Assembly (NCBI RefSeq): GCF_900168115.1
Contig: NZ_FUZC01000005.1
Location: 62,001 to 126,000 of the forward strand
Length of the DNA stretch: 64,000 nt
Direction of reading: 5' to 3'
DNA from: Salegentibacter salinarum
GTDB lineage: Bacteria; Bacteroidota; Bacteroidia; Flavobacteriales; Flavobacteriaceae
This document shows, one piece after another, positions 1 through 64,000 of this stretch; the stretch's first letter is position 1, and every line of letters begins with the position of its first letter. The position numbers and the translations under genes are program-made. The notes under the pieces were generated by a model. It saw only the letters and a list, made by a program, of their open reading frames with translations. It was not told the origin of the DNA and did not search any database.

Positions 1-1
1 A

Positions 2-619
2 ACTGCCAAAAAAGAAGAAGCAGCCGAAAAAATGGCTTACTATTCGGGGATTTCCAAAGAGGTAATTCTTCAAAATAACCTTGACGTAGATTATCGTTTT
101 TTCTGGAAAGAACTAAAACGTAAAGACGGTGTTACCGTTGGCCGACTTGACTCCAGGTATCTTGGTATTGATGCCAAAGAAGCAGGAGATTCTCCAGATT
201 ATAATGCTGAACTGACTTCCTGGTTACACTCGTTTACGCCGGCAATAAATCATTACCTAAGACAGGACCTTAATTTTGAAACAGATTTGAAATATTATAT
301 GTTTGGCCCTGTACATCCCTGGGATCGCAGTGGTGATAATAGCGGCGAGAACCTCAGACAGGCAATGGCACAAAATCCGAACTTAGATGTTATGATTCAA
401 TCGGGTTATTTTGATGGTGCTACTACTTATTTCAATGCAAAATACACAATGTGGCAAATGGATCCCAGCGGTAAAATGAAAGACCGTTTAAGTTTTAAAG
501 GTTATGAAAGTGGTCATATGATGTACTTAAGAGCAGAAGATCTTAAAAATGCCAATGATGATATTCGGGAGTTTATAGAAAAAAGTCTCCCAAAAGAAGG
601 CGCTCCTGCTAAATATTAA
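2..619 (+). CDS. Serine carboxypeptidase-like (peptidase S10) protein, C-terminal fragment
   Basis: The reading frame is open to the left edge, so this is only the last ~205 residues of a longer protein; the first internal ATG is at 32. Near the end the sequence SGHMMYL matches the segment around the catalytic His of S10 serine carboxypeptidases, and the earlier VMIQSGYFDGAT fits the segment that carries the catalytic Asp. The nucleophile Ser would lie outside the window. Family members hydrolyse C-terminal residues from peptides and in Bacteroidetes are usually secreted; no signal peptide can be judged here. It ends in AKY-stop about 65 bases before a degraded lipoprotein gene. S10 is likely; an alpha/beta-hydrolase relative is the alternative. 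Confidence 0.75.
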   Translation, partial: TAKKEEAAEKMAYYSGISKEVILQNNLDVDYRFFWKELKRKDGVTVGRLDSRYLGIDAKEAGDSPDYNAELTSWLHSFTPAINHYLRQDLNFETDLKYYMFGPVHPWDRSGDNSGENLRQAMAQNPNLDVMIQSGYFDGATTYFNAKYTMWQMDPSGKMKDRLSFKGYESGHMMYLRAEDLKNANDDIREFIEKSLPKEGAPAKY

Positions 620-683
620 AAAATTCTTACGCCACCTTTTCAACTTTATTGCAACTAATAGATGTAACCTCTAAAACTTAGTT

Positions 684-1053
684 ATAAAAAGATTATTTGC
701 AATCATGAGTATTTTGATTTTTTTATCGTGCTATGTGGATGATGAAAGTGTGACAGATCCAGAGAGAATATTGAGGGCGTTTGGGAAAAAATCAATGAAA
801 TAGATTCTGAAGATTTTCCAGACCTGGATGACGAAAATTATGAATCTGTTTTACAATTTAAATTCTTGAGTAATAATAAAATTCTAATACTGAAGCTTCA
901 GGTTTTGAAGACCTTGATGAATTAATATTGGTTCAGGAAAATGTTGAGTGGAGCTTTGGTTTTTTAGTAAATAATGATGAATTAATGTTTGATTTCGACC
1001 CCTGTGGACCTTTGGAAAATTGTGTGGACGAGTTAAATCTTAAACGGGTCTAA
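684..1053 (+). pseudogene. Frameshifted small lipoprotein gene
   Basis: Three overlapping reading frames together read as one small secreted protein. Frame one has ATG at 705 (or a former start at 684, now ATA) and gives a short hydrophobic signal ending LSC, a lipobox-like cysteine, then YVDDESVTDPER, and stops at 803. Frame two resumes at about 767 with NIEGVWEKINEIDSEDF and ends at 925. Frame three resumes at about 886 with NTEASGFEDLDELILVQ and runs to the stop at 1053, including a DPCGPLENC segment. Two frame changes plus a damaged start suggest an inactivated lipoprotein of roughly 115-120 residues. The family is not recognised. Sequencing error is the alternative explanation for the shifts. 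Confidence 0.6.
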
Positions 1054-1059
1054 AAAAAT

Positions 1060-1090
1060 AAACCCCGGCAGGCTTGATCTGCTGGGGTTT
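1060..1090. terminator. Two-way intrinsic terminator between lipoprotein remnant and thrC
   Basis: A 12-bp stem (AAACCCCGGCAG with CTGCTGGGGTTT, one G-T wobble) encloses a 7-base loop. On the minus strand it is followed by a run of seven T (1052-1058), a good end for the thrABC transcript. On the plus strand it is followed by a weaker T-rich stretch after 1090. Confidence 0.8.
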
Positions 1091-1200
1091 TACATTCTTT
1101 TAGTTGAACATAATCTTCAATTCCTTTTAGAGCTCAGTTAATGTAAGCTGCATAATTATTAACTAGACCCTGAAAAGGCTTCCAATCAATTCTATAAAAA

Positions 1201-2496
1201 CTATTGCATTAAATATTCTTTCAATTCAGAGTAATCTGAAATTTCAATGGATTTTTTCTCTTTATTCATCGCTTCTTTAATTGAAGCTGGAATTCCCACT
1301 TTCTCCTCAATCACATCTTCTACCGTTTTCAGAAATTTTACCGGATGTGCTGTTTCCAAAAATGTGCCGTAATAATCATTATTTTCGATTAAAAATTGCT
1401 GAAGTCCAAGATAACCAACTGCCCCATGAGGGTCCATTACATAATTATATTTGTCCTTTACCTCCTTTATGGCTTTTCTGGTTTCTACATCAGAAAAACT
1501 ATAAGAAGAAAGCTGCTGTGACAACGGGTTAAATTCGCCCTTGAATAATTCGAGAATTCTTACAAAATTACTGGGATTTCCAACATCCATTGCGTTAGAA
1601 ATAGTCTGTACGCTAGGTTTCGGACTATATTCCTGCGATTGTAAATAGCGAGTTACCACATTATTTTCGTTATTTGAAGCGATAAAATGGTCTATTGGAA
1701 GTCCCATTTTTTTGGCCAACATCCCCGCACAAATATTCCCAAAATTACCGCTTGGAACTGAAAAAGCCAGTTTTTGCTGTTTTCCAGCTAATTGTTTATA
1801 CGCAAAAAAGTAATAAAACATTTGCGGTAACCAACGCGCTACATTGATAGAATTGGCTGAAGTTAATTGGCGTTTGTCGCTGATATCCTCATCAGAAAAA
1901 GCTTTTTTCACCATATCCTGGCAATCGTCAAAATTCCCATTGACTTCCAAAGCTGTAATATTTTGACCAAGGGTGGTTAGCTGTTTTTCCTGAATTTCAC
2001 TTACTTTTCCTTTAGGATATAAAATTACAACATCTATCCCTTCTACTCCAAGAAATCCGTTAGCCACTGCTCCCCCGGTATCTCCGGAAGTAGCAACCAA
2101 CACAGTGATTTTTCCTAAATTTCCTTTCTTTACAAAATGCCCAAGGCAGCCCGCCATAAATCCTGCGCCCACATCTTTAAATGCCAGCGTAGGTCCGTGA
2201 AATAATTCCAGGGTACCAATAGTTTCAGAAATTTGTACCACCGGAAATTCGAAATCTAAAGTCTTCTTTAGAATTTCCTGAAGTCCGTTTTTATCAATTT
2301 CTTCACCAACAAATGGTTGAATCGCTTCAAAAGCAATTTCCTCTTTAGGAAGTTTATTCAATTTTTGAAAGAAAGCCTTGGGTAAATCCGGGATTTCTTC
2401 CGGAAAATAAAGTGCTTTCCCCGGTGCAAGTCCGCGAACAACCGCATCTTCGAAGGAAACCTTATGATTTTTATCGTTTAAGCTGAAATATTTCAT
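1201..2496 (-). CDS. thrC: Threonine synthase
   Basis: Converts O-phosphohomoserine to threonine in the cytoplasm, the last step of threonine synthesis, using pyridoxal phosphate. The 431-residue length is normal for the long ThrC subfamily. HGPTLAFKDVGAG around residues 100-112 contains the PLP-binding Lys (K107), and VATSGDTGGAVANGF is the phosphate-binding loop. The start codon overlaps the thrB stop by one base (TAATG), so translation is probably coupled. It is the last gene of thrA-thrB-thrC, and the terminator at 1060-1090 lies about 110 bases downstream. Confidence 0.97.
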   Translation of the reverse strand: MKYFSLNDKNHKVSFEDAVVRGLAPGKALYFPEEIPDLPKAFFQKLNKLPKEEIAFEAIQPFVGEEIDKNGLQEILKKTLDFEFPVVQISETIGTLELFHGPTLAFKDVGAGFMAGCLGHFVKKGNLGKITVLVATSGDTGGAVANGFLGVEGIDVVILYPKGKVSEIQEKQLTTLGQNITALEVNGNFDDCQDMVKKAFSDEDISDKRQLTSANSINVARWLPQMFYYFFAYKQLAGKQQKLAFSVPSGNFGNICAGMLAKKMGLPIDHFIASNNENNVVTRYLQSQEYSPKPSVQTISNAMDVGNPSNFVRILELFKGEFNPLSQQLSSYSFSDVETRKAIKEVKDKYNYVMDPHGAVGYLGLQQFLIENNDYYGTFLETAHPVKFLKTVEDVIEEKVGIPASIKEAMNKEKKSIEISDYSELKEYLMQ

Positions 2497-3419
2497 TAGT
2501 TAAGTATTTTTATTCCTTCTGGGTTGATTTTAGACAAATGCAGATCGAAATCTATATTTTTATCCTGGTAAAATTCCTGAAATTCGGCTTTCACTTTTTC
2601 TGCAACGGCATCGCCTTTACACATAGCAAAAACGGAAGGTCCTGAACCTGAAATCCCAAACCCAAGTGCTCCATTCTTTGCCGCGAGATCCTTTAATTCA
2701 TCAAAATAAGGGATTAAAATTGAACGCACCGGTTCTATAATTTCATCTTTTAAACTTCTGCCTAAAAGTTCATAATCCTGGGTATACAGCGCACTTACCA
2801 AAGCGGCTAAATTCCCCCATTGGCTAATTGCCTTTGTTAGTTCTACATTATGCCTGATAACCGATCTTGAATCCCGGGTTTTAAGCTCGATTAAGGGATG
2901 TAATATCAACATTCGTAATTCAGGTAAACTTGGTAAACTAATTATTTCAAGCGGGTCATAGCTTTTTACGAGGCTAAAATCACCCAACAAGGCCGGCGCC
3001 ACATTATCGGCATGGGCATTCCCACTGGCAAGTCGTTCCCCTTCCATCGCAAATTTTATTAATTCATTTGCTGAAAAAGGTTCTCCCAATAATTTATTGA
3101 TCCCGAAAACGGTACCGGCGGCACTTGCTGCGCTACTCCCAATTCCGCTACCGGCTTTGATATTTTTTTTTATTTCAATATTAAAACCCTGTTTTTCGTC
3201 TAATTCGGTTAACATCGCTTTTGCCGAAACCCCGGCCACGTTTTCCTCAATATTTAAAGGCAAATCCTGACCCGTGATTTTAGTTATTCTAAGTTTTTGA
3301 TCTGAATTTTTTGAAATTATCATTTCATCACCAACGCCGTCTAAACAACAACCCAAAACGTCGAATCCGCAGGAAAGGTTAGCCACCGTTGCCGGGGCAA
3401 ATAGTTTTATTTTATCCAT
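2496..3419 (-). CDS. thrB: Homoserine kinase
   Basis: Phosphorylates homoserine with ATP to O-phosphohomoserine, the substrate of the adjacent ThrC. It is a GHMP-family kinase: GSGIGSSAASAAG around residue 91 is the family's ATP-binding motif 2, and LGFGISGSGPSVFA near the C-terminus is motif 3. An ATG at 3419 gives MDKIKLFAPATVANLS, which fits the family N-terminus. A GTG one codon upstream (3422), immediately after the thrA stop, is also possible. The gene is packed between thrA (no gap) and thrC (1-base overlap). Confidence 0.96.
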   Translation of the reverse strand: MDKIKLFAPATVANLSCGFDVLGCCLDGVGDEMIISKNSDQKLRITKITGQDLPLNIEENVAGVSAKAMLTELDEKQGFNIEIKKNIKAGSGIGSSAASAAGTVFGINKLLGEPFSANELIKFAMEGERLASGNAHADNVAPALLGDFSLVKSYDPLEIISLPSLPELRMLILHPLIELKTRDSRSVIRHNVELTKAISQWGNLAALVSALYTQDYELLGRSLKDEIIEPVRSILIPYFDELKDLAAKNGALGFGISGSGPSVFAMCKGDAVAEKVKAEFQEFYQDKNIDFDLHLSKINPEGIKILN

Positions 3420-3422
3420 CAC

Positions 3423-5870
3423 CTATTTCTTTCCTATTCTTATTACGTCCGCAAATATTCCCGAAGCCGTAACCTCTGCCCCTGCACCGGCTCCTTTTAC
3501 AATTAGTGGTTGCTCCGGGTAACGCTCCGTAAAGAATAATACAATATTATCGCTTCCACTTAAATTATAAAATGGATGTTGAGAATCTACCGATTGTAAA
3601 CCTACCACAGCTTTTCCATCTTCCAGTTGCGCAACGTATTTTAATTGTTCTCCTTTTTTCGCAGCAGATCTGTAGATTTCCTGAAATTTAGGTTCATCTT
3701 TTTTCAGCAGCTCGAAAAAGTCTTCATTATTGGTAGTTGCCAAACTTTCCTGTGATAGAAAATCTTCACTCTCAATATCTTCCAGTTCCATCTCGTAACC
3801 ACTCTCGCGAGCAAGGATTAAAATTTTACGCGCCACATCCACTCCACTTAAATCTATCTTAGGATCTGGTTCTGTATAACCTTCTTCCATCGCCATTTCT
3901 ACCGTTTTATAAAAAGGGTCTTCAGCTTTATAAGTATTAAATACAAAATTTAAACTTCCGGAAAGCACCGCTTGAATTTTAGTAACTCTATCTCCCGAAG
4001 CTACAAGATTCTTCAGAGTATCTATAATAGGCAAACCGGCTCCCACATTGGTTTCATATAAAAATGAAGCACCATATTCCCGGGCTAGGTTTTGTAATTC
4101 CTGGTAATTTTCAAAACTATCTGCGCAGGCAATTTTGTTACAGGTTACCACCGAAACTGAATTTGCTAAATATTCTTTATACCAGGCTGAAATCTCAGGA
4201 CTGGCTGTATTATCTACAAAAATGCTGTTTCGAAGATTAAACTCATCAACTTTTTTAAAGAATTCAGCTTTATCAGCCTTTTCTCCTTTTTCAAGAACCT
4301 CTTCCCAATTTTGAAGGTCGATGCCATTTTCATCAAAAAGCATTTTTCGGGAATTGGATAAGCCGTGTACTCTTACTTTTAATCGGAGTTTTTCCAGTAA
4401 GAATTTTTCCTGTTTTTTTAACTGATTTAATAATTTACTACCCACATTTCCCACACCGGTAATAAATAAGTTGAGTTCTTTAGATGGTACTTCAAAAAAC
4501 TGTTCGTGCAAGGTATTGAGCGCCTTTTTTACATCTTTCTTAGAAATAACTGCAGAAATATTACGCTCTGAAGATCCCTGTGCGATTGCCCGAATATTTA
4601 TGTTATTATTCCCCAGGGCACTAAACATTTTTCCACTTAACCCATGATGGCTCTTCATCCTGTCTCCGACAAGCGCTACAATGGCCACATTATCTTCAAT
4701 CTCTACCGGTTTGATCTTTTTATACTGAATTTCAACTTCAAAAGCTTCATCTAAAGCTTCTTTAGCAAGTTCAGCTTCATCATCTTTTACGGCGATACAG
4801 ATACTGTGTTCTGAAGATGCCTGCGTAATTAAAACAACATTTATATTTTCCTGAAAAAGAACTTCAAAAAATCTTTTGGAAAAGCCCGGAATACCAACCA
4901 TCCCGCTTCCTTCAATATTCAGAAGTTTTATGGAATCAATATGGGTAATCCCGGTAACCCAACGGAAATTCTTCTCTGAAGATTTTGAAATAAGCGTGCC
5001 CGTTTCATCGGGTTTAAAGGTGTTTTTAATAAGGATATTTATTTGTTTATCCAGTAAGGGTTGAAGCGTTGGCGGATAAAGTACTTTTGCACCAAAATGC
5101 GATAATTCCATAGCTTCCTGGTAGGAAATATCCTTTAGCGGATAAGCGTGGGGCACAATTTGCGGATTGGCCGTGTACATCCCATTTACATCGGTATAGA
5201 TCAGCACTTCTTTTACATCTAAAGCAGCACCGTAAAGGGCCGCCGTAAAATCTGAGCCACCACGGCCAAGCGTACTGGGAACACCTTGTTCGTTCCTGGA
5301 AACAAAACCTGGTGCGATATATAAAGAAGCATCTTTTGCTTCAAAATATTTTTCAATATTCGCATTGGTTTGCGCATAATTAACCTGGACTTTTTCATTT
5401 GTATTTTTACAAACAATTAGTTCACGAGAATCGATATATTGAGAATTTATGCCAAGATTCTTGAAATATTCAGCAATAATTAGTGAAGACAAAACTTCCC
5501 CAAAACCAGCAACTACGTGGCGGGTTTTATTAGAAAGTTCGTTGAGTAAATAAACACCTTCATACAAAGTTTCAAGGCGGTTAAGCTCGGTTTTAACTTT
5601 GCTTAAAATACTGCTTTGGGCATTTACCGGAATTAACTCACGAACTGCTTCAAGATGCCTTTTTTCATTTTTTATAAGAATTTCTTTATATGCAAGATCT
5701 TCACGGGAAGCGAGATCTGCCATTTCCAGCAAATCGTTAGTAACTCCGCCAAAAGCGGAAAAAACCACCAGGGTTTTATCTTCTTTTAAATGTTTTTGAA
5801 CAGTTTTAGCTACGAGTTTTATTCGTTCTGGAGAGGCCAAAGAGGTTCCTCCGAATTTTAGGACTTTCAT
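3423..5870 (-). CDS. thrA: Bifunctional aspartokinase / homoserine dehydrogenase
   Basis: Catalyses the first and third steps from aspartate to threonine: aspartate phosphorylation and reduction of aspartate semialdehyde to homoserine. The 815 residues match the ThrA/MetL fusion. The aspartokinase domain opens with KVLKFGGTSLASPERI (residues 2-17) and continues with TLGRGGSDFTAALYGAA; two ACT-type regulatory segments follow (about 310-460). The dehydrogenase domain begins with FITGVGNVGSKLL near residue 468, an NAD(P)-binding loop. The order thrA-thrB-thrC with no gaps indicates one operon. Feedback control by threonine is typical of the family but not proven here. No aspartate-semialdehyde dehydrogenase gene is in the window. 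Confidence 0.97.
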   Translation of the reverse strand: MKVLKFGGTSLASPERIKLVAKTVQKHLKEDKTLVVFSAFGGVTNDLLEMADLASREDLAYKEILIKNEKRHLEAVRELIPVNAQSSILSKVKTELNRLETLYEGVYLLNELSNKTRHVVAGFGEVLSSLIIAEYFKNLGINSQYIDSRELIVCKNTNEKVQVNYAQTNANIEKYFEAKDASLYIAPGFVSRNEQGVPSTLGRGGSDFTAALYGAALDVKEVLIYTDVNGMYTANPQIVPHAYPLKDISYQEAMELSHFGAKVLYPPTLQPLLDKQINILIKNTFKPDETGTLISKSSEKNFRWVTGITHIDSIKLLNIEGSGMVGIPGFSKRFFEVLFQENINVVLITQASSEHSICIAVKDDEAELAKEALDEAFEVEIQYKKIKPVEIEDNVAIVALVGDRMKSHHGLSGKMFSALGNNNINIRAIAQGSSERNISAVISKKDVKKALNTLHEQFFEVPSKELNLFITGVGNVGSKLLNQLKKQEKFLLEKLRLKVRVHGLSNSRKMLFDENGIDLQNWEEVLEKGEKADKAEFFKKVDEFNLRNSIFVDNTASPEISAWYKEYLANSVSVVTCNKIACADSFENYQELQNLAREYGASFLYETNVGAGLPIIDTLKNLVASGDRVTKIQAVLSGSLNFVFNTYKAEDPFYKTVEMAMEEGYTEPDPKIDLSGVDVARKILILARESGYEMELEDIESEDFLSQESLATTNNEDFFELLKKDEPKFQEIYRSAAKKGEQLKYVAQLEDGKAVVGLQSVDSQHPFYNLSGSDNIVLFFTERYPEQPLIVKGAGAGAEVTASGIFADVIRIGKK

Positions 5871-5943
5871 AAGTCAGATTGGTTAAATTAGAATGATTTT
5901 GTTTTAAAAAAACAGGCGTGTACTGAAGTGCTATGTAGAATTA

Positions 5944-5959
5944 TACCCCAAAAGGGGTA
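5944..5959. promoter_or_regulatory. Perfect inverted repeat upstream of thrA
   Basis: TACCCC-AAAA-GGGGTA forms a perfect 6-bp palindrome 74 bases before the thrA start. It could be an operator or a small leader hairpin. There is no following T-run on the minus strand and no threonine-rich leader peptide, so classical attenuation is not supported. The rest of 5871-6146 shows no gene that I can support. Confidence 0.25.
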
Positions 5960-6146
5960 ATACGAATAATCGTCATGCCAGAAATGCCCACGTTGAAAAC
6001 GCTTTTTGAAGTGCTGAAATTATTGCTTTCTGTAATCTTCATTTTTGACTTTATTCTGGTGATAAAAGTATATATTTTTAAGTGTAATAAAAACAAAAAT
6101 GACACTTTGGGACAAGAATTATGATTTTCTTTTTATTCAACAAAAA

Positions 6147-6178
6147 AAATACCCGATTAATAATTTAACCGGGTATTT
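6147..6178 (-). terminator. Intrinsic terminator after the MoxR-type ATPase gene
   Basis: Read on the minus strand, AAATACCCG and CGGGTATTT form a 9-bp stem with a 14-base loop, followed by an unbroken run of T (complement of the A-run at 6142-6149). It lies about 25 bases after the stop of the ATPase gene and separates that transcript from thrA. Confidence 0.8.
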
Positions 6179-6201
6179 CTTCGTTTTATTTTAATAATCA
6201 T

Positions 6202-7665
6202 TTAAAGATCACTTATATAACTTCCGTAAAGATCTTTAAATTGAACCCCCGTGGCAAACCGATGTTTACTTAGTTTCTTGTATTCTACCAGGGCCCAGAG
6301 CAAAAATTCTTTTAAAAAGTAAGAATCCTTCTCTGAAGTTTCCGGTTGATATTTTTTAATTAATTCATTTAATGGTGCGACAGAATCCAGTTTTTCTTTG
6401 TATTCAGCATCAGAAAGATCATCGGGTAGCTCAAACCCACTTTGTTCAAAAAACCATTCTACCAAATCGTCGTAAGGCGTGGTTTCATCCGGTTTTTGCA
6501 ACTTTTCTATCTTAGGAAAATACTGCGGGAATAAAGTTTTCACTGAATCACCTATTAACTGAAGTGCTACGCTTGCTGCACCTTCTTCTTCCCCTTCATA
6601 GACCAGTTCCACTTTTCCTGTTATGGAAGGAACTACCCCGAGAAAATCACCAAACCTCAACAAGGTTTTGTCATCCCCTGATTTTAACGAACGTCTTTCT
6701 GCAGTACTTAAAAGATTTTCATAGGCTGTAATACTAAGCCTGGCGCTAATTCCGCTTTTTTCATCTATAAATTCACTTTCCCTGGCTTCAAAACTAATTT
6801 GTTCCAGGAGGTCTTTGGCGAGTTCAGGCACATAAACCAAATCGCTTTGTCTTTTGTCCAGTTTAGCTTCCTGGGCGGTAATTGTTTTTGCAATCTTAAT
6901 ACTGTCGGGATAATGTGTAAGAATTTGAGAGCCAATTCTATCTTTTAAAGGAGTTACAATACTACCACGGTTTGTATAATCTTCGGGGTTAGCGGTAAAG
7001 ACAAACTGAAGATCTAGCGGTAACCTTAACTTAAATCCGCGGATTTGAATATCGCCTTCCTGAAGAATATTAAATAATGCTACCTGAATACGCGCTTGTA
7101 AATCGGGAAGTTCGTTTATTACAAAAATACTTCGGTTGGCTCTCGGAATCATCCCGAAGTGAATTACACGATCATCGGCATAACTCAATTTTAGATTTGC
7201 AGCTTTAATTGGATCAACATCTCCAATAAGATCGGCCACAGTTACATCTGGTGTAGCCAGTTTTTCAAAAAATCGTTCTTCTCTATGCACCCAGCTAATT
7301 GGGGTTTCTTCTCCTTTTTCTTTTACCAGTTCTATAGCATAACGGGAAATTGGATCTAAAGGATCATCATTAATTTCTGAGCCCTGAACTACGGGCATAT
7401 ATTCATCCAGTAAATTTACCATTAGGCGCGCAAGACGGGTCTTTGCCTGCCCTCTTAAACCTAGTAAATTAATATTATGGCGGGATAAAATGGCTCTTTC
7501 CATTTCCGGAATCACGCTGTCTTCATACCCGTGAATTCCCGGGAATGTAGGTTCATTTTTCTTTATTTTTTCAATTAAATTTTCCCTGAGTTCTTCTTTA
7601 ATCCCGCGACTTTTATACCCGGATTTCTTTAATTCACCCAGTGTGTTTATATTTTCTATTTTCAT
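6202..7665 (-). CDS. MoxR/magnesium-chelatase-type AAA+ ATPase
   Basis: An AAA+ ATPase of 487 residues resembling the BchI/MoxR group. Walker A reads GLRGQAKT (residues 69-76), Walker B is IFVINELPDL (about 180-189, with the NE typical of this group), and FVFTANPEDYTNRG carries the sensor-1 region. MoxR proteins act with von Willebrand A partners as chaperone-like remodelling machines, and the next gene upstream on the same strand is exactly such a protein. Many Bacteroidetes carry this pair; a stress-tolerance role is usual but not shown here. The 181-base gap to the VWA gene may hold its own promoter. Confidence 0.85.
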   Translation of the reverse strand: MKIENINTLGELKKSGYKSRGIKEELRENLIEKIKKNEPTFPGIHGYEDSVIPEMERAILSRHNINLLGLRGQAKTRLARLMVNLLDEYMPVVQGSEINDDPLDPISRYAIELVKEKGEETPISWVHREERFFEKLATPDVTVADLIGDVDPIKAANLKLSYADDRVIHFGMIPRANRSIFVINELPDLQARIQVALFNILQEGDIQIRGFKLRLPLDLQFVFTANPEDYTNRGSIVTPLKDRIGSQILTHYPDSIKIAKTITAQEAKLDKRQSDLVYVPELAKDLLEQISFEARESEFIDEKSGISARLSITAYENLLSTAERRSLKSGDDKTLLRFGDFLGVVPSITGKVELVYEGEEEGAASVALQLIGDSVKTLFPQYFPKIEKLQKPDETTPYDDLVEWFFEQSGFELPDDLSDAEYKEKLDSVAPLNELIKKYQPETSEKDSYFLKEFLLWALVEYKKLSKHRFATGVQFKDLYGSYISDL

Positions 7666-7768
7666 ATTGTTTATTTTTAATTTCTTTTCAACCCATTTTT
7701 TACTTCAGGCTGTCACAAAACTTAGTGATTGTTTCAGCTTTTATATGCATTGATTTCTCACATCTTAG

Positions 7769-7789
7769 ATCCTGAAATAAATTCAGGAT
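7769..7789. repeat. Short intergenic palindrome (REP-like)
   Basis: ATCCTGAA and TTCAGGAT form a perfect 8-bp inverted repeat around a 5-base centre, in the gap between the VWA gene and the ATPase gene. Similar GATCCTGAA...TTCAGGATGAC palindromes are, from memory, common between genes in flavobacterial genomes. Only one clear copy is in this window. Confidence 0.45.
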
Positions 7790-7846
7790 GACGGATATTT
7801 ATAAGAGTTAATTACTTTAAAAACCAAAACAGGGAGTTTGGATTAT

Positions 7847-8977
7847 TTAATTCCCCCTAATTCTCTTTTTCCTGTTCGTTTCGTAATCTTCAAAAATCAT
7901 TTCACCCAGGCCTTTTAAACCGGTGTAAAAAGCTTTCCCTTGATTGGCATAAGTAAATTCCCTTACGAACTGCATTAAATAAGGATCTTGTGCGATCATA
8001 AATGTAGTTATGGGAATATGTAATTTCCTTGCCTGCCGGGCCATTGTATAGCACTTTCCTAAAATATAGGGATCCAGTCCCATACTGTTTTTATAATAGG
8101 AGCCGTCGCGTTCTCGCAGACAACTCGGTTTTCCATCGGTTATCATAAAAATTTGACGGTTGGTGCTTCTTTTTCTTCTAAGAATATCCATAGCCAGTTT
8201 TAATCCTGCCACGGTATTTGTATGGTATGGTCCTACTTTAAGATAAGGAAGATCTGCTATAGAAACCGGCCAGGCGTCGTCACCAAAAACGATGATATCC
8301 AGGCTGTCTTTTGGATATCTTGTGGTGATTAATTCTGCCAAAGCCATCGCAACCTTTTTCGCCGGGGTGATACGGTCTTCTCCATATAAAATCATACTAT
8401 GGCTAAGGTCTATCATTAGCACCGTACTCATCCTGGATTTGTAATGAGTTTCCTCTACCACTAAATCCTCTTCGGTCATATTAAAGTTCCCGATACCGTG
8501 ATTAATTTGGGCATTTCTTAAACTTTCGGTTACCGAAATCTTATCAGGCGAATCCCCAAATTGAAAATTCCTGAAATCGCCGGTATGCTCATCACCCCTA
8601 CCAACGTGATTGGTTCTGTGACTTCCCGAGGCACTTTTCTTCAGTTTTCCAAATATCTGGTCTAAGGCCTGTTTTCTAATAGCGCGTTCGGTTTTAGCTG
8701 TAATTGCCATACCGCCGCCCTGGTCTTCGGTTTCTTCTTTTATATAACCTTTCTTTTTAAGATCTTCTACAAAATCATCCAGAGTATAATCTTCAGTGGT
8801 TAATTTGTACTCGTCATCTAGCTGCTTAAGCCAATCCAAGGCTTCATCCAAATCTCCTGAAGTATGGGTGATTAATTCCTTGAAAACTTCAAATAACCTG
8901 TCAAACGGTGATTTTTCAGGCTCTTCAAACTTATTAAAAACAAATCCTTTTCCCTGTCTATAATCTTTCTTCTTCAT
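7847..8977 (-). CDS. VWA (von Willebrand factor A) domain protein
   Basis: A 376-residue protein with a C-terminal VWA domain: VLMIDLSHSMILYG carries the metal-ion-dependent adhesion motif DxSxS at residues 190-194, and IFMITDGKPSCLRE is the later conserved strand and loop. The first ~180 residues are charged and helical. No signal peptide or membrane segment is visible, so it is probably cytoplasmic. It lies immediately upstream of the MoxR-type ATPase gene in the same direction, and such pairs work together, with the VWA protein as substrate adaptor. The precise target is unknown. Confidence 0.82.
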   Translation of the reverse strand: MKKKDYRQGKGFVFNKFEEPEKSPFDRLFEVFKELITHTSGDLDEALDWLKQLDDEYKLTTEDYTLDDFVEDLKKKGYIKEETEDQGGGMAITAKTERAIRKQALDQIFGKLKKSASGSHRTNHVGRGDEHTGDFRNFQFGDSPDKISVTESLRNAQINHGIGNFNMTEEDLVVEETHYKSRMSTVLMIDLSHSMILYGEDRITPAKKVAMALAELITTRYPKDSLDIIVFGDDAWPVSIADLPYLKVGPYHTNTVAGLKLAMDILRRKRSTNRQIFMITDGKPSCLRERDGSYYKNSMGLDPYILGKCYTMARQARKLHIPITTFMIAQDPYLMQFVREFTYANQGKAFYTGLKGLGEMIFEDYETNRKKRIRGN

Positions 8978-9067
8978 ATTCTAAAATTACGGTATTTTAT
9001 ATAGAATTAGAAAATCTTTAGCTGTAACAGGAATTAAACTTATGTTAATCTATGAATTTGCTTATCT

Positions 9068-9075
9068 TATATTTG
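9068..9075 (+). promoter_or_regulatory. Candidate -7 box (TATATTTG) for the PAP2 gene
   Basis: TATATTTG matches the Bacteroidetes -7 consensus TAnnTTTG, about 90 bases before the PAP2-family start. A clear -33 TTTG at the usual spacing is not seen, so this rests on one box only. Confidence 0.35.
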
Positions 9076-9167
9076 GGAGGCTAGTATTGTTATTCTTTTC
9101 TTAAATACTTCAGTGTTTACAATGTAGTTAAGAGATTTGAAAATAATTAAACCTGAATAATAAATTA

Positions 9168-9983
9168 ATGAAAAAATTACTTTTACTTAGTTTTTGTTTC
9201 GTTCTTAGTTATAATAGTTTTTCCCAGAATTCTCCCTATAAAACTGATGGGTGGAAAGATGGCGCCTATATTGCCGGTACCGTAGGTTTAAATGTATTAG
9301 GATTCACTTTTATCCAGAATAAAGATGCACTTACTGAAGCTGAAATTACTGCTTTAGATAAAAATGATATTTGGGGAATAGATCGCTGGGCAGCAGGAAA
9401 TTATTCTGAAAAAGCTGATTCATTTAGTTATATCCCGTTTTATGCAGCCCTGGCAGCTCCACTGGCTTTTTTACCCGGTGAGGCAGGGCGAAATAATTTT
9501 GGACAAATAAGTATTTTATTTGTAGAAACTATGGCCACCACCGGTGTCTTTTATACTATGACTGCCGGTTTGATAGATAAAAGCCGACCCCTTGTTTATA
9601 ACGAAAATCTGCCTTTCGACGAGCGTGCCAGTGGGGGTGCACAACGCTCGTTTATCGCAGGGCACACGGCCGTTGCTGCTGCCGGTAGTTTTTTTGCTGC
9701 CAAAATCTTTAATGATTTTCATCCCGAATCTAAAGCAGTTCCCTATGTGTGGGGAGGGGCAACAGGTATTTCGGTATTAATGGGATATTTGAGAACAAAA
9801 GCCGGAAAACACTTTCTGACCGATAATATTATAGGTGCAGTTGTAGGTGCGGCGAGTGGAATATTAATCCCTGAATTACATAAAAAAGGCAAAGAAAATA
9901 TTGATCTTTATCCTACCGCTAATTTCAATATTAACGGTACTGGAATTAACACTAAAGGCCTGGCGCTTTCTTATAAGTTTTAG
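9168..9983 (+). CDS. PAP2-family phosphatase, secreted/outer-membrane type
   Basis: A 271-residue phosphatidic-acid-phosphatase-like protein. It starts with a typical signal peptide (MKKLLLLSFCFVLSYNSFSQ, residues 1-20). The three PAP2 motifs are recognisable: DKSRPLVYN (138-145), SFIAGHTA (161-168, His as acid) and LRTKAGKHFLTDN (208-220, His nucleophile and Asp). Family members remove phosphate from lipid phosphates such as undecaprenyl diphosphate or lipid A. The tail LSYKF could be a beta-strand-like ending. It stands alone on the plus strand, so its substrate cannot be inferred from neighbours. Confidence 0.85.
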   Translation: MKKLLLLSFCFVLSYNSFSQNSPYKTDGWKDGAYIAGTVGLNVLGFTFIQNKDALTEAEITALDKNDIWGIDRWAAGNYSEKADSFSYIPFYAALAAPLAFLPGEAGRNNFGQISILFVETMATTGVFYTMTAGLIDKSRPLVYNENLPFDERASGGAQRSFIAGHTAVAAAGSFFAAKIFNDFHPESKAVPYVWGGATGISVLMGYLRTKAGKHFLTDNIIGAVVGAASGILIPELHKKGKENIDLYPTANFNINGTGINTKGLALSYKF

Positions 9984-9990
9984 ATAAGCT

Positions 9991-10084
9991 ACTTCGGATG
10001 TGACTTACGGTGCATTTTTTAATAACCATTGTTTAATTTTCGAGATAAACCTCGAAGTATTTAAAACCTCGATTACCGAGTAAA
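9991..10084 (+). repeat. Dispersed intergenic repeat, copy A
   Basis: The core at 10024-10084 (AACCATTGTTTAATTTTC ... CTCGATTACCGAGTAAA) aligns with 13514-13573 with only a few substitutions and small gaps. Similarity extends weakly upstream to about 9991. The end contains a small palindrome (CTCG...CGAG). It sits between the PAP2 gene and the next start codon, in the same orientation as copy B. Confidence 0.7.
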
Positions 10085-10088
10085 CTCT

Positions 10089-11165
10089 ATGGAAATTTCA
10101 GAAATTATAATGCTTGTATTTTGCGGAATACTCCTGATTCCAAGCCTGGCTTCTGCCACACGTTTTGACCACTGGTGGATTCGTGCTTTCGATTTTCCTC
10201 GTATTCAAATTTCATTACTTATTAGCGCGGTTATAATTATTGCTATTATTGTTTTTGATTTTTCTGAAACTATTCATTTTATAGCTATTGCCTTACTTAT
10301 TTTAAGTCTTATTTATCAACTTCATAAAATTTTTCCCTACACCTGGCTCGCTAAAAAAGAAGTAATGCAATTTGAAGACGGTGATCCCAGTGATAATATT
10401 TCCATTTTAGTCAGTAATGTGCTTACTCCAAATACGAAATATCATAAACTTCTTGAAATTGTAAACAGGCGGCAACCGGATATTCTTCTTACCCTGGAAT
10501 CTGATAAAAAATGGGAAGAAGCCCTGGAAGAATTGGAAGAAGATTATAAATACACTGTAAAAGTTCCTATGGATAATCTCTACGGAATGCATTTATACTC
10601 TAAACTGAAATTAGAAGAAACCGAAATTAGATATTTAGTGAAAGGTGATATTCCTTCTATTCACGGCTTTGTACGCTTAGATGATAATACCAAGGTTAGA
10701 ATACATTGTATGCACCCAAGACCTCCCAGCCCTTCTGAAGCTGATACATCTACCAACCGCGACGCTGAATTATTAATGCTGGGAAGAGATGTTAGAGAAC
10801 AGGACGAAAGTGTTTTGGTATTTGGAGATTTAAATGATGTAGCCTGGTCCCGGACCACAAGGTTATTTCAGCAAATGAGCGGATTATTAGATCCCAGGAT
10901 TGGAAGGGGCTTTTTTAATACTTTTCACGCCGATTATCGCTTTTTTAGATGGCCCTTGGATCATGTTTTTCATAGCAATGATTTTACTTTAATAGAAATT
11001 GCACGCGAAAAACCAATGGGATCAGATCATTTTCCTATGTATATTAATTTGAATTTTGAACGCCGGGCCGAAGAGCAACAGGAAAAACCTAAGGCAGATG
11101 AGGAAGAAAAGGAATGGGCGCAAGAAAAAATTGACGATGCAGAACCCAGGGAAAACGGTGTTTAA
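10089..11165 (+). CDS. Endonuclease/exonuclease/phosphatase-family membrane protein
   Basis: A 358-residue protein with about three N-terminal membrane helices (residues 1-95) and a soluble endonuclease/exonuclease/phosphatase domain. Family signatures seen are ILVSNVLTPN (start of domain), LTLESDKKW (metal-binding Glu), HPRPPSPSEAD, FGDLNDVAWSRTT (GDxN) and GSDHFPMYINL (terminal SDH). Such membrane-anchored members act as phosphodiesterases or phosphatases on unknown substrates. The tail is charged (EKPKADEEEKEWAQ). The stop overlaps that of the convergent receiver gene, so the two transcripts may overlap. Confidence 0.82.
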   Translation: MEISEIIMLVFCGILLIPSLASATRFDHWWIRAFDFPRIQISLLISAVIIIAIIVFDFSETIHFIAIALLILSLIYQLHKIFPYTWLAKKEVMQFEDGDPSDNISILVSNVLTPNTKYHKLLEIVNRRQPDILLTLESDKKWEEALEELEEDYKYTVKVPMDNLYGMHLYSKLKLEETEIRYLVKGDIPSIHGFVRLDDNTKVRIHCMHPRPPSPSEADTSTNRDAELLMLGRDVREQDESVLVFGDLNDVAWSRTTRLFQQMSGLLDPRIGRGFFNTFHADYRFFRWPLDHVFHSNDFTLIEIAREKPMGSDHFPMYINLNFERRAEEQQEKPKADEEEKEWAQEKIDDAEPRENGV

Positions 11166-11572
11166 GCCGGTTTGAAAAAATGACTTATTTCTGAAATTTC
11201 TTTTATCTTCTCGCAATCTGAAGCAGAGATAGGTTTTTCTATAAAAGAGCGTACCGTACTATAATTCTCAGCTTCTTTTTTGTCTTTTACATCTATAGAA
11301 GAAGTTACCATAATAACGTGGTACCTGGATTTTTGAGGGTGACCTTCTAGACACTTTAAAAAATCCCAACCATTCATATTAGGCATATTAATGTCTAAGA
11401 GAATAAGAAAATCCCTCTGTTGGGGGTGTTTTTGGTCTTCTACAAGATAACTTAAAGCATCTGCCGCTTTACTAAAGCTAATAGGATTTTGGGCGATCTC
11501 GTGGTTGTTTATCATTTTTTTCTGAATAAATACCACTATTTGATCGTCATCTACGATAAGTACTTCAAGCAT
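11162..11572 (-). CDS. Single-domain response regulator (CheY-like)
   Basis: A 136-residue receiver domain and nothing else. IVDDDQI holds the acidic pocket, LLDINMPNMNGWDF carries the phospho-acceptor Asp near residue 60, MVTSS the conserved Thr/Ser, and FIEKPIS the conserved Lys. With no output domain it probably passes phosphate or acts by protein contact. It lies 23 bases downstream of the receiver-PAS protein gene in the same direction, so the two are probably co-transcribed and work together. Confidence 0.9.
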   Translation of the reverse strand: MLEVLIVDDDQIVVFIQKKMINNHEIAQNPISFSKAADALSYLVEDQKHPQQRDFLILLDINMPNMNGWDFLKCLEGHPQKSRYHVIMVTSSIDVKDKKEAENYSTVRSFIEKPISASDCEKIKEISEISHFFKPA

Positions 11573-11595
11573 TTGAAAGAATTTAGGGACCGAGC

Positions 11596-13350
11596 TTAGA
11601 ATTCTTCTTCAGTCTTAATCGTGATCTTTCTAATCACTTTATCAAGCTCTTCAGACGAATTTAAGATATTATCTATAATCTCCTCAATATTATCCAGGTT
11701 ATTTCGTTGATTTTTCAACAATTCTATCAATCCCATAATTCTTGCTAAAGGCGCCCGCACTACATGAGATTGTGTCCATGCAATTTCACGTAACCTTTCG
11801 TTACTGCGTTCTATGGCGTTAATATATTTTCTCCTTTCGGTAATATCCTGCATAGAGCCAATTATTCGCGAAGGTTTTCCGATAGCATCGGTTATTACAT
11901 AACTACGATCAAGAATATATTTATACTCACCGTTGGCACACCTAAAGCGGTATTCTATTCCAAGAATTTTCTGCCCATGCTCGTATATTCCTTTAGCAGC
12001 TTCTATAACACGTTGTTTATCTTCAGGGTGAATTCTATCCTGCCACCACTCTTTAGAGGGTGCTAATCCTTCCTGCGAATAACCAAAAATATCATAAATA
12101 GCATTACTGTATTGAAATTCATTCTTTTCAACATCAAAATCTGTAATAAGATCACTAGTGGCCTTAGCAACAATATCGTAACGTTCCAGGCTTTCCCTTA
12201 ATTGCTGCTCCTGAACTTTGGATTTGGTAATATCCCTGGAGTTTGCAATTAACCCGTTAACAGCGGGGTCATCGCGTAAATCACTAATTATAGTTTCAAG
12301 CCAGCGCCATTCTCCTTTTCCATCTTTATATCTGTAAGACGGTAACTGAAAGGATTTTCTCCTGCCCAAATATTGGATTTTCCCTTCAATTTTATCACGG
12401 TCTTCCCTATGAATAAAGTCGAATACATTTCTACCCTCAATCTTTTCCGGATCTACTCCTAAAATATGCTTTACACTGGGGCTTACATAAGCATAATGAA
12501 AGTTTTCATCTATAATACTTATAAGGTCACTGCCATCTTGTACTAAGGCTTTAAAACGCTCCTGGCTATGCCTTAGTTTTTCTTCAGCTTTTATCTTTTC
12601 GGTTATATTGTGAGCCTGAGTTACCCTGGCTTCCCGACCGCCGAATAAAATAGGATTACTCTGCACATCTATATAAAGCAGGTTTCTATTTTTAGTATAA
12701 TGCTTAACTTTTATATTAAAAAAATCGTGCAAATTTTCTTCTACTGTTTCTTCAATTCTCGCTTCATCATCTGCCCATAAATCTCTGACAGACATTTGCA
12801 TAAATTCCTCGCGAGTATATCCGTATAAATTTACTGCAGCCTGATTCACACTTAGAAACTCAAGGGAATTTCTATCTAAAACCCACATTGGCAGCGGACT
12901 TGAATCAAATAGAGTTCGATATTTTTCTTCAGATTCGTAAAGCTGGTGCTGTACTTTATTACGTTCCATACTGTAATGGATACTTTTAGAAAGAATAGAA
13001 GCATTTATTTCATCTTTCAATAGATAATCTGAAACTCCCCATGACAGGGTTTTTACGCCATAATCTTTATTGGTATAACCTGTAAGTACCACAACCGGCG
13101 TCTCATTTGAAAATGAAAGGATTTCCTTTACAAGTAATTCGGTATTATTAATATCTGGAAGTGATAAATCGAGTAAAACTGTATCAAAATCTGAGGTTTT
13201 TTTGAGAATTGCTTTAGCTATTTTAAAATTTTCGGCACGCTGAATTTCCAGGGCATGGTGTTCTTCAGACAGGTAATCTTCAATAAGTATAAAATCACCT
13301 GGGTTGTCTTCAATAACCAAAATTTTTAATTCCCCGGAATCTTTCGTCAT
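11596..13350 (-). CDS. Receiver-PAS sensor protein with phospho-acceptor helix but no ATPase domain
   Basis: 584 residues. An N-terminal receiver (LKILVIEDNPGDF; phospho-acceptor in TVLLDLSLPDIN; conserved Lys in SDYLLKDEI) is followed by three PAS/PAC units (about 140-510, e.g. YGYTREEFMQMSVRDLW and WRWLETIISDLRD). The C-terminal part has a histidine-kinase-like dimerisation helix, AWTQSHVVRAPLARIMGLIE, with a candidate acceptor His. The protein ends soon after this; the N, G1 and G2 boxes of a HATPase domain are absent. It may be a phosphorelay protein needing a kinase in trans. A frameshift at the 3' end seems unlikely because the next gene follows directly. Confidence 0.85.
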   Translation of the reverse strand: MTKDSGELKILVIEDNPGDFILIEDYLSEEHHALEIQRAENFKIAKAILKKTSDFDTVLLDLSLPDINNTELLVKEILSFSNETPVVVLTGYTNKDYGVKTLSWGVSDYLLKDEINASILSKSIHYSMERNKVQHQLYESEEKYRTLFDSSPLPMWVLDRNSLEFLSVNQAAVNLYGYTREEFMQMSVRDLWADDEARIEETVEENLHDFFNIKVKHYTKNRNLLYIDVQSNPILFGGREARVTQAHNITEKIKAEEKLRHSQERFKALVQDGSDLISIIDENFHYAYVSPSVKHILGVDPEKIEGRNVFDFIHREDRDKIEGKIQYLGRRKSFQLPSYRYKDGKGEWRWLETIISDLRDDPAVNGLIANSRDITKSKVQEQQLRESLERYDIVAKATSDLITDFDVEKNEFQYSNAIYDIFGYSQEGLAPSKEWWQDRIHPEDKQRVIEAAKGIYEHGQKILGIEYRFRCANGEYKYILDRSYVITDAIGKPSRIIGSMQDITERRKYINAIERSNERLREIAWTQSHVVRAPLARIMGLIELLKNQRNNLDNIEEIIDNILNSSEELDKVIRKITIKTEEEF

Positions 13351-13477
13351 CTAAAATAATTTTAAACACTAAGTAATTAAGAAGCTAACTTCTAAAAAAT
13401 ATTTTTCAATCTATAAATTGATAAGACCGATAATCAGGATAAGCAACAAAGAATTTTAAGGTAAAATGGATAAGTAA

Positions 13478-13573
13478 ACTTCATTGGAGCAAGCTCACGA
13501 AGCACTCTTTGAGAACCATTGTTTAATTTTTCGAAGCAAGCCATGAAGCATTTAATCTCGATTATCGAGTAAA
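13478..13573 (+). repeat. Dispersed intergenic repeat, copy B
   Basis: The core at 13514-13573 matches 10024-10084 (AACCATTGTTTAATTTT ... CTCGATTATCGAGTAAA). Here the terminal palindrome CTCGA-TTA-TCGAG is perfect. It lies in the 227-base gap between two minus-strand sensor genes and ends just before the stop of the downstream kinase gene. No gene is visible in that gap. Confidence 0.7.
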
Positions 13574-13577
13574 TATA

Positions 13578-15746
13578 CTAAAATTGGTTTGGGATTGTAA
13601 AATAAAAGCCACTACCCTTACCGTACGCTGATTCTACCCAAATCTCACCACCAAAATGATCTACAATTTTTTTACAAATTGCTAATCCTATTCCCGTGCC
13701 TTCATATTCTTCGCGTTGATGTAAACGTTGGAAGATTACAAATATCTTTTCCTGGAATTCCTTCTCAATTCCTATACCATTATCGGTTACTTTAAATTCC
13801 CAGAAAGTTTCTTTTTCTTCAGCTGAAATTTCTATTACCGGCCGGCGAACTTTAGAATGATATTTTAAAGCATTTCCTATTAAATTAGAAAATAACTGTC
13901 TTAAAGGAGTCTCTTCAACTTTTAAATTTGGTAATTCCCCTAGTTTAATTTCAGCATTTTTCGCTTCGATGCATCTTTTTTGAAGTAGTAAAACTTCGGA
14001 AACTAAATTGTTTGTATTTACATCAATAACTTTATATTCTCCTCTTCCTATCCTGGAATACTCCAATAAATCTAAAATTATTTGTCGCATTCTGGTAGCA
14101 CCGTCGTGTGCAAAATAAATATACTGTTGTGCTTTTTCATCAAGCTGATCACTATACTTTTTCTTAAGCTGAGTAAGAAAACTAGTCACCATTCTAAGTG
14201 GCTCCTGAAGATCGTGAGAAGCGATATAAGCAAATTGTTCCAGTTCTTTGTTAGATAATGCGAGCTCTTCAGTATGCTTTTTCAATTCCTGGTTTAATAA
14301 TTCCAGGGCTTCTTCTTTTTGTTTTATTTCTGTAATATTCCTGGAAATCCCCACCAGGCCTTTTTTATTGTCTCCAAACTTAAAGGGCACTTTGGTTAAA
14401 AGCGTATATTCAATTTTATTATTAAAATCGCTAATAATTTCCTCGCGATTTAGAATAGGGACACCCGAATTCATAACTCGCGAATTATCTTCTATTATTT
14501 CTAAAGCTTCTTCTTTTGGAAAATAATCTATAGGAGTTAGTCCCAGGCTGTTTTCTTCAATTTCAGCCCCAAAATATTTTTTGTAAAAACTATTATTGGT
14601 TAAGATTGTTTCGTGGTTTTGATTTACCACAAATATATGGTCTGGAATATAATCTATAATTGCCCGGAACATATTACGCTCTTCCCTTAGTTTCTGCTCA
14701 ATTTCAACCTGTTTGGTAATATCTTTACCTATGCCATAAACCCCAGTAATTTTTTTATTCACATAAATAGGAAAATTAGTTACTTGCAAAAGCTTTTTTT
14801 TACCCTTAAGACTGATGAAACCAGTCTCATAATGCTGAATTTCTCCAGCAACAGCTTTAGTAAAATGGTCCATGACCTTTGCTTTATCCTCGGCTGGAAT
14901 TAAAGATAAAAAGTTGGTCTTTAGCGCCACCTCCCTCGTTCCTTCACCCAGTTTTAAAGCACTATCGTTAATACTTAAAAAGTTTCCTTTTAAATCGAAA
15001 GAATACACCGCATCCGGATTATGATCGAATAAAGACTGGAAAGCCAGTTTACTGTTTTCAGCAATTAATTCCTGATTTTTCCTGGCTGAAATATCTATGA
15101 TCGCCGTACTGGTTCTCTTCTCTCCATTATGATTAGTATAAATAACTGAATGGACTTCGCAAGGAAAAGTTTCTGCGTTTTTCTTTATTCCTGTTAATTC
15201 ATATCTTAATTCTCCCGCCAAAATCCTTTGGTTAAGCGCACTTTTTAATTCTGCATTATTAAGTATAATATCTTCTCTATTTAGATGCTTAAATTCTTCA
15301 TAAGTATAACCAAACATTCTACAAGCAGCTTTATTGACTTGTATAACAGGTCCTTTGGGATCTGAAAGGAAAATCGCCATTGAAGAATTTTCTACGATAT
15401 TCTTTGCCTGGATTATATTCTCAGGAGATACAGACTCCTTTTTAGGAACTAATTTTAAACATATAGAAAAGGCTTCTAGGTTTCCATCTCCGTCTAAGCA
15501 TGGACTACAGAATATTTCTAAGTTTTCTGATTTTGAAAAAGAATATGGCTTATGAAAAAAACTCTCTGAAAAAAAATCACTTTTAAATTGTGTAGATATT
15601 TCTGAAGGAAAAACTTTTAAAATACTAAGTTGAGTTTCTAAACTTTCACTGAAATTAAGCTTTACAAAACCTTCGGCAGAAGAATTCCAGGATATAATCC
15701 TATACGCTTCGTTTATTTTTACTACAGGCGTAGTTATTTTCTTCAT
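13578..15746 (-). CDS. PAS-domain sensor histidine kinase
   Basis: 722 residues with three to four PAS domains (about 1-480; e.g. MFGYTYEEFKHLNREDII) and a complete kinase core. The dimerisation helix FAYIASHDLQEPLRMVTSF carries the acceptor His near 505. The ATPase domain shows the N box (FSNLIGNALKYH), G1 (VTDNGIGI) and G2 (EGTGIGLAICKKIV). No membrane helices are obvious, so it probably senses a cytoplasmic signal. This is the class often called phytochrome-like or bacteriophytochrome-like kinases, without a chromophore domain. It lies 29 bases after the Wzi-like gene in the same direction and could supply kinase activity to the ATPase-less sensor downstream; that link is inference. Confidence 0.88.
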   Translation of the reverse strand: MKKITTPVVKINEAYRIISWNSSAEGFVKLNFSESLETQLSILKVFPSEISTQFKSDFFSESFFHKPYSFSKSENLEIFCSPCLDGDGNLEAFSICLKLVPKKESVSPENIIQAKNIVENSSMAIFLSDPKGPVIQVNKAACRMFGYTYEEFKHLNREDIILNNAELKSALNQRILAGELRYELTGIKKNAETFPCEVHSVIYTNHNGEKRTSTAIIDISARKNQELIAENSKLAFQSLFDHNPDAVYSFDLKGNFLSINDSALKLGEGTREVALKTNFLSLIPAEDKAKVMDHFTKAVAGEIQHYETGFISLKGKKKLLQVTNFPIYVNKKITGVYGIGKDITKQVEIEQKLREERNMFRAIIDYIPDHIFVVNQNHETILTNNSFYKKYFGAEIEENSLGLTPIDYFPKEEALEIIEDNSRVMNSGVPILNREEIISDFNNKIEYTLLTKVPFKFGDNKKGLVGISRNITEIKQKEEALELLNQELKKHTEELALSNKELEQFAYIASHDLQEPLRMVTSFLTQLKKKYSDQLDEKAQQYIYFAHDGATRMRQIILDLLEYSRIGRGEYKVIDVNTNNLVSEVLLLQKRCIEAKNAEIKLGELPNLKVEETPLRQLFSNLIGNALKYHSKVRRPVIEISAEEKETFWEFKVTDNGIGIEKEFQEKIFVIFQRLHQREEYEGTGIGLAICKKIVDHFGGEIWVESAYGKGSGFYFTIPNQF

Positions 15747-15775
15747 TGGGGGGAAGTTTAAAGTTGCAGGTGCTT

Positions 15776-17134
15776 TTATAAAAAGGATTTGGAAACAGAA
15801 ATACCTGCACCGAAGTTAGGTCCTTCAATTTCATTGAAATCAGCCCCCAATTGAAGATTCAGATTCACTATATTTTGAAAAAGATTTAAATCTAAATAAG
15901 TAGAAAGTAGATGATGCTCCTCAATATTTTCGCCACCCTTTGCTCCATAATTTTGCCTAAAACTTCCTAAAAACCTGTAAGGAACCTTTTTAAAAGCCAT
16001 TCCGTTTAAGCCTATATGATGCGCAACAACCTTATTGTTATTTATTCTAAACCGATCCGGACCAAGCGTGATGAAAGGTAGTCCCAGTACCCGGTTTTCG
16101 TAGGTCCAGCCGGAACGGTATAGGTTATTATTAAAATAATTATCCTGACCATCTGTGGTTGGTGTGTTTTTACTTTGATTTTTGGTATAATAAAACTCAT
16201 ACATCACCGCCTGAAACCAGGAATCTACAGCGGCTGTAGGATCTTCAATAAAAATTCCATAGCGACCATCAGGGGTATTTCTAAGAACACTTCCCGAGCC
16301 GTCTTCGAATAAATGATTATAAATAATTTCAACATTATACTGGGCCAGAATAGTCTTAATATTAATCTCGTAACTTCCCAAATGATTCCCTAAGCCGTTA
16401 ATTTCCTGTTCTGAAACTCCTTCCCCTGTATCATCTGACACTCCTCTTCCGGTTACAACTCTGGTGTAAGCCTCAAAATCTGAAGGTAAATCACCAAATT
16501 CGGGATGTGTGCCACCCCACTGAACAAAATGTCTTAAACCTGCGGAAATTTGGAATCGAGGTGAAGATTTATAAACTAAATGAAAACTTTTATGGTGTAG
16601 CCTTGTGTCCTCAACATAGCGCTCATCATCCATAAAATATTCCTCGAGCGAAGCTTCAAAACCGAGCCCGCGATTGTCTTTAAAAAATATAGGTTGTTTT
16701 GTAAAAAATCTTATTCCGGGCAATGGCCTCGCATTTAAAGACCATAGAATACTTTGATTTGTAGCGCTAAGTCCTCTATATAATTCTTTACGCTGTTTTC
16801 GTCCCGCCACAATTCCCAACCAGGAATTATTAAAAGCCAGGTAAGCTTCGTCTAACTGTAATTTATCTGTATACCCATCTTGATAAAGTACTCCCAAACC
16901 TCCTTCTAAATTGGCATTTTCAGAAAACCTGTAAATTCCAGAAACATTTGCGAACCCTGAGAAATTAGTGAGTTCGTCTATTCGCCCTCGCTGGTTGGTA
17001 TGTAACCAGAAAGGAGAATTGTCTTCACTAAATAACAGTCCGGTAGTATTTACATTACCCTGTAAGTCTATTTGCTGGGCATTAACCGATAAAAACAGTA
17101 ATAAAAATAAAAATGTAAGATAAAAGTGTTTCAT
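15776..17134 (-). CDS. Capsule assembly Wzi-family outer-membrane protein
   Basis: 452 residues with a signal peptide (residues 1-19, ending LSVNAQ) and alternating aromatic/polar beta-strands typical of an outer-membrane barrel, ending in SVSKSFL. Segments such as NSPFWLHTNQRGR, SWLGIVAGRKQRKELY and ILWSLNARPLPGI match the Bacteroidetes branch of the Wzi/capsule-assembly family. Wzi in enteric bacteria binds exported capsule at the cell surface. It is divergent from the CpsB/YwqE-type phosphatase gene and borders the polysaccharide locus, supporting a surface-attachment role. Confidence 0.82.
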   Translation of the reverse strand: MKHFYLTFLFLLLFLSVNAQQIDLQGNVNTTGLLFSEDNSPFWLHTNQRGRIDELTNFSGFANVSGIYRFSENANLEGGLGVLYQDGYTDKLQLDEAYLAFNNSWLGIVAGRKQRKELYRGLSATNQSILWSLNARPLPGIRFFTKQPIFFKDNRGLGFEASLEEYFMDDERYVEDTRLHHKSFHLVYKSSPRFQISAGLRHFVQWGGTHPEFGDLPSDFEAYTRVVTGRGVSDDTGEGVSEQEINGLGNHLGSYEINIKTILAQYNVEIIYNHLFEDGSGSVLRNTPDGRYGIFIEDPTAAVDSWFQAVMYEFYYTKNQSKNTPTTDGQDNYFNNNLYRSGWTYENRVLGLPFITLGPDRFRINNNKVVAHHIGLNGMAFKKVPYRFLGSFRQNYGAKGGENIEEHHLLSTYLDLNLFQNIVNLNLQLGADFNEIEGPNFGAGISVSKSFL

Positions 17135-17210
17135 AAGAAGGCTTTAGGACATTATAAATATGCTTAATTTGATTTAAAAATATGTAATTTTATGCTTCTA
17201 AAACTTAGAA

Positions 17211-17942
17211 ATGCTATCCATTTTTCAGAAAAAAATATTCTTAGCCGATTTATTGGAAGGTTTTACCGATTTCCATAACCATTTATTACCGGGAATAGAC
17301 GATGGGGCCAAAGAACTTGATGATTCTTTAGCAATGATCAGAAAGTTTAATGAATTTGGAATCACTAACTTTGTGGCGAGCCCCCACGTAATGGGAGAGT
17401 TTTATCCAAATACACCCCAAACCATTTTACCGGCTTTAGAAGAAGTGAAAAAAGCTTTACCCAAAGGAAATTCAATAAAAGCTGCCGGAGAATATATGAT
17501 GGATCAATTTTTAATAGATCAGCTTGAAGACGAAAATGTTTTAAATGTAGTTACCAATTATGTTTTAGTAGAAATGTCTTATTTCCAGGCGCCAATTAAT
17601 TTAGCTGAAATTCTTTTTAAAATTCAAAATAAAAATCTGAAACCTATTTTGGCACATCCGGAGCGATATGCATTTTATCATGGAAACAGCCTCAATAAAT
17701 ATGAAGATTTAAAAGCAAGAGGTTGCAAGTTCCAGCTGAATATGCTTTCCTTAAGTACTCATTATGGCACCGGAATTCATAAAAAAGCATTACAATTACT
17801 GGAAAATGGAATGATAGATTTCATTAGTAGTGATGCACACCGTATGGAACACCTTGAAAAAATTCAACAATTAAAATTGAAGAAAACCCAGGTAAAGTTG
17901 ATTGAACCCGTAATTGAAAAATCCAAAGCTTTGTTTAATTAG
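17211..17942 (+). CDS. Tyrosine-protein phosphatase, CpsB/CapC/YwqE (PHP) type
   Basis: 243 residues with the metal-binding His motifs of the PHP phosphatases: DFHNHLLPGIDDG (residues ~17-29), ASPHV, AHPERY and SSDAHR. Such enzymes dephosphorylate the tyrosine cluster of the BY-kinase that drives polysaccharide chain export. Here that partner is the convergent wzc-like gene, whose product ends in a tyrosine-rich tail. The last codons (KALFN-stop) lie inside the stem of the terminator at 17921-17956, so the coding end and terminator are shared. Confidence 0.92.
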   Translation: MLSIFQKKIFLADLLEGFTDFHNHLLPGIDDGAKELDDSLAMIRKFNEFGITNFVASPHVMGEFYPNTPQTILPALEEVKKALPKGNSIKAAGEYMMDQFLIDQLEDENVLNVVTNYVLVEMSYFQAPINLAEILFKIQNKNLKPILAHPERYAFYHGNSLNKYEDLKARGCKFQLNMLSLSTHYGTGIHKKALQLLENGMIDFISSDAHRMEHLEKIQQLKLKKTQVKLIEPVIEKSKALFN

Positions 17943-17956
17943 ACAAAGCTTTGGAT
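17921..17956. terminator. Strong two-way terminator between the phosphatase and wzc genes
   Basis: A perfect 14-bp stem, ATCCAAAGCTTTGT with ACAAAGCTTTGGAT, with an 8-base loop. T-rich tracts follow on both strands (TATATTTTTT after 17956; TTTTCAATTA on the minus strand), so it can end both converging transcripts. The stop codon of the phosphatase gene (17940-17942) lies in the loop region. Confidence 0.88.
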
Positions 17957-17989
17957 TATATTTTTTCAACGTTAAACCATAGTAGTTTA

Positions 17990-20392
17990 TTATTTCTTAC
18001 CGAACATTCTGTTTTTAATGCGTTGCCAGCGTGATTCTTTATCCACACCGTAGCCATAACCATAGCCATAAGAATAACCATATTTAGCTCCGTAGGAAAA
18101 TTTAGAGTAATCCACATCGTTTAAAATAATCGCCGGACTCTTAATTTTTCCCTGTTGTTTGAGTTCTTTTGGGAAATCTAGCATTTTCTTATCGGTAAGA
18201 TCTGCGCGTACTACGTAAAGGGTGGTATCAGCCAGAGGACTAATAAGTAAGGTATCGGTTACGATCATTGTTGGTGCCGTATCTACAAGTACATAATCAT
18301 ACATTTTGGAAGCGTACTTAACAAGTTGTTCCATACGGTCGTTCATTAGGAGCTCAGCAGGATTGGGAGGGATTGGTCCTGAAAGCACCATGTCCATTTT
18401 TATACTCCCGCTTTGATCTCTTGAAATAATTTGTTCCTCACTCACTTCAAAATCATACAGATAATCCGATAAACCTTTTTCACCCATAGTAACATCAGCG
18501 TACCTATGTAATTTCGGGTTTCTAATATCAGCTCCAATCAGAAGGACTTTTTTTCCTGTACTTCCTAAAGTCCGGGCCATATTATAGGATACAAAAGTTT
18601 TTCCTTCCCCTTTAATGGTAGAAGTAATAAAGATAATTTCTCCTCTATCTTTATCTTTATTTTGAATTAAATAAGCAAGGTTCGTTCTTAAAATTCTAAA
18701 TGACTCCGCTAAAGGAGAGCGGTCGTTGAGTTCAATTTGTTCACTTTGTTCATTGGCTATCCTTGGAACCTCTCCTATAAAAGGTATATGTTTTATTAAG
18801 CTTTGTAATTCCCCTTTATGGTGAACTTTGGTGTCCAACATATTTTTCAGGAAAATAATCAGGATTGGAATAATTAAACCAATAACAAATCCCCCTATTA
18901 AAATCAACCAGGGTTTTGGTTCTACGGGCCAGTTATTTGTAAATGCATCATCGATCACTCTAGCCACCGAAGCAGTAGCGGCAAAGGAAATAGCAGCTTC
19001 CTCCCTTCTTTGTAGAAGAAAAAGATATAGCTGTTCTTTAATTTGCTGTTGGCGTTCAATGCTCCTCATTCCCTTTTCTAAACCAGGGAAATTGCTAAAT
19101 TGCCCCTGGGCTACATTTTCCCGCTGACTTAGTTCTCTTAACTGTACGTTAAGAGAACGTCTTGTACTTTCTATATTTTCATAAAGATTCTCACGTAAAC
19201 TATCAAGTTGTTCGGTTAATGTCTCTACAAGTGGATTTTTCTCCGTTCCACCCTTTAAATACATATTACGCTCCATTACAAGCGTATTATAAGAAGTTAT
19301 GAGACCAGAAACTCCACCTTTGCTTATCCCTACCTCAGGTAATAATTCATAATTACCTTGATTTCGTAATACCTCTTCTATAGATTCAAGAAGAGAAAGT
19401 TCCGTTTCAAGAGCAAAAATTTCTTGTTCGGCTTCAGAAAATTTTGACTGAAATTCTGAGGCGCCACTAGAGATATCCATCAAACGATTCTCCCGTTTAA
19501 ATTCGGCTATACCAACTTCTACCGAATCCAATTCGGTAGTGATCATTTCCAGCCTATCCTGGATAAATTTTGTAGTATTTTCTGCTACCTCTTGTTTATC
19601 TTTTACACCTTCTTCATTAAAACGCTCCATTAATTTATTCAGAAAATCTTCTGAACGTTCACTACTCTCCTGCACTATACTAAGAGAAAGTATATCCTTT
19701 GCCTGCCCCTTCTGGGTAATTTGAAGTTGGTTAATATAATGATTAGCTACAGTGGTCACTGGATAAAGGCGAATATTTACGGCTTTGGTTTTCTCCAAAG
19801 TTCCCGACTCCCCACCTTTTCTCGGAAGTATAGTGAATTTTAAACCCTGTAGTTCAATAATTTCGCCAATTTCATGAATCTTATTATAGTCCATATCTTC
19901 AACCTCCAATCGAAAGGAAGTTTCGGAGGTTGGGGTCACTAGTAAATTGCCTGTTACCTGATCAACAAGGGAGTCCTCACTAATAAATTGCATAACTATT
20001 GGACTCGACTTATACGCTTCGACGGTAATTATATTCCCCTCTATATAATAAAGAATATTATGGTCCAATTCCGCTACTACAGATTCTACTAATTGTTTTG
20101 ATTTTAATTTTTCAATATGGTTTTGAATACCATCATCGCTAAGAGAAAAAATAGCGCCTCCCCCTGATGGGGTTGCGTTCATAGCATTTTTTTCCTGATC
20201 GTCCACGATTATCATGCTGGCCGATGTATTGTATTTAGGAATTGTATATCTATTATATAAATATGCCAATAATCCACCAATCAGAAAACCTAAAAGAATC
20301 CATTTCCAATAAGCTAAATACTTATATATCTCCGCTTTTAAATCAAAACTTGATTCTTCCTTTTCTTCATTGAAGTCGTTTAGCTCTTCCAT
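17990..20392 (-). CDS. wzc: Polysaccharide co-polymerase / tyrosine autokinase (Wzc type)
   Basis: 800 residues. It has an N-terminal Wzz domain with a first membrane helix (about 30-50), a long periplasmic coiled-coil part (about 250-450), a second helix near 490, then a cytoplasmic BY-kinase. Kinase motifs are STIKGEGKT (Walker A, about 590-600), LLIGADIRNP (Walker A') and YVLVDTAPT (Walker B, near 700). The C-terminus carries a YGYSYGYGYGYG tyrosine cluster (about 772-783), the autophosphorylation site. With Wza it controls chain length and export. It ends the minus-strand transcript at a strong terminator, facing the matching phosphatase gene. Confidence 0.95.
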   Translation of the reverse strand: MEELNDFNEEKEESSFDLKAEIYKYLAYWKWILLGFLIGGLLAYLYNRYTIPKYNTSASMIIVDDQEKNAMNATPSGGGAIFSLSDDGIQNHIEKLKSKQLVESVVAELDHNILYYIEGNIITVEAYKSSPIVMQFISEDSLVDQVTGNLLVTPTSETSFRLEVEDMDYNKIHEIGEIIELQGLKFTILPRKGGESGTLEKTKAVNIRLYPVTTVANHYINQLQITQKGQAKDILSLSIVQESSERSEDFLNKLMERFNEEGVKDKQEVAENTTKFIQDRLEMITTELDSVEVGIAEFKRENRLMDISSGASEFQSKFSEAEQEIFALETELSLLESIEEVLRNQGNYELLPEVGISKGGVSGLITSYNTLVMERNMYLKGGTEKNPLVETLTEQLDSLRENLYENIESTRRSLNVQLRELSQRENVAQGQFSNFPGLEKGMRSIERQQQIKEQLYLFLLQRREEAAISFAATASVARVIDDAFTNNWPVEPKPWLILIGGFVIGLIIPILIIFLKNMLDTKVHHKGELQSLIKHIPFIGEVPRIANEQSEQIELNDRSPLAESFRILRTNLAYLIQNKDKDRGEIIFITSTIKGEGKTFVSYNMARTLGSTGKKVLLIGADIRNPKLHRYADVTMGEKGLSDYLYDFEVSEEQIISRDQSGSIKMDMVLSGPIPPNPAELLMNDRMEQLVKYASKMYDYVLVDTAPTMIVTDTLLISPLADTTLYVVRADLTDKKMLDFPKELKQQGKIKSPAIILNDVDYSKFSYGAKYGYSYGYGYGYGVDKESRWQRIKNRMFGKK

Positions 20393-21178
20393 TTAAAGAC
20401 TATTAATTAAAAAGTAAAGACTAATTATTGTTGTACCCACAGATATAATACCCTGGTAACTGGTAAAAAACCCGGCTGATTTCACAGCTCTATATGTAGG
20501 CTCTACATAGACAAGGTCATTCTGTTTAAGGTAAAAAAATGGACTATCAAATAAATCTGATTCTGTCATATCGATATGTCCAACAGTTTTAACACCGTTC
20601 ACTTCCCGAATAATCTTAATATTTTCACGCCTGCCATTATATGTAATATCCCCACTCATAGCAATCAGCTCCGGCATAGTAATACGTCCATCAGTAATTT
20701 GTACTCTACCGGGGGAACCCACTTCTCCTAAAATCGTAACACTAAAGTTAACGATTCTAACATCCACAACGGGATCCCTTACATATTCTGAAATCTGATC
20801 TTCTAATTTTTGCTGAATTGCGGTTCTAGTTAGGCCTTCTACCTCCACAGGCCCAAGTACTGGAAAATTAATAGTCCCCTGGGGATTTACCAGGTAACCC
20901 GTCAAAGATAGGTTCTGTCCACCTCCACCACCGCCGCTGCCCTGGCCTTGCTGATTCATACGAAACGGTTCTACAATCTCTTCATTCACAGAAGAGGAAG
21001 AAACATTAATACGTAACACATCGTTTGCCTCAATACGTGGCTCGTAATCCAAAAGGTTTTCTTTGCCTTCAAGACTTTCTGATCCATCAAAATAAACCAC
21101 ATCATCTTTAGTGGCGCAACTTGAAATTATAATACTCGAAATAAGAAACAATCCCAGTCTCCTAATTGATTTAAACAT
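20393..21178 (-). CDS. wza: Polysaccharide export outer-membrane lipoprotein (Wza type)
   Basis: 261 residues. A lipoprotein signal with SSCATKDD gives the acylated Cys near residue 21. The Poly_export domain follows (DVLRINVSS), then SLBB repeats (GYLVNPQGTINFPVLGPVEV and VTILGEVGSPGRVQI). A C-terminal hydrophobic segment (IISVGTTIISLYFLINSL) may be the outer-membrane helix. It forms the export pore for capsule or exopolysaccharide. It directly abuts wzc (the stop is adjacent to the wzc start codon), so the two are co-translated. Confidence 0.94.
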   Translation of the reverse strand: MFKSIRRLGLFLISSIIISSCATKDDVVYFDGSESLEGKENLLDYEPRIEANDVLRINVSSSSVNEEIVEPFRMNQQGQGSGGGGGGQNLSLTGYLVNPQGTINFPVLGPVEVEGLTRTAIQQKLEDQISEYVRDPVVDVRIVNFSVTILGEVGSPGRVQITDGRITMPELIAMSGDITYNGRRENIKIIREVNGVKTVGHIDMTESDLFDSPFFYLKQNDLVYVEPTYRAVKSAGFFTSYQGIISVGTTIISLYFLINSL

Positions 21179-21188
21179 GCAATTATAT

Positions 21189-23165
21189 TTATTTACTTAT
21201 TACTTCTTCTTTATTATCCAGGCTTTCGAACATAGAATTATTGCTTTTAAACTCCGGAATAAGGGTTTTTAATTTCTTAACCATCTTATCGGCTTTTAAA
21301 GTGTTGGCCGATTTGATAATACTTTCAATTCTTTCACTAATGTGTTCATAATCTCTCACAACTTCCTGGCCTATCATTATTTTTTTATGATGAGTTGGAA
21401 CTGTCTTACATTCATCGTTCAACAGTTCTTCATATAGCTTTTCCCCGGGTCTTAATCCAGTAATTTTCACTTTAATATTTTTATTAGGATCGTAACCGGC
21501 AAGTTTAATCATTTTAATGGCTAAATCCATTATTTTTACCGGTTCTCCCATATCAAAAATAAAGATCTCTCCTCCTTTACCCATAGCACCGGCCTCTAAA
21601 ACCAATTGACAGGCTTCCGGAATCGTCATGAAATATCTTATTATATCAGGATGGGTTATAGTTACCGGACCACCTTTCTCAATCTGTTTTTTAAATAATG
21701 GAACTACAGAACCATTAGAACCTAAAACATTTCCGAAACGGGTAGTAATAAATTTGGTGGTATCAAGATTTTCCTTTGCATGAAAGTGGTAAAGCGATTG
21801 CACGTACATTTCAGCAGCTCTTTTAGATGCCCCCATGACGTTACTTGGATTCACAGCTTTATCAGTAGAAACCATAACAAAATGAGAAACCCGGTATTTT
21901 AAGGATAGATCGGCCAGGTTTTTTGTTCCTTGAATATTTACAAAAACTGCTTCATGCGGATTCTCCTCCATTAGCGGAACGTGTTTATATGCCGCTGCAT
22001 GATATACTACATCAATTCCCTGGTTTTGAAACATTAATTCCAGTCGTTTAAAATTACCTACATCACAAATAATAAATTTGCAATTAAGTTCCGGAAATTT
22101 TGCCTGTATTTCCAGGCTTAAAGAGTGCAGGGGTGTTTCAGCCTGGTCCAGAATAATTAATTTCTTAGGATTATATTTGGCAACCTGCCTTACAATTTCA
22201 CTCCCTATAGAACCTGCTCCCCCGGTTACTAAAATTGTTTTCCCGGTTAATTGTTCAATTTTATTTTCAGGATTAAGACGAATGGGTTCCCGTTCTAAAA
22301 GATCTTCAATTTGAAGGGATTTTACTTTTTTCGCTATAGGCAAGGTATCCTCTCCCCATGTCGCAACAATAGGGGCATTAAAAACTTTAATATTATTCTC
22401 TAAACAATCTTCAACGAAATTAAATTTCTCCTCAGCAGTAAAATTATTTTCAGAAAGAATAATCGCTTGTGCATTCACTGATTCAACCGCTTTATGAATT
22501 TCAGCGGAATAATTTATTACCGGTTTATCAAGAAGCCTGATGCTCTTATTATGCCTTTCATTAGTTAAAAAACCTACAATTTTAAACCTTCTTGGAATTT
22601 CAATATCCAGAGCGCCGGCAATAGAAATCGCATTTTCATCAGCACCGAGTATCACCGCATTTAAAATATCTTCGTCCCTGCTAACTAATTTAAAGTATTC
22701 ATAAATCTGTTTTACACCCAGTCTAAAAAGAAAAAGCAAAGAGAATGAAATACACAAATTAATTAATAAGCCACCCACCAAAAATACTTTTTGGCCAACG
22801 ATGAAAAAAGTAACATAGTTAATAATCAACAAGGTAATAAATGAGCTAATGGTAGCTAATAGCAATTTTAGGGCATCAATATTAGAAGAGTACCTAATAA
22901 TTCCCGCGTAAGTTTTAAATACATAAAAATAAAAGGTATGCACACCAATTACGATAAATGCTTTATTATAAAAACTAAGGAATGTATAGTAGTTTGGCGT
23001 AAGATCTACTATAATTAAAACAGTAAACAATGTAGAAATGGCTACTAAAGAAAGATCTATTAAATATACAGCCCATCTTGGGAGGTATTTAATATTTCTT
23101 AAATCCAGGGCGTTATCGGTACCTGATAAAATATTCCTTAGCGCCTTATTAACTTTATTGCCCAT
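21189..23165 (-). CDS. pglF: Membrane-bound UDP-GlcNAc 4,6-dehydratase (PglF/FlaA1/CapD type)
   Basis: 658 residues with four to five N-terminal membrane helices, a central CoA-binding-like Rossmann domain and a C-terminal SDR domain. NAD-binding TGGAGSIGSEIV is near residue 313, and SNVMGASKRAAEMY carries the active-site Lys near 443. It converts UDP-GlcNAc to the 4-keto-6-deoxy sugar, the first step to UDP-N,N'-diacetylbacillosamine. The next three genes are the matching aminotransferase, acetyltransferase and lipid-carrier transferase, which fixes the role better than sequence alone. Confidence 0.9.
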   Translation of the reverse strand: MGNKVNKALRNILSGTDNALDLRNIKYLPRWAVYLIDLSLVAISTLFTVLIIVDLTPNYYTFLSFYNKAFIVIGVHTFYFYVFKTYAGIIRYSSNIDALKLLLATISSFITLLIINYVTFFIVGQKVFLVGGLLINLCISFSLLFLFRLGVKQIYEYFKLVSRDEDILNAVILGADENAISIAGALDIEIPRRFKIVGFLTNERHNKSIRLLDKPVINYSAEIHKAVESVNAQAIILSENNFTAEEKFNFVEDCLENNIKVFNAPIVATWGEDTLPIAKKVKSLQIEDLLEREPIRLNPENKIEQLTGKTILVTGGAGSIGSEIVRQVAKYNPKKLIILDQAETPLHSLSLEIQAKFPELNCKFIICDVGNFKRLELMFQNQGIDVVYHAAAYKHVPLMEENPHEAVFVNIQGTKNLADLSLKYRVSHFVMVSTDKAVNPSNVMGASKRAAEMYVQSLYHFHAKENLDTTKFITTRFGNVLGSNGSVVPLFKKQIEKGGPVTITHPDIIRYFMTIPEACQLVLEAGAMGKGGEIFIFDMGEPVKIMDLAIKMIKLAGYDPNKNIKVKITGLRPGEKLYEELLNDECKTVPTHHKKIMIGQEVVRDYEHISERIESIIKSANTLKADKMVKKLKTLIPEFKSNNSMFESLDNKEEVISK

Positions 23166-23172
23166 AATTCTA

Positions 23173-24333
23173 TTAACTTCTGTTATTAAAGCAGGATAAA
23201 ATACCGGCTTTAATTCGGGTTCGCTCTTTTTCAGTTAAATTTGAGCCCGAAGGTAAGCAGAGCCCGTTTTCAAATAGTTGCTCTGCAACCCCTGTTCCAT
23301 AGAAAGCTGCATTTTCAAAAACCGGCTGCATATGCATTGGCTTCCACAAAGGCCTGCTTTCAATATTTAGTTTTTCAAGATATAGACGTAACTCTTCACG
23401 ATTTACTCCTCCTGTCTTTTTTTCATCAACAGTAATTACGCTTAACCAATGATTAGCAAAATAATCTTTATTAGGAGCTTCAAAAACCTTAACTCCCTCT
23501 ATTTCAGAAAACAAATTTACATAAAATTGGTGCATTTGCCTTCTTGCACTTACCCTGTTATCTATAACCTCCATTTGTCCGCGTCCAATTCCTGCCGAAA
23601 TATTACTTAGTCTATAATTATACCCAATTTCACTATGTTGATAATGTGGTGCATCATCCCTTGCCTGGGTCGCTAAAAAAACTGCTTTTTCTTTCTTTGT
23701 TTGTGATATAGCCACTAAGGCTCCACCTCCTGAAGTAGTAATAATCTTATTTCCGTTAAAAGAAAGAATTGCATATTCGGCAAATGTTCCACACTTCTCG
23801 CCTTTATAAGTACTCCCCAAAGCTTCAGCAGCATCTTCTATTACAGGAATATCAAATTCCCTTGCTATTTCATTTATTTTTTCAACCTGATAAGGCATAC
23901 CGTATAAATGTACGGCAATTATTGCTTTTGGTTTTTTTCCTTTTGAAATTCTATCCTCAATAGCTATCCTAAGTTGTTTTGGACAAAGGTTTAAGGTTTC
24001 TTCTTCACTATCAATAAATACCGGTGTTGCGCCTAAATAAGCAATAGGATTAGCTGAAGCAGCAAAAGTCATACTCTGGCAGATTACTTCATCTCCGGCT
24101 TTTACTCCTAACATAATTAAAGCCAGGTGTAAGGCGGCGGTTCCCGAACTTAAGGCAGCCACACTGCCTTCCTTCCCGGAATCTTTGAACAAATAATTTC
24201 TTATATCCTCTTCAAAGCCATTTACGTTAGGGCCTAAAGGCGCGACCCAATTTTGTTCAAAAGCTTCATTGACGAATTTTTGCTCATTTCCGCCCATGTG
24301 GGGAGATGACAACCAAATTTTATCTCTATTCAT
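23173..24333 (-). CDS. pglE: UDP-4-amino-sugar aminotransferase (DegT/DnrJ/EryC1, PglE type)
   Basis: 386-residue PLP enzyme. The PLP Lys lies in FNGNKIITTSGGGA near residue 193, and VIEDAAEALGS is the conserved Asp segment. It places a 4-amino group on the PglF product using glutamate. The N-terminus KIWLSSPHMGGNEQKFV is typical of the PglE group. It overlaps the PglD-like gene by 8 bases, in keeping with a bacillosamine pathway order of F-E-D-C. Confidence 0.9.
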   Translation of the reverse strand: MNRDKIWLSSPHMGGNEQKFVNEAFEQNWVAPLGPNVNGFEEDIRNYLFKDSGKEGSVAALSSGTAALHLALIMLGVKAGDEVICQSMTFAASANPIAYLGATPVFIDSEEETLNLCPKQLRIAIEDRISKGKKPKAIIAVHLYGMPYQVEKINEIAREFDIPVIEDAAEALGSTYKGEKCGTFAEYAILSFNGNKIITTSGGGALVAISQTKKEKAVFLATQARDDAPHYQHSEIGYNYRLSNISAGIGRGQMEVIDNRVSARRQMHQFYVNLFSEIEGVKVFEAPNKDYFANHWLSVITVDEKKTGGVNREELRLYLEKLNIESRPLWKPMHMQPVFENAAFYGTGVAEQLFENGLCLPSGSNLTEKERTRIKAGILSCFNNRS

Positions 24334-24943
24334 TTAAATATTTTATTATTTTTCCGGGATTACCAACAACTACTGCAAAATCTGGTATATCCTCAATAAT
24401 TACTGTTCCGGCTCCAATAGCAGCCCATTTGCCTATTTTTATTCCGGGGATAATTGATGCCCCGGTTCCAACCTGGGTTCCTTCCCCAACGCTGACATTC
24501 CCCGTTAATACGGCGTTTGGCGCTATATGCACGAAATTCTCCAGGCGTACGTCGTGTTCAACAACTGCACCAGAATTAATAATACAATGTTTCCCAATTT
24601 TTGAACCTGCATTAATTATAGCTCCGGGCATCACAACACTGCCATCTCCCAGCTCTATTTCTTTAGAAAGTATTGCTGAAGAATGACTTACCGCTTCAGC
24701 TATTAATCCGGTGAATCTTCGGGCGACTTGCTTTCTAATTGTGTTATTACCAATAGCCAGGATTGAAGGAGCTTTAAGCTGGTGCTCATTAGGTTCATGA
24801 GTTACTTTAAAACCAAGAAATTCTTCAATTTCTGTATTGTCATCAAAAACTGAATCTACCTGGATATTCCTGCTACTCAAGATATCAAAAACAACTTTTC
24901 CGTGACCGCTGGCTCCGTAAATATTCATTCTAATTTTTTCCAT
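24326..24943 (-). CDS. pglD: UDP-4-amino-sugar acetyltransferase (PglD type)
   Basis: 205 residues. A small N-terminal Rossmann-like domain (IYGASGHGKVVFDIL) binds the sugar nucleotide, followed by a left-handed beta-helix with hexapeptide repeats (GDGSVVMPGAIINAGSKIG and onward). It transfers acetyl from acetyl-CoA to the 4-amino group, giving UDP-N,N'-diacetylbacillosamine. It overlaps pglE by 8 bases and the sugar-transferase gene by 14 bases. Confidence 0.9.
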   Translation of the reverse strand: MEKIRMNIYGASGHGKVVFDILSSRNIQVDSVFDDNTEIEEFLGFKVTHEPNEHQLKAPSILAIGNNTIRKQVARRFTGLIAEAVSHSSAILSKEIELGDGSVVMPGAIINAGSKIGKHCIINSGAVVEHDVRLENFVHIAPNAVLTGNVSVGEGTQVGTGASIIPGIKIGKWAAIGAGTVIIEDIPDFAVVVGNPGKIIKYLNE

Positions 24944-25535
24944 TAAAAGCTTCAGTAGTCGCCATATTGGCGGTATTTATTCCTTCAGAAATAACAACCT
25001 TCTTAATTGTCTTAAAGATAATACTTACATCTAAACCAAAAGATAGGTTTTCTACATACCACACATCATATTCAAACTTTTTTGTCCAGCTTATTGCATT
25101 TCTTCCATTAACCTGTGCCCAACCGGTAATTCCAGGTTTTACCTCGTGCCGTTTTTTTTGTCTTTCAGAATATAATGACAAATACTGAGGCAATAAAGGC
25201 CTGGGACCTATTAAGCTCATATCTCCCTTTAATACATTAATTAACTGGGGAATTTCATCTATAGATGTTTTCCTAACAAATTTACCTACCGAGGTTAATC
25301 TTTTATCATCGGGAAGCAGATTTCCATTCTTATCCTTTTCATCAGTCATTGTTTTAAACTTGATAATATTGAATATGCGCTCATTTTTTCCCGGTCTATT
25401 CTGAAAGAAGAAGGGATTCCCACGATTCGCCAAAGCTAATAAAACTACGATTGGGATAATTAACGGACTAAGCACTAATAATGCCATAAAAGCAATAAAA
25501 AAATCCAGTAAGTTTTTAAAAAAGTGCCTGTACAT
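24930..25535 (-). CDS. pglC: Initiating sugar-1-phosphate transferase (PglC type)
   Basis: 201 residues, the short monotopic form of the bacterial sugar transferases. It has one N-terminal hydrophobic segment (FFIAFMALLVLSPLIIPIVVLLAL) and catalytic DE in KTSIDEIPQLINVL. PRPLLPQYL and GITGWAQVNGRN are family signatures. It moves phospho-diacetylbacillosamine from UDP to undecaprenyl phosphate and so starts each repeat unit. Its position directly after pglD supports bacillosamine as the first sugar. Confidence 0.93.
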   Translation of the reverse strand: MYRHFFKNLLDFFIAFMALLVLSPLIIPIVVLLALANRGNPFFFQNRPGKNERIFNIIKFKTMTDEKDKNGNLLPDDKRLTSVGKFVRKTSIDEIPQLINVLKGDMSLIGPRPLLPQYLSLYSERQKKRHEVKPGITGWAQVNGRNAISWTKKFEYDVWYVENLSFGLDVSIIFKTIKKVVISEGINTANMATTEAFNGKN

Positions 25536-25581
25536 AGGTGTATTTGGGAATTGATACTCTAAAAAATTGGCCTGCCCAAAA

Positions 25582-26748
25582 TTAAGATTTTATATACTCC
25601 TGTTCTAAGCTTTTGTATTCCTTTAACAGTAATTGCCAATATTCCTTGCGTTCGTAATATTTACAAATTTCATCACGGGCGTTTGAAGATAATCTTTCGG
25701 TGTAATTTTTATTTTCAACAAATAATTTCAAAGCGGTAAATAAGGCTGAAGTGTCTTTAACCGGAATAATAACCCCGTTAATACCCTCAACAATAATTTC
25801 GTTGCAACCATTAATATTACTGACTATTGCAGGTAAGTTCATCGCCCCAGCCTGCATCACTACATTAGGAAAACCTTCCCGGTAACTGGGAAAAGCCAGG
25901 GCGTTTGAAATAGCTAAATAAGGCCTAACATCTTCCTGGTAACCGGTAGTAAAAACTTTTTCGTGTTTTTGAATGGTTTTAAAAGTTTCCTCTTTTAAAG
26001 GATCCAGCTCTTTTTCAAAGGGTCCTACCAACAGCAGGGAAATATTTTTATTTTCGGCTTGTAAACTTTTAAAAGCTTCCACCAGTTCGTTTATTCCTTT
26101 TTCGCTAACCAGCCTCCCGATAAAAATGAAGATGAAATCTTCCTGTGGAATTCCAAGCAAGTGTCTTTTATTTCTCTTCTGGATTTCATCAAATTGAGAA
26201 GGGTTAAAATACCCTGTGTCTATTCCGTTGGAGCTTCCTTTACCCAGAACTTTTAGTTTAGATTGGTTTGCAAATTCTTCCTTCAGAATAATATCTTGTA
26301 GCCCCCTTGAATTGGGATAAACTTTAGTTGCTAATTTATAAGTGAACTTTTCAACGGCATTTAAAACTTTTCGTTTGTTTCCGGTAGTTTCCAAAAGAGG
26401 TAATCCGGCCACGGTGTGCAAACGCACAGGGACTCCGGCCATCTTTGCTGCTAACATCCCAACAATGCCTGCCTTTGGTGTATGAGTATGTACAATGTCC
26501 GGTTCTTCCTTTTTAAAATAATTGTATAATTTCCAGACCGCTTTAATATCTTTAATGGGTGTTATAGCCCTGGTCATCTCCACCCAAAAAGTTTTTACTC
26601 CATTTTTTCTCCCATATTTTTCCAAACGATCTTTTTCCGCGGCTACGGCGGTCACCTCATAATAATGGTTCATATAAGTAAGTTGACCTTCCAGAAGTTT
26701 TTCAAGGGAAAGTGGTATGGTAGTTATGCGTATTAGTTTCTTGGGCAT
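25582..26748 (-). CDS. Glycosyltransferase family 4 (PglA-like)
   Basis: A GT-B retaining glycosyltransferase of about 388 residues. IVHTHTPKAGIVGMLAA and LHTVAGLP lie in the N domain; FIGRLVSEKGINELVEAF and PSYREGFPNVVMQAGAM are the GT4 donor-site motifs (E-x7-E region). It probably adds the second sugar to lipid-linked bacillosamine, as PglA does in Campylobacter; this is inferred from position. I start it at ATG 26748 (MPKKLIRITTIP). A TTG seven codons upstream (26769) is possible but overlaps the candidate -7 box. Confidence 0.88.
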   Translation of the reverse strand: MPKKLIRITTIPLSLEKLLEGQLTYMNHYYEVTAVAAEKDRLEKYGRKNGVKTFWVEMTRAITPIKDIKAVWKLYNYFKKEEPDIVHTHTPKAGIVGMLAAKMAGVPVRLHTVAGLPLLETTGNKRKVLNAVEKFTYKLATKVYPNSRGLQDIILKEEFANQSKLKVLGKGSSNGIDTGYFNPSQFDEIQKRNKRHLLGIPQEDFIFIFIGRLVSEKGINELVEAFKSLQAENKNISLLLVGPFEKELDPLKEETFKTIQKHEKVFTTGYQEDVRPYLAISNALAFPSYREGFPNVVMQAGAMNLPAIVSNINGCNEIIVEGINGVIIPVKDTSALFTALKLFVENKNYTERLSSNARDEICKYYERKEYWQLLLKEYKSLEQEYIKS

Positions 26749-26766
26749 AAAGAAATCTTTAATGTG

Positions 26767-26774
26767 CAAAAATA
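26767..26774 (-). promoter_or_regulatory. Candidate -7 box (TATTTTTG) for the GT4-pglCDEF-wza-wzc transcript
   Basis: TATTTTTG on the minus strand matches TAnnTTTG, about 20 bases before the preferred GT4 start, in the divergent gap with the plus-strand GT2 gene. No clean -33 TTTG is seen at the expected distance. Confidence 0.35.
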
Positions 26775-26814
26775 GTTTTTTTAAATACCTTTACCGATAC
26801 TTTATATAATTTCA

Positions 26815-27819
26815 ATGGACTTTACAGAATTTAAATCCAGGTTTCAAAGGGAACAAGTGGAAGAATACCCAAATGAAGTAGACCCAAAGCCCTTAGTTTC
26901 CATTCTGGTTCTTACTTATAACCATGTCGCCTTCCTTCCTCAATGCCTGGACAGTATATTAGGACAAAAGGTGAATTTTAAATTGGAAATTTTATTGGCT
27001 GATGATGAATCGGTAGATGGCACGCAGGAAATCTGCCTCCAATATGCAAAAAAATATCCTGGGTTAATAAGGTTCTTTCAACACAAGAAAATTAATAATA
27101 TTCAGATTAATAAATTAGATACCGGGATTTTTAATGCTTTGTATAGCTTATACCAGGCAAAGGGTGAATATATCGCATATTGTGATGGAGATGACTTATG
27201 GGGGGATAAAACTAAAATACATAGGCAGGTAAATTTTTTACAACAAAATCCTGATTATATATTAAGCTATCATCCAGTTATTTATTTTAACGATCAAAGT
27301 AGTTTGCCCATAAAAAATAAAAACATTTTAAATAAAGATTTAAGTTCTGAAGAATTAAAAAAAGTAATTCAACAACCCTTACTAAACACAGTATGTTTTA
27401 GAAACAATATGAAAAATTACCCAGCTGAAATTACTACAATCTTAAACAGCGATAATTTTTTGATTAGCCTTCTTGGGCATTTTGGTAAGGGTAAGTATTT
27501 AGAATCTATTAAACCATCAACCTACAGAATACATTCGGGAGGAATCTGGAGTATGATATCAAAAGAAAAAAAGTTTTTATCAAAAATTCAAAGCTTAAAG
27601 ACAATAGCTCATTACTATGGTCAGAATAACCAGAAGGAACTAAGTAAATATTTTACAACAGAAGTATACATGTATCAAAAGAGTCTAATATTTATAAATT
27701 GGAAGAATAAAACTTACATAAAAATGTTAAAAAATCTTTTAGATTATTCAATATATTCCATAGCTAATTCACCCATACTTCTTGATTTAAAACCATACTT
27801 ATCGCGTAAGATGCAGTAA
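26815..27819 (+). CDS. Glycosyltransferase family 2
   Basis: 334 residues of GT-A fold: VSILVLTYNHVAFLPQCLDS at the N-terminus, LLADDESVDGTQEI for nucleotide binding, and YCDGDDLWGDKTKI carrying the DxD metal site. It transfers one sugar to a growing lipid-linked oligosaccharide; the sugar cannot be read from sequence. It is the only plus-strand gene between 18 and 51 kb. Its last 76 bases overlap the end of the convergent deacetylase gene. Confidence 0.9.
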   Translation: MDFTEFKSRFQREQVEEYPNEVDPKPLVSILVLTYNHVAFLPQCLDSILGQKVNFKLEILLADDESVDGTQEICLQYAKKYPGLIRFFQHKKINNIQINKLDTGIFNALYSLYQAKGEYIAYCDGDDLWGDKTKIHRQVNFLQQNPDYILSYHPVIYFNDQSSLPIKNKNILNKDLSSEELKKVIQQPLLNTVCFRNNMKNYPAEITTILNSDNFLISLLGHFGKGKYLESIKPSTYRIHSGGIWSMISKEKKFLSKIQSLKTIAHYYGQNNQKELSKYFTTEVYMYQKSLIFINWKNKTYIKMLKNLLDYSIYSIANSPILLDLKPYLSRKMQ

Positions 27820-28709
27820 TAATCTAATATTAATTTAAGTTCCTCTAAGTTTTGAAGAGGATTATTTCCAAAATTATGTGGATGCCACCACAAGTGATAA
27901 TTTTCTTTATTTTTAGCCGCATATTCCATTTCCCAATAAATTCTTTTCAATTTTAAGTTATCAAGAACCTTTCTACCTGAATAGGATCTTAACAACCTAC
28001 TTGCTTTTTGTCCTGTAAGCTGGGAAGAAAGCCTGTGAATTTGAGAAGACTTATAAGTTTTATCCTGAGCACCAAAATAAGCATCTCCAGTTCTAAAAAT
28101 TTTATGAAATATACTGTCTTTTTGAGTGTTCTGCCAATACCAATTTTCAGGATTTGTTCTAACAGTATTTAATCCTGATTTTTCACAAATTTCGAGATAT
28201 GCTGAGTTATACTGATTTCTTGGAAAAACTAGAGATTTTAAATCAATTCCCATAATTGACGCCAGTTCAATAGCTTTTTCTATATCTGCTTTAAAAGCTA
28301 AAGAGTCCTGCCCAGGCTCGAGGCAGTAATAATGTGAATATGTATGGGTGCCAATTTCCTGGCCTTTTGTATTTTTAATCTTCTTAATTAAGTTGGGTGC
28401 AAAACAAAGTTTTTCTGTTTTTTTTGACTGAATTGATTTTCCGTATGTATAAGCTGAAAGGTTCTGATTCTTATAATTAGGTAAATTAGCCGGGATATTT
28501 GCATTCCAATCATCCCAGTTGCTGTTAAAAAGCATTCCTACAGTTGCCCAGGTACAGTGTATCTTATATTTTTCAAAAACTTGAAGAAGAGAAGGAATCA
28601 ATTGCCTGGTATTTTCAAAATAATCTATTTTTTTATTGTAATCAACCTTATCAAAAACTCCCCACAATAATTCAAAATCCAGTGAAATCACTAAAGATCC
28701 ATTTTCCAT
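27744..28709 (-). CDS. Polysaccharide deacetylase (NodB/CE4-like)
   Basis: 321 residues. VISLDFELLWGVFD (residues 8-20) supplies the catalytic acidic residues, and GTHTYSHYY (about 138-146) the metal-binding His-x3-His. HLWWHPHNF near the C-terminus is the late catalytic His. It should remove N-acetyl groups from an amino-sugar in the polysaccharide or lipid-linked precursor. No signal peptide is visible, which suggests a cytoplasmic substrate. Its 3' end overlaps the convergent GT2 gene by 76 bases. Confidence 0.85.
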   Translation of the reverse strand: MENGSLVISLDFELLWGVFDKVDYNKKIDYFENTRQLIPSLLQVFEKYKIHCTWATVGMLFNSNWDDWNANIPANLPNYKNQNLSAYTYGKSIQSKKTEKLCFAPNLIKKIKNTKGQEIGTHTYSHYYCLEPGQDSLAFKADIEKAIELASIMGIDLKSLVFPRNQYNSAYLEICEKSGLNTVRTNPENWYWQNTQKDSIFHKIFRTGDAYFGAQDKTYKSSQIHRLSSQLTGQKASRLLRSYSGRKVLDNLKLKRIYWEMEYAAKNKENYHLWWHPHNFGNNPLQNLEELKLILDYYCILRDKYGFKSRSMGELAMEYIE

Positions 28710-28842
28710 AACTTTTTAATATATATACAAACTAATTCACAATTGAAACAAGCAATGATTTCTAAAAAAAATCACTTTCATAGAAATCTAAATAAGTAGA
28801 TTCTATAATTAATAATCTTAGGTTAACAGGGAGAAAAATTAA

Positions 28843-30060
28843 TTATGCATTTACAACTTCTTCATACTCAAATTTTCTCCTTAGCATAGCTTTTCTTTTT
28901 TTCTTTAACTTAATAATCCTATCATATTTTTTTTGTGCTAAATAATAATAAATTACAAAAAAAAGAAAATACATCACCATTGACTTTTGTCTCATTATTA
29001 TTCCAAGATTAGACATTACGAAGGTTAAGGCAAAAGAGGAAAGAAAGAAAACTACTAAACTCATCTTTACAGAGATAGGAGAATTTTTTAAAAAGGAAAT
29101 AAAATCTTTCTTAAGAATTTTAATAAATAGCAATAAATAAAGCAAATTCTCGACCGAGACTATTAATCCTAAAATGCCCGGAGCATCAAAAAATAGGGGT
29201 CTAAACCAAAATGTAAAAAGCTTTAAAGGTAAAGGATAATCTGAAATGGCAACACCAGATCCAGATTCACTCAAACCTTGAGAACGATCTTCGGAAAAAT
29301 TATCAAAATCTGACACAAGGTTATCAGAGTTTTCTAAACCTGCCATCCCTAGAATTTGATCCTGAACCAGTACTAACCCACCAATCATTCCAACATAAAT
29401 AAGTAATTTCTTACCGAAAGAAATTTTTTCTTTGCCTGTCATATATCCTAAAACGGTACCGACTGCTACAAATAGAAATACATGTGGGCGAATAAAATAA
29501 ATTATAGCGGACCCTATTAGTAATGTTACAAGCCTAGACTTTGGGTTCTTTAGGGCATAAGCAAACATCATTAGTCCTAAAAAAATGGGAGCACCCTTCC
29601 CTAAAGATGCTGTCCAAAAATGCATATTAGGCAAAAAAAGGGTTAGAATTAAAAGATCGAAATTTTTAAAAACCTTAATCTTAATAGGTATGTTTTCGCG
29701 AAAAAACATATAGGCATACACAAAGCCCAAGTATCCCAGCCAGGCAAAAAGAACCATCATCATCTCGTAAGAGAAACCAAACAAATTAATAAACGGCCAG
29801 GATAGAAAATCAATAAAAGTAGTACTGGTACCAAAATAATAGAACCAATCATCATTCAATTGAGGTCTCTCATAATAGGCTTTGGAATCCGAATTATTGA
29901 AAGAAGCATAAGTATAATAAACGCCAAAGAAGAATAAATGATAGAAGTACAATTTATTCATTAGATCCTTGGAAAACCATTTATGCTTTGAGGAATAAGC
30001 ATTAAAAATTGCTTGGTTTATACCAAAAAGAAATAATATTAAAACTAATGCTCCTATCAT
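28843..30060 (-). CDS. Wzy-like polysaccharide polymerase (EpsG-like membrane protein)
   Basis: 405 residues with about ten membrane helices (e.g. IGALVLILFLFGINQAIF and VAVGTVLGYMTG) and a periplasmic loop around residues 230-270 rich in Asp/Ser. The N-terminal SKAYYERPQ and MHFWTASLGKGAPIFLGL patterns resemble EpsG/Wzy polymerases, which link repeat units on the periplasmic side. No other polymerase is visible in the locus. It directly abuts the GNAT gene, suggesting co-transcription. These proteins diverge fast, so an O-antigen-ligase-like role cannot be excluded. Confidence 0.7.
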   Translation of the reverse strand: MIGALVLILFLFGINQAIFNAYSSKHKWFSKDLMNKLYFYHLFFFGVYYTYASFNNSDSKAYYERPQLNDDWFYYFGTSTTFIDFLSWPFINLFGFSYEMMMVLFAWLGYLGFVYAYMFFRENIPIKIKVFKNFDLLILTLFLPNMHFWTASLGKGAPIFLGLMMFAYALKNPKSRLVTLLIGSAIIYFIRPHVFLFVAVGTVLGYMTGKEKISFGKKLLIYVGMIGGLVLVQDQILGMAGLENSDNLVSDFDNFSEDRSQGLSESGSGVAISDYPLPLKLFTFWFRPLFFDAPGILGLIVSVENLLYLLLFIKILKKDFISFLKNSPISVKMSLVVFFLSSFALTFVMSNLGIIMRQKSMVMYFLFFVIYYYLAQKKYDRIIKLKKKRKAMLRRKFEYEEVVNA

Positions 30061-30996
30061 CTAAAACAATTCAAGATCTCCTAAACTATAAGCCCAGTTT
30101 TCTATATTATAGACCTTAGTATCAATTTCACAACCATCTAAATCCTTAAAAGTTAAAACCGGACCAAATTTACCCGAGAGCTTCATTCTAAAAATACTTA
30201 AATCTAGTGGATAATTTAAACTTATAAAATGAACTCCATATTGTTTAGCCCACTTTCGAATTAGTGCCCGACAAGTTTCTTTATACTTCGGATCAACCAG
30301 AATTAATTCTGAAATTCTTAATTCTTTAAAATTATTATGCTGTTTCACATATCCAGCTATAAAATAATCCTTCGTCGATTCTATTCTATATTCTTGTAAT
30401 GGATTATTTATATAACGCCATTCAAGATAGTCTTTTGTTTTTGGTGTATATAAATTTGAAGAATGTTCTAATTTACTATTCCACGAGCTTAGCAAAGCTA
30501 AACATAGATCTATGCTGCTTGTGGCATATTTCTGAAAAGTATTTGAGTTCCAAAAAATAGGAAGCACAGGAATAATTTGAGTATTCAGTTGGCTAATTTC
30601 TTTCCATCCCATTTTAAGATAACCGGGCTTGCTTTGCTGATTAGGTGTGTTAAATACAAAATGATCCCCTCTTTCTTTTCCCAGTTCTAAAGCTTTCAAA
30701 GTGAGCTTTTTAAAAACACCCTTTCCTTGGTGCGCAGGAAGGGTTGCTGTATCGACAGCCCTGAATGCTGAAAAAATATTTTTCCCCAATTGCCACTGCC
30801 ATCTCATAAAAGCCCGGACACCAATTATAACATCATTTTCTTCTGCAATAAGTACTAAAGATTCACCAAAGGGATTATCTATATGTTTATATCGCCAAAC
30901 CTGTTCCGTTTTTTTCGATGAAGTTTCACCAAGGCTAGCCTTTAGCACCTTAAGTATCTCTGGAATATCTTTATGACTTGCTTCTCTAATTATCAT
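30061..30996 (-). CDS. GNAT-family acyltransferase
   Basis: 311 residues. The N-terminal half is a GNAT domain: IIREASHKDIPEILKVL (start), VDTATLPAHQGKGVFKKL (acetyl-CoA pyrophosphate loop, motif A) and PNQQSKPGYLKMGW. The second half is family-specific, with WRYINNPLQEYRI. It probably acylates a sugar of this polysaccharide or its precursor; the target is unknown. It abuts the polymerase gene with no gap. Confidence 0.75.
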   Translation of the reverse strand: MIIREASHKDIPEILKVLKASLGETSSKKTEQVWRYKHIDNPFGESLVLIAEENDVIIGVRAFMRWQWQLGKNIFSAFRAVDTATLPAHQGKGVFKKLTLKALELGKERGDHFVFNTPNQQSKPGYLKMGWKEISQLNTQIIPVLPIFWNSNTFQKYATSSIDLCLALLSSWNSKLEHSSNLYTPKTKDYLEWRYINNPLQEYRIESTKDYFIAGYVKQHNNFKELRISELILVDPKYKETCRALIRKWAKQYGVHFISLNYPLDLSIFRMKLSGKFGPVLTFKDLDGCEIDTKVYNIENWAYSLGDLELF

Positions 30997-31138
30997 CTAG
31001 TCTAAAATCTCTCAAGTTATAAAAAACAAAAATCTAATCGATTGGTTTCCCTAATTCTTTAAAATATATTGGATTTATAAAGTAGTTTAGTAATTTATTT
31101 TACTAAAAAAAACAACTATAGGAGAATACTAATATTAT

Positions 31139-31276
31139 TTAGCATTCACCAAATTCAATGTAATTGAAAGAAGTACAATAGTTTGCTACACCAACGTCGG
31201 GTGCATAACAATATGTATGCCTTGAATTGTTATTAAATACTTTACCTTTATTAGAATCAAAGAAATAAAGAACTAT
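31139..31276 (-). pseudogene. Possible remnant of a Cys-rich small protein
   Basis: In the 334-base gap 30997-31330 the minus strand has a 45-codon open frame (stop 31139-31141) reading YFFDSNKGKVF, then HTYCYAPDVGVANYC and NYIEFGEC-stop. The composition looks protein-like, but an in-frame TAG sits immediately upstream (31277-31279) and no usable start codon is present. It may be the 3' stub of a lost gene or chance. The rest of the gap holds nothing I can support. Confidence 0.25.
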
Positions 31277-31330
31277 CTATCCTATCTTCTGCTGAAGAGA
31301 TTTTATCACTTATTATTAGATTCAAAAGGA

Positions 31331-32446
31331 TTACACCTTCTTAAATTTACTATAATAAACTTCTAATTCACCAACCATTCTTTTGAGGCTAAAAGAATTA
31401 ACAACCCTTTCTCTCGCCGCAAGTTTATATTTTTTTAATTCATTAGGTTCATCTATTAAGCTTTGACATAAATGCGAAAGTTGGGCCCAATTACTAGTTG
31501 GACAGATAAGACCATCCTTCTTATCTCTAATAACTTCCTTAATTCCCCCAGCATCTGTTGAAACCACCGCACACTCCATACTCATAGCCTCTAATAAAGC
31601 AATTGGTAAGCCTTCAAAAGAAGAAGACATCATAAAAATATCCATAGCTTCAAAATAAGGCTTTACATTAGTTTGTAAACCGGCAAAGAATACTATTCCT
31701 TCCAGATTAAGTCTTTCCCATTCAGTTTTGATTTCATCCTCTAAAGGTCCTGCTCCCACGATTATACCATAAACATTATCATTACTCTTTCTTAGATTAT
31801 CAATAATCTTTAGCCATTCTACTAAACGTTTTTGGAAACGAAATACCGCCACATTTCCAATTACAATAGTATTTTCCGGGATTCCCAGTTTTTTTCTGAC
31901 TAAAAAACTTTCTTGCCTAACAAATGAACCAGTATTTACTCCATTTAGAAGTGTCATAACCGGAATATTTGGATTTATGTTATTCTTAATAGAACTAGTC
32001 ACATCATTTGAAACCCCAAAAGCAAAGCTCTGGGAATTAAAGCTAAGTTTGTTAATGGTTTTTGTAACTATATGATAGCGTTCCTGCATATTATGTTCTG
32101 TATATAAGACTGGAATTCCCAGTTTTTTAAAAACCAACCTTCCAACAAAGCCAGCCCAGGGTAAATGGCAGTGAATTAATGAAATTTGATGAGCTTCACA
32201 ATAGGTTACAATCTTTTTGTATTGAAGGATCAATCGTATGTTATCTCTAGCCTCAAAACAAGTGACCTTCCCTCCGGCTTCTTTTAAAGCTTCAACCATC
32301 TGATCTTTCCAGGGAAGAAAATAAATAAAATGAAATTCAAATTTCTCCTTATCATGAATTTTGAGCGTTTCGGGAAGTAACATCTCAGCTCCTCCACGCC
32401 CTAAGGACTTTATTATATGTAAGACTTTAATTTTTGCCATAAGCAT
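31331..32446 (-). CDS. Glycosyltransferase family 4
   Basis: About 370 residues of GT-B fold. VLHIIKSLGRGGAEMLLPE is the acceptor-domain start with its GGAE loop; IGNVAVFRFQKRLVEWLKII and SSSFEGLPIALLEAMSMECA carry the donor-site motifs. It probably adds a hexose or HexNAc to the lipid-linked repeat. The start may be ATG 32446 or the ATG two codons in (32440, MAKIKVLHIIKS), which looks more natural. Confidence 0.88.
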   Translation of the reverse strand: MLMAKIKVLHIIKSLGRGGAEMLLPETLKIHDKEKFEFHFIYFLPWKDQMVEALKEAGGKVTCFEARDNIRLILQYKKIVTYCEAHQISLIHCHLPWAGFVGRLVFKKLGIPVLYTEHNMQERYHIVTKTINKLSFNSQSFAFGVSNDVTSSIKNNINPNIPVMTLLNGVNTGSFVRQESFLVRKKLGIPENTIVIGNVAVFRFQKRLVEWLKIIDNLRKSNDNVYGIIVGAGPLEDEIKTEWERLNLEGIVFFAGLQTNVKPYFEAMDIFMMSSSFEGLPIALLEAMSMECAVVSTDAGGIKEVIRDKKDGLICPTSNWAQLSHLCQSLIDEPNELKKYKLAARERVVNSFSLKRMVGELEVYYSKFKKV

Positions 32447-32484
32447 AATTACGGAACAGAGCCCTATTAAATTTTTTCAATAAA

Positions 32485-33582
32485 TTAATTCAAAATCTCT
32501 TCATAACACGTTTCAAACCGTTTAGCTATTTGGTTATTCAAAAAGGAATTATTAACCAGTTTTTTGGCTTCAACCACTTCCGGTAACTTTTTATCACTTT
32601 CAATTTGTGACAAAATATCATATAGGGACTCAATAAATTGTTGATTGGATCCTTTATTTATTAACCATCCAGTTTTATTGGTTTCAACAACTTCTCCCAC
32701 ACCACCAACATTATAAGCAACTACAGGAGTTTCACAATACATAGCTTCTAAAATAACTCCAGGTAGCCCTTCAATTAAACTGGGAAGGACAAAAATTGAA
32801 GAAAAGGATAAAATTTCCAAAACATCATTTCTGTATCCGAGAAAATGAACTGAATCCTCAAGATTTAACTTTCTGACTTCATCTTTAATTTCATTTTCCA
32901 ACCGGCCTTTACCTATCAATAATAATTGAATATTTGGAAATTGAATTTTTAGTTCATTAAAAATCTCTAATAAACCTGAATGATTTTTCTCCGGGGCAAA
33001 ACCGCCAATATGAGATAAAACATAACCTTTCTGAAAAATTCTCTGCAAATCAGCGGGAACATTGCCAATTTTTTTTTCTTCTACTCCAATTTCAATCGTT
33101 GAAATGTTTTCTGATGGCCATAAAAAAGTCTTTTCAAAATCTTTTTGGCATTCTTTACTTACAGAAATAACGTGGGAGATCTTTTTGAGATAAAATCTAT
33201 TTAAATAAAATTTCAAAGTTGAATCTATGAAATCTCCCATTTTATTTGCATTACGAAAAACAATAGGAACGTTCCAGGAATAAACAATTTTGGAACTAAC
33301 TGCAAATTTCAAGGTATCTGCGGCATTAGCCTGTATAATATCCGGCTTAAATTCTTTTATTACTTCATCTAATTCTTTCCAGCCTTTCAGGTCAAAAAAT
33401 CTTTTTGACAATGATCTATTCAGATGTATAATCTTTCCTGAAAAAGGTAAATCTGAATCGCCTTTAAATATTGTAAGTACTAATACTTCATGTCCTAATT
33501 TTATAAGATGGTTTGATAACTGACAGGCAAATATTTCGGCTCCTCGAAGTTGAGGTTTTTGTATTATCTGGAGAATTTTCAT
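32485..33582 (-). CDS. Glycosyltransferase family 4
   Basis: About 365 residues. MKILQIIQKPQLRGAEIFA is the GT4 start; LSHIGGFAPEKNHSGLLEI (core with the conserved Lys) and PSLIEGLPGVILEAMYCET (E-x7-E) are the nucleotide-sugar motifs. I start at ATG 33582; the TTG just upstream (33585) is less likely. It follows the pyruvyltransferase/GT4 pair and precedes another GT4, consistent with stepwise repeat-unit assembly. Donor and linkage are unknown. Confidence 0.88.
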   Translation of the reverse strand: MKILQIIQKPQLRGAEIFACQLSNHLIKLGHEVLVLTIFKGDSDLPFSGKIIHLNRSLSKRFFDLKGWKELDEVIKEFKPDIIQANAADTLKFAVSSKIVYSWNVPIVFRNANKMGDFIDSTLKFYLNRFYLKKISHVISVSKECQKDFEKTFLWPSENISTIEIGVEEKKIGNVPADLQRIFQKGYVLSHIGGFAPEKNHSGLLEIFNELKIQFPNIQLLLIGKGRLENEIKDEVRKLNLEDSVHFLGYRNDVLEILSFSSIFVLPSLIEGLPGVILEAMYCETPVVAYNVGGVGEVVETNKTGWLINKGSNQQFIESLYDILSQIESDKKLPEVVEAKKLVNNSFLNNQIAKRFETCYEEILN

Positions 33583-33678
33583 CAATTCTTTAATTTTTGT
33601 ATATAAATATGCAAAATTCCATCTTGTTATCTAATAAAAATGCACATTTTAAAACTATTAAATATATTTATATTATTC

Positions 33679-34905
33679 TCAAGTACTTATACCGAAATAG
33701 TCTTCTATCATTCGAATTTGTTTTAAAATACCCATCTCAGTAATTGCATAGCTTTTTGCTTTCTCGCCTGCTGAAATTCTTGCCGTTCGATCTTTTTCGA
33801 TTTTTCCTATCATTTCGGTTATAGCTTCTTTAGAACCTGGTCGCACTAACCAGCCACCATGACTCTCCCTGACCACCGTTTCTACATCACCAACAGCTGA
33901 TGCAATCACGGGTACGCCAGCAGCAAAAAATTCACGAAGTTTTAAGGGTGAATAATGAAATCCTTCATTGGATTGAGAAGGTAAGACAGCCAAGTCAAAA
34001 CTACTTATATAAGAATGTATTTCGTTATGAGGTACATTCCCGGAGAATATTACTCGATCGTGTAAACCGTAATTTTCTACCTTTTCTTGCAAACGTAGAC
34101 GTTCAGGTCCTTCCCCAACTAACAATAATTTTGCTTCCGGCATCGTAGACGAAACATCTAAAAAGGCTTCAACTAATAAATCCAGGCTATGGAATTTACG
34201 AAAACTACCAACCCATCCTATTACAAAATTATTGGTTAATCCAAGAGATTCACGTACCACACTACCTTTTGCCTTATCAAACATTTTCTGTGAAACCGTA
34301 CATGGCGTGATAAGAATACGACTTTCAGGAATCCCTAGATCCATAACCGCACGTTTTACATCTTCGCTTACAACCAGAATAAGGTCAGCCTTTTTGCAAG
34401 GATGCGCGTCTCCCCGACGTTTGGCAAACCACTCCCAGCCTAGTCGGTGCACTCCCCACTTTTTGGACTCCCAAACATATGGAGCATCAACAAACAGGAC
34501 TGATGGGACTCCTAATTTTTTTGCTAGCTTTAATCCTCTTGTTTGAAAAAGATCATGATGCTGCCACACAAATGGTGCATTCTTGAATCGCTCTAGGTCT
34601 ATGGAAAAGGTTTTTTGTTCTTCATGATACCAGCGTAAATCCTTTGCAAACATTTCAAAAAGCTTCGCTAGATATGTATGGCGAAACCAATTTGGTTTGC
34701 TCTTTTTTGCTTTTCCAATATCGGCCGGAAAACACCTTGCCCTAATCTGGCCTGCTGAATACGAAGATTCGCCTGCTAGAACTTCCGCACTTCCATAATG
34801 ATCATCAAAGCCATCTGCCCAGTTAGCTATCGTTACCCATACAGCATCTGCGCGTAATCGATTAAAACCTGGAGCTACAAGTGGGACTGACACCATTTTA
34901 GTCAT
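33679..34905 (-). CDS. Glycosyltransferase family 4, in a G+C-richer block
   Basis: 408 residues. The C-terminal GT4 domain has IGWVGSFRKFHSLDLLVEAF and PSQSNEGFHYSPLKLREFF. The N-terminal half is unusually long and aromatic (WFRHTYLAKLFEMFAKDLRWY; WQHHDLF). Base use is visibly richer in G+C than the neighbours: 35 of 60 bases in 34381-34440. It overlaps the pyruvyltransferase gene by 8 bases (ATGACTAA), so the two form a coupled pair that may have arrived together. Confidence 0.85.
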   Translation of the reverse strand: MTKMVSVPLVAPGFNRLRADAVWVTIANWADGFDDHYGSAEVLAGESSYSAGQIRARCFPADIGKAKKSKPNWFRHTYLAKLFEMFAKDLRWYHEEQKTFSIDLERFKNAPFVWQHHDLFQTRGLKLAKKLGVPSVLFVDAPYVWESKKWGVHRLGWEWFAKRRGDAHPCKKADLILVVSEDVKRAVMDLGIPESRILITPCTVSQKMFDKAKGSVVRESLGLTNNFVIGWVGSFRKFHSLDLLVEAFLDVSSTMPEAKLLLVGEGPERLRLQEKVENYGLHDRVIFSGNVPHNEIHSYISSFDLAVLPSQSNEGFHYSPLKLREFFAAGVPVIASAVGDVETVVRESHGGWLVRPGSKEAITEMIGKIEKDRTARISAGEKAKSYAITEMGILKQIRMIEDYFGIST

Positions 34906-35959
34906 TTTTATTATTTTTTTCTACGATATCCAGGGCATTAGAAACTTTAGCCTCAATATTTGACTTATCATTACCTATATAAAAAATAGCTTCCTGCTCT
35001 GACTCAAAGCAGTCTATGTAATTCCCAATCTTCCTGTAATGATTATCAAGTAATACCTGTGGTTTTCCTAATAGCGTGGAAACGATGTGTCCATGTAACC
35101 TATCTGTCAAAACAATTTTACCCCTACATAAGATTCGAGTACCTCTATTAAACCTTCTTTTGGCAAGTAAGTCGAAAGAAGCTGCATTTATACTCCAGAA
35201 ATGATCCCGAATTAATTCGGACTTACGAAAAACACCTTGAATAAAGCGTCGAACCCGAACTGTAAACTTTGGACTGAATCTAGAATAGAACCTCCCAGGT
35301 TCTCCTTTAAGCCAATCTAATTTTTCTGTTTTAAAATTAAAATTTTCTCTTTTTTCACCTGCCGATTCATGGTCGGTCCTAGATAGCCAAACAACATCCA
35401 CAACAGGCTTACCGCTCTGTGCTACAGGCCCCATAGCCAAAGCCATATCTGGACAAAGTTCTACGTTCAAATCCAGTTCTTTTAAAGTATTTAGGCTAGC
35501 ATGGTCACGCATAAGTATATGAAGATCTTTATGAGCTCTTGCTATTTGTCCAAATTTCTCTTTTTTAGAATCATCATCAAAATGGACACTTTGGGGTAAT
35601 TGAATAATCTTCATGTCTGAAAATAATTTAATTATCCGTTCTCGAAACAATTGGTGTTCCGGCCACACGGAACCTAGATTACCACCACCGTGAAGCAAAA
35701 CAACTCCCTCATTGCCTAAACGCTTTCGAAGCGCTTTCTCAGAAAAGCCGTATATATCGCATTGATATACAATATCAACTCCAATTTCCCTTAAAGCAGC
35801 TTTTTCACCCAACCAAATTGCATTATCACCCACATTATTATGGTTTGGAAAATCAAGTAAGGCTACTTTTGTCCCCTTATTCAACAAACGACCGAGGCAA
35901 GCGAAAAGTAATTTCTGCTGATCTTTTATATTACTTATAAAAATATTCTTCTCATTCAT
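34898..35959 (-). CDS. Polysaccharide pyruvyl transferase family protein
   Basis: 353 residues. FPNHNNVGDNAIWLGEKA (about 39-56), VVLLHGGGNLGSVWPEHQ (about 88-105) and VLTDRLHGHIVSTLLGKP near 290 are the three hallmark segments of the CsaB/ExoV pyruvyltransferase family. Members transfer pyruvate from PEP to a sugar as a ketal, adding negative charge; some relatives act as glycosyltransferases instead. It is translationally coupled to the following GT4 gene and probably modifies the sugar that GT4 adds. Confidence 0.88.
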   Translation of the reverse strand: MNEKNIFISNIKDQQKLLFACLGRLLNKGTKVALLDFPNHNNVGDNAIWLGEKAALREIGVDIVYQCDIYGFSEKALRKRLGNEGVVLLHGGGNLGSVWPEHQLFRERIIKLFSDMKIIQLPQSVHFDDDSKKEKFGQIARAHKDLHILMRDHASLNTLKELDLNVELCPDMALAMGPVAQSGKPVVDVVWLSRTDHESAGEKRENFNFKTEKLDWLKGEPGRFYSRFSPKFTVRVRRFIQGVFRKSELIRDHFWSINAASFDLLAKRRFNRGTRILCRGKIVLTDRLHGHIVSTLLGKPQVLLDNHYRKIGNYIDCFESEQEAIFYIGNDKSNIEAKVSNALDIVEKNNKND

Positions 35960-36076
35960 ATTACTACATTTTTAATATTGGAAAAGTATTATCTGGTTCT
36001 TACCCCCTATACTTTCAAATTAGAAAATCATGGATTTTACAGGTTATAAATTAGGAAAGATACATTTCGTATAATT

Positions 36077-36844
36077 TTAAATTTTCTTTACTTTCTTTAT
36101 TAACTCTGGAGAATCAAACTTTAATATATCGTAAAGTTTCTCATCGACGGATATTCTTTTAATGGGAGACTTTTTTACTAGCTTAAGAAAATACTCATAT
36201 TCCAAATCTGGATTATGAAGACCTTGATTTTGTATATGCATTTTATTAGCCTTCACGTCTCGTATGTTATCTCTATAGCCTTCTGCATAAGGTGTTTTAA
36301 AGAAAGTAAAACCGGTAATAAATACCTCCTCGCATTGAGAAGTCAATGCTGAATAAAGAACATAAAAACCCCTTGTGGGATGATATTCATCAAATAATTT
36401 TGATATTTTTTTATAGTCGGAATACGGAAGCATATATATAGCATTATTCGTATTTAAATACTTTTTAAAGTAGTTGAACATCCATTGCCACCCATTTTTA
36501 TCGAAGCGAGGTTGAATAAGGTATTGAACCCCAAACTTGTTAAATAAATTCCAATCTAATGGGCCGCCGCCTCCGGAATCCATATTTTCATGAAAATTAT
36601 GGAATAAAATATCGGTTTTGGAGCCCAGATATTTCTCATTTTTGGGATTCCAGGTAACTAAAGCTTTATTCATACGAATTACATAATCATAAGTATCAAT
36701 GATAGGTCCATTCTCTTGGTCATAAGCCGAATCTGCCGGTCCTACAACCGCTACACTTTTATTGTAAAATATTTTTTTCGGTTTAAAAATCCGAATTCTA
36801 AAAGGCATGATCAATAGTCCAAAAAATGCTCTGAAAATTTTCAT
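36077..36844 (-). CDS. GT29-like sialyltransferase
   Basis: 255 residues with the sialylmotifs of family GT29, best known from animals. Motif L is VAVVGPADSA...IDTYDYVIRMNKA (31-61), motif S is HPTRGFYVLYSAL...VFITGF (155-179), and motif VS is H-x4-E at H210/E215 (HNPDLEYEYF). A hydrophobic stretch near the N-terminus (FFGLLIMPFRI) could touch the membrane. It should transfer an ulosonic acid from a CMP donor. The coupled upstream genes encode a HAD phosphatase (ATGA overlap), a CMP-sugar synthetase and an aldolase, which would supply that donor. The family call rests on visible motifs, and the donor is inferred. Confidence 0.75.
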   Translation of the reverse strand: MKIFRAFFGLLIMPFRIRIFKPKKIFYNKSVAVVGPADSAYDQENGPIIDTYDYVIRMNKALVTWNPKNEKYLGSKTDILFHNFHENMDSGGGGPLDWNLFNKFGVQYLIQPRFDKNGWQWMFNYFKKYLNTNNAIYMLPYSDYKKISKLFDEYHPTRGFYVLYSALTSQCEEVFITGFTFFKTPYAEGYRDNIRDVKANKMHIQNQGLHNPDLEYEYFLKLVKKSPIKRISVDEKLYDILKFDSPELIKKVKKI

Positions 36845-37470
36845 AATACACTGAATGAATTAATATACGATCTTCCCTTATCCTGGATTGAAGGATTATT
36901 ATACCCTAAAAAATCTATATCACTAGCCACAGCAGCTTCATAATCATTTATAGAGTCTCCAATTAATGCAGTCTCATCTGTTTTATACCTGAACTCCATT
37001 AAAAGTTCTTCTACTAATTTTTTCTTTGGAGTTGGAGATCCATTAATACTTATGAAAAAAGAATCAAGCTTTAATTTCTTACATAAAAAACGTAATTCTT
37101 CCTGATCTGATCCAGAAACAATATGCATCTCAAAATTATTATAATTCCTCTTTATAAAGTTACAAGTGTCCTCTATTAAAAGTTTTTTATTTAAAAGTTC
37201 ACGCTTCATCACCTCAGAAAATCTTGAAGCCCATACAGTAACCTCTTCTTCTGATATTTTTTCTTTTCTAATTTCTTCAAAAAAATACCTAAACTTTACA
37301 TAGCGAGATAAACCTCCATTTTTGAGATGAAACTTCATTAATTCTTGAACTTGTTCCTGAGGATAATCCTTTAAAACCAGCTCAAAACCCTTATTTCTCA
37401 CAGGCATGGAATCCATGATCACACCGTCAAAATCCCAAAGAATATTTTTTTTATTTTTTAATTGTATCAT
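36841..37470 (-). CDS. HAD-superfamily phosphatase
   Basis: About 210 residues. HAD motif I is LWDFDGVIMDS (nucleophile D13 and D15 with the preferred start); SGSDQEE is motif II; a Lys segment GSPTPKKKL and ALIGDSINDYEAA form motifs III/IV. The mobile-cap insert looks like a phosphoglycolate-phosphatase-type C1 cap. I start at ATG 37470; an in-frame ATG at 37497 is also possible. Between a CMP-sugar synthetase gene and a GT29-like gene it is placed to remove phosphate from an ulosonic-acid phosphate, as KdsC or NeuAc-9-P phosphatase do. That role is inference. Confidence 0.8.
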   Translation of the reverse strand: MIQLKNKKNILWDFDGVIMDSMPVRNKGFELVLKDYPQEQVQELMKFHLKNGGLSRYVKFRYFFEEIRKEKISEEEVTVWASRFSEVMKRELLNKKLLIEDTCNFIKRNYNNFEMHIVSGSDQEELRFLCKKLKLDSFFISINGSPTPKKKLVEELLMEFRYKTDETALIGDSINDYEAAVASDIDFLGYNNPSIQDKGRSYINSFSVL

Positions 37471-38137
37471 AGACTGCTTCCGCAATTTTAAAATCATCTT
37501 CCCAATCTACATCTAAGGAAGTCAGTTTATTCATCTCAAATAAATAAGGTTTCTCACCTACCCTATCGCCTTTTTTCTCATATATATCCTTAGGAGTAAT
37601 AAAAATTGCACTATTTATCTCGTAAAGCAATTCAAGTTCCTGTGTTTTTGGCCAACGTTCATTCCCTACTCTATTAATAATATCATTAAGTTCTTTTTTC
37701 CATAAAAAATTCTGAAAAGTCGTTACAGACATTAAAGAATCAAACCCTTTCTTAAGGCCCGTATAAAAACTTTTTATAGAATTTTCATAAGTTTCGGCAG
37801 TTACCATTGGTGAGGTCACGTGCGTCCAAAGTACATATTCACTATTGGTTATTGTAGGAACGTAGGCAATTAAATCACTTAAACTTGTAGTACTTAAGGC
37901 TAAATAATCAGGACGTAAATCTATTTTAAGTTTAGGAAAATCTTTTTTAAAATTTCTAGCAACGGCTATAGATTCATCATCGTTTGTAGAAAGTATTACT
38001 TCATCTACATCTAAATTCGATAACTGATGTAACTTCAGTTCCAACAAGCCTCCTTCAAAATTCGAGAATTTTCTGGTATTCTTATTTTTAACACGTTCAC
38101 TACCCTTACGGGTAGGTAAAAAAATTGAAATGGACAT
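37451..38137 (-). CDS. CMP-ulosonate synthetase (acylneuraminate cytidylyltransferase family)
   Basis: 228 residues. SIFLPTRKGSERVKNKNTRK is a variant of the family's nucleotide-binding signature (xPARxGSxRxxxKN), and VLWTHVTSPMVTAETY matches the central conserved stretch. It should join CTP to a keto-deoxy acid sugar, giving the CMP donor. It is clearly different from the second cytidylyltransferase of the locus at 45980-46693. It sits 6 bases after the aldolase fusion gene and overlaps the phosphatase gene. The sugar is unknown. Confidence 0.85.
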   Translation of the reverse strand: MSISIFLPTRKGSERVKNKNTRKFSNFEGGLLELKLHQLSNLDVDEVILSTNDDESIAVARNFKKDFPKLKIDLRPDYLALSTTSLSDLIAYVPTITNSEYVLWTHVTSPMVTAETYENSIKSFYTGLKKGFDSLMSVTTFQNFLWKKELNDIINRVGNERWPKTQELELLYEINSAIFITPKDIYEKKGDRVGEKPYLFEMNKLTSLDVDWEDDFKIAEAVYDTIKK

Positions 38138-38143
38138 AAAATT

Positions 38144-39682
38144 TTAAATTAAAGCAAATACCGATTGAGACTCTAAGCTATCATACAGAGTTGGGGTAAT
38201 AGAAAGTGGGATATAACTGCTGTTTTCCCGTAGACGCTCAAAAATATATTCATTTTCATTGAACAATTCCAGTTCCTGGGTTTTGATCTCTCCTGAATAC
38301 CCGTCATAACCAGCAAAATAAAATTTTTCAACCCCTAACTTGAGTGCCGTTTCTATTGCTAAAGAAGTTACCGATTCATGAAATTTATCGGTAAATTTTA
38401 TTGCCTGTAGCTGGAATGCCACCTCCTTTAAACTTTCAGGTATATATGTTCCCATCGTTCTTGGATAAGGAGGTAATATAACCAGTTTATCCTTAATATT
38501 CATTTCATTATAACTATCTTCTAAACGATGACCTTCATTTCCTGCCAGGCAATGGATTTGTAAGGTATGTACATCTTTAAATTCCTGGGAATTTTTAGAA
38601 CTGGAATGGATAAGGCAAATATCTTCCTGTCGTTTTATAAATTCATTAATTGCTTTGGAATGTTTTTTCCCACTAGGACCACCGCCAATTATTAATGCCG
38701 ATTTAAATTTTTTCTCTTCTTCTAAATTATTTAGATCTATATTGTCTTCAATTCCTTTTGACTGATTAGAAAGTGCTCTTATAATACTGTTTAAAGAATA
38801 ATAACGTTTTGTAACCCAAGACATTACCTCCTTTTGTGGAAGGGAATTCGCACCTGAAACCATATATGGAAGGTTTGTTCCCCAATCATGCGCTCTTCTT
38901 AAATCTTCAAAAGGATCTACTACTTTGCTTAAAGCATTAAAATCAAGGTCCAACTCACCTTTTCCATTAAGCGCGGTTAACAGTAATTCGGTCTGCAAAT
39001 TTCCCGCGCCCCTACCCATTCCTGTAACTGTAGCATCTACGATAGAGACACCGCATTCTATAGCTGTTAGTGTGTTTATAAGAGCTAGTTGTAAATTATT
39101 ATGTCCATGAAAACCAATTTTTGTATTGGTTTGATTTCTAACAATGTCAAAGGTTTTCTTTACATCTTCAGGATACACCCCTCCAAAAGAATCTACCATA
39201 TAAAAATAATCTGCAATCCCGTTAACTTCTTTAATCTGTCCCAGAAATTCCTTTTCATTTTCCCAGTTAGACATATACATAACGTTAAAACCAACTTCAA
39301 AACCAAGTTTCTTAACGGCTGCTGCTAGATCCAATGCCCTTTTAAAGTTTTTAGGATCTATAGCTATTCTTACCATAGAAATATAGCCTACACAAGGTTC
39401 TAAGAGGTTTGGAACATGCTCTGCTCTTACATCTTTCTCATTTAATATAATAACAAGTTTTTTTGAGCTTAATTCTTTAGACTCTTCCAGAACATACTGC
39501 GGGCAGTAAAAATACTCCCCTAGATAAGAATTCATCGGGTTAGAACGATATCCTATTTCAAGATAATCAATAGGGAGACTATTAAAAGCATTAAAGTATT
39601 TTTTTACCAATATTTTATCAAAATCCCAATTCGTATAATAACCACCATCACGTAGGGTGCAATCTAAAATTTTTATATTCAT
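38144..39682 (-). CDS. DRE-TIM (HMGL-like) aldolase fused to a second Rossmann-like domain
   Basis: 512 residues. The N-terminal domain (1-~300) is a DRE-TIM metal-dependent lyase: DCTLRDGG (D7-G14), GFHGHNNLQLAL (metal-binding HxH, about 191-198) and GMGRGAGN (about 221-228). The last two resemble 4-hydroxy-2-oxovalerate aldolases, which join pyruvate and an aldehyde reversibly. The C-terminal part (~325-512) begins SALIIGGGPSGKKHS, a nucleotide-binding-like fold loosely recalling DUF115/MAF proteins; I cannot assign it. The next three genes encode CMP-sugar synthetase, HAD phosphatase and GT29-like enzymes, so it may make a keto-deoxy acid without PEP. That pathway is inference. Confidence 0.78.
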   Translation of the reverse strand: MNIKILDCTLRDGGYYTNWDFDKILVKKYFNAFNSLPIDYLEIGYRSNPMNSYLGEYFYCPQYVLEESKELSSKKLVIILNEKDVRAEHVPNLLEPCVGYISMVRIAIDPKNFKRALDLAAAVKKLGFEVGFNVMYMSNWENEKEFLGQIKEVNGIADYFYMVDSFGGVYPEDVKKTFDIVRNQTNTKIGFHGHNNLQLALINTLTAIECGVSIVDATVTGMGRGAGNLQTELLLTALNGKGELDLDFNALSKVVDPFEDLRRAHDWGTNLPYMVSGANSLPQKEVMSWVTKRYYSLNSIIRALSNQSKGIEDNIDLNNLEEEKKFKSALIIGGGPSGKKHSKAINEFIKRQEDICLIHSSSKNSQEFKDVHTLQIHCLAGNEGHRLEDSYNEMNIKDKLVILPPYPRTMGTYIPESLKEVAFQLQAIKFTDKFHESVTSLAIETALKLGVEKFYFAGYDGYSGEIKTQELELFNENEYIFERLRENSSYIPLSITPTLYDSLESQSVFALI

Positions 39683-39686
39683 AGCT

Positions 39687-41525
39687 TTATTTATTCAAAT
39701 ATTGTTCCTTTTCTATACTCATGCCCTGGAGAGAAATCATTTCTCTGAACTTGTCCGATTTTTCCAAAAGTTCCATAAATGTTCCTATTGCTTCTATCAC
39801 TCCATTGTTCAATAATATAATTCTGTCAGCATTAATAATCGTAGACAACCTATGGGCAATCATAAAAATGGTATATTTTCCTTTTAAATTATCTATATTC
39901 TGCTGGATCGCCCTTTCAGTTTCCCCATCAAGGGCCGAGGTTGCTTCATCCATAAATAGGAAATCAACGTCTTTAAACAATTCCCTGGCAATAGATAAAC
40001 GTTGCCTTTGACCACCACTGATATTAATTCCATTATTACCTAAAAACTCCTCCTCCTTATTTTCCAGGTCATAAACAAAATCATAAATAGCCGCCTGCTT
40101 CAAAACTCTATTAAATTTTTGAATATTTTCCTCAGTTTTTTCAGCCCAAAGTGATACATTATTATATACGGTATCATTAAAAATAGGAGCCTCTTGTGAG
40201 ATATATCCTATTCTTTTCCTGTAATCATAAAGATCCAAATTCCTGGTAGAAACGCCATCGATTAAGAGCTCACCTTTTTCGGGGAGTATCAAACCTGCTA
40301 AAACATTCATAAGCGTGGTTTTTCCCGAACCGCTTTCACCTATAATAGCAATACTTTCATTCTTTGCCACCTCAAAGTTTATATTTCTTAATATTGGGGT
40401 AGAATTATAATAAAAATCCACATTGTTTAATTTAAGGCCTTGCTTTAAATTAGCAAATTTCGTTTTTCCATTTTTTTCCTTATTTTTCCTTAATTCATTT
40501 GTGAAGTCTTTCATATTCTCAAGGGATGCCGATGCTCCAAGAAACTTATTCCAATGCTCTTGTAAGGACATTAAGTAAGTCATTGCCCTATATAAAAAAA
40601 GCAAACTTAAAATTATCAATCCAATATCAGAATTAAAATATGTAACTTGAATTAATATGGCTACAATTACAACCAACATTGTAATTGGCTCTCGCATGGC
40701 CTTTAAGGTGGAGTCTACAATCCCCAGTCTCCTTTGTAAATTTTCTAAATCATTTATTTGATATTTTAATTTTCCTCCATAATATTTATTGATTCCAGTA
40801 GCTTTTAAATATTTATAAATAGCAACGTGTTGTATAAGAAAACCCTGAAACCTATGGGCACTAACGGTATACTTTCGGGAGAGATATTTGGTTTTTTTAA
40901 AAAGCCATTTAAACAAATAGTTACTTAGTGCACCTCCAACGGCTACTATAATTGCAAATTCAGCGTTTGCTGAAAATGCCAATAACAGATAGACTGTAAT
41001 AAGAACCCCATATTCAATTGCTTTAAAATAGCTTCTATAAGCTATATTAACCCTTCCAACTTCTGAGCTGAATGTATTTTGAATCATCCCAGGATCAGAT
41101 TTGAGGAATGATTTAAAAGAATAAGTGTTTAACAAATTAATATTTGTAATTCTTATTTCCCTCATAAAAAGTTGTTGATAAACGACCCTATAATAGCCTT
41201 CGATAAAAGTAACAATACCTTTTAAACAGAAAAAAACAAGGATTATAAGTAATACACTTACAATATTTAGCGTAATTCCAATAGATTCCAGAAATTCCGG
41301 TAAAAAGCTTAGTTTACCCAGCTCCTCTCCTCCATTCGCAGCGGTTGTCTCGTTATCGGTATTAGACATTCTTAGTAATGGAATGAACATAGCCAAACCA
41401 AAACCGTCCAGGGTACCTTTTAATATACTTAGAAAAAAGGCAATAAATATTCTATATCTAAGGAAACCATAGAAATAGAAAAAATATTCAAAATTATTTT
41501 TTATAATCTTTTTTAGTTTATCCAT
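39687..41525 (-). CDS. ABC exporter, probable lipid-linked oligosaccharide flippase (PglK/MsbA-like)
   Basis: 612 residues: about six membrane helices in the first 330 residues, then an ATPase domain with Walker A GESGSGKTT (near 396), signature ISGGQRQR and Walker B FLFMDEATSALD, and a switch His in MIAHRLS. The single-chain half-transporter form matches PglK, which flips the bacillosamine-linked heptasaccharide in Campylobacter. No Wzx-type flippase is visible anywhere in the locus, so this protein probably moves the repeat unit across the inner membrane. A plain lipid A or drug exporter is the alternative. Confidence 0.82.
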   Translation of the reverse strand: MDKLKKIIKNNFEYFFYFYGFLRYRIFIAFFLSILKGTLDGFGLAMFIPLLRMSNTDNETTAANGGEELGKLSFLPEFLESIGITLNIVSVLLIILVFFCLKGIVTFIEGYYRVVYQQLFMREIRITNINLLNTYSFKSFLKSDPGMIQNTFSSEVGRVNIAYRSYFKAIEYGVLITVYLLLAFSANAEFAIIVAVGGALSNYLFKWLFKKTKYLSRKYTVSAHRFQGFLIQHVAIYKYLKATGINKYYGGKLKYQINDLENLQRRLGIVDSTLKAMREPITMLVVIVAILIQVTYFNSDIGLIILSLLFLYRAMTYLMSLQEHWNKFLGASASLENMKDFTNELRKNKEKNGKTKFANLKQGLKLNNVDFYYNSTPILRNINFEVAKNESIAIIGESGSGKTTLMNVLAGLILPEKGELLIDGVSTRNLDLYDYRKRIGYISQEAPIFNDTVYNNVSLWAEKTEENIQKFNRVLKQAAIYDFVYDLENKEEEFLGNNGINISGGQRQRLSIARELFKDVDFLFMDEATSALDGETERAIQQNIDNLKGKYTIFMIAHRLSTIINADRIILLNNGVIEAIGTFMELLEKSDKFREMISLQGMSIEKEQYLNK

Positions 41526-41542
41526 TTATTATATATCTACCA

Positions 41543-42478
41543 TTAAGTGAATTTTAATCTTTTTCTAAAGAAATAAAATTTACGTCGTAAAGCAACAATT
41601 TGTTTTTTTATTAAATTTTTTAAATTATAATCTGGAAATTTATAATTTTTAAATTCGGATATTCTTAAGTACTTCAAATACTCCCCTTTTTGAGGATGAA
41701 AAGACATATATAGCCATGGTTTTTCAGGCCCACTGTAATGTATTAGATAGGAAATATTCTTTTCATATACTTCCATTTTTTTGTAAACTTTTTCTTTACC
41801 ATCCAGTACTATTTTATTTAAAATACGCGGATTCCATAAAGGAGAAATCTCTTTCCAGTTTCCTTTAATCACATAATTAAATGCGTCTTGATCATGGTAA
41901 GGAGTTAAATTCCATTTTTCTAATGCAAATTTTAAAGATTTTTTAGAGATGTCATCTGCTCGCCATTTATTTAAATTAACCAGCATTACTCCTGTATTAA
42001 AATACTGATGAGCATTTATTCCGAGGGTCTTTTTGGCTTCTTCAGAAAAATTTTCAAACACCTGATCTCTCACTGCTGCAACATAATTTTCATCCAGATT
42101 CTCGTCAAAAATTATAGCCGGGTCTTTCTGCAGGACTATATCTGCATCGAAGAACACGACTTTAGTTATATGGGAGGGAACTCTGTCGTAAATTAATATT
42201 TTATCATAAATTGAAGCATTCAGATGTTTACTCTTTGCTTTTAATTTTGAAGATATATTAAAGTCACATTCTACTAATTGAAAGTTTATATTTTCAGGTA
42301 AAAAATTAGTAAGACTCCTATTAAAATTATCCAGAGATTTTTTATCACAATTGGTATAAAAAATAAAAATTTCGTACTCCCGTGTTGCCGAGATTATATT
42401 CTTTAAGGACATCAGCATAATACAAGCATGCTGGATATAAAACCCATCGGCGTAAGTGATAATATTTACTTTTCCCAT
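41543..42478 (-). CDS. Glycosyltransferase family 8
   Basis: 311 residues of GT-A fold. VVFFDADIVLQKDP carries the DxD metal site (D111, D113); YFNTGVMLVNLNKWR and HYSGPEKPW are typical GT8 motifs (the latter a metal/donor-binding His). GT8 enzymes of bacterial surface polysaccharides usually move Glc or Gal from UDP with retention. It abuts the 484-residue GT-B-like gene (no gap) and lies before the ABC flippase gene, consistent with repeat-unit synthesis. Confidence 0.9.
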   Translation of the reverse strand: MGKVNIITYADGFYIQHACIMLMSLKNIISATREYEIFIFYTNCDKKSLDNFNRSLTNFLPENINFQLVECDFNISSKLKAKSKHLNASIYDKILIYDRVPSHITKVVFFDADIVLQKDPAIIFDENLDENYVAAVRDQVFENFSEEAKKTLGINAHQYFNTGVMLVNLNKWRADDISKKSLKFALEKWNLTPYHDQDAFNYVIKGNWKEISPLWNPRILNKIVLDGKEKVYKKMEVYEKNISYLIHYSGPEKPWLYMSFHPQKGEYLKYLRISEFKNYKFPDYNLKNLIKKQIVALRRKFYFFRKRLKFT

Positions 42479-43933
42479 TTAATTTTGCTTCAATAATAAT
42501 TTTAGAGTTTCTCTATAATCTACCTCTTTTTCAGAAACCAAATTCCGCTTTTGGTCTAAAATATTTCTAATTTTATTCTTAATAATTTGTATATCTTTTT
42601 CTTTGCAAGGAAAGGCCCAACCCTCTTCAATAAGATTTTTATAATAATTGATGCCTGTCTCACTGAGTATTAAAGAAAATCGTTGCAATATTGCTGCTTC
42701 TGTTATGGAGCCCGATGAAAATGATAAATGTAAATCACATTCTTCAAGTACCAAAGGAAGAGGAGCACTACTGGAGTATTCGATAGTAATATTCTCTAAT
42801 ATCCCCAAGTCTTTAAATTTATCTTCAACAGATTTCTTTTCCATCTCGCTCATTCTTGGGTGAAAACGTAACCACCACTCAAACTCTTCTTTAGTTTCCT
42901 CTATCACCTTATATAGATACGATGGAATAATATCATTAATTGGTTGTAGGGTAAATAAAACTACCGGCTTTAGTTTCTGTAACTTTATGTTATTCTTTTT
43001 TTTCTGCTTAAGAAATCCAATCCAGGGATTCCCCCCCAAGAGAGTCTTATGAGGCGTATTATTTGTCCAAATATTTATATCCTTATAGCTGGACTTACTC
43101 CATACCCAAAAAATATTAGGTAATATATTATAGCCTTCAACTGGTATTTTACTAAAATAATAAGCAGGATGGGCTTTACCCAACCCACCGTGTTGCAGGT
43201 CTATACTGCTAACTCCTAGTTTTCGTGCTGCAAGGTTAAATCCATAATGCGCATCTGAGTAATAAACAAGGCTAACTGCATATTTAGGTTTGGTTAACTT
43301 TATAATTTTTGTATAAACTTTTTCCCAGGATTTTATAGACAGTATCGTTCGAATTAATTTATTCTTATGGTATCTGGCATCTATGCCTGTTTTTTCATGA
43401 ACACTTTCTAGAAAAGCTTCGAATTCAGGAAGCTGTTTTAACTCCTCAACATACCTATTTTTATCCCGTGAGCTTGAATATAGTGGTAACATACTGTTTA
43501 TATCTACAATACGATCAGGACGATTGGCGCAGTTCTCTTTTACCACGGGATATTCTAAAAAATAAGAATTTTCTCCCTCTCCTTCAAGGTAGTCCATTAA
43601 AGGTTCTATAAATCTATTGAATTCTTTATTCTTATATATAATACGTTGTTCATAGATACTGCTAAAAAGAAAAGTAGCCTCTTCCAGCTTCAGTTTTTTA
43701 ATATAAACCCATGCTTTTACAAGCTTTCTTACTTTATTAAAGATCTTACTATATATTAGTGAAGGCCTTTTAGTTTGGCCAACACCCTTAACTAATGTTA
43801 TGAAAAAAATTTTCTTTTTTATAATAGGCCATACGTGTACCCCTCCTACTTCCCAGGTTTCTACTGGATATTGTTTTTCCCATTCCGCAAAAAAGATTGA
43901 TAAATTAGTGAGATCTATTTTACTTTTGGCCAT
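42479..43933 (-). CDS. Unassigned GT-B-like transferase next to PseI
   Basis: 484 residues without a confident family. The second half looks like a GT-B transferase of the capsule type: SIDLQHGGLGKAHPAYYF (HGG loop), VVLFTLQPINDIIPSYLY, WWLRFHPRM, and a donor-site-like LSFSSGSITEAAILQRF. The first half is charged and helical. Its start overlaps the end of pseI by 14 bases, so it is translated with the pseudaminic-acid operon. It is a reasonable candidate for the transferase that uses CMP-pseudaminate. A role replacing the missing PseG hydrolase is less likely. Both are inference. Confidence 0.6.
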   Translation of the reverse strand: MAKSKIDLTNLSIFFAEWEKQYPVETWEVGGVHVWPIIKKKIFFITLVKGVGQTKRPSLIYSKIFNKVRKLVKAWVYIKKLKLEEATFLFSSIYEQRIIYKNKEFNRFIEPLMDYLEGEGENSYFLEYPVVKENCANRPDRIVDINSMLPLYSSSRDKNRYVEELKQLPEFEAFLESVHEKTGIDARYHKNKLIRTILSIKSWEKVYTKIIKLTKPKYAVSLVYYSDAHYGFNLAARKLGVSSIDLQHGGLGKAHPAYYFSKIPVEGYNILPNIFWVWSKSSYKDINIWTNNTPHKTLLGGNPWIGFLKQKKKNNIKLQKLKPVVLFTLQPINDIIPSYLYKVIEETKEEFEWWLRFHPRMSEMEKKSVEDKFKDLGILENITIEYSSSAPLPLVLEECDLHLSFSSGSITEAAILQRFSLILSETGINYYKNLIEEGWAFPCKEKDIQIIKNKIRNILDQKRNLVSEKEVDYRETLKLLLKQN

Positions 43934-44969
43934 GTTCTATCAAATCTAGATTGAATGCTGTACCCTTTTCTACGTTTTTATTGATTCTTTTTCCCAGAAT
44001 ATCAATTAAATATTTTGGATGCAACCCAAATCCAGGTCTAATACTTCTTACGTTTTTCTCTGTGATCTTTTCTCCAACTTTAATATCTTCTACCACATAA
44101 AGGGAACGGCTAAAATCCCTTCCTTTCTTCTGTTTTTCTGTCAGTGTATAGTCAACCTTTCCTACAGCTTTTTCTGCCTCCCTAACTGCCTTTACCATTT
44201 CGGTAAATTCCTCTTCATCCATAGAAAAAGAAGCATCGGGCCCACCTATGCTTTTATCCAATATAAAATGCTTTTCAATTATTTTAGCCCCCATAGCGGC
44301 AGCGACAATAGGCACCGTACTTCCCATAGTATGGTCTGATAATCCGGAAATAACATCATAACGCTCAGCAAGGTCTTTTATCATGACCATATTGGCCTCT
44401 TCTATAGGAGCCGGATAGGAAGAAGTACATTTTAATAAGGCAATATCATTATTACCCATTCTTCTACAAGCATCTAAAGCTAGTTCAATGTCCTCCTGCC
44501 CTGCAATGCCGGTAGAGATAATTATAGGTTTAGCTTTGGAAGCAACATACTCAATCAATGGGATATCTGTGATCTCAAACGAAGCAATTTTATAAGCCGG
44601 AACATTTAAATCCTCCAGGAAATCTACGGCGGTTTTATCAAATGGAGAGGAAAAGCATATCAAACCTTCTTCATCAGCAGCCTCGAAAATTGCTTTATGC
44701 CACTCCCAGGGCGTATAGGCTTGTTCATATAGATTATAAAGATTTTTTCCCTCCCAGATCGTACCTTTTATTATAAAGTCCTTTTTTGTTGAATTAATGG
44801 TAATTGTATCAGGGGTGTAAGTTTGTAATTTAATACAATCAGCACCAGCTCTTTTGGCAGCCTTAATTGTTTTCAAAGCTGTTTCAATACTGCCATTATG
44901 GTTAGCAGATAACTCTGCAATAATAAATACAGGTTCAGGTTCACCTATTACTTTATTTCCTATTTTCAT
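43920..44969 (-). CDS. pseI: Pseudaminic acid synthase (NeuB family)
   Basis: 349 residues. It condenses PEP with a 6-deoxy-diacetamido-altrose to give pseudaminic acid. The NeuB barrel shows IAELSANHNGSIETAL (residues ~17-32), ADCIKLQTYTPDTI, KIASFEITDIPLI, SGLSDHTMG and EKHFILDKS; the DASFSMDEEEF segment and the ITDIP stretch favour PseI over NeuB or LegI. The C-terminal SAF/antifreeze-like domain spans about 285-349. It is coupled to the double-GNAT gene (TAATG) and to the next transferase gene. Confidence 0.9.
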   Translation of the reverse strand: MKIGNKVIGEPEPVFIIAELSANHNGSIETALKTIKAAKRAGADCIKLQTYTPDTITINSTKKDFIIKGTIWEGKNLYNLYEQAYTPWEWHKAIFEAADEEGLICFSSPFDKTAVDFLEDLNVPAYKIASFEITDIPLIEYVASKAKPIIISTGIAGQEDIELALDACRRMGNNDIALLKCTSSYPAPIEEANMVMIKDLAERYDVISGLSDHTMGSTVPIVAAAMGAKIIEKHFILDKSIGGPDASFSMDEEEFTEMVKAVREAEKAVGKVDYTLTEKQKKGRDFSRSLYVVEDIKVGEKITEKNVRSIRPGFGLHPKYLIDILGKRINKNVEKGTAFNLDLIEHGQK

Positions 44970-45973
44970 TATATAAATTTTTCAAATTTTAATTCTGATG
45001 CATTTTTGGAAATTTCTTTAAAAGATAATTTTTTAAATATTTTAATCGAAGGAATATTTTCTTTTAATACATAACCATAGACAACTTGCACTAAGGGTCT
45101 GTTTTCTATTAAAAATTGTATCCCGTTTTCCAATAGATAAGTTCCCAATCCCTTTCCAGTAAATTTTGGATCCAGAAGATAATTAATTTTAGCTATACTT
45201 TCCTTCTCTAGATCAAACCTAATTGAACCAGCCGCAACTCCTTGAACTTCTAAAAGGTAATATTCAAAATTTGTATTTTCCAATTTGGAAAAGAACCAAT
45301 TCGCATGCTCTTTTAAAGTGATTTTATCTTTATTAAAAGAAAATTCCCTCACTTTTTGATTATTCGCCCAGGAATATGTCAAATAGAAGTCAGAAATTTC
45401 CACATGTCGTAATTCGTTTTTTTTATTAAACTTAGAATGAATTTTAACATCAATATATTTCTGTTGAAAAAAACAATGCTCTTTTAAATCCAATTCAAAA
45501 CCAAACCCAGCTTGCCCAAGGGCATTATATAGTCTTGGTCTTAAATCAAAGGCATAGGTATAAATTTTATGAAGATTAATCTCATTGAATGCAACCTTTT
45601 CCAGTAATTTCAAATAATTGACCCAATGAAATTCAAAATATTCTTTTTCCAGACTAGTATTCATTATAAAGGATATCTCAGCATTCTTATCTGTCCACTT
45701 AATATGGACTAGTCCTCCATAGCCTATACATTCTTCGTCTTTTAAATAAGAAAAAAGAATTTGGGAGGGTTTGTCTAGTTCAAATAGATTAGATATTACA
45801 GACTCGAAATAAATATCCTGCTTCTCTTTTGTAAGAGGCTCATTTTGTCGTAAATGATACATTTGCTCATTACGCCATTTCATAATATCATAACGATCCT
45901 CCATACGAATCGGAACTATAGAATACTCTCCTGAGGAAAATACTTGTTGATCTAATATTTTATAAACACTCAT
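44969..45973 (-). CDS. Two-domain GNAT acetyltransferase (PseH-like)
   Basis: 334 residues made of two consecutive GNAT domains. The first (1-~175) contains DIMKWRNEQMYHLRQNEPL and a Phe-rich acetyl-CoA region. The second (~188-334) contains YSWANNQKVREFSFNK and GKGLGTYLLENGIQFL (motif A), closer to PseH and to the GNAT tail found fused to PseG in some bacteria. One domain should do the N-acetylation step of pseudaminic-acid synthesis. The second may add another acyl group, or may be a relic of a PseG-PseH fusion that lost PseG. It sits between the PseF and PseI genes. Confidence 0.75.
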   Translation of the reverse strand: MSVYKILDQQVFSSGEYSIVPIRMEDRYDIMKWRNEQMYHLRQNEPLTKEKQDIYFESVISNLFELDKPSQILFSYLKDEECIGYGGLVHIKWTDKNAEISFIMNTSLEKEYFEFHWVNYLKLLEKVAFNEINLHKIYTYAFDLRPRLYNALGQAGFGFELDLKEHCFFQQKYIDVKIHSKFNKKNELRHVEISDFYLTYSWANNQKVREFSFNKDKITLKEHANWFFSKLENTNFEYYLLEVQGVAAGSIRFDLEKESIAKINYLLDPKFTGKGLGTYLLENGIQFLIENRPLVQVVYGYVLKENIPSIKIFKKLSFKEISKNASELKFEKFI

Positions 45974-45979
45974 ACAAAT

Positions 45980-46693
45980 TTAGCTTTTAGAAAGCTTCAA
46001 GAAATATTTCGCCATTTCTAAATCTTCATATTCATCTATATCTATAGCCTTAATCCAATGAAGTGGGAAAAATGAATAATTTGGACCATAAAAACTCTTT
46101 GTATTAATAAGGGCTTCTTTTTTTGCTATCCAGATCGCCCCTGTGGGACAATATAGATCTGGTTGGTCTTGAGACCTTTTCATTCTCTCCTTCTCATCAA
46201 ACACGGGAGTGGCTTTTCCCGAAGGATCTAATTTATGGGCCCACCACGGGTTCATCCAGCCGTATTTAAAACAGCTAATTTGATACTCTACATCATTATT
46301 AAAAAAATGTTCAAGAGCTTCATCTATATCATTATTATCTCTTAAGGGGCAATTGGCCATTAACTGCACTACCACTTCATGTGATTGCATACCCGTTTCT
46401 TCCCACTGATTAAGTGCTTTAATAGTCGCCAGACTTATGGGGGAATGGTCATCTGCATTTTCATTTCTTAAAAAAGGAACTTTTGCACCATATTTCCTTC
46501 CTACCTCGGCAATTTCTTCATCATCGGTACTCACTAACACCTCATTTATATATTTAGATTTAAGAGCAGCTTCAATTGTCCAGGCCAACATTGGCTTACC
46601 ATTTATTTCTAAAATATTCTTTTTAGGAATTCTTTTAGAACCACCTCTTGCAGGTATAACTGCAATGATCTTTTTATTTACCAAATTGTCCAT
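45980..46693 (-). CDS. pseF: CMP-pseudaminate synthetase (acylneuraminate cytidylyltransferase family)
   Basis: 237 residues. IAVIPARGGSKRIPKKNILE is the exact family signature at the N-terminus, followed by VVVQLMANCPLRDNNDIDEA and YCPTGAIWIAKKEAL. It activates the ulosonic acid with CTP, giving the CMP donor. Its place between pseI and pseB/C genes supports pseudaminic acid or a derivative; sequence alone would also allow LegF or NeuA. It overlaps the SDR gene by 16 bases. Confidence 0.87.
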   Translation of the reverse strand: MDNLVNKKIIAVIPARGGSKRIPKKNILEINGKPMLAWTIEAALKSKYINEVLVSTDDEEIAEVGRKYGAKVPFLRNENADDHSPISLATIKALNQWEETGMQSHEVVVQLMANCPLRDNNDIDEALEHFFNNDVEYQISCFKYGWMNPWWAHKLDPSGKATPVFDEKERMKRSQDQPDLYCPTGAIWIAKKEALINTKSFYGPNYSFFPLHWIKAIDIDEYEDLEMAKYFLKLSKS

Positions 46694-47436
46694 CCTCCAT
46701 CAACTTTTAAATTATGACCCGTCATATTTGTAGAGCTTTTAGAAATTAAAAAATCTACAGGACCTATCACGTCTTCTTCTTCCAACATTCTTTGTTGGGG
46801 AGTAAGTTTTTTATACCTATTCTCGAAGTGCTCGTCAGTTCTCCCTTTTATACCTCCAAAACTTACACAGTTCACCCTAATTTCAGGAGCCAACCGCACT
46901 GCTAGTTCTTTGGTAAGGTGAATTTGAGCTGCTTTGGAAACACCATAATGAATGGCAGATGAATTCTCAAAATCATCATAGAGCGCCGGGGTTGGTGCTA
47001 CCACTCCATACATAGAGGAAATAAAAATAATATTCTGTAATTTATGGAACATTTGATTTTTAACCGCCATGGAGAGCTGATAAGGAAAAACTACATCCAT
47101 ATAAAACTCACCAGAAAAATTTTCATTGGAGATTGTTTTGTCGTCTTCTAATTTTAAAAAATTTAAGGAACGTGCATTGTGGATTATATCAGTTAGTACA
47201 ATATTATGAAGTTGTAGATATTCTAAAATAATATTTTTGGCGTTTTCTGTATTAAAATCAACCTCAATAACATGTAGAGCTTCAAGCTTATAATGAGATA
47301 ATTCCTTTTCCTTATTATCAAGAAATCGCTCTTTATCCGTAGATGAAGTAATAACTGTAAACCTTTTTTTTAGAAAATGCTTTACTAGTTGAAATCCTAC
47401 TTTTCCACTTCCTCCTGTGATTAAAATACTTTTCAT
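46678..47436 (-). CDS. Short-chain dehydrogenase/reductase in the pseudaminic-acid operon
   Basis: 252 residues with a full SDR set: ILITGGSGKVGFQL (NAD(P) loop), S140/S141 in FISSMYG, and Y164-x3-K168 in IHYGVSKAAQIH. GHNLKVDGGWTIW is a typical SDR ending. SDRs of this kind (e.g. PtmA in Campylobacter) occur in flagellin ulosonic-acid operons, but their exact step is unclear. It overlaps the Gfo/Idh/MocA-like gene by 4 bases and pseF by 16 bases, so it belongs to the operon. Confidence 0.83.
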   Translation of the reverse strand: MKSILITGGSGKVGFQLVKHFLKKRFTVITSSTDKERFLDNKEKELSHYKLEALHVIEVDFNTENAKNIILEYLQLHNIVLTDIIHNARSLNFLKLEDDKTISNENFSGEFYMDVVFPYQLSMAVKNQMFHKLQNIIFISSMYGVVAPTPALYDDFENSSAIHYGVSKAAQIHLTKELAVRLAPEIRVNCVSFGGIKGRTDEHFENRYKKLTPQQRMLEEEDVIGPVDFLISKSSTNMTGHNLKVDGGWTIW

Positions 47437-48329
47437 TTCCTCCCTTTTTCCAAGATTTTAATTATTTCAAGGGTTTCTTCCCTTTTAATATTTTCTTCTT
47501 CTTTATTTATGACTTTGACAAATTTATGTAGCGAATTCTTAAAACAGGTATAGGAATCACTAAATTCTTTTGTTACACAACCTTTCTCCCCATAGAAATT
47601 TAGACTTACAGTGATCGGTATAGTTCCGGTTACTTTTAAATAAGCCGTGGTATTTTCCCATTTAACAATGCAATTAGTAATAGCAACGCTTTGTAAACAT
47701 TTAACACCCAACAGCTTTCCCCTATGAGGAAGGCGTGCGATAATAGGCTCTATAATATGGATAGCATAAGTATCCCATTTTTTCGGTATTGCCGCTTCAA
47801 CATGAACTATTTCACCTATTTGATCTTTTTCTTTCTCTGTTAAGTCTAGTTCTTTAGCAAAACGAATGGAGGAACAGGAAAAAACTTGGTTTTCATATTG
47901 CTGTTCCTTTAAAATTTTATTAGCTTCTTTTACCGATAAAGCTAAAGGCTTATCAATAAATATAGGTATCCCGGCTTTTAAAAACGGAAATGCCATTTTA
48001 TAATGGTTTTTGGCATCATCCCGTGCCAATAGAACCGCATCAACCTTACCAAGCATATCCTCTAGATTTTCTACTACAACTTCAATTTTTGCAGAAGCTG
48101 CAATATGTTTTGAAGTCGCTATATCCTGGGTCCAAATATGGGTAACCACACCAAATTTACCCAAACCATCTTCTGGAAAATTCTGTTTTGCCAAATATTC
48201 AGAAATAATAGGAAAAGGGCAGTATTTCATTTTTTCCTTATCATACCCATTAAATATAGCACTCCAGGAATAAGGATGACCGTTACCTTCACTCATTCCT
48301 ATAATTCCTATTTTTAATTTTTCGGCCAT
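47433..48329 (-). CDS. Gfo/Idh/MocA-family oxidoreductase in the pseudaminic-acid operon
   Basis: 298 residues. LKIGIIGMSEGNGHPYSW is an N-terminal Rossmann fold, and DAVLLARDDAKNHY then PIFIDKPLALSV resemble the family's EKP-like motif (here DKP). The second half is the substrate domain. Such enzymes oxidise or reduce a hydroxyl/keto group on sugars with NAD(P). It overlaps the aldo/keto-reductase gene by 16 bases. Together with the SDR and AKR it points to an extra redox modification of the ulosonic acid or its precursor; the reaction is unknown. Confidence 0.78.
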   Translation of the reverse strand: MAEKLKIGIIGMSEGNGHPYSWSAIFNGYDKEKMKYCPFPIISEYLAKQNFPEDGLGKFGVVTHIWTQDIATSKHIAASAKIEVVVENLEDMLGKVDAVLLARDDAKNHYKMAFPFLKAGIPIFIDKPLALSVKEANKILKEQQYENQVFSCSSIRFAKELDLTEKEKDQIGEIVHVEAAIPKKWDTYAIHIIEPIIARLPHRGKLLGVKCLQSVAITNCIVKWENTTAYLKVTGTIPITVSLNFYGEKGCVTKEFSDSYTCFKNSLHKFVKVINKEEENIKREETLEIIKILEKGRK

Positions 48330-49150
48330 CTGGATGGTATTAAGATGTTATCAGTTATTCTATTTTCTAACTCAGGTAATGAATCCGCTTTCGTTAGGCT
48401 TTTAATATTCTCCTTCAGTTGTAATTCGCTTTCCACTCCTATAATTACTTTATCAACAAATTGCTTATCCAGAACAAACTTTAAAAGCGTTCCGTTTAAG
48501 GGAATATTTTTCTGAAGTTGACTTATAAGGGGTTTTACTTCTTCGAAAAAACCGTCGAGTTGCTGAGGATCCATAAAAAACAGGCCTTGTAAAAAAGCAG
48601 ATCTGGCATGAATTTCACACCCCCCGGACTTAAGGATTTTCATAGCGTTTTCAAATCTTCGGTCGAAATAATTGTAAGGAACTTGAACTAGGTCTGGAAA
48701 ATATCCCTTTTCTAGAAGCAACTCTAATTCCTCTGGTTCATTCAGAGAAAAACCGATTTTATTTATTTTTGCCTCTGATTTAAATTCTATTAATTCCTCC
48801 CAATGCTCCGAGTGCCCTATAAGTTCTATAGGGCGATGAGCTAGATATCCATAAAAAGATTGGACACCTAATTTTTTTAAACTATCCTCAAGCTGAATAG
48901 AAATAGATTCACCTTTGGAAGGCGGGAGGAATTTCGAAACCATTTTAAAAGCAGAAAGATCATTTTCCCCAAGTACATCTTCAGAACTCCCATAGGCAGA
49001 TGCAGAATCCAAAACATCTATTTTATAAGATTTGGCAGTTTCTAGAATTTTAACAACTTCCTCCGCCGTGGTTTGCCCACTGTTATTGGAAATACCATAG
49101 GGAAGACCAAACTGAACAGTTCCTAAACCAAGTTTCTCGCTAATCTTCAT
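48314..49150 (-). CDS. Aldo/keto reductase in the pseudaminic-acid operon
   Basis: 278 residues. LGLGTVQFGLPYG starts the barrel. The catalytic tetrad is complete: D48 and Y53 in LDSASAYGSS, K73 in VSKFLPP, H105 in YLAHRP. A late NADPH-site segment reads KVIIGVESELQLKENI. It should reduce a carbonyl or oxidise an alcohol with NADP(H). It overlaps pseC by 11 bases and the Gfo-like gene by 16 bases. The sugar step is unknown, since standard pseudaminic-acid synthesis needs no such enzyme. Confidence 0.83.
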   Translation of the reverse strand: MKISEKLGLGTVQFGLPYGISNNSGQTTAEEVVKILETAKSYKIDVLDSASAYGSSEDVLGENDLSAFKMVSKFLPPSKGESISIQLEDSLKKLGVQSFYGYLAHRPIELIGHSEHWEELIEFKSEAKINKIGFSLNEPEELELLLEKGYFPDLVQVPYNYFDRRFENAMKILKSGGCEIHARSAFLQGLFFMDPQQLDGFFEEVKPLISQLQKNIPLNGTLLKFVLDKQFVDKVIIGVESELQLKENIKSLTKADSLPELENRITDNILIPSRWPKN

Positions 49151-50345
49151 AAAATGAATTAATCTTCTCTATTACGTACTCCTGTTCTTCTTTCAGCAAA
49201 GTAGGGTAAATCGGTAAACTTATACAGGTTTTGTAATATTTCTCTGCAACTGGAAGATCTCCTTCCTTCCAGCCGAATTCACGATAATAGGGCATTAAAT
49301 GACAGGGAATGTAATGAATTTGGGAAAAAATTTGGTTTTCCCGTAAATAATTATAAAGCCCTAACCTATCTTCCACTTCAAGAACGTATAAATGATAGGC
49401 ATGCCCATCGATCACCCCAGATTGTCCTTTTATAAAATATTTATTTTTAAATGCTTCCTGGTATCTTGAAGCAATCACACTACGCTTTTCAAGTCCCTCA
49501 TCGGCTCGCTTTAATTGGCTGCTTGCCAATGCGGCCTGAAAATCGGTTAACCGGTAATTATAACCTAAATCATGCATTTCCATGTACCACGCGGGATAGG
49601 TCTCGTCTACGCTCGAATTGACAGTAAAACCATTGGCGAAATCGGGAGTATTTATATATTTATTATCATCCTTTACAATGCCATGCGTTCTTAATTGAAG
49701 TAGTTTTTCATATAGTTTCTTATCATTGGTGGTAATCATCCCGCCTTCCCCACTGGCAATATGTTTAACCGGATGAAAGGAAAAAATGGCTAGATCAGCG
49801 AATTCCCCATTACCGCACAATTGTTTTTGGTCTTTGGAGTCAATAAAATATCCTCCGGGTGCGTGACAGGAATCTTCAATAATCCATAAATCATATTCTT
49901 CTGCAAGCTGCTTAAATTCTTGTAGATTTACCGCCCTCCCGGCAAAGTCTACGGGAATTACACCTTTATAGGTTCCTTGCGGGGCATTTTCAAGTAATTC
50001 CCTAACCTTGTTTATATCCAGTAAGTATGTTTCCGGGTCAATATCTGCAAAAACCACTTCGCCACCACAATAGCGAACACAATTAGCTGAAGCTGCAAAG
50101 GTAATTGATGTGGTTATTACTTTATCACCTGGCCGAATATTCAGCGCAATTGCACAAAGATGTAAGGCTGCAGTACCGTTAGAAACAGCTACCGCATATT
50201 TGCTACCAACATAATCTGAAAAGTCGTCTTCAAATTCGGCAATCCGTGGACCCTGGGTAAGGTAATCAGATTTCAGGGTGTTTACCACTGCCTCAATATC
50301 CTCTTCTGTAATATTTTGACGACCGTATGGAATTGGGTTCTTCAT
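49140..50345 (-). CDS. pseC: UDP-4-amino-4,6-dideoxy-altrose aminotransferase (PseC type)
   Basis: 401-residue DegT-family PLP enzyme. The N-terminus PIPYGRQNITEEDIEAVV is the typical PseC opening. The PLP Lys is in FSFHPVKHIASGEGGM near residue 191, and WIIEDSCHAPGG holds the conserved Asp. It aminates C4 of the PseB product. It lies directly after pseB, 3 bases apart, and overlaps the aldo/keto reductase gene by 11 bases. Confidence 0.93.
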   Translation of the reverse strand: MKNPIPYGRQNITEEDIEAVVNTLKSDYLTQGPRIAEFEDDFSDYVGSKYAVAVSNGTAALHLCAIALNIRPGDKVITTSITFAASANCVRYCGGEVVFADIDPETYLLDINKVRELLENAPQGTYKGVIPVDFAGRAVNLQEFKQLAEEYDLWIIEDSCHAPGGYFIDSKDQKQLCGNGEFADLAIFSFHPVKHIASGEGGMITTNDKKLYEKLLQLRTHGIVKDDNKYINTPDFANGFTVNSSVDETYPAWYMEMHDLGYNYRLTDFQAALASSQLKRADEGLEKRSVIASRYQEAFKNKYFIKGQSGVIDGHAYHLYVLEVEDRLGLYNYLRENQIFSQIHYIPCHLMPYYREFGWKEGDLPVAEKYYKTCISLPIYPTLLKEEQEYVIEKINSFYED

Positions 50346-50348
50346 AAA

Positions 50349-51365
50349 CTATACTTCAAATGTTGGGTCTACATGTTCTTTAATTAATTTCCTAAGGTCT
50401 TCCACCGTTTCCCACTCTTCATTTTCACCTGAATTATACTGGAAGCCAGGAGTTACTTTTTTTGCATTAAATTTTTTTACAAAGTCTTCTAATTTCCATT
50501 TATGCGTAGCAGGTAGAATAGTATAGTATTTGCCCAAATCATAGGTGTAATAAGAATCTGAATCAGTAATCATTTCTTCGTGGATTTTTTCACCCGGTCG
50601 GATGCCAACTACCGGTTTTTCACATTCCGGACCAATAGCCTCAGCAATATCCATAATTTTATAAGAAGGGATTTTTGGCACAAAAATCTCACCTCCCCAG
50701 GCATTTTCTAGTGCGTGCATTACCATATCTACGCCACCTCGAAGCGAAATATTAAATCTTGTCATGGTAGGTTCAGTAATTGGCAACACTCCTTCCTTCT
50801 TCTTTTTAAGAAAAAAAGGTATAACAGAACCATTAGATCCCATTACATTCCCATACCGTACTACAGAAAATTTAATCGGGTTCCAACCAGTTATATTGTT
50901 AGCCGCAACAAATAATTTATCTGAAGCCAATTTAGTTGCTCCATATAGATTAATTGGAGCGGCAGCTTTATCCGTAGAAAGTGCTACTACACGTTCTACG
51001 CTGGTTTCGAGGCAGGCATTAATTATATTTTCCGCCCCCATGATATTTGTTTTTACACATTCCATAGGGTTATATTCTGCGATTGGCACATGTTTCATTG
51101 CCGCCGCATGTATCACATAATCTATTCCTTTCAAGGCTCTTTTTACCCTGGCTTCGTCCCTAACATCTCCAATAAAAAAGCGTACTTGGGGGAAGTCTTT
51201 AGAAGGATAGTCCTGAGCCATCTCAAACTGCTTTTGTTCGTCCCTGGAAAATATAACGAGTTTTTTAACTTCTGGAAAATTAGTCAGTATGTGTGAGGTT
51301 AAGGCTTTTCCAAGTGATCCGGTGCCCCCGGTAATTAAGATTGATTTATCTTTTAATATATGCAT
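50349..51365 (-). CDS. pseB: UDP-GlcNAc 4,6-dehydratase, 5-inverting (PseB type)
   Basis: 338 residues, the soluble short relative of PglF. SILITGGTGSLGKALTSH binds NADP (residues 9-26), and STDKAAAPINLYGATKLASD carries the catalytic Asp/Lys and the Lys of YxxxK near residue 139. It starts pseudaminic-acid synthesis from UDP-GlcNAc with C5 inversion. It is the first gene of the pse operon, with a TATATTTG box about 60 bases upstream, and pseC follows 3 bases later. Confidence 0.94.
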   Translation of the reverse strand: MHILKDKSILITGGTGSLGKALTSHILTNFPEVKKLVIFSRDEQKQFEMAQDYPSKDFPQVRFFIGDVRDEARVKRALKGIDYVIHAAAMKHVPIAEYNPMECVKTNIMGAENIINACLETSVERVVALSTDKAAAPINLYGATKLASDKLFVAANNITGWNPIKFSVVRYGNVMGSNGSVIPFFLKKKKEGVLPITEPTMTRFNISLRGGVDMVMHALENAWGGEIFVPKIPSYKIMDIAEAIGPECEKPVVGIRPGEKIHEEMITDSDSYYTYDLGKYYTILPATHKWKLEDFVKKFNAKKVTPGFQYNSGENEEWETVEDLRKLIKEHVDPTFEV

Positions 51366-51422
51366 TTTTTAACTTATTATTTAATTGGATTGGAGTAAAA
51401 TATCAGCCATTAATTAAATGAA

Positions 51423-51430
51423 CAAATATA
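51423..51430 (-). promoter_or_regulatory. Candidate -7 box (TATATTTG) for the pse operon
   Basis: The minus-strand TATATTTG fits TAnnTTTG, about 57 bases before the pseB start. A TTTG lies upstream (complement of 51444-51447) but only 13 bases away, shorter than the usual ~19, so the -33 match is weak. Confidence 0.4.
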
Positions 51431-51546
51431 AAAGATAGATGAACAAATGAACCTACTATAATCTTAAAAAATATATAAAGTAATATAATCTGAATTAATT
51501 TCTCTAATTTTATGAATTCTGATAAACGCCCAAGAGAAACATCTTC

Positions 51547-52515
51547 ATGATAAGAATTAATAAGAAAAAATGGATTTCTAATAATATTAATTTAATTCCT
51601 GATTTTATTATAAGTGGAGCAATGAAATCAGCTACCACCACAATCCATGAGGTTCTTTCATATCATCCTGATATATTTATTCCTCGTAGCGAAATTCGGT
51701 TTTTTGAATTAGATAACATATTGCAACATCCCCGATTCCATTCATTTGACAAGAATACAAAATCCTGGACAGGGAGATTGGATGGAAAGAAATTAGAAGA
51801 ATCTTGGAATTGGTACCACAATCTTTATAAAGGGAATGAGTCCAAGATAAAAGGAGAGGATTCTACATCCTACTTAGCGTCTAGAACAGCAGCTCAAAGA
51901 ATTGCCTCCCAAAATAAAAATATAAAAATGATATTTTTATTACGTCAGCCCAGCTTAAGAGCATTTTCTCAATATCTTCACATGCTTAGAAGCGGTACTG
52001 CTATGTGGAGTTTTGAAGATACATTGGTTCATAATCCTTACAGTGTACTTACAAGAAGTTTATATAAAGAACAATTACAACATTACTATGATGTTTTGCC
52101 ATCCAATCAAATCAAAGTGATTTTATTTGAAGATTTGGTTTCTGATCCTGAAAGGGTATTAATTAATCTATCTACTTTTTTGAAAATAGATTTCAACTTA
52201 TTTCCAAAGGATATTTTTAATACTCACGCTAACAGAGCAAAATTGCCAAAATTTCCCGAACTCCAAATGCAGGGGAATAAAATAATAGAGAATTTAGGGC
52301 CTAGGTATATTAACGATTTACAAAACAGAAAATACCAACCGATAAGCCATAAAGTATTTGAAAAAATTTATGATAATTTTAATCCCAGTATCGCGAAAGC
52401 TGCACCTAAAATAAATCGATCTACAAAAGATTATCTGGATTCTTATTTTTATAAAGAATTATTTGAGATTGAGGAATTGGTCGGCCAAAAAATACTAACA
52501 AAGTGGTTTAATTAA
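51547..52515 (+). CDS. Sulfotransferase (PAPS-dependent)
   Basis: 322 residues. DFIISGAMKSATTTIHEVL (residues 19-37) is the 5'-phosphosulfate-binding loop, and IFLLRQPSLRAFSQYLHM is the 3'-phosphate-binding segment with the conserved Arg and Ser. The fold matches heparan-sulfate N-deacetylase/sulfotransferase-like enzymes that sulfate carbohydrates. PAPS would be supplied by the cysC/cysD/cysN genes downstream. It is read divergently from the pse operon and heads a two-gene plus-strand unit with a PhyH-like gene. Confidence 0.88.
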   Translation: MIRINKKKWISNNINLIPDFIISGAMKSATTTIHEVLSYHPDIFIPRSEIRFFELDNILQHPRFHSFDKNTKSWTGRLDGKKLEESWNWYHNLYKGNESKIKGEDSTSYLASRTAAQRIASQNKNIKMIFLLRQPSLRAFSQYLHMLRSGTAMWSFEDTLVHNPYSVLTRSLYKEQLQHYYDVLPSNQIKVILFEDLVSDPERVLINLSTFLKIDFNLFPKDIFNTHANRAKLPKFPELQMQGNKIIENLGPRYINDLQNRKYQPISHKVFEKIYDNFNPSIAKAAPKINRSTKDYLDSYFYKELFEIEELVGQKILTKWFN

Positions 52516-52575
52516 AACTCTCAATCCATCAGAGACCGAAAAATAAAATCTTATAACCCCTCAACTATTTGTAAA

Positions 52576-53514
52576 ATGAATAAAATCAAAAAAAAATTAA
52601 GGAATTTACTAACTAAAAATAATGATGAAGAAATAGCATCAAGTTCACTCGAATATTTATATGATATTATCCAATCTAGTGCATTGGACAAAATGCAGCA
52701 TATGGATATTAACGATTTATCATTTTTATCTATTGAATATAACAATCTAGAGAATCAATTTGAGCAAGCTACGAGCATTTTAAAAAATTACGGGATAGTA
52801 TTAATTAAAAATGCAATTTCTGAAAAATTATCTGATGATGTTTTTGAAAATTTTAAAAAGATTCAGAAGGATTTCAAATCTTCTGACAGATTAATTAGAG
52901 ATCAAGTTACCGAAACGTATTACATAGATAGTGAAGGGCTTAAATTCAAAACTTATCAGGAAAAAGCTAATTATTCTAAAACAATTTTCAGCATCAGAAA
53001 TGGAGCTGATAAAGGAATGATTGATGTATTCAATTACGACTATATTGACAAAAAAAATAGCAGTAATTTAAGAAAGGTCTATGAAAATCCTCGAATTGTT
53101 GATTTAATTAATTCAGCATCAGAAAAAAAATATTCGCCCAAAAATTTAAATATTTATTATAATCAGGATATTCAAAATACAAGAGGTTTTCACGTGGATG
53201 CCTACTCTAAAGGAAAAATAAAAGCATTTATATATTTGACAGATGTCAAAGATATCTCATATGGTCCCTATAGTTACGTTATTAAATCTAATACCGATTC
53301 AGAAGCAGAGAAATTAAATAAAACGTTTGCTAAGCTAAGCGACAAAAAACACACGGAAGCATTTTGTTTTAAAATTGAAAATGCATACCCAATCCTGGGA
53401 ACTAAAGGTACCCTCGTTATTTCTGATCAGGCTGGTATTCATCGAGGTCATCCTCAAGCGAAAGAAAGAGAAAGAATGGTCGCCGTAATGAATTATGAAT
53501 ATGAAAAAGAATAG
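52576..53514 (+). CDS. Phytanoyl-CoA dioxygenase-like (2-oxoglutarate/Fe(II)) protein
   Basis: 312 residues. A double-stranded beta-helix is suggested by GFHVDAYSKGKIKAFIYL, with iron ligands H206 and D208, and GTLVISDQAGIHRGHPQ with H289; R298 or R300 could bind 2-oxoglutarate. Weak similarity to the PhyH family is seen from this HxD...H pattern. It may hydroxylate or otherwise oxidise a sugar of the polymer. It follows the sulfotransferase gene by 60 bases in the same direction. The reaction is unknown. Confidence 0.65.
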   Translation: MNKIKKKLRNLLTKNNDEEIASSSLEYLYDIIQSSALDKMQHMDINDLSFLSIEYNNLENQFEQATSILKNYGIVLIKNAISEKLSDDVFENFKKIQKDFKSSDRLIRDQVTETYYIDSEGLKFKTYQEKANYSKTIFSIRNGADKGMIDVFNYDYIDKKNSSNLRKVYENPRIVDLINSASEKKYSPKNLNIYYNQDIQNTRGFHVDAYSKGKIKAFIYLTDVKDISYGPYSYVIKSNTDSEAEKLNKTFAKLSDKKHTEAFCFKIENAYPILGTKGTLVISDQAGIHRGHPQAKERERMVAVMNYEYEKE

Positions 53515-53857
53515 TATTTATTTTTTAAACCAAGGTCAAGGTTGATTAATTATAAAAGAACTTAATCGAATCAATATTGAGCAAGTAAGCTTAATAATTT
53601 CACCGAGTTGACCACCGGTAATAATATCATGTGAGAAATTAGCTGTTTTGTCTAAAATTAATTGACATCAATATCTTATAAGAATCAGAATTTCTGACCA
53701 CCACTAAAATATTCTCTCTTAATAGATTTATAAGGAATAAAAATTGGCTAGAGAGATTACCATAATAACCTCAATGACCATTAATTTTTTCATAAACACA
53801 AAAGTAAAATCAATCCATTTTATTTCTAAAAACGCTAAAAAAGGATGAAAAATAACC
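53515..53857. other. 343-base intergenic gap without recognised content
   Basis: Lies between the converging PhyH-like and sulfotransferase genes. I read both strands and see no open frame of protein-like composition, no strong hairpin with a T-run and no repeat of other parts of the window. Confidence 0.5.
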
Positions 53858-54505
53858 TTATATCTTTATTCTAATGTCACTTGTTTTATTATAATGAGGA
53901 AAACTTTCCAGATGGGTCTTTCTGCTTAAAAAATTTGCTAATTTTTTAAAACCCTTTTTGTCCCCAATGTTTAAAACAATCAGATCTTCACCTATACGGT
54001 CTTTAAAATATGACAGGACAAATTCGTTATGTTTTAAATATTCTTTATATAAAGCTTCAACATCCAGATGTTTCCCAAATTTTTTATATCCCCAATTTTT
54101 CATAGATTTCTTCCAGCTTTCCTCATCTCGAGTTAAATAAATGAATTTACTTCCGGGAAAGGTATAATCCAAAATTGGAATTAAATCAGTTTTCGACCAA
54201 GGCATATCATCAAAAGAGTCAAATTTAGAAGTGTAATCAATAATTTTGGATATATTTCGATTCTTTTTATAGTGTTTGAGATAAAGTGTATGATCAAAGG
54301 AACTATGATTATACCCAAGTATTTCTAAAGATTTCCCGAGCGTGGTCGTACCAGTCTTTTGAAAACCTATACAAAAAACTTTACTATTGTATTGAGGTTT
54401 TAAAGTTTTTAAAACTATTTTTTTTTTTATTTTAAGGTATTTTCTGTATATATATATAATAAATGATGACCGAGAGAGGAAGCGATAAACTGTATACTTA
54501 TTCAT
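53858..54505 (-). CDS. Small sulfotransferase-family protein
   Basis: About 215 residues. FCIGFQKTGTTTLGKSLE (around 45-62) is a 5'-PSB loop of the sulfotransferase family, and FIYLTRDEESWKKSMKNW carries the Arg of the 3'-phosphate site. It differs clearly from the larger sulfotransferase at 51547-52515, so two positions or sugars may be sulfated. The preferred start is ATG 54505 (MNKYTVYR); a TTG two codons upstream (54511) is unlikely. It is 75 bases downstream of cysN in the same direction. Confidence 0.78.
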   Translation of the reverse strand: MNKYTVYRFLSRSSFIIYIYRKYLKIKKKIVLKTLKPQYNSKVFCIGFQKTGTTTLGKSLEILGYNHSSFDHTLYLKHYKKNRNISKIIDYTSKFDSFDDMPWSKTDLIPILDYTFPGSKFIYLTRDEESWKKSMKNWGYKKFGKHLDVEALYKEYLKHNEFVLSYFKDRIGEDLIVLNIGDKKGFKKLANFLSRKTHLESFPHYNKTSDIRIKI

Positions 54506-54580
54506 AAACAAAAAACTAAGACATTATTCCGTGAAGTGTGTAAATTTTAAATAAATTATTTATTCTGATCCAGCCTTTAT

Positions 54581-55837
54581 TTAAATAATCATTCCCGCCG
54601 CAACTGTTTCGTTAGTGTTTTCATCAATTAAAATAATACTCCCGGTGTTTCGATTATCTCTGTACGAATCCAGCATTAATCTTCTGGTCGTACGAATTTT
54701 CACTCTGGCGATGTCATTCATTTCTAAAGTAGCATCTTCACTATCCCGCTCAAAAGTGTTGATATTCATTTTATAAACCACCTCTTTTACCATTGCCCTT
54801 TCTTCATTTGAAGTGTGCATTATCGTATACTTAGCACGGGGTTTAATGGGGTCGTTATTTAACCAGCATAACATAACATCAAATTCCTGCTCCTGCTCAG
54901 GCTGATTGTTTTGTTTCACAATCATATTCCCCCGGCTTACATCAATGTCATCTTCAAGGGTAATGGAAACTGACATCGGAGCATAAGCTTCCTTAACTTC
55001 TTTTTCCCCGGCATTGATAGATTTGATTTTTGACTGAAATCCTGATGGCAATACAGCAACTTCATCTCCCACCCGGTAAATTCCGCTAGCGATTCGCCCG
55101 GCATAACCACGGTAATCCCTGAAATCTTCATTTTGAGGCCTTAAAACAGTTTGCACGGCAAAACGAGCATCTATTTTATTTATATCACTGCTAATATGAA
55201 GTTTTTCCAACGTGCTTAGCAAAGTTCCTTCCTGGTACCAATCCATATTTTTTGAACGGTTTACCACATTATCTCCCAATAGTGCACTAATAGGGATAAA
55301 GCGAACATCTTTCATCAAAAGTTTAGAAGAAAATTCTTCAAACTGTCCAATAATATTATTATAAACCTCCTCTGAATAATCTACCAGATCCATTTTATTG
55401 ATACATACAATAAGATGCGGAATATTTAATAAAGAAGCGATAAAGGAATGCCGCTTAGTTTGTTCTATTACTCCGTGACGGGCATCAATTAAGATAACCG
55501 CGGCATTGGCGGTAGAAGCTCCCGTAACCATATTTCTGGTATACTGAATATGACCAGGAGTATCAGCGATAATAAATTTTCGCTTAGGTGTGGTAAAATA
55601 CCGGTAGGCTACATCTATAGTAATTCCCTGTTCTCTTTCATCCTTTAATCCATCGGTAAAAAGTGCAAGATCTACCCCATCGTGCCCTTTTTTTGCACTG
55701 GTATTGCTTACAGACTCTAATTGATCTTCAAAAATAGATTTTGAGTCGAATAAAAGTCTACCGATTAAAGTACTTTTTCCATCATCTACACTACCGGCGG
55801 TTGTAAATCTTAAAAGTTGGTTGTTATTTATTTCCAT
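54581..55837 (-). CDS. cysN: Sulfate adenylyltransferase GTPase subunit
   Basis: 418 residues. G1 is GSVDDGKSTLIGRLL (residues 15-29), G3 is IADTPGHIQYTRNM, and G4 is CINKMDLVDY. It couples GTP hydrolysis to making adenosine 5'-phosphosulfate with CysD. Length fits the short CysN of Bacteroidetes, without a CysC fusion (a separate cysC is present). In this window only activation genes occur, without APS or PAPS reductase or sulfite reductase, which favours sulfation over assimilation. Confidence 0.95.
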   Translation of the reverse strand: MEINNNQLLRFTTAGSVDDGKSTLIGRLLFDSKSIFEDQLESVSNTSAKKGHDGVDLALFTDGLKDEREQGITIDVAYRYFTTPKRKFIIADTPGHIQYTRNMVTGASTANAAVILIDARHGVIEQTKRHSFIASLLNIPHLIVCINKMDLVDYSEEVYNNIIGQFEEFSSKLLMKDVRFIPISALLGDNVVNRSKNMDWYQEGTLLSTLEKLHISSDINKIDARFAVQTVLRPQNEDFRDYRGYAGRIASGIYRVGDEVAVLPSGFQSKIKSINAGEKEVKEAYAPMSVSITLEDDIDVSRGNMIVKQNNQPEQEQEFDVMLCWLNNDPIKPRAKYTIMHTSNEERAMVKEVVYKMNINTFERDSEDATLEMNDIARVKIRTTRRLMLDSYRDNRNTGSIILIDENTNETVAAGMII

Positions 55838-55903
55838 GTTTCATTTTCTTTGTCTTACAGCGAAGCGATCTTTATTCTTTTCTCTTTAGGCGCAGCGGTC
55901 TAT

Positions 55904-56809
55904 TTAAAAATATCCTTGTTTTTTTCTGTCTTCCATTGCCGTTTCGGAACGTTTATCATCAGACCGATCCCCTCGTTCTGTTTTACGCATTGCAGAAACT
56001 TCCAGTGCTATTTTTTCAAGGGTATCAGCATCAGATTCTATTCCGCCGGTAATAGTAATATCTCCAAGTGTTCTAAACCTGATTTTCTTTTTTTCAACTT
56101 TTTCACCCTCTTCCAGTTTTAGATATTCGGAAACGGGAATCCAGGAATTACTTCTAAAAACTACTTCTCGTTCGTGAGCATAGTACAGTGAAGGTATACT
56201 GATATTTTCTCTCTTTATATAATTCCACACATCCATTTCGGTCCAGTTGCTTATAGGAAATGCCCTAAAATGTTCCCCTTCAAAATGTTTTCCATTTAGC
56301 AAGTTCCAAAGTTCAGGTCGCTGATTTTTAGGATCCCACTGTCCAAAATCATCGCGGTGACTAAAAAAGCGTTCTTTAGCCCGTGCTTTTTCTTCATCAC
56401 GTCTTCCTCCACCAATGGCGCAGTCTACTTTATTAGTTTCAATTGCGTCAAGTAAAGTGGTAATTTGAAGTGCATTTCGGGTAGCATTTTTACCTTTTTC
56501 TTCGGCTACTCTTCCCTGGTCTATTGAATCCTGTACAGAACCCACAATTAATTTTACGCCAAGCTTTTCAACCAAATCGTTTCGGAACTGGATGGTTTCA
56601 GGGAAATTATGCCCGGTATCTACATGCATTAATGCAAAAGGGATTTTGCTTGGGTAAAAAGCTTTTTTTGCTAAATGGGTTACCAGAATAGAATCTTTTC
56701 CTCCGGAAAACAGGATTACAGGATTCTCAAACTGCGCCCAAACCTCTCTTAATATATAGATGGCTTCCGACTCTAACTCGTCTAAATAATTTAAATAATA
56801 TTTGCTCAT
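55904..56809 (-). CDS. cysD: Sulfate adenylyltransferase catalytic subunit
   Basis: 301 residues. VILFSGGKDSILVTHLAKKA contains the PP-loop SGGKDS (residues 35-40); IGGGRRDEEKARAKERFFS and FPISNWTEMDVWNYI are typical CysD segments. It adenylates sulfate to APS. It overlaps cysC by 4 bases (ATGA), and cysN follows 66 bases later. Confidence 0.96.
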   Translation of the reverse strand: MSKYYLNYLDELESEAIYILREVWAQFENPVILFSGGKDSILVTHLAKKAFYPSKIPFALMHVDTGHNFPETIQFRNDLVEKLGVKLIVGSVQDSIDQGRVAEEKGKNATRNALQITTLLDAIETNKVDCAIGGGRRDEEKARAKERFFSHRDDFGQWDPKNQRPELWNLLNGKHFEGEHFRAFPISNWTEMDVWNYIKRENISIPSLYYAHEREVVFRSNSWIPVSEYLKLEEGEKVEKKKIRFRTLGDITITGGIESDADTLEKIALEVSAMRKTERGDRSDDKRSETAMEDRKKQGYF

Positions 56810-57405
56810 GTTACTGAAATTTTCAGTTTATCTTCAAGGTGTAAAACTATCCTTTTTAATGCATCTTCCAAATTTTCTTCTTCTGTTTTTATTTCTAAAT
56901 CAGGGTTTTCTGGCTTTTCATAAGGAGCATCAATCCCCGTAAAATTTTTAATTTCTCCCGCCCGGGCTTTTTTATACAATCCTTTTACATCTCTACGTTC
57001 ACATTCATCCAGTGAAGTGTTCACAAAAACCTCTATAAAATTTTGTCTCCCGATAGTTTTTTTTAGGTATTCTCTATCCTTTTTTAAAGGTGAAATAAAC
57101 GAAGCTATAACTACAGTCCCAGATTCTATAAAAAGTTTAGCTACTTCAGCTATTCTTCGCAGGTTCTCTTTTCGATCATCGGCTGAGAATCTCAAGTCTT
57201 TATTTAATCCAGATCTTATGTTATCACCATCTAGAGAAAAAGTTTTAATCCCGGTTTCAAATAATTTTTTTTCCACCAGGTTAGCGAGAGTAGATTTTCC
57301 TGATCCCGAGAGACCAGTAAACCATACCACAAAAGAATTATGACCATTCAATTTGTTTCGCTCCTCTTTATCAATATGAAAGTTTTGCGGGATTATATTT
57401 TCCAT
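56806..57405 (-). CDS. cysC: Adenylylsulfate kinase
   Basis: About 200 residues. VWFTGLSGSGKSTLANLVE holds the P-loop (residues 31-39); LDGDNIRSGLNKDLRFS and ENLRRIAEVAKLF are standard APS-kinase segments, and the metal/substrate loop ends in PYEKPENPDLEI. It phosphorylates APS to PAPS, the donor for the sulfotransferases. The preferred start is ATG 57405; the TTG at 57411 is less likely. Confidence 0.96.
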   Translation of the reverse strand: MENIIPQNFHIDKEERNKLNGHNSFVVWFTGLSGSGKSTLANLVEKKLFETGIKTFSLDGDNIRSGLNKDLRFSADDRKENLRRIAEVAKLFIESGTVVIASFISPLKKDREYLKKTIGRQNFIEVFVNTSLDECERRDVKGLYKKARAGEIKNFTGIDAPYEKPENPDLEIKTEEENLEDALKRIVLHLEDKLKISVT

Positions 57406-57424
57406 AATCAAAATTATTGATATA

Positions 57425-57859
57425 CTATGTTTCTCTTTTTTCTCTTCGTCTTTTCTCTAAACCAAAATCTATTTTATACCAAGCTCTTTCGTGAAAATAA
57501 TATAAAATCATTTTAGTAACTACTTCTGCCGCTCCAACTTGCAAGCCAATCATTGGATCTCCAGAGATAAGCCACGCTAAAATCATGGTATCTATAGTTC
57601 CTACAACCCGCCAGGTTACCGTTTTGGCGATATGCCGTTTCTTACTATCACCATTTTTAGTTACTCCTGCTCTAATTTTAAACCAAATTCTTTCGTGGAC
57701 ATAATAAAATAACATTTTAGTAACTACTTCTGCTAAACCAATTTGCATTCCCGTATAGGGATCTCCCGAAATTAACCAGGATAGCAAAATTGTATCTATG
57801 GTACCTATAATCCTCCAGGTTATGGATTTGGCAATATGTCGCTTATAACTCTTATCCAA
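57425..57859 (-). CDS. Tandem DUF2061 membrane protein
   Basis: 144 residues made of two copies of one ~57-residue unit (6-62 and 74-130) that agree at 40 of 57 positions; each unit reads KRHIAK...TWR..GTIDT...WLISGDP...AEVVTKM..YY.HER.W. Each has two hydrophobic segments, so about four membrane helices in all. DUF2061 is often encoded beside APS kinase genes, as here (14 bases from the cysC end of the operon, overlapping cysQ). Function is unknown; a sulfate or PAPS-related membrane role is guesswork. The only available start is TTG 57859, inside the cysQ end (TTGGATAA). Confidence 0.82.
   Translation of the reverse strand: MDKSYKRHIAKSITWRIIGTIDTILLSWLISGDPYTGMQIGLAEVVTKMLFYYVHERIWFKIRAGVTKNGDSKKRHIAKTVTWRVVGTIDTMILAWLISGDPMIGLQVGAAEVVTKMILYYFHERAWYKIDFGLEKRRREKRET
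57470..57844 (-). repeat. Internal tandem duplication within the DUF2061 gene
   Basis: Two direct copies, coding for residues 6-62 (57674-57844) and 74-130 (57470-57640), separated by a short linker. The copies agree at 40 of 57 residues, so the duplication is not very recent. Confidence 0.85.
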
Positions 57860-58649
57860 GGTTGGATACTAAAAAATAATTATTTAGTAAGTTTTTGCGA
57901 TTGTATTCCATAGACGTGCCTGTTTGTTTATCAATCACTTCCAACCCAACCGCATTACAGATAGCCTGGCCTGCAGCAGTATCCCACTCCATTGTAGGAG
58001 CATATCGGGGATAAACATCTGCTTTTCCTTCAGCAACGAGACAAAATTTCAAAGAACTTCCTTTTGAAACTATCTCCACTTCTTTGTTAAATTGAGTTTT
58101 TAAAATCTCAATATAGTCCAGTGTTGCCTGATTCATATGGGAGCGACTTCCGACAACCTTTATTTTTTCTCCAACGGACGTAGGATGAATTTCCCGAAAA
58201 TCAGACTGTCGAAATTCAAATTTTTCCTCCTTAATAACACCTTTAAAACTTTTCTTATTCAGCACATCTCCAAAGTAAAGTTCGTTCTTGGCAGGGACAT
58301 AGATTACCCCAAAGACAGGCTTATTATTATCTATAAGAGCTATATTCACAGTAAACTCGTCATTTTTTTTTATAAACTCTTTGGTGCCATCTAATGGATC
58401 TACAATCCAGCAATTCCTCCATTTCTTTCTTTCAGAAAAATCAAGCTGCTTATTCTCCTCACTGATAATAGGAATATCGGTTGGTAATAGGTATTTATTT
58501 ATAATATCATTCGCTTTTTTATCAGCTATTGTTAAGGGTGAATCATCCTCCTTATTCTCAATCTGAAAATCATTATCATTATAAATTTCCATGATTTTTT
58601 TTCCACCTTCAATTGCTGCTGCTATAGCTATATTAAATATTTCTTTCAT
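57852..58649 (-). CDS. cysQ: 3'(2'),5'-bisphosphate nucleotidase
   Basis: 265 residues of the inositol-monophosphatase fold. IVDPLDGTKEFIKKNDEF (DPLDGTKEF at 84-92) is the metal site, and MEWDTAAGQAI is the second conserved motif. It hydrolyses PAP, the product left by sulfotransferases, to AMP, preventing product inhibition. It belongs with PAPS synthesis and overlaps the DUF2061 gene by 8 bases. Confidence 0.93.
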   Translation of the reverse strand: MKEIFNIAIAAAIEGGKKIMEIYNDNDFQIENKEDDSPLTIADKKANDIINKYLLPTDIPIISEENKQLDFSERKKWRNCWIVDPLDGTKEFIKKNDEFTVNIALIDNNKPVFGVIYVPAKNELYFGDVLNKKSFKGVIKEEKFEFRQSDFREIHPTSVGEKIKVVGSRSHMNQATLDYIEILKTQFNKEVEIVSKGSSLKFCLVAEGKADVYPRYAPTMEWDTAAGQAICNAVGLEVIDKQTGTSMEYNRKNLLNNYFLVSNLG

Positions 58650-58700
58650 GCAAGACCTGAATTAACTTTAAAAAATGAGAGAATACTAACAGGTATATTA

Positions 58701-60095
58701 TTAACTTCCTATAGCATAAAATTCAAACCCAATGGCCTCCTTTGTTTCTCTTTGCAATAATCTTCTCCCGTCAAACAGAAAAGCCGGTTTTAGCATTTCA
58801 TCATATACTTTTTGCCAGTCTAAATCCTTAAACTCATCCCATTCCGTTAATATCGCTACGGCGTGAGAATCCTTTGTGGCTTCGTATGGGGTGTTAACCA
58901 CTTTTGCCCTGGCGCGGTTTTCCTCAGAAGAACGGGAGTTCAGATAATCAAGATCTGTATAGATTTGCTCGGTGCTAACCTTAGGATCGTAAACCACAAT
59001 TTCTGCCTGTTCGTTTAAGAGATAATCGGCCACATAAATTGCGGCAGATTCGCGGGTATCATTGGTATCCTTTTTAAAGGCCCATCCTAATAAGGCAATC
59101 TTCTTACCTGAAACTGTATTAAAAAGGGTTTGCACAATTTTTGCAGCAAATCTTCTCTTTTGATGATCATTCATTAGTATCACCTGTTCCCAATAATCAG
59201 CAACTTCATGTAATCCAAAAGATTTGGAAATATACACAAGATTTAAAATATCCTTCTGAAAACAAGAACCGCCAAAACCTACAGACGATTTTAAGAATTT
59301 TGATCCTATCCTGGAATCCATTCCAACGGCCTTTGATACTTCATTCACATCTGCTCCGGTTTTCTCGCATAATTCACTCATCGCATTAATACTTGAAACC
59401 CTTTGAGCTAAAAAAGCATTCGCCGTTAATTTAGAAAGTTCTGATGACCATACGTTAGTAGTTAATAACCTCTCCCGAGGCACCCAATGGGCGTAAACAT
59501 CTACTAAAGCTTCTACAGCCTCCTTTCCTACAGGGGTCTCGATATCTCCACCTATAAGTACCCTATCAGGATTCATAAGATCATCAACCGCCGTTCCTTC
59601 AGCTAAAAACTCAGGATTGGAGAGAATCTGATAATTAACTCCGTTTCCGGTATTATCCAAAATATTCTTTAAAGCTTCTGCAGTACGAACCGGTAAAGTA
59701 GACTTCTCTACTACAATTTTATCATCTTTAGAAACCCTAGCGATTTGCCTCGCACAAAGTTCGATAAACTTAAGGTCGGCAGCCATACCTTTTCCTATAC
59801 CATAGGTTTTGGTAGGGGTATTAACTGAAATAAATATCATATCAGCTTTATCAATCGCAGCATCAACATCGGTAGAAAAGAATAAATTTCTACCACGAGC
59901 TTCCTGAACCACCGCCGATAAGCCGGGTTCATAAATTGGGATATTTTCTACATCCTCATCATTCCAGGCTGCGATTCTTTGATCGTTGATATCTACAACG
60001 GTAACATTAATTTCCGGACATTTTTGAGCGATAACTGCCATTGTGGGTCCTCCTACGTAACCTGCGCCGATGCAGCAAATATTTTTTATTTTCAT
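58701..60095 (-). CDS. ugd: UDP-glucose 6-dehydrogenase (eukaryote-like form)
   Basis: 464 residues. [18 protein letters not shown] (residues 8-25) is the NAD-binding loop; the catalytic Cys is in [12 protein letters not shown] near 276. The length and the GAGYVGGPT opening resemble the UGDH branch found in eukaryotes and some bacteria. It makes UDP-glucuronic acid, a building block for acidic polysaccharides. It lies 51 bases upstream of cysQ and 89 bases downstream of a second sugar-dehydrogenase gene. Confidence 0.92.
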
Positions 60096-60184
60096 GTAAG
60101 TTAAGCTTCAATTTTATCCTTAACGGATTTAATAGATTATAATTAGTTTACCTAATCAGTTTTAGGATTTAAAATAATATCTAA

Positions 60185-61471
60185 TTAAAGTTTTTTATCA
60201 CACCTATCCCCAAGCACTCCTTTTACATCATAAATAACAGTATTTCCATTCTTCAATTGATCAAGGTCCATTTCAAGAAATTCACTATGCGCCACTGCTA
60301 AAACAACGGCATCATATTTCTCCCCTGGTAGCTCTCTTACCGTTTTTAGCCCGTATTCATGATTTACTTCTTCCGGATTCGCAAGCGGATCATAGATCGT
60401 AACATTAGTACCATATTCTTTAAGGTTCTTAATTACATCTACCACTTTAGTATTTCTAACATCCGGACAATTTTCTTTAAAGGTGATGCCCATTATAAGG
60501 ATATTAGCACCTTTTACTTTCTGATCATTTTGCAACATTAATTTCACGACTTCTGAAGCTACATATTGCCCCATAGAATCGTTCATCCTCCTACCGGCTA
60601 GAATAATTTCGGGATGGTAACCAATCTCCTGGGCCTTTTGAGCAAGATAATATGGATCTACACCAATACAATGCCCACCAACCAAACCAGGTTTAAAGGG
60701 AAGGAAATTCCATTTTGTTGCCGCGGCTTCTAAAACATCCTGTGTATCTATCCCCATCATATTGAAAATCTTTGCCAACTCATTTACGAAAGCAATATTG
60801 ATATCTCTTTGAGAATTCTCAATAACTTTTGCAGCTTCGGCAACTTTAATAGTGGGTGCTAAATGAGTGCCAGCGGTAATAACTTCGGCATAAAGTGCGT
60901 CAACCTTCTTTCCGATTTCCGGAGTAGAGCCTGCCGTTACTTTTAAGATCTTATCTACCGTATGTTCTTTGTCTCCCGGATTGATTCTTTCAGGTGAATA
61001 ACCTACAAAGAAATCTTTGTTAAAAGTAAGTCCGCTATGCTTTTCCAGTACGGGTACGCACTCATCTTCGGTAACACCGGGATAAACAGTCGATTCGTAA
61101 ATTACTATATCTCCTTTTTTCAGGACTTTAGCAACGGTTTCGCTACTTTTATAAAGCGGAGTAAGATCGGGGCGATTATTTTTATCTACCGGGGTTGGAA
61201 CTGTAATAATATAATAATTACAATCTAAAATATCTTCTAAATCAGCCGAGCAAAATAAACCCTTGCCGTTTTTAAAGCCATCTTTCTGAACCAAAGCTGA
61301 TTGAAGCACATCATCTTCTACCTCTAAAGTAGAATCATGCCCACTCATTAACTCTTTTACTCTTGCTTTATTTATATCAAACCCAATTACCGGATATTTA
61401 GTGGCGAATAATCTTGCCAAAGGTAATCCTACATATCCAAGGCCAATAACAGCTAATTTTTTATTTTTCAT
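60185..61471 (-). CDS. tviB: UDP-N-acetylhexosamine 6-dehydrogenase (WbpA/TviB/VipA type)
   Basis: 428 residues. [18 protein letters not shown] (residues 8-25) binds NAD, and [19 protein letters not shown] carries the catalytic Cys near residue 265. The opening and the HCIGVDPYY motif fit the UDP-GlcNAc/GalNAc dehydrogenases that give the uronic acid. Its neighbour at 62205-63200 is the matching C4 epimerase, as in tviB-tviC or wbpO-wbpP. The gene name is by analogy. Confidence 0.88.
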
Positions 61472-61480
61472 TACTAAAGT

Positions 61481-62200
61481 TTAATTCTTTTTCCAAAGAT
61501 GGTAGACGAATTGAGGTTCTTGTGGAATCAACCCAAAACGTTCAAATACCTTTAATGCTTTTGTATTTAATTGTTGAGTTCCGCTATAAAAAAAATTACA
61601 GCCTCTCTCCTGGAGTACATACATCATAGCTCTTAATAACGCAAAGGAAATACCTTTGCCTTCAAATTCGGGATAAACTGCCAAAAGACCTCCAAATCCA
61701 CTTTCCCCTTCTATTTTAAAAGTTATCATACCTACTATTTCGTTATCAATTTTATAAATTAAAACTGGTTCTTTATTTAACAAGGAATTTTCGATCCAAC
61801 TTTTAAAAACACCTTCACAGGAACTTTTTGGAATTTTCTTATCCTTACCAAACCGCCCTTTTAAACCAGCCAAAACAGCAAGCTCCTTTAAAGATTCATT
61901 AACATTATCTTCATTATAAAAACTGATTTTAGGATGAAAATCAAATTTCCTATTTAATTTCATTATCAAAGGGATGCGCGTAACAATATGATCAAAAGAA
62001 TAATGCTTATTAAATTTCAAAACATCAATTGGCTTACTAGAATAACAATAAATTAGGTGAACATTCTCTTGTTTTAAATGCCAAAAAAAATCTTCAGGAT
62101 CTGTTGTTTTATTCTTAAAAACCTGCTCTTCTATTTTAGCGACTTTAAACCCAAAAAAATCAGAATCCCATTTTAATATTTCATAATTCCCCATCATCAC
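61481..62200 (-). CDS. GNAT-family acetyltransferase (WecD-like)
   Basis: About 240 residues. The N-terminus ILKWDSDFFGFKVAKIEE resembles WecD (TDP-fucosamine acetyltransferase) and related GNAT proteins; VYPEFEGKGISFALLRAMM is the acetyl-CoA motif. It may acetylate a sugar amine in the uronic-acid or other precursor path. The frame opens GTG-ATG-ATG (62200, 62197, 62194), so the start is uncertain by two codons. It sits between the epimerase and dehydrogenase genes. Confidence 0.78.
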   Translation of the reverse strand: MMMGNYEILKWDSDFFGFKVAKIEEQVFKNKTTDPEDFFWHLKQENVHLIYCYSSKPIDVLKFNKHYSFDHIVTRIPLIMKLNRKFDFHPKISFYNEDNVNESLKELAVLAGLKGRFGKDKKIPKSSCEGVFKSWIENSLLNKEPVLIYKIDNEIVGMITFKIEGESGFGGLLAVYPEFEGKGISFALLRAMMYVLQERGCNFFYSGTQQLNTKALKVFERFGLIPQEPQFVYHLWKKN

Positions 62201-62204
62201 TCTG

Positions 62205-63200
62205 CTACCTAAGATTCTCCCAATACCAAGCCACTGCTTCTTTTAAACCATCATCAATTCGATGGCTTGGCTCGTAACCCAATAATTCTTTAGCCTTCTC
62301 AACCGAAGCTAAAGAATGTGGAATATCCCCTGCTCTGTTAGACCCATGTTTTACTTCAACAGCCGAAATTTTAGTATCAAATTCAGAAAGATGTTTTTTC
62401 AGCAATTGAGTTAATTCAACTAAATTAGTTCTGTCTCCTACAGCTGTATTATAAATCTCATTTACCGCATCTTCATTTCCTGTGGTAAGAGCTAGTAAAT
62501 TCATTTGAATTACATTGTCTATATAGGTGAAATCACGGGAATAAGTTCCGTCGCCATTAATCACCGGACTTTCATGTTTCATAAACTGCATCACAAACTT
62601 TGGAATAACAGCTGCATATGCTCCATTTGGGTCCTGTTTTCTTCCGAAAACATTAAAATATCTTAAACCAATAGTATCTAATTGATAAGCATCCTGAAAA
62701 ATATCAGCATAGAGCTCATTTACATATTTGGTAATTGCGTAAGGAGACAGCGGTTTTCCGATTTCATTTTCAACTTTTGGTAGTTTTTGAGAATCTCCAT
62801 AAGTGGAAGAACTCGCGGCGTATACAAAACGCTTTACTCCGGCATCCCGCGCCGCAACAAGCATATTTAAAAACCCGGAGATATTGACTTCATTACTGGT
62901 TATAGGATCGGCAAGCGAACGTGGCACGGAACCTAAAGCAGCCTCATGTAAAACATAATCCACCCCTTCACACGCTTTGTGACAAGTTTCGAGATTCCGT
63001 ATATCTCCTTCTATTAACATAAAATTTTTGTGCCTTTTAAAAGCATCAAGATTATGTTTATATCCCGTAGCAAAGTTATCTAAACAAACCACCTCAGCAT
63101 TTAAATTTATCAAGGTTTCACATAGGTTGGAACCTATAAAACCCGCGCCTCCGGTCACTAATATTTTTTTATTTTCTAATCTCTGTTGAAATTCAGTCAT
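62205..63200 (-). CDS. tviC: UDP-N-acetylglucosamine 4-epimerase (WbpP/TviC type)
   Basis: 331 residues, extended SDR. KKILVTGGAGFIGSNLCE (NAD loop), SSSTYGDSQ and YAITKYVNELYAD (YxxxK) are the family motifs; PRSLADP and GLRYFNVFGRKQDPNG are typical of the UDP-HexNAc epimerases. It interconverts UDP-GlcNAc and UDP-GalNAc or their uronic acids. It is the first gene after the promoter box at 63232-63239 and probably starts the whole minus-strand unit down to cysN. Confidence 0.88.
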   Translation of the reverse strand: MTEFQQRLENKKILVTGGAGFIGSNLCETLINLNAEVVCLDNFATGYKHNLDAFKRHKNFMLIEGDIRNLETCHKACEGVDYVLHEAALGSVPRSLADPITSNEVNISGFLNMLVAARDAGVKRFVYAASSSTYGDSQKLPKVENEIGKPLSPYAITKYVNELYADIFQDAYQLDTIGLRYFNVFGRKQDPNGAYAAVIPKFVMQFMKHESPVINGDGTYSRDFTYIDNVIQMNLLALTTGNEDAVNEIYNTAVGDRTNLVELTQLLKKHLSEFDTKISAVEVKHGSNRAGDIPHSLASVEKAKELLGYEPSHRIDDGLKEAVAWYWENLR

Positions 63201-63231
63201 TTGAGAAATTAAATTACCTTTTTATCGGCCG

Positions 63232-63239
63232 CAAAGATA
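63232..63239 (-). promoter_or_regulatory. Candidate promoter -7 box (TATCTTTG) for the epimerase-to-cysN operon
   Basis: The minus-strand TATCTTTG is a full match to TAnnTTTG. The start site would fall near 63225, giving a leader of about 25 bases before the ATG at 63200. The upstream TTTAG (complement of about 63262-63266) may serve as -33. Confidence 0.5.
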
Positions 63240-63485
63240 GAATTTCTTTATGAGGCTATTGCTAAAGAAACCTTAAAGCTTTAAAAACGTTAAGAATCCT
63301 TTTAACTTTGGTGAGATCAAATTTCATCCTTTTCCAGATACTTTATCTTTGACTAAGGTCTTCACCTTTTATAGAAAAGGTACGTGTTTGTACAATAAAA
63401 AAACCGGAAGTGTTTGGGATAAATTAATCCATGTAGAAAAAAGAAATGAAAAACTGAGAACAGTGAAAGGATTACCTGTCCAAAG

Positions 63486-64000
63486 CTACCTTATCAAACC
63501 CAACAAATACCTCCCATATTCACTTTTCTCTAATTCTGTAGCCAATTCTTGTAATTGATCTTTTCCTATATATTTTTTTCTAAAAGCGATTTCTTCAGGA
63601 CAGGCAATTTTTAAGCCCTGTCTTTTTTCTATGGTTTGTACAAAATTAGAAGCTTCTAACATTGACTCGTGCGTACCGGTATCCAGCCAGGCATAGCCAC
63701 GTCCCATAATCTCAACCTTTAATTCTTTCTGATTTAAATATTCTTGATTGATACTGGTAATTTCTAATTCTCCCCGGGCACTGGGCTCACATTTTTTTGC
63801 AATTTCTATGACTGAATTTGGGTAAAAGTAAAGTCCGGTTACCGCAAAATGACTTTTAGGTTTTTCAGGCTTTTCTTCAATACTAAGAGCATTCCCAGAT
63901 GCATCAAAATCTACAACTCCATAACGCTTAGGATCATTTACATAATAACCAAATACAGTGGCCTGACCGGCTTCTTTGCAGTTTCTTACTGCATTTTCAA
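63486..64000 (-). CDS. rfbA: Glucose-1-phosphate thymidylyltransferase, C-terminal part
   Basis: The frame is open to the right edge, so only the last ~170 residues are seen. [56 protein letters not shown] and [20 protein letters not shown] are characteristic RmlA segments, and the ending fits. RmlA makes dTDP-glucose for dTDP-rhamnose and related deoxysugars. Genes for RmlB/C/D, if present, lie beyond the window. It is 285 bases upstream of the epimerase gene, with the promoter box between. Confidence 0.93.

What the first reader, a model, noticed from the sequence alone, without database searches (positions are those of the whole stretch)
36077..39682. Possible PEP-independent route to a CMP-ulosonic acid, with its own transferase
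Four tightly packed genes encode a DRE-TIM aldolase fusion, a CMP-sugar synthetase, a HAD phosphatase and a GT29-like sialyltransferase. Known CMP-ulosonate routes start with a PEP-dependent synthase (NeuB/PseI/KdsA). Here that place is taken by an enzyme whose HxH and GMGRGAGN motifs resemble pyruvate-dependent 4-hydroxy-2-oxovalerate aldolases. The phosphatase would fit an aldol product made from a sugar phosphate. I know of no described pathway with this set. It is separate from the pse operon, which has its own PseI and PseF.
Basis: partly seen in the sequence, partly recalled or inferred. Interest (0 to 1): 0.85.

Follow-up and report, generated by a model that had tools for sequence, protein, structure and literature searches.

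The report
Aldolase cassette for CMP-ulosonic acids
A recurring but uncharacterised set of three bacterial genes, two of them also found fused in viruses, looks like a way of making and activating a sialic-acid-like surface sugar with an aldolase instead of the usual phosphoenolpyruvate-using enzyme; the chemistry itself is still untested.

Summary
The four genes are real and at the stated coordinates. The unit is a three-gene core: DRE-TIM aldolase (ALD), cytidylyltransferase, HAD phosphatase. A cytidylyltransferase lies within four ORFs downstream of ALD in 88 of 88 loci (2 of 88 upstream), HAD in 79 of 88; the order recurs at 26% ALD identity on a Leisingera plasmid. In 29 of 33 viral loci the ALD domain is fused to a KdsB-type cytidylyltransferase. 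ALD-linked cytidylyltransferases mostly form two clades of their own; in 7 of 8 genomes (one only with a gene fragment counted) their number equals the excess over PEP-dependent synthases. The unexplained ALD C-terminus is predicted to have a Maf/sialyltransferase-like fold. GT29 is optional (20 of 88). Against a finished story: the 4-hydroxy-2-oxovalerate-aldolase histidine is a tyrosine here, 13 of 88 loci carry a second, HpcH-type aldolase, and substrates and sugar are unknown. Best reading: a PEP-independent CMP-3-deoxy-ulosonate pathway, a new variant of a known kind; the open-access papers searched gave no description.

The parts
38738..39682 (-). ALD N-terminal domain (residues 1-315): DRE-TIM/HMGL-type metallo-aldolase barrel
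   Evidence: PF00682 E 1e-23; profile of 8 relatives matches PDB 3dxi ('Putative aldolase') over 5-315 at E 5.4e-143 and 4-hydroxy-2-oxovalerate aldolases from E 1.9e-21; R11, D12, H192, H194, N228 invariant in 88/88 and in 17/17 rows including two annotated 4-hydroxy-2-oxovalerate aldolases
38147..38737 (-). ALD C-terminal domain (residues 316-512): predicted Maf/GT42-sialyltransferase-like fold
37451..38137 (-). cytidylyltransferase of its own clade (PseF/NeuA-like), proposed CMP-ulosonate synthetase
   Evidence: PF02348 25.4 bits; PseF model 54.3 bits, far under its cut-off 205.7; family profile matches NeuA structures, E 3.4e-15; lies in a clade of 32 ALD-linked enzymes, support 100/100, apart from PseF/NeuA-type enzymes
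36841..37497 (-). HAD-IA phosphatase, proposed to remove phosphate from the aldol product
   Evidence: PF13419 59.5 bits; D22, D24, S128, K158, G180, D181, D185 invariant in 29 of 29 family members aligned; HAD in 79 of 88 loci
36077..36844 (-). GT29-type sialyltransferase homologue, proposed transferase in this subset of loci
   Evidence: PF00777 58.6 bits; family profile matches mammalian alpha-2,3-sialyltransferase (E 4.6e-5) and ST6Gal1 structures (E 6e-4); residues G35, A37, S39, D53, R57, N59, P156, T157, G159, T177-F181, H210, E215 invariant in 19 of 19; 20 of 88 loci
39687..41525 (-). ABC transporter next upstream (neighbour, probable exporter of the glycan or its precursor)
   Evidence: PF00005 107 bits; next to ALD also in the relatives L032 and L033

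Best explanation
The cassette makes a CMP-activated 3-deoxy-2-ulosonic acid without a PEP-dependent synthase. Proposed steps: (1) the metal-dependent ALD barrel adds an enolate, most likely from pyruvate, to an aldose phosphate, giving a 3-deoxy-2-ulosonate phosphate; (2) the HAD enzyme removes the phosphate; (3) the dedicated cytidylyltransferase couples the free ulosonate to CMP; (4) a sialyltransferase-type enzyme transfers it to a surface polysaccharide, in this genome by the GT29 gene. The Maf-like C-terminal domain of ALD probably binds the CMP-ulosonate, either as a further transferase or as a feedback sensor. Shown here by computation: the gene set, its conservation, the fusions, the separate clades, the domain relationships and the predicted fold. 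Inferred: every substrate and product, the order of steps, the role of the C-terminal domain.
For: A cytidylyltransferase within 4 ORFs downstream in 88/88 loci against 2/88 upstream; HAD 79/88; next gene on the same strand in 88/88 and at most 20 bp away (or overlapping) in 81/88. A sample found by profile rather than by pattern: 9 of 9 loci have both, 5 of the 9 not seen before. Same order on a Leisingera plasmid at 26% ALD identity. One-protein fusions of ALD with a KdsB-type domain in 29 of 33 viral loci, 14 distinct at 90% identity; in 3 of the other 4 the enzyme is the next gene, the last is cut by the contig end. Three KdsB-type partners scanned (Christiangramia, Leisingera, one viral fusion) pass an NCBI KdsB subfamily cut-off (261-283 bits against 255), so they are close to enzymes that activate a 3-deoxy-ulosonic acid. 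ALD-linked cytidylyltransferases mostly form two clades apart from the housekeeping KdsB and from PseF/NeuA types. Bookkeeping: cytidylyltransferases minus NeuB family minus one KdsA equals the number of ALD-linked ones in 7 of 8 genomes. 53 of 74 loci with at least 8 kb on both sides have no NeuB-family gene. The HpcH proteins of some loci match solved 2-keto-3-deoxy-sugar aldolases best, which fits pyruvate aldol chemistry. No PEP-mutase motif in the loci, a crude test against a CMP-phosphonate pathway.
Against: No assay. The histidine that is the proposed acid-base of 4-hydroxy-2-oxovalerate aldolases (recalled as His21 of DmpG) is Tyr15 here, so the donor and even the aldol reaction rest on family resemblance. 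13 of 88 loci have an HpcH aldolase as well. The KdsB-type partners stay under the KdsB equivalog cut-offs (130-138 against 155 and 139-166 against 281 bits), so their sugar need not be Kdo; the PseF-like partners are remote in Pfam (the window's 25.4 bits against 22.6; that of G002 under the cut-off; that of P. vulgatus L113 without a match at 1e-5). The partner switches between the two types about 15 times on the ALD tree (at least 6 forced by well-supported branches; bootstrap not settled), which may mean different products. 9 of 88 loci lack a nearby HAD and none of this family was seen in the flanks of the viral fusions. Of the 8 genomes, G029 (84% complete) breaks the bookkeeping, and G009 fits only if a 45-residue fragment is counted. 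An epimerase/dehydratase sits inside the cassette in 6 of 88 loci, so the acceptor may differ between loci.
Confidence: 0.58

Rival explanations
1. ALD works in the same CMP-ulosonate pathway but does not form the ulosonate: it makes or trims the acceptor, and another enzyme (HpcH where present, otherwise one elsewhere) does the pyruvate step.
For: An HpcH-type aldolase within seven ORFs in 13 of 88 loci, gained or lost about 9 times on the ALD tree (at least 5 forced); the 4-hydroxy-2-oxovalerate-aldolase histidine is missing.
Against: 75 of 88 loci have no HpcH within seven ORFs; the viral fusions join ALD directly to the cytidylyltransferase, as expected for successive or neighbouring steps.
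Confidence: 0.17
2. ALD forms the ulosonate skeleton from a donor other than pyruvate (another 2-oxoacid, or an acyl-CoA as in isopropylmalate-synthase-type relatives), giving a branched or otherwise unusual CMP-activated acid.
For: The DRE-TIM superfamily holds both aldol and Claisen enzymes (recalled); ALD matches many of these models weakly; Tyr15 and other family-specific invariant residues suggest a changed active site.
Against: Best matches are the pyruvate aldolases (109 and 97 bits against 57 for isopropylmalate synthase); the KdsB- and NeuA-type relatives of the partners activate 2-keto-3-deoxy acids.
Confidence: 0.13
3. The genes are accessory to the neighbouring pseudaminic-acid pathway, the cytidylyltransferase and GT29 acting on the PseI product.
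For: They lie 4 kb from a pse operon, which also recurs beside the cassette in L032; a NeuB-family gene lies in 22 of 88 loci; the cytidylyltransferase is a distant PseF relative.
Against: The pse operon has its own PseF; 53 of 74 well-flanked loci have no NeuB-family gene; the enzyme falls in its own clade; the bookkeeping fits in 7 of 8 genomes. All 8 of these genomes do have NeuB-family genes somewhere.
Confidence: 0.05
4. ALD is an ordinary 4-hydroxy-2-oxovalerate aldolase or similar catabolic enzyme that sits in the glycan locus by chance.
For: Sequence family resemblance.
Against: Under NCBI's cut-off (97 against 286 bits), active-site His replaced, fixed association with cytidylyltransferases.
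Confidence: 0.02

Closest known systems
PEP-dependent CMP-ulosonate pathways (NeuB-NeuA, PseI-PseF, KdsA-KdsC-KdsB)
   Same: A C-C bond former for a 2-keto-3-deoxy acid, in some a phosphatase (KdsC), then a CMP synthetase of the same Pfam family, then a transferase (recalled pathway knowledge)
   Different: The PEP-dependent barrel is replaced by a DRE-TIM metallo-aldolase with no Pfam match to the NeuB or DAHP-synthase/KdsA families
4-hydroxy-2-oxovalerate aldolase (DmpG/BphI/MhpE)
   Same: DRE-TIM family; RD(G), HxH and GN metal and pyruvate residues
   Different: Tyr in place of the active-site His, extra Maf-like C-terminal domain, glycan-gene context
PDB 3dxi, 'Putative aldolase' (recalled: N-terminal domain of BVU_2661 of Phocaeicola vulgatus; CDD DRE_TIM_HOA_like, function unknown)
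   Same: Same family over residues 5-315, E 5e-143; the P. vulgatus locus L113 has a gene of the cytidylyltransferase cluster next to ALD, placed in the ALD-linked clade
   Different: Only the barrel was solved; no function given; in L113 no HAD within four ORFs and the partner has no Pfam match at 1e-5
Maf flagellin glycosyltransferases and GT42 sialyltransferases (CstII)
   Same: Fold of the ALD C-terminal domain; the central Maf domain is itself said to resemble Cst-II (PMC11339370, passages read)
   Different: Fused to an aldolase, about 197 residues only; no His among the conserved positions after the G-x-D-G-Y block
HpcH/RhmA/GarL 2-keto-3-deoxy-sugar aldolases
   Same: Relatives of these are present in 13 of 88 cassettes
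   Different: Another family than ALD, under the equivalog cut-offs (one scanned); not in this cassette

Membership tests
4-hydroxy-2-oxovalerate aldolase (TIGR03217) | score above the curated equivalog cut-off | tested here: not met
   97 bits, cut-off 286
4-hydroxy-2-oxovalerate aldolase | metal and pyruvate residues R-D, HxH, GN | tested here: met
   R11, D12, H192, H194, N228 invariant in 17 of 17 rows incl. two annotated 4-hydroxy-2-oxovalerate aldolases, L124 and L125; roles recalled
4-hydroxy-2-oxovalerate aldolase | active-site His after RDG (DmpG His21, recalled) | tested here: not met
   Tyr15 in 88 of 88; His at that place in L124 and L125 and in 4lrs
4-hydroxy-2-oxovalerate aldolase | aldol reaction of pyruvate with acetaldehyde | not testable with these tools
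   needs an assay
PEP-dependent ulosonate synthase (NeuB PF03102; KdsA PF00793) | sequence match to the family | tested here: not met
   at E up to 0.01 ALD matches HMGL-like and, under the cut-off, MptE-like only
CMP-ulosonate synthetase (CTP_transf_3) | family cut-off and conserved R-GS-R nucleotide loop and D-x-D | tested here: met
   25.4 bits against 22.6; R10, G12, S13, R15, K19, D209, D211 invariant in 17 of 17 PseF-like partners aligned; role of these residues recalled
PseF equivalog (TIGR03584) | score above cut-off | tested here: not met
   54.3 bits, cut-off 205.7
KdsB (partner in other loci and viral fusions) | NCBI subfamily and equivalog cut-offs | tested here: inconclusive
   subfamily PRK13368.1 met in 3 of 3 scanned, equivalogs TIGR00466 and NF003948 not met in 3 of 3
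HAD-IA phosphatase | four HAD motifs | tested here: met
   D22, D24, S128, K158, G180, D181, D185 invariant in 29 of 29 aligned; motif roles recalled
GT29 sialyltransferase | family cut-off and sialylmotif-like blocks | tested here: met
   58.6 bits against 23; invariant residues in 19 of 19 aligned; motif names recalled
GT29 sialyltransferase | transfer from a CMP-ulosonate | not testable with these tools
   needs an assay
Maf/GT42-like domain (ALD C-terminus) | fold | tested here: met
Maf/GT42-like domain (ALD C-terminus) | MptE-like Pfam cut-off (34.6 bits) | tested here: not met
   23.5 bits for the window domain; 25 of 62 members match at E <= 0.01
Maf/GT42-like domain (ALD C-terminus) | catalytic residues of a transferase | tested here: inconclusive
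   invariant G, E, G-x-D, Y, E-N, Y; no residue-level superposition was available

The most novel reading that the evidence does not exclude
A PEP-independent biosynthesis of CMP-3-deoxy-2-ulosonic acids, built on a DRE-TIM pyruvate-type aldolase that carries its own sialyltransferase-like domain, is used by a number of Bacteroidota and some other bacteria for surface glycans, and has been taken up by T4-like phages as a single aldolase-CMP-synthetase fusion protein.
Probability: 0.5. Interest if true: 0.85.

Novelty: new variant of a known kind. Interest (0 to 1): 0.72.

Why it matters
The CMP-ulosonate routes that I know of (sialic, pseudaminic, legionaminic acids, Kdo; recalled) begin with a PEP-dependent synthase. 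If ALD takes that place, genome searches that look for NeuB/KdsA miss a class of acidic surface sugars; the aldolase family behind 3dxi, annotated only as 'aldolase catalytic domain-containing protein', gets a function; and phages would carry a two-step fusion enzyme for it. It is directly testable with three proteins.

Tried and rejected
Considered and rejected: CMP-phosphonate pathway (a PEP-mutase motif, recalled, searched by a simple pattern in the ORFs of the 88 loci: none; a crude test). Absence of NeuB as proof of independence: all 8 genomes have NeuB-family genes, so I counted synthases against cytidylyltransferases instead. Direct sequence homology of the C-terminal domain with the GT29 next door: only 31 columns, probability 45%, E 2e-4, and a similarly weak match to a viral MptE-like protein (61 columns, probability 61%); not relied on. 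PHROGs matched neither ALD nor three viral fusions. The annotated phage collection holds no full-length fusion (0 of 10 records with a match cover 80% of the query). Plasmid relatives with the barrel alone (Mesorhizobium, Paraburkholderia, Priestia, Legionella adelaidensis) have other neighbours and probably other functions. Viral nature: 18 of the 33 viral records were tested; 5 of 18 have a T4-type major capsid or a terminase match (4 of 18 each), 4 of these five carrying the fusion; the rest may be fragments. The terminase model also rings in 6 of 14 control genomes, the capsid model in none. A label of mine was wrong: the cluster that I printed as 'GT2?' is an NAD-dependent epimerase/dehydratase family, within six ORFs of ALD in 29 of 88 loci and between ALD and HAD in 6; I had at first written that no epimerase recurs.

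Neighbour families were defined from these same loci; members were checked against Pfam or NCBIfam for the window and some loci only, and of 5 partners scanned the one of L113 had no match at 1e-5. The collection scan was seeded with motifs of ALD and is biased to near relatives. The cytidylyltransferase tree uses 53 of 92 ALD-linked rows (thinned at 65% identity), housekeeping KdsB of 6 of 8 genomes, and 15 other cytidylyltransferases; the ALD tree uses 66 of 88 rows. That the shorter of two DAHP_synth_1 genes per genome is KdsA is read from its length. Papers: only the open-access library; (search listings with starts of abstracts) showed no description of this pathway; passages were read only in PMC3962088 and PMC11339370, nothing else. 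Catalytic roles of residues, 'sialylmotif' names and the CDD name are recalled.


Full report
What is there. Four minus-strand ORFs fill 36077-39682 exactly: ALD (512 aa), a cytidylyltransferase (228 aa), a HAD phosphatase (218 aa) and a GT29-type sialyltransferase homologue (255 aa), all above their Pfam cut-offs. They lie between an ABC transporter (39687-41525) and a polysaccharide pyruvyl transferase (34898-35959), about 4 kb from a pse operon that has its own PseI and PseF. The genome has one full-length ALD; the closest named relatives are Christiangramia sediminis and Gramella sp. AN32 (81% and 74% identity of the best segment).

The conserved unit. I collected 88 loci: the window, 7 relatives found among 59 other genomes, and the best 80 of 153 matches in named genomes, mostly Bacteroidota. 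With family profiles built from their neighbours, a cytidylyltransferase lies within four ORFs downstream of ALD in 88 of 88 loci and within four upstream in 2 of 88; HAD downstream in 79 of 88. The next gene is on the same strand in 88 of 88 and at most 20 bp away or overlapping in 81. GT29 follows within seven ORFs in 20 of 88, in 20 of 57 loci with the PseF-like and 0 of 31 with only the KdsB-like partner. On a Leisingera plasmid (Alphaproteobacteria) ALD at 26% identity is followed by an enzyme annotated 3-deoxy-manno-octulosonate cytidylyltransferase and a HAD hydrolase; the ALD-cytidylyltransferase pair is seen in the 3 Leisingera records with a full-length match.

Fusion. A scan of viral contigs gave 33 loci. 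In 29 of them one ORF, about 550-590 aa where complete, holds the ALD barrel (about residues 1-300) and a KdsB-type domain (from about residue 314-351 to the end); 14 are distinct at 90% identity, 8 at 70%, 4 at 50%. L127 and L157 have the two as neighbouring genes, L126 has ALD, KdsB-like, GT29-like and PseF-like genes in a row, and L158 is cut by the contig end. Pfam shows HMGL-like plus CTP_transf_3 in 4 of 4 fusions scanned, and in the one scanned with NCBIfam the KdsB half passes a KdsB subfamily cut-off but not the equivalog ones. Of 18 viral records tested, 5 hold a T4-type major capsid or a terminase match, 4 of them with the fusion. Two proteins that are neighbours in bacteria and one protein in viruses very probably act in one pathway.

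Dedicated synthetases. In a tree of 81 cytidylyltransferases, 32 of the 35 ALD-linked PseF-like rows form a clade (100/100) outside the PseF/NeuA-type enzymes of the same genomes, and 16 of 19 KdsB-like rows form a clade with the viral fusions and Leisingera (100/99) outside the housekeeping KdsB; the exceptions are L034, L088 and a second copy in L058 for the first, L060, L126 and a distant second hit in L114 for the other. In 7 of 8 genomes the number of CTP_transf_3 genes minus NeuB-family genes minus one KdsA equals the number of ALD-linked genes; G009 fits only if a 45-residue fragment is counted, and G029, 84% complete, does not fit. NeuB-family genes lie in 22 of 88 loci, and in 21 of the 74 with at least 8 kb on both sides. 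So the cassette is not, as a rule, an appendix of a PEP-dependent operon.

The aldolase. A profile of 8 ALDs matches PDB 3dxi, a 'Putative aldolase', over residues 5-315 at E 5e-143, then 4-hydroxy-2-oxovalerate aldolases at E 2e-21 to 2e-18. R11, D12, H192, H194 and N228 are invariant in 88 of 88 and in 17 of 17 rows that include two annotated 4-hydroxy-2-oxovalerate aldolases. These correspond to the metal and pyruvate residues (recalled). But the histidine that follows RDG in those aldolases is Tyr15 in the 88 ALDs, and ALD stays far below the family cut-off. So the residues for holding a metal and a 2-oxoacid are there, the acid-base differs, and the acceptor is open. Apart from the cytidylyltransferase and HAD no neighbour family reaches more than 29 of 88 loci within six ORFs. 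One of these is an NAD-dependent epimerase/dehydratase, at no fixed place, but between ALD and HAD in 6 loci (L042, L046, L047, L059, L085, L088). As inference, most loci may use an aldose phosphate from central metabolism, which the phosphatase fits; some may use a modified one.

Variation. On an ALD tree of 66 rows the cytidylyltransferase type changes about 15 times (at least 6 forced; shuffled labels give 19.8 on average) and HpcH presence about 9 times (at least 5 forced; shuffled 10.4); the bootstrap had not settled. HpcH proteins match solved 2-keto-3-deoxy-sugar aldolases best (2vws, 1dxe). This supports pyruvate aldol chemistry in the pathway and at the same time leaves room for ALD doing another step in those loci, or for different final sugars.

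Judgement. That ALD and the cytidylyltransferase share a pathway I hold at about 0.93; that ALD makes the ulosonate from pyruvate at about 0.58. The ALD family itself is known by structure and annotation name, without function; in the open-access library I found no paper describing the pathway.

Noticed in passing
window 43920-51365: The pse operon carries extra aldo-keto reductase, GFO/IDH/MocA and SDR genes between PseC and PseF, and a 334-aa protein with two GNAT stretches in the PseH position; no PseG model matched in the six proteins of 43920-49150 scanned with NCBIfam. A modified nonulosonic acid or another route may be made.
   Followed up: no
window 42479-43933 and 28843-30060: Proteins of 484 and 405 aa in the glycan locus without any Pfam match at E <= 0.01, with relatives in neighbouring loci.
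   Followed up: no
L128-L156 (viral contigs): Glycan-gene islands (glycosyltransferases, nucleotide-sugar dehydrogenase or epimerase, sulfotransferase, a sub-threshold MptE-like protein) around the ALD-KdsB fusion in the viral contigs looked at, some with a T4-type capsid gene.
   Followed up: partly
L181 (G014:C2:1808750-1810150): Beside a NeuB-family gene lies an unusual, deeply diverging cytidylyltransferase that groups only with a second hit in L114.
   Followed up: no
L120 and L121 (Mesorhizobium and Paraburkholderia plasmids): The ALD barrel alone, annotated hypothetical, with SDR genes before it and a HAD-IA protein after it, on a nodule isolate's plasmid and on plasmid pSYMBR3459: a related but probably different pathway.
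   Followed up: no
L039 (Christiangramia sediminis): A locus with both a PseF-like and a KdsB-like cytidylyltransferase and two GT29 genes after one ALD.
   Followed up: no
L042, L046, L047, L059, L085, L088: An NAD-dependent epimerase/dehydratase gene inside the cassette, between ALD and HAD; it may point to a modified acceptor sugar in these loci.
   Followed up: partly
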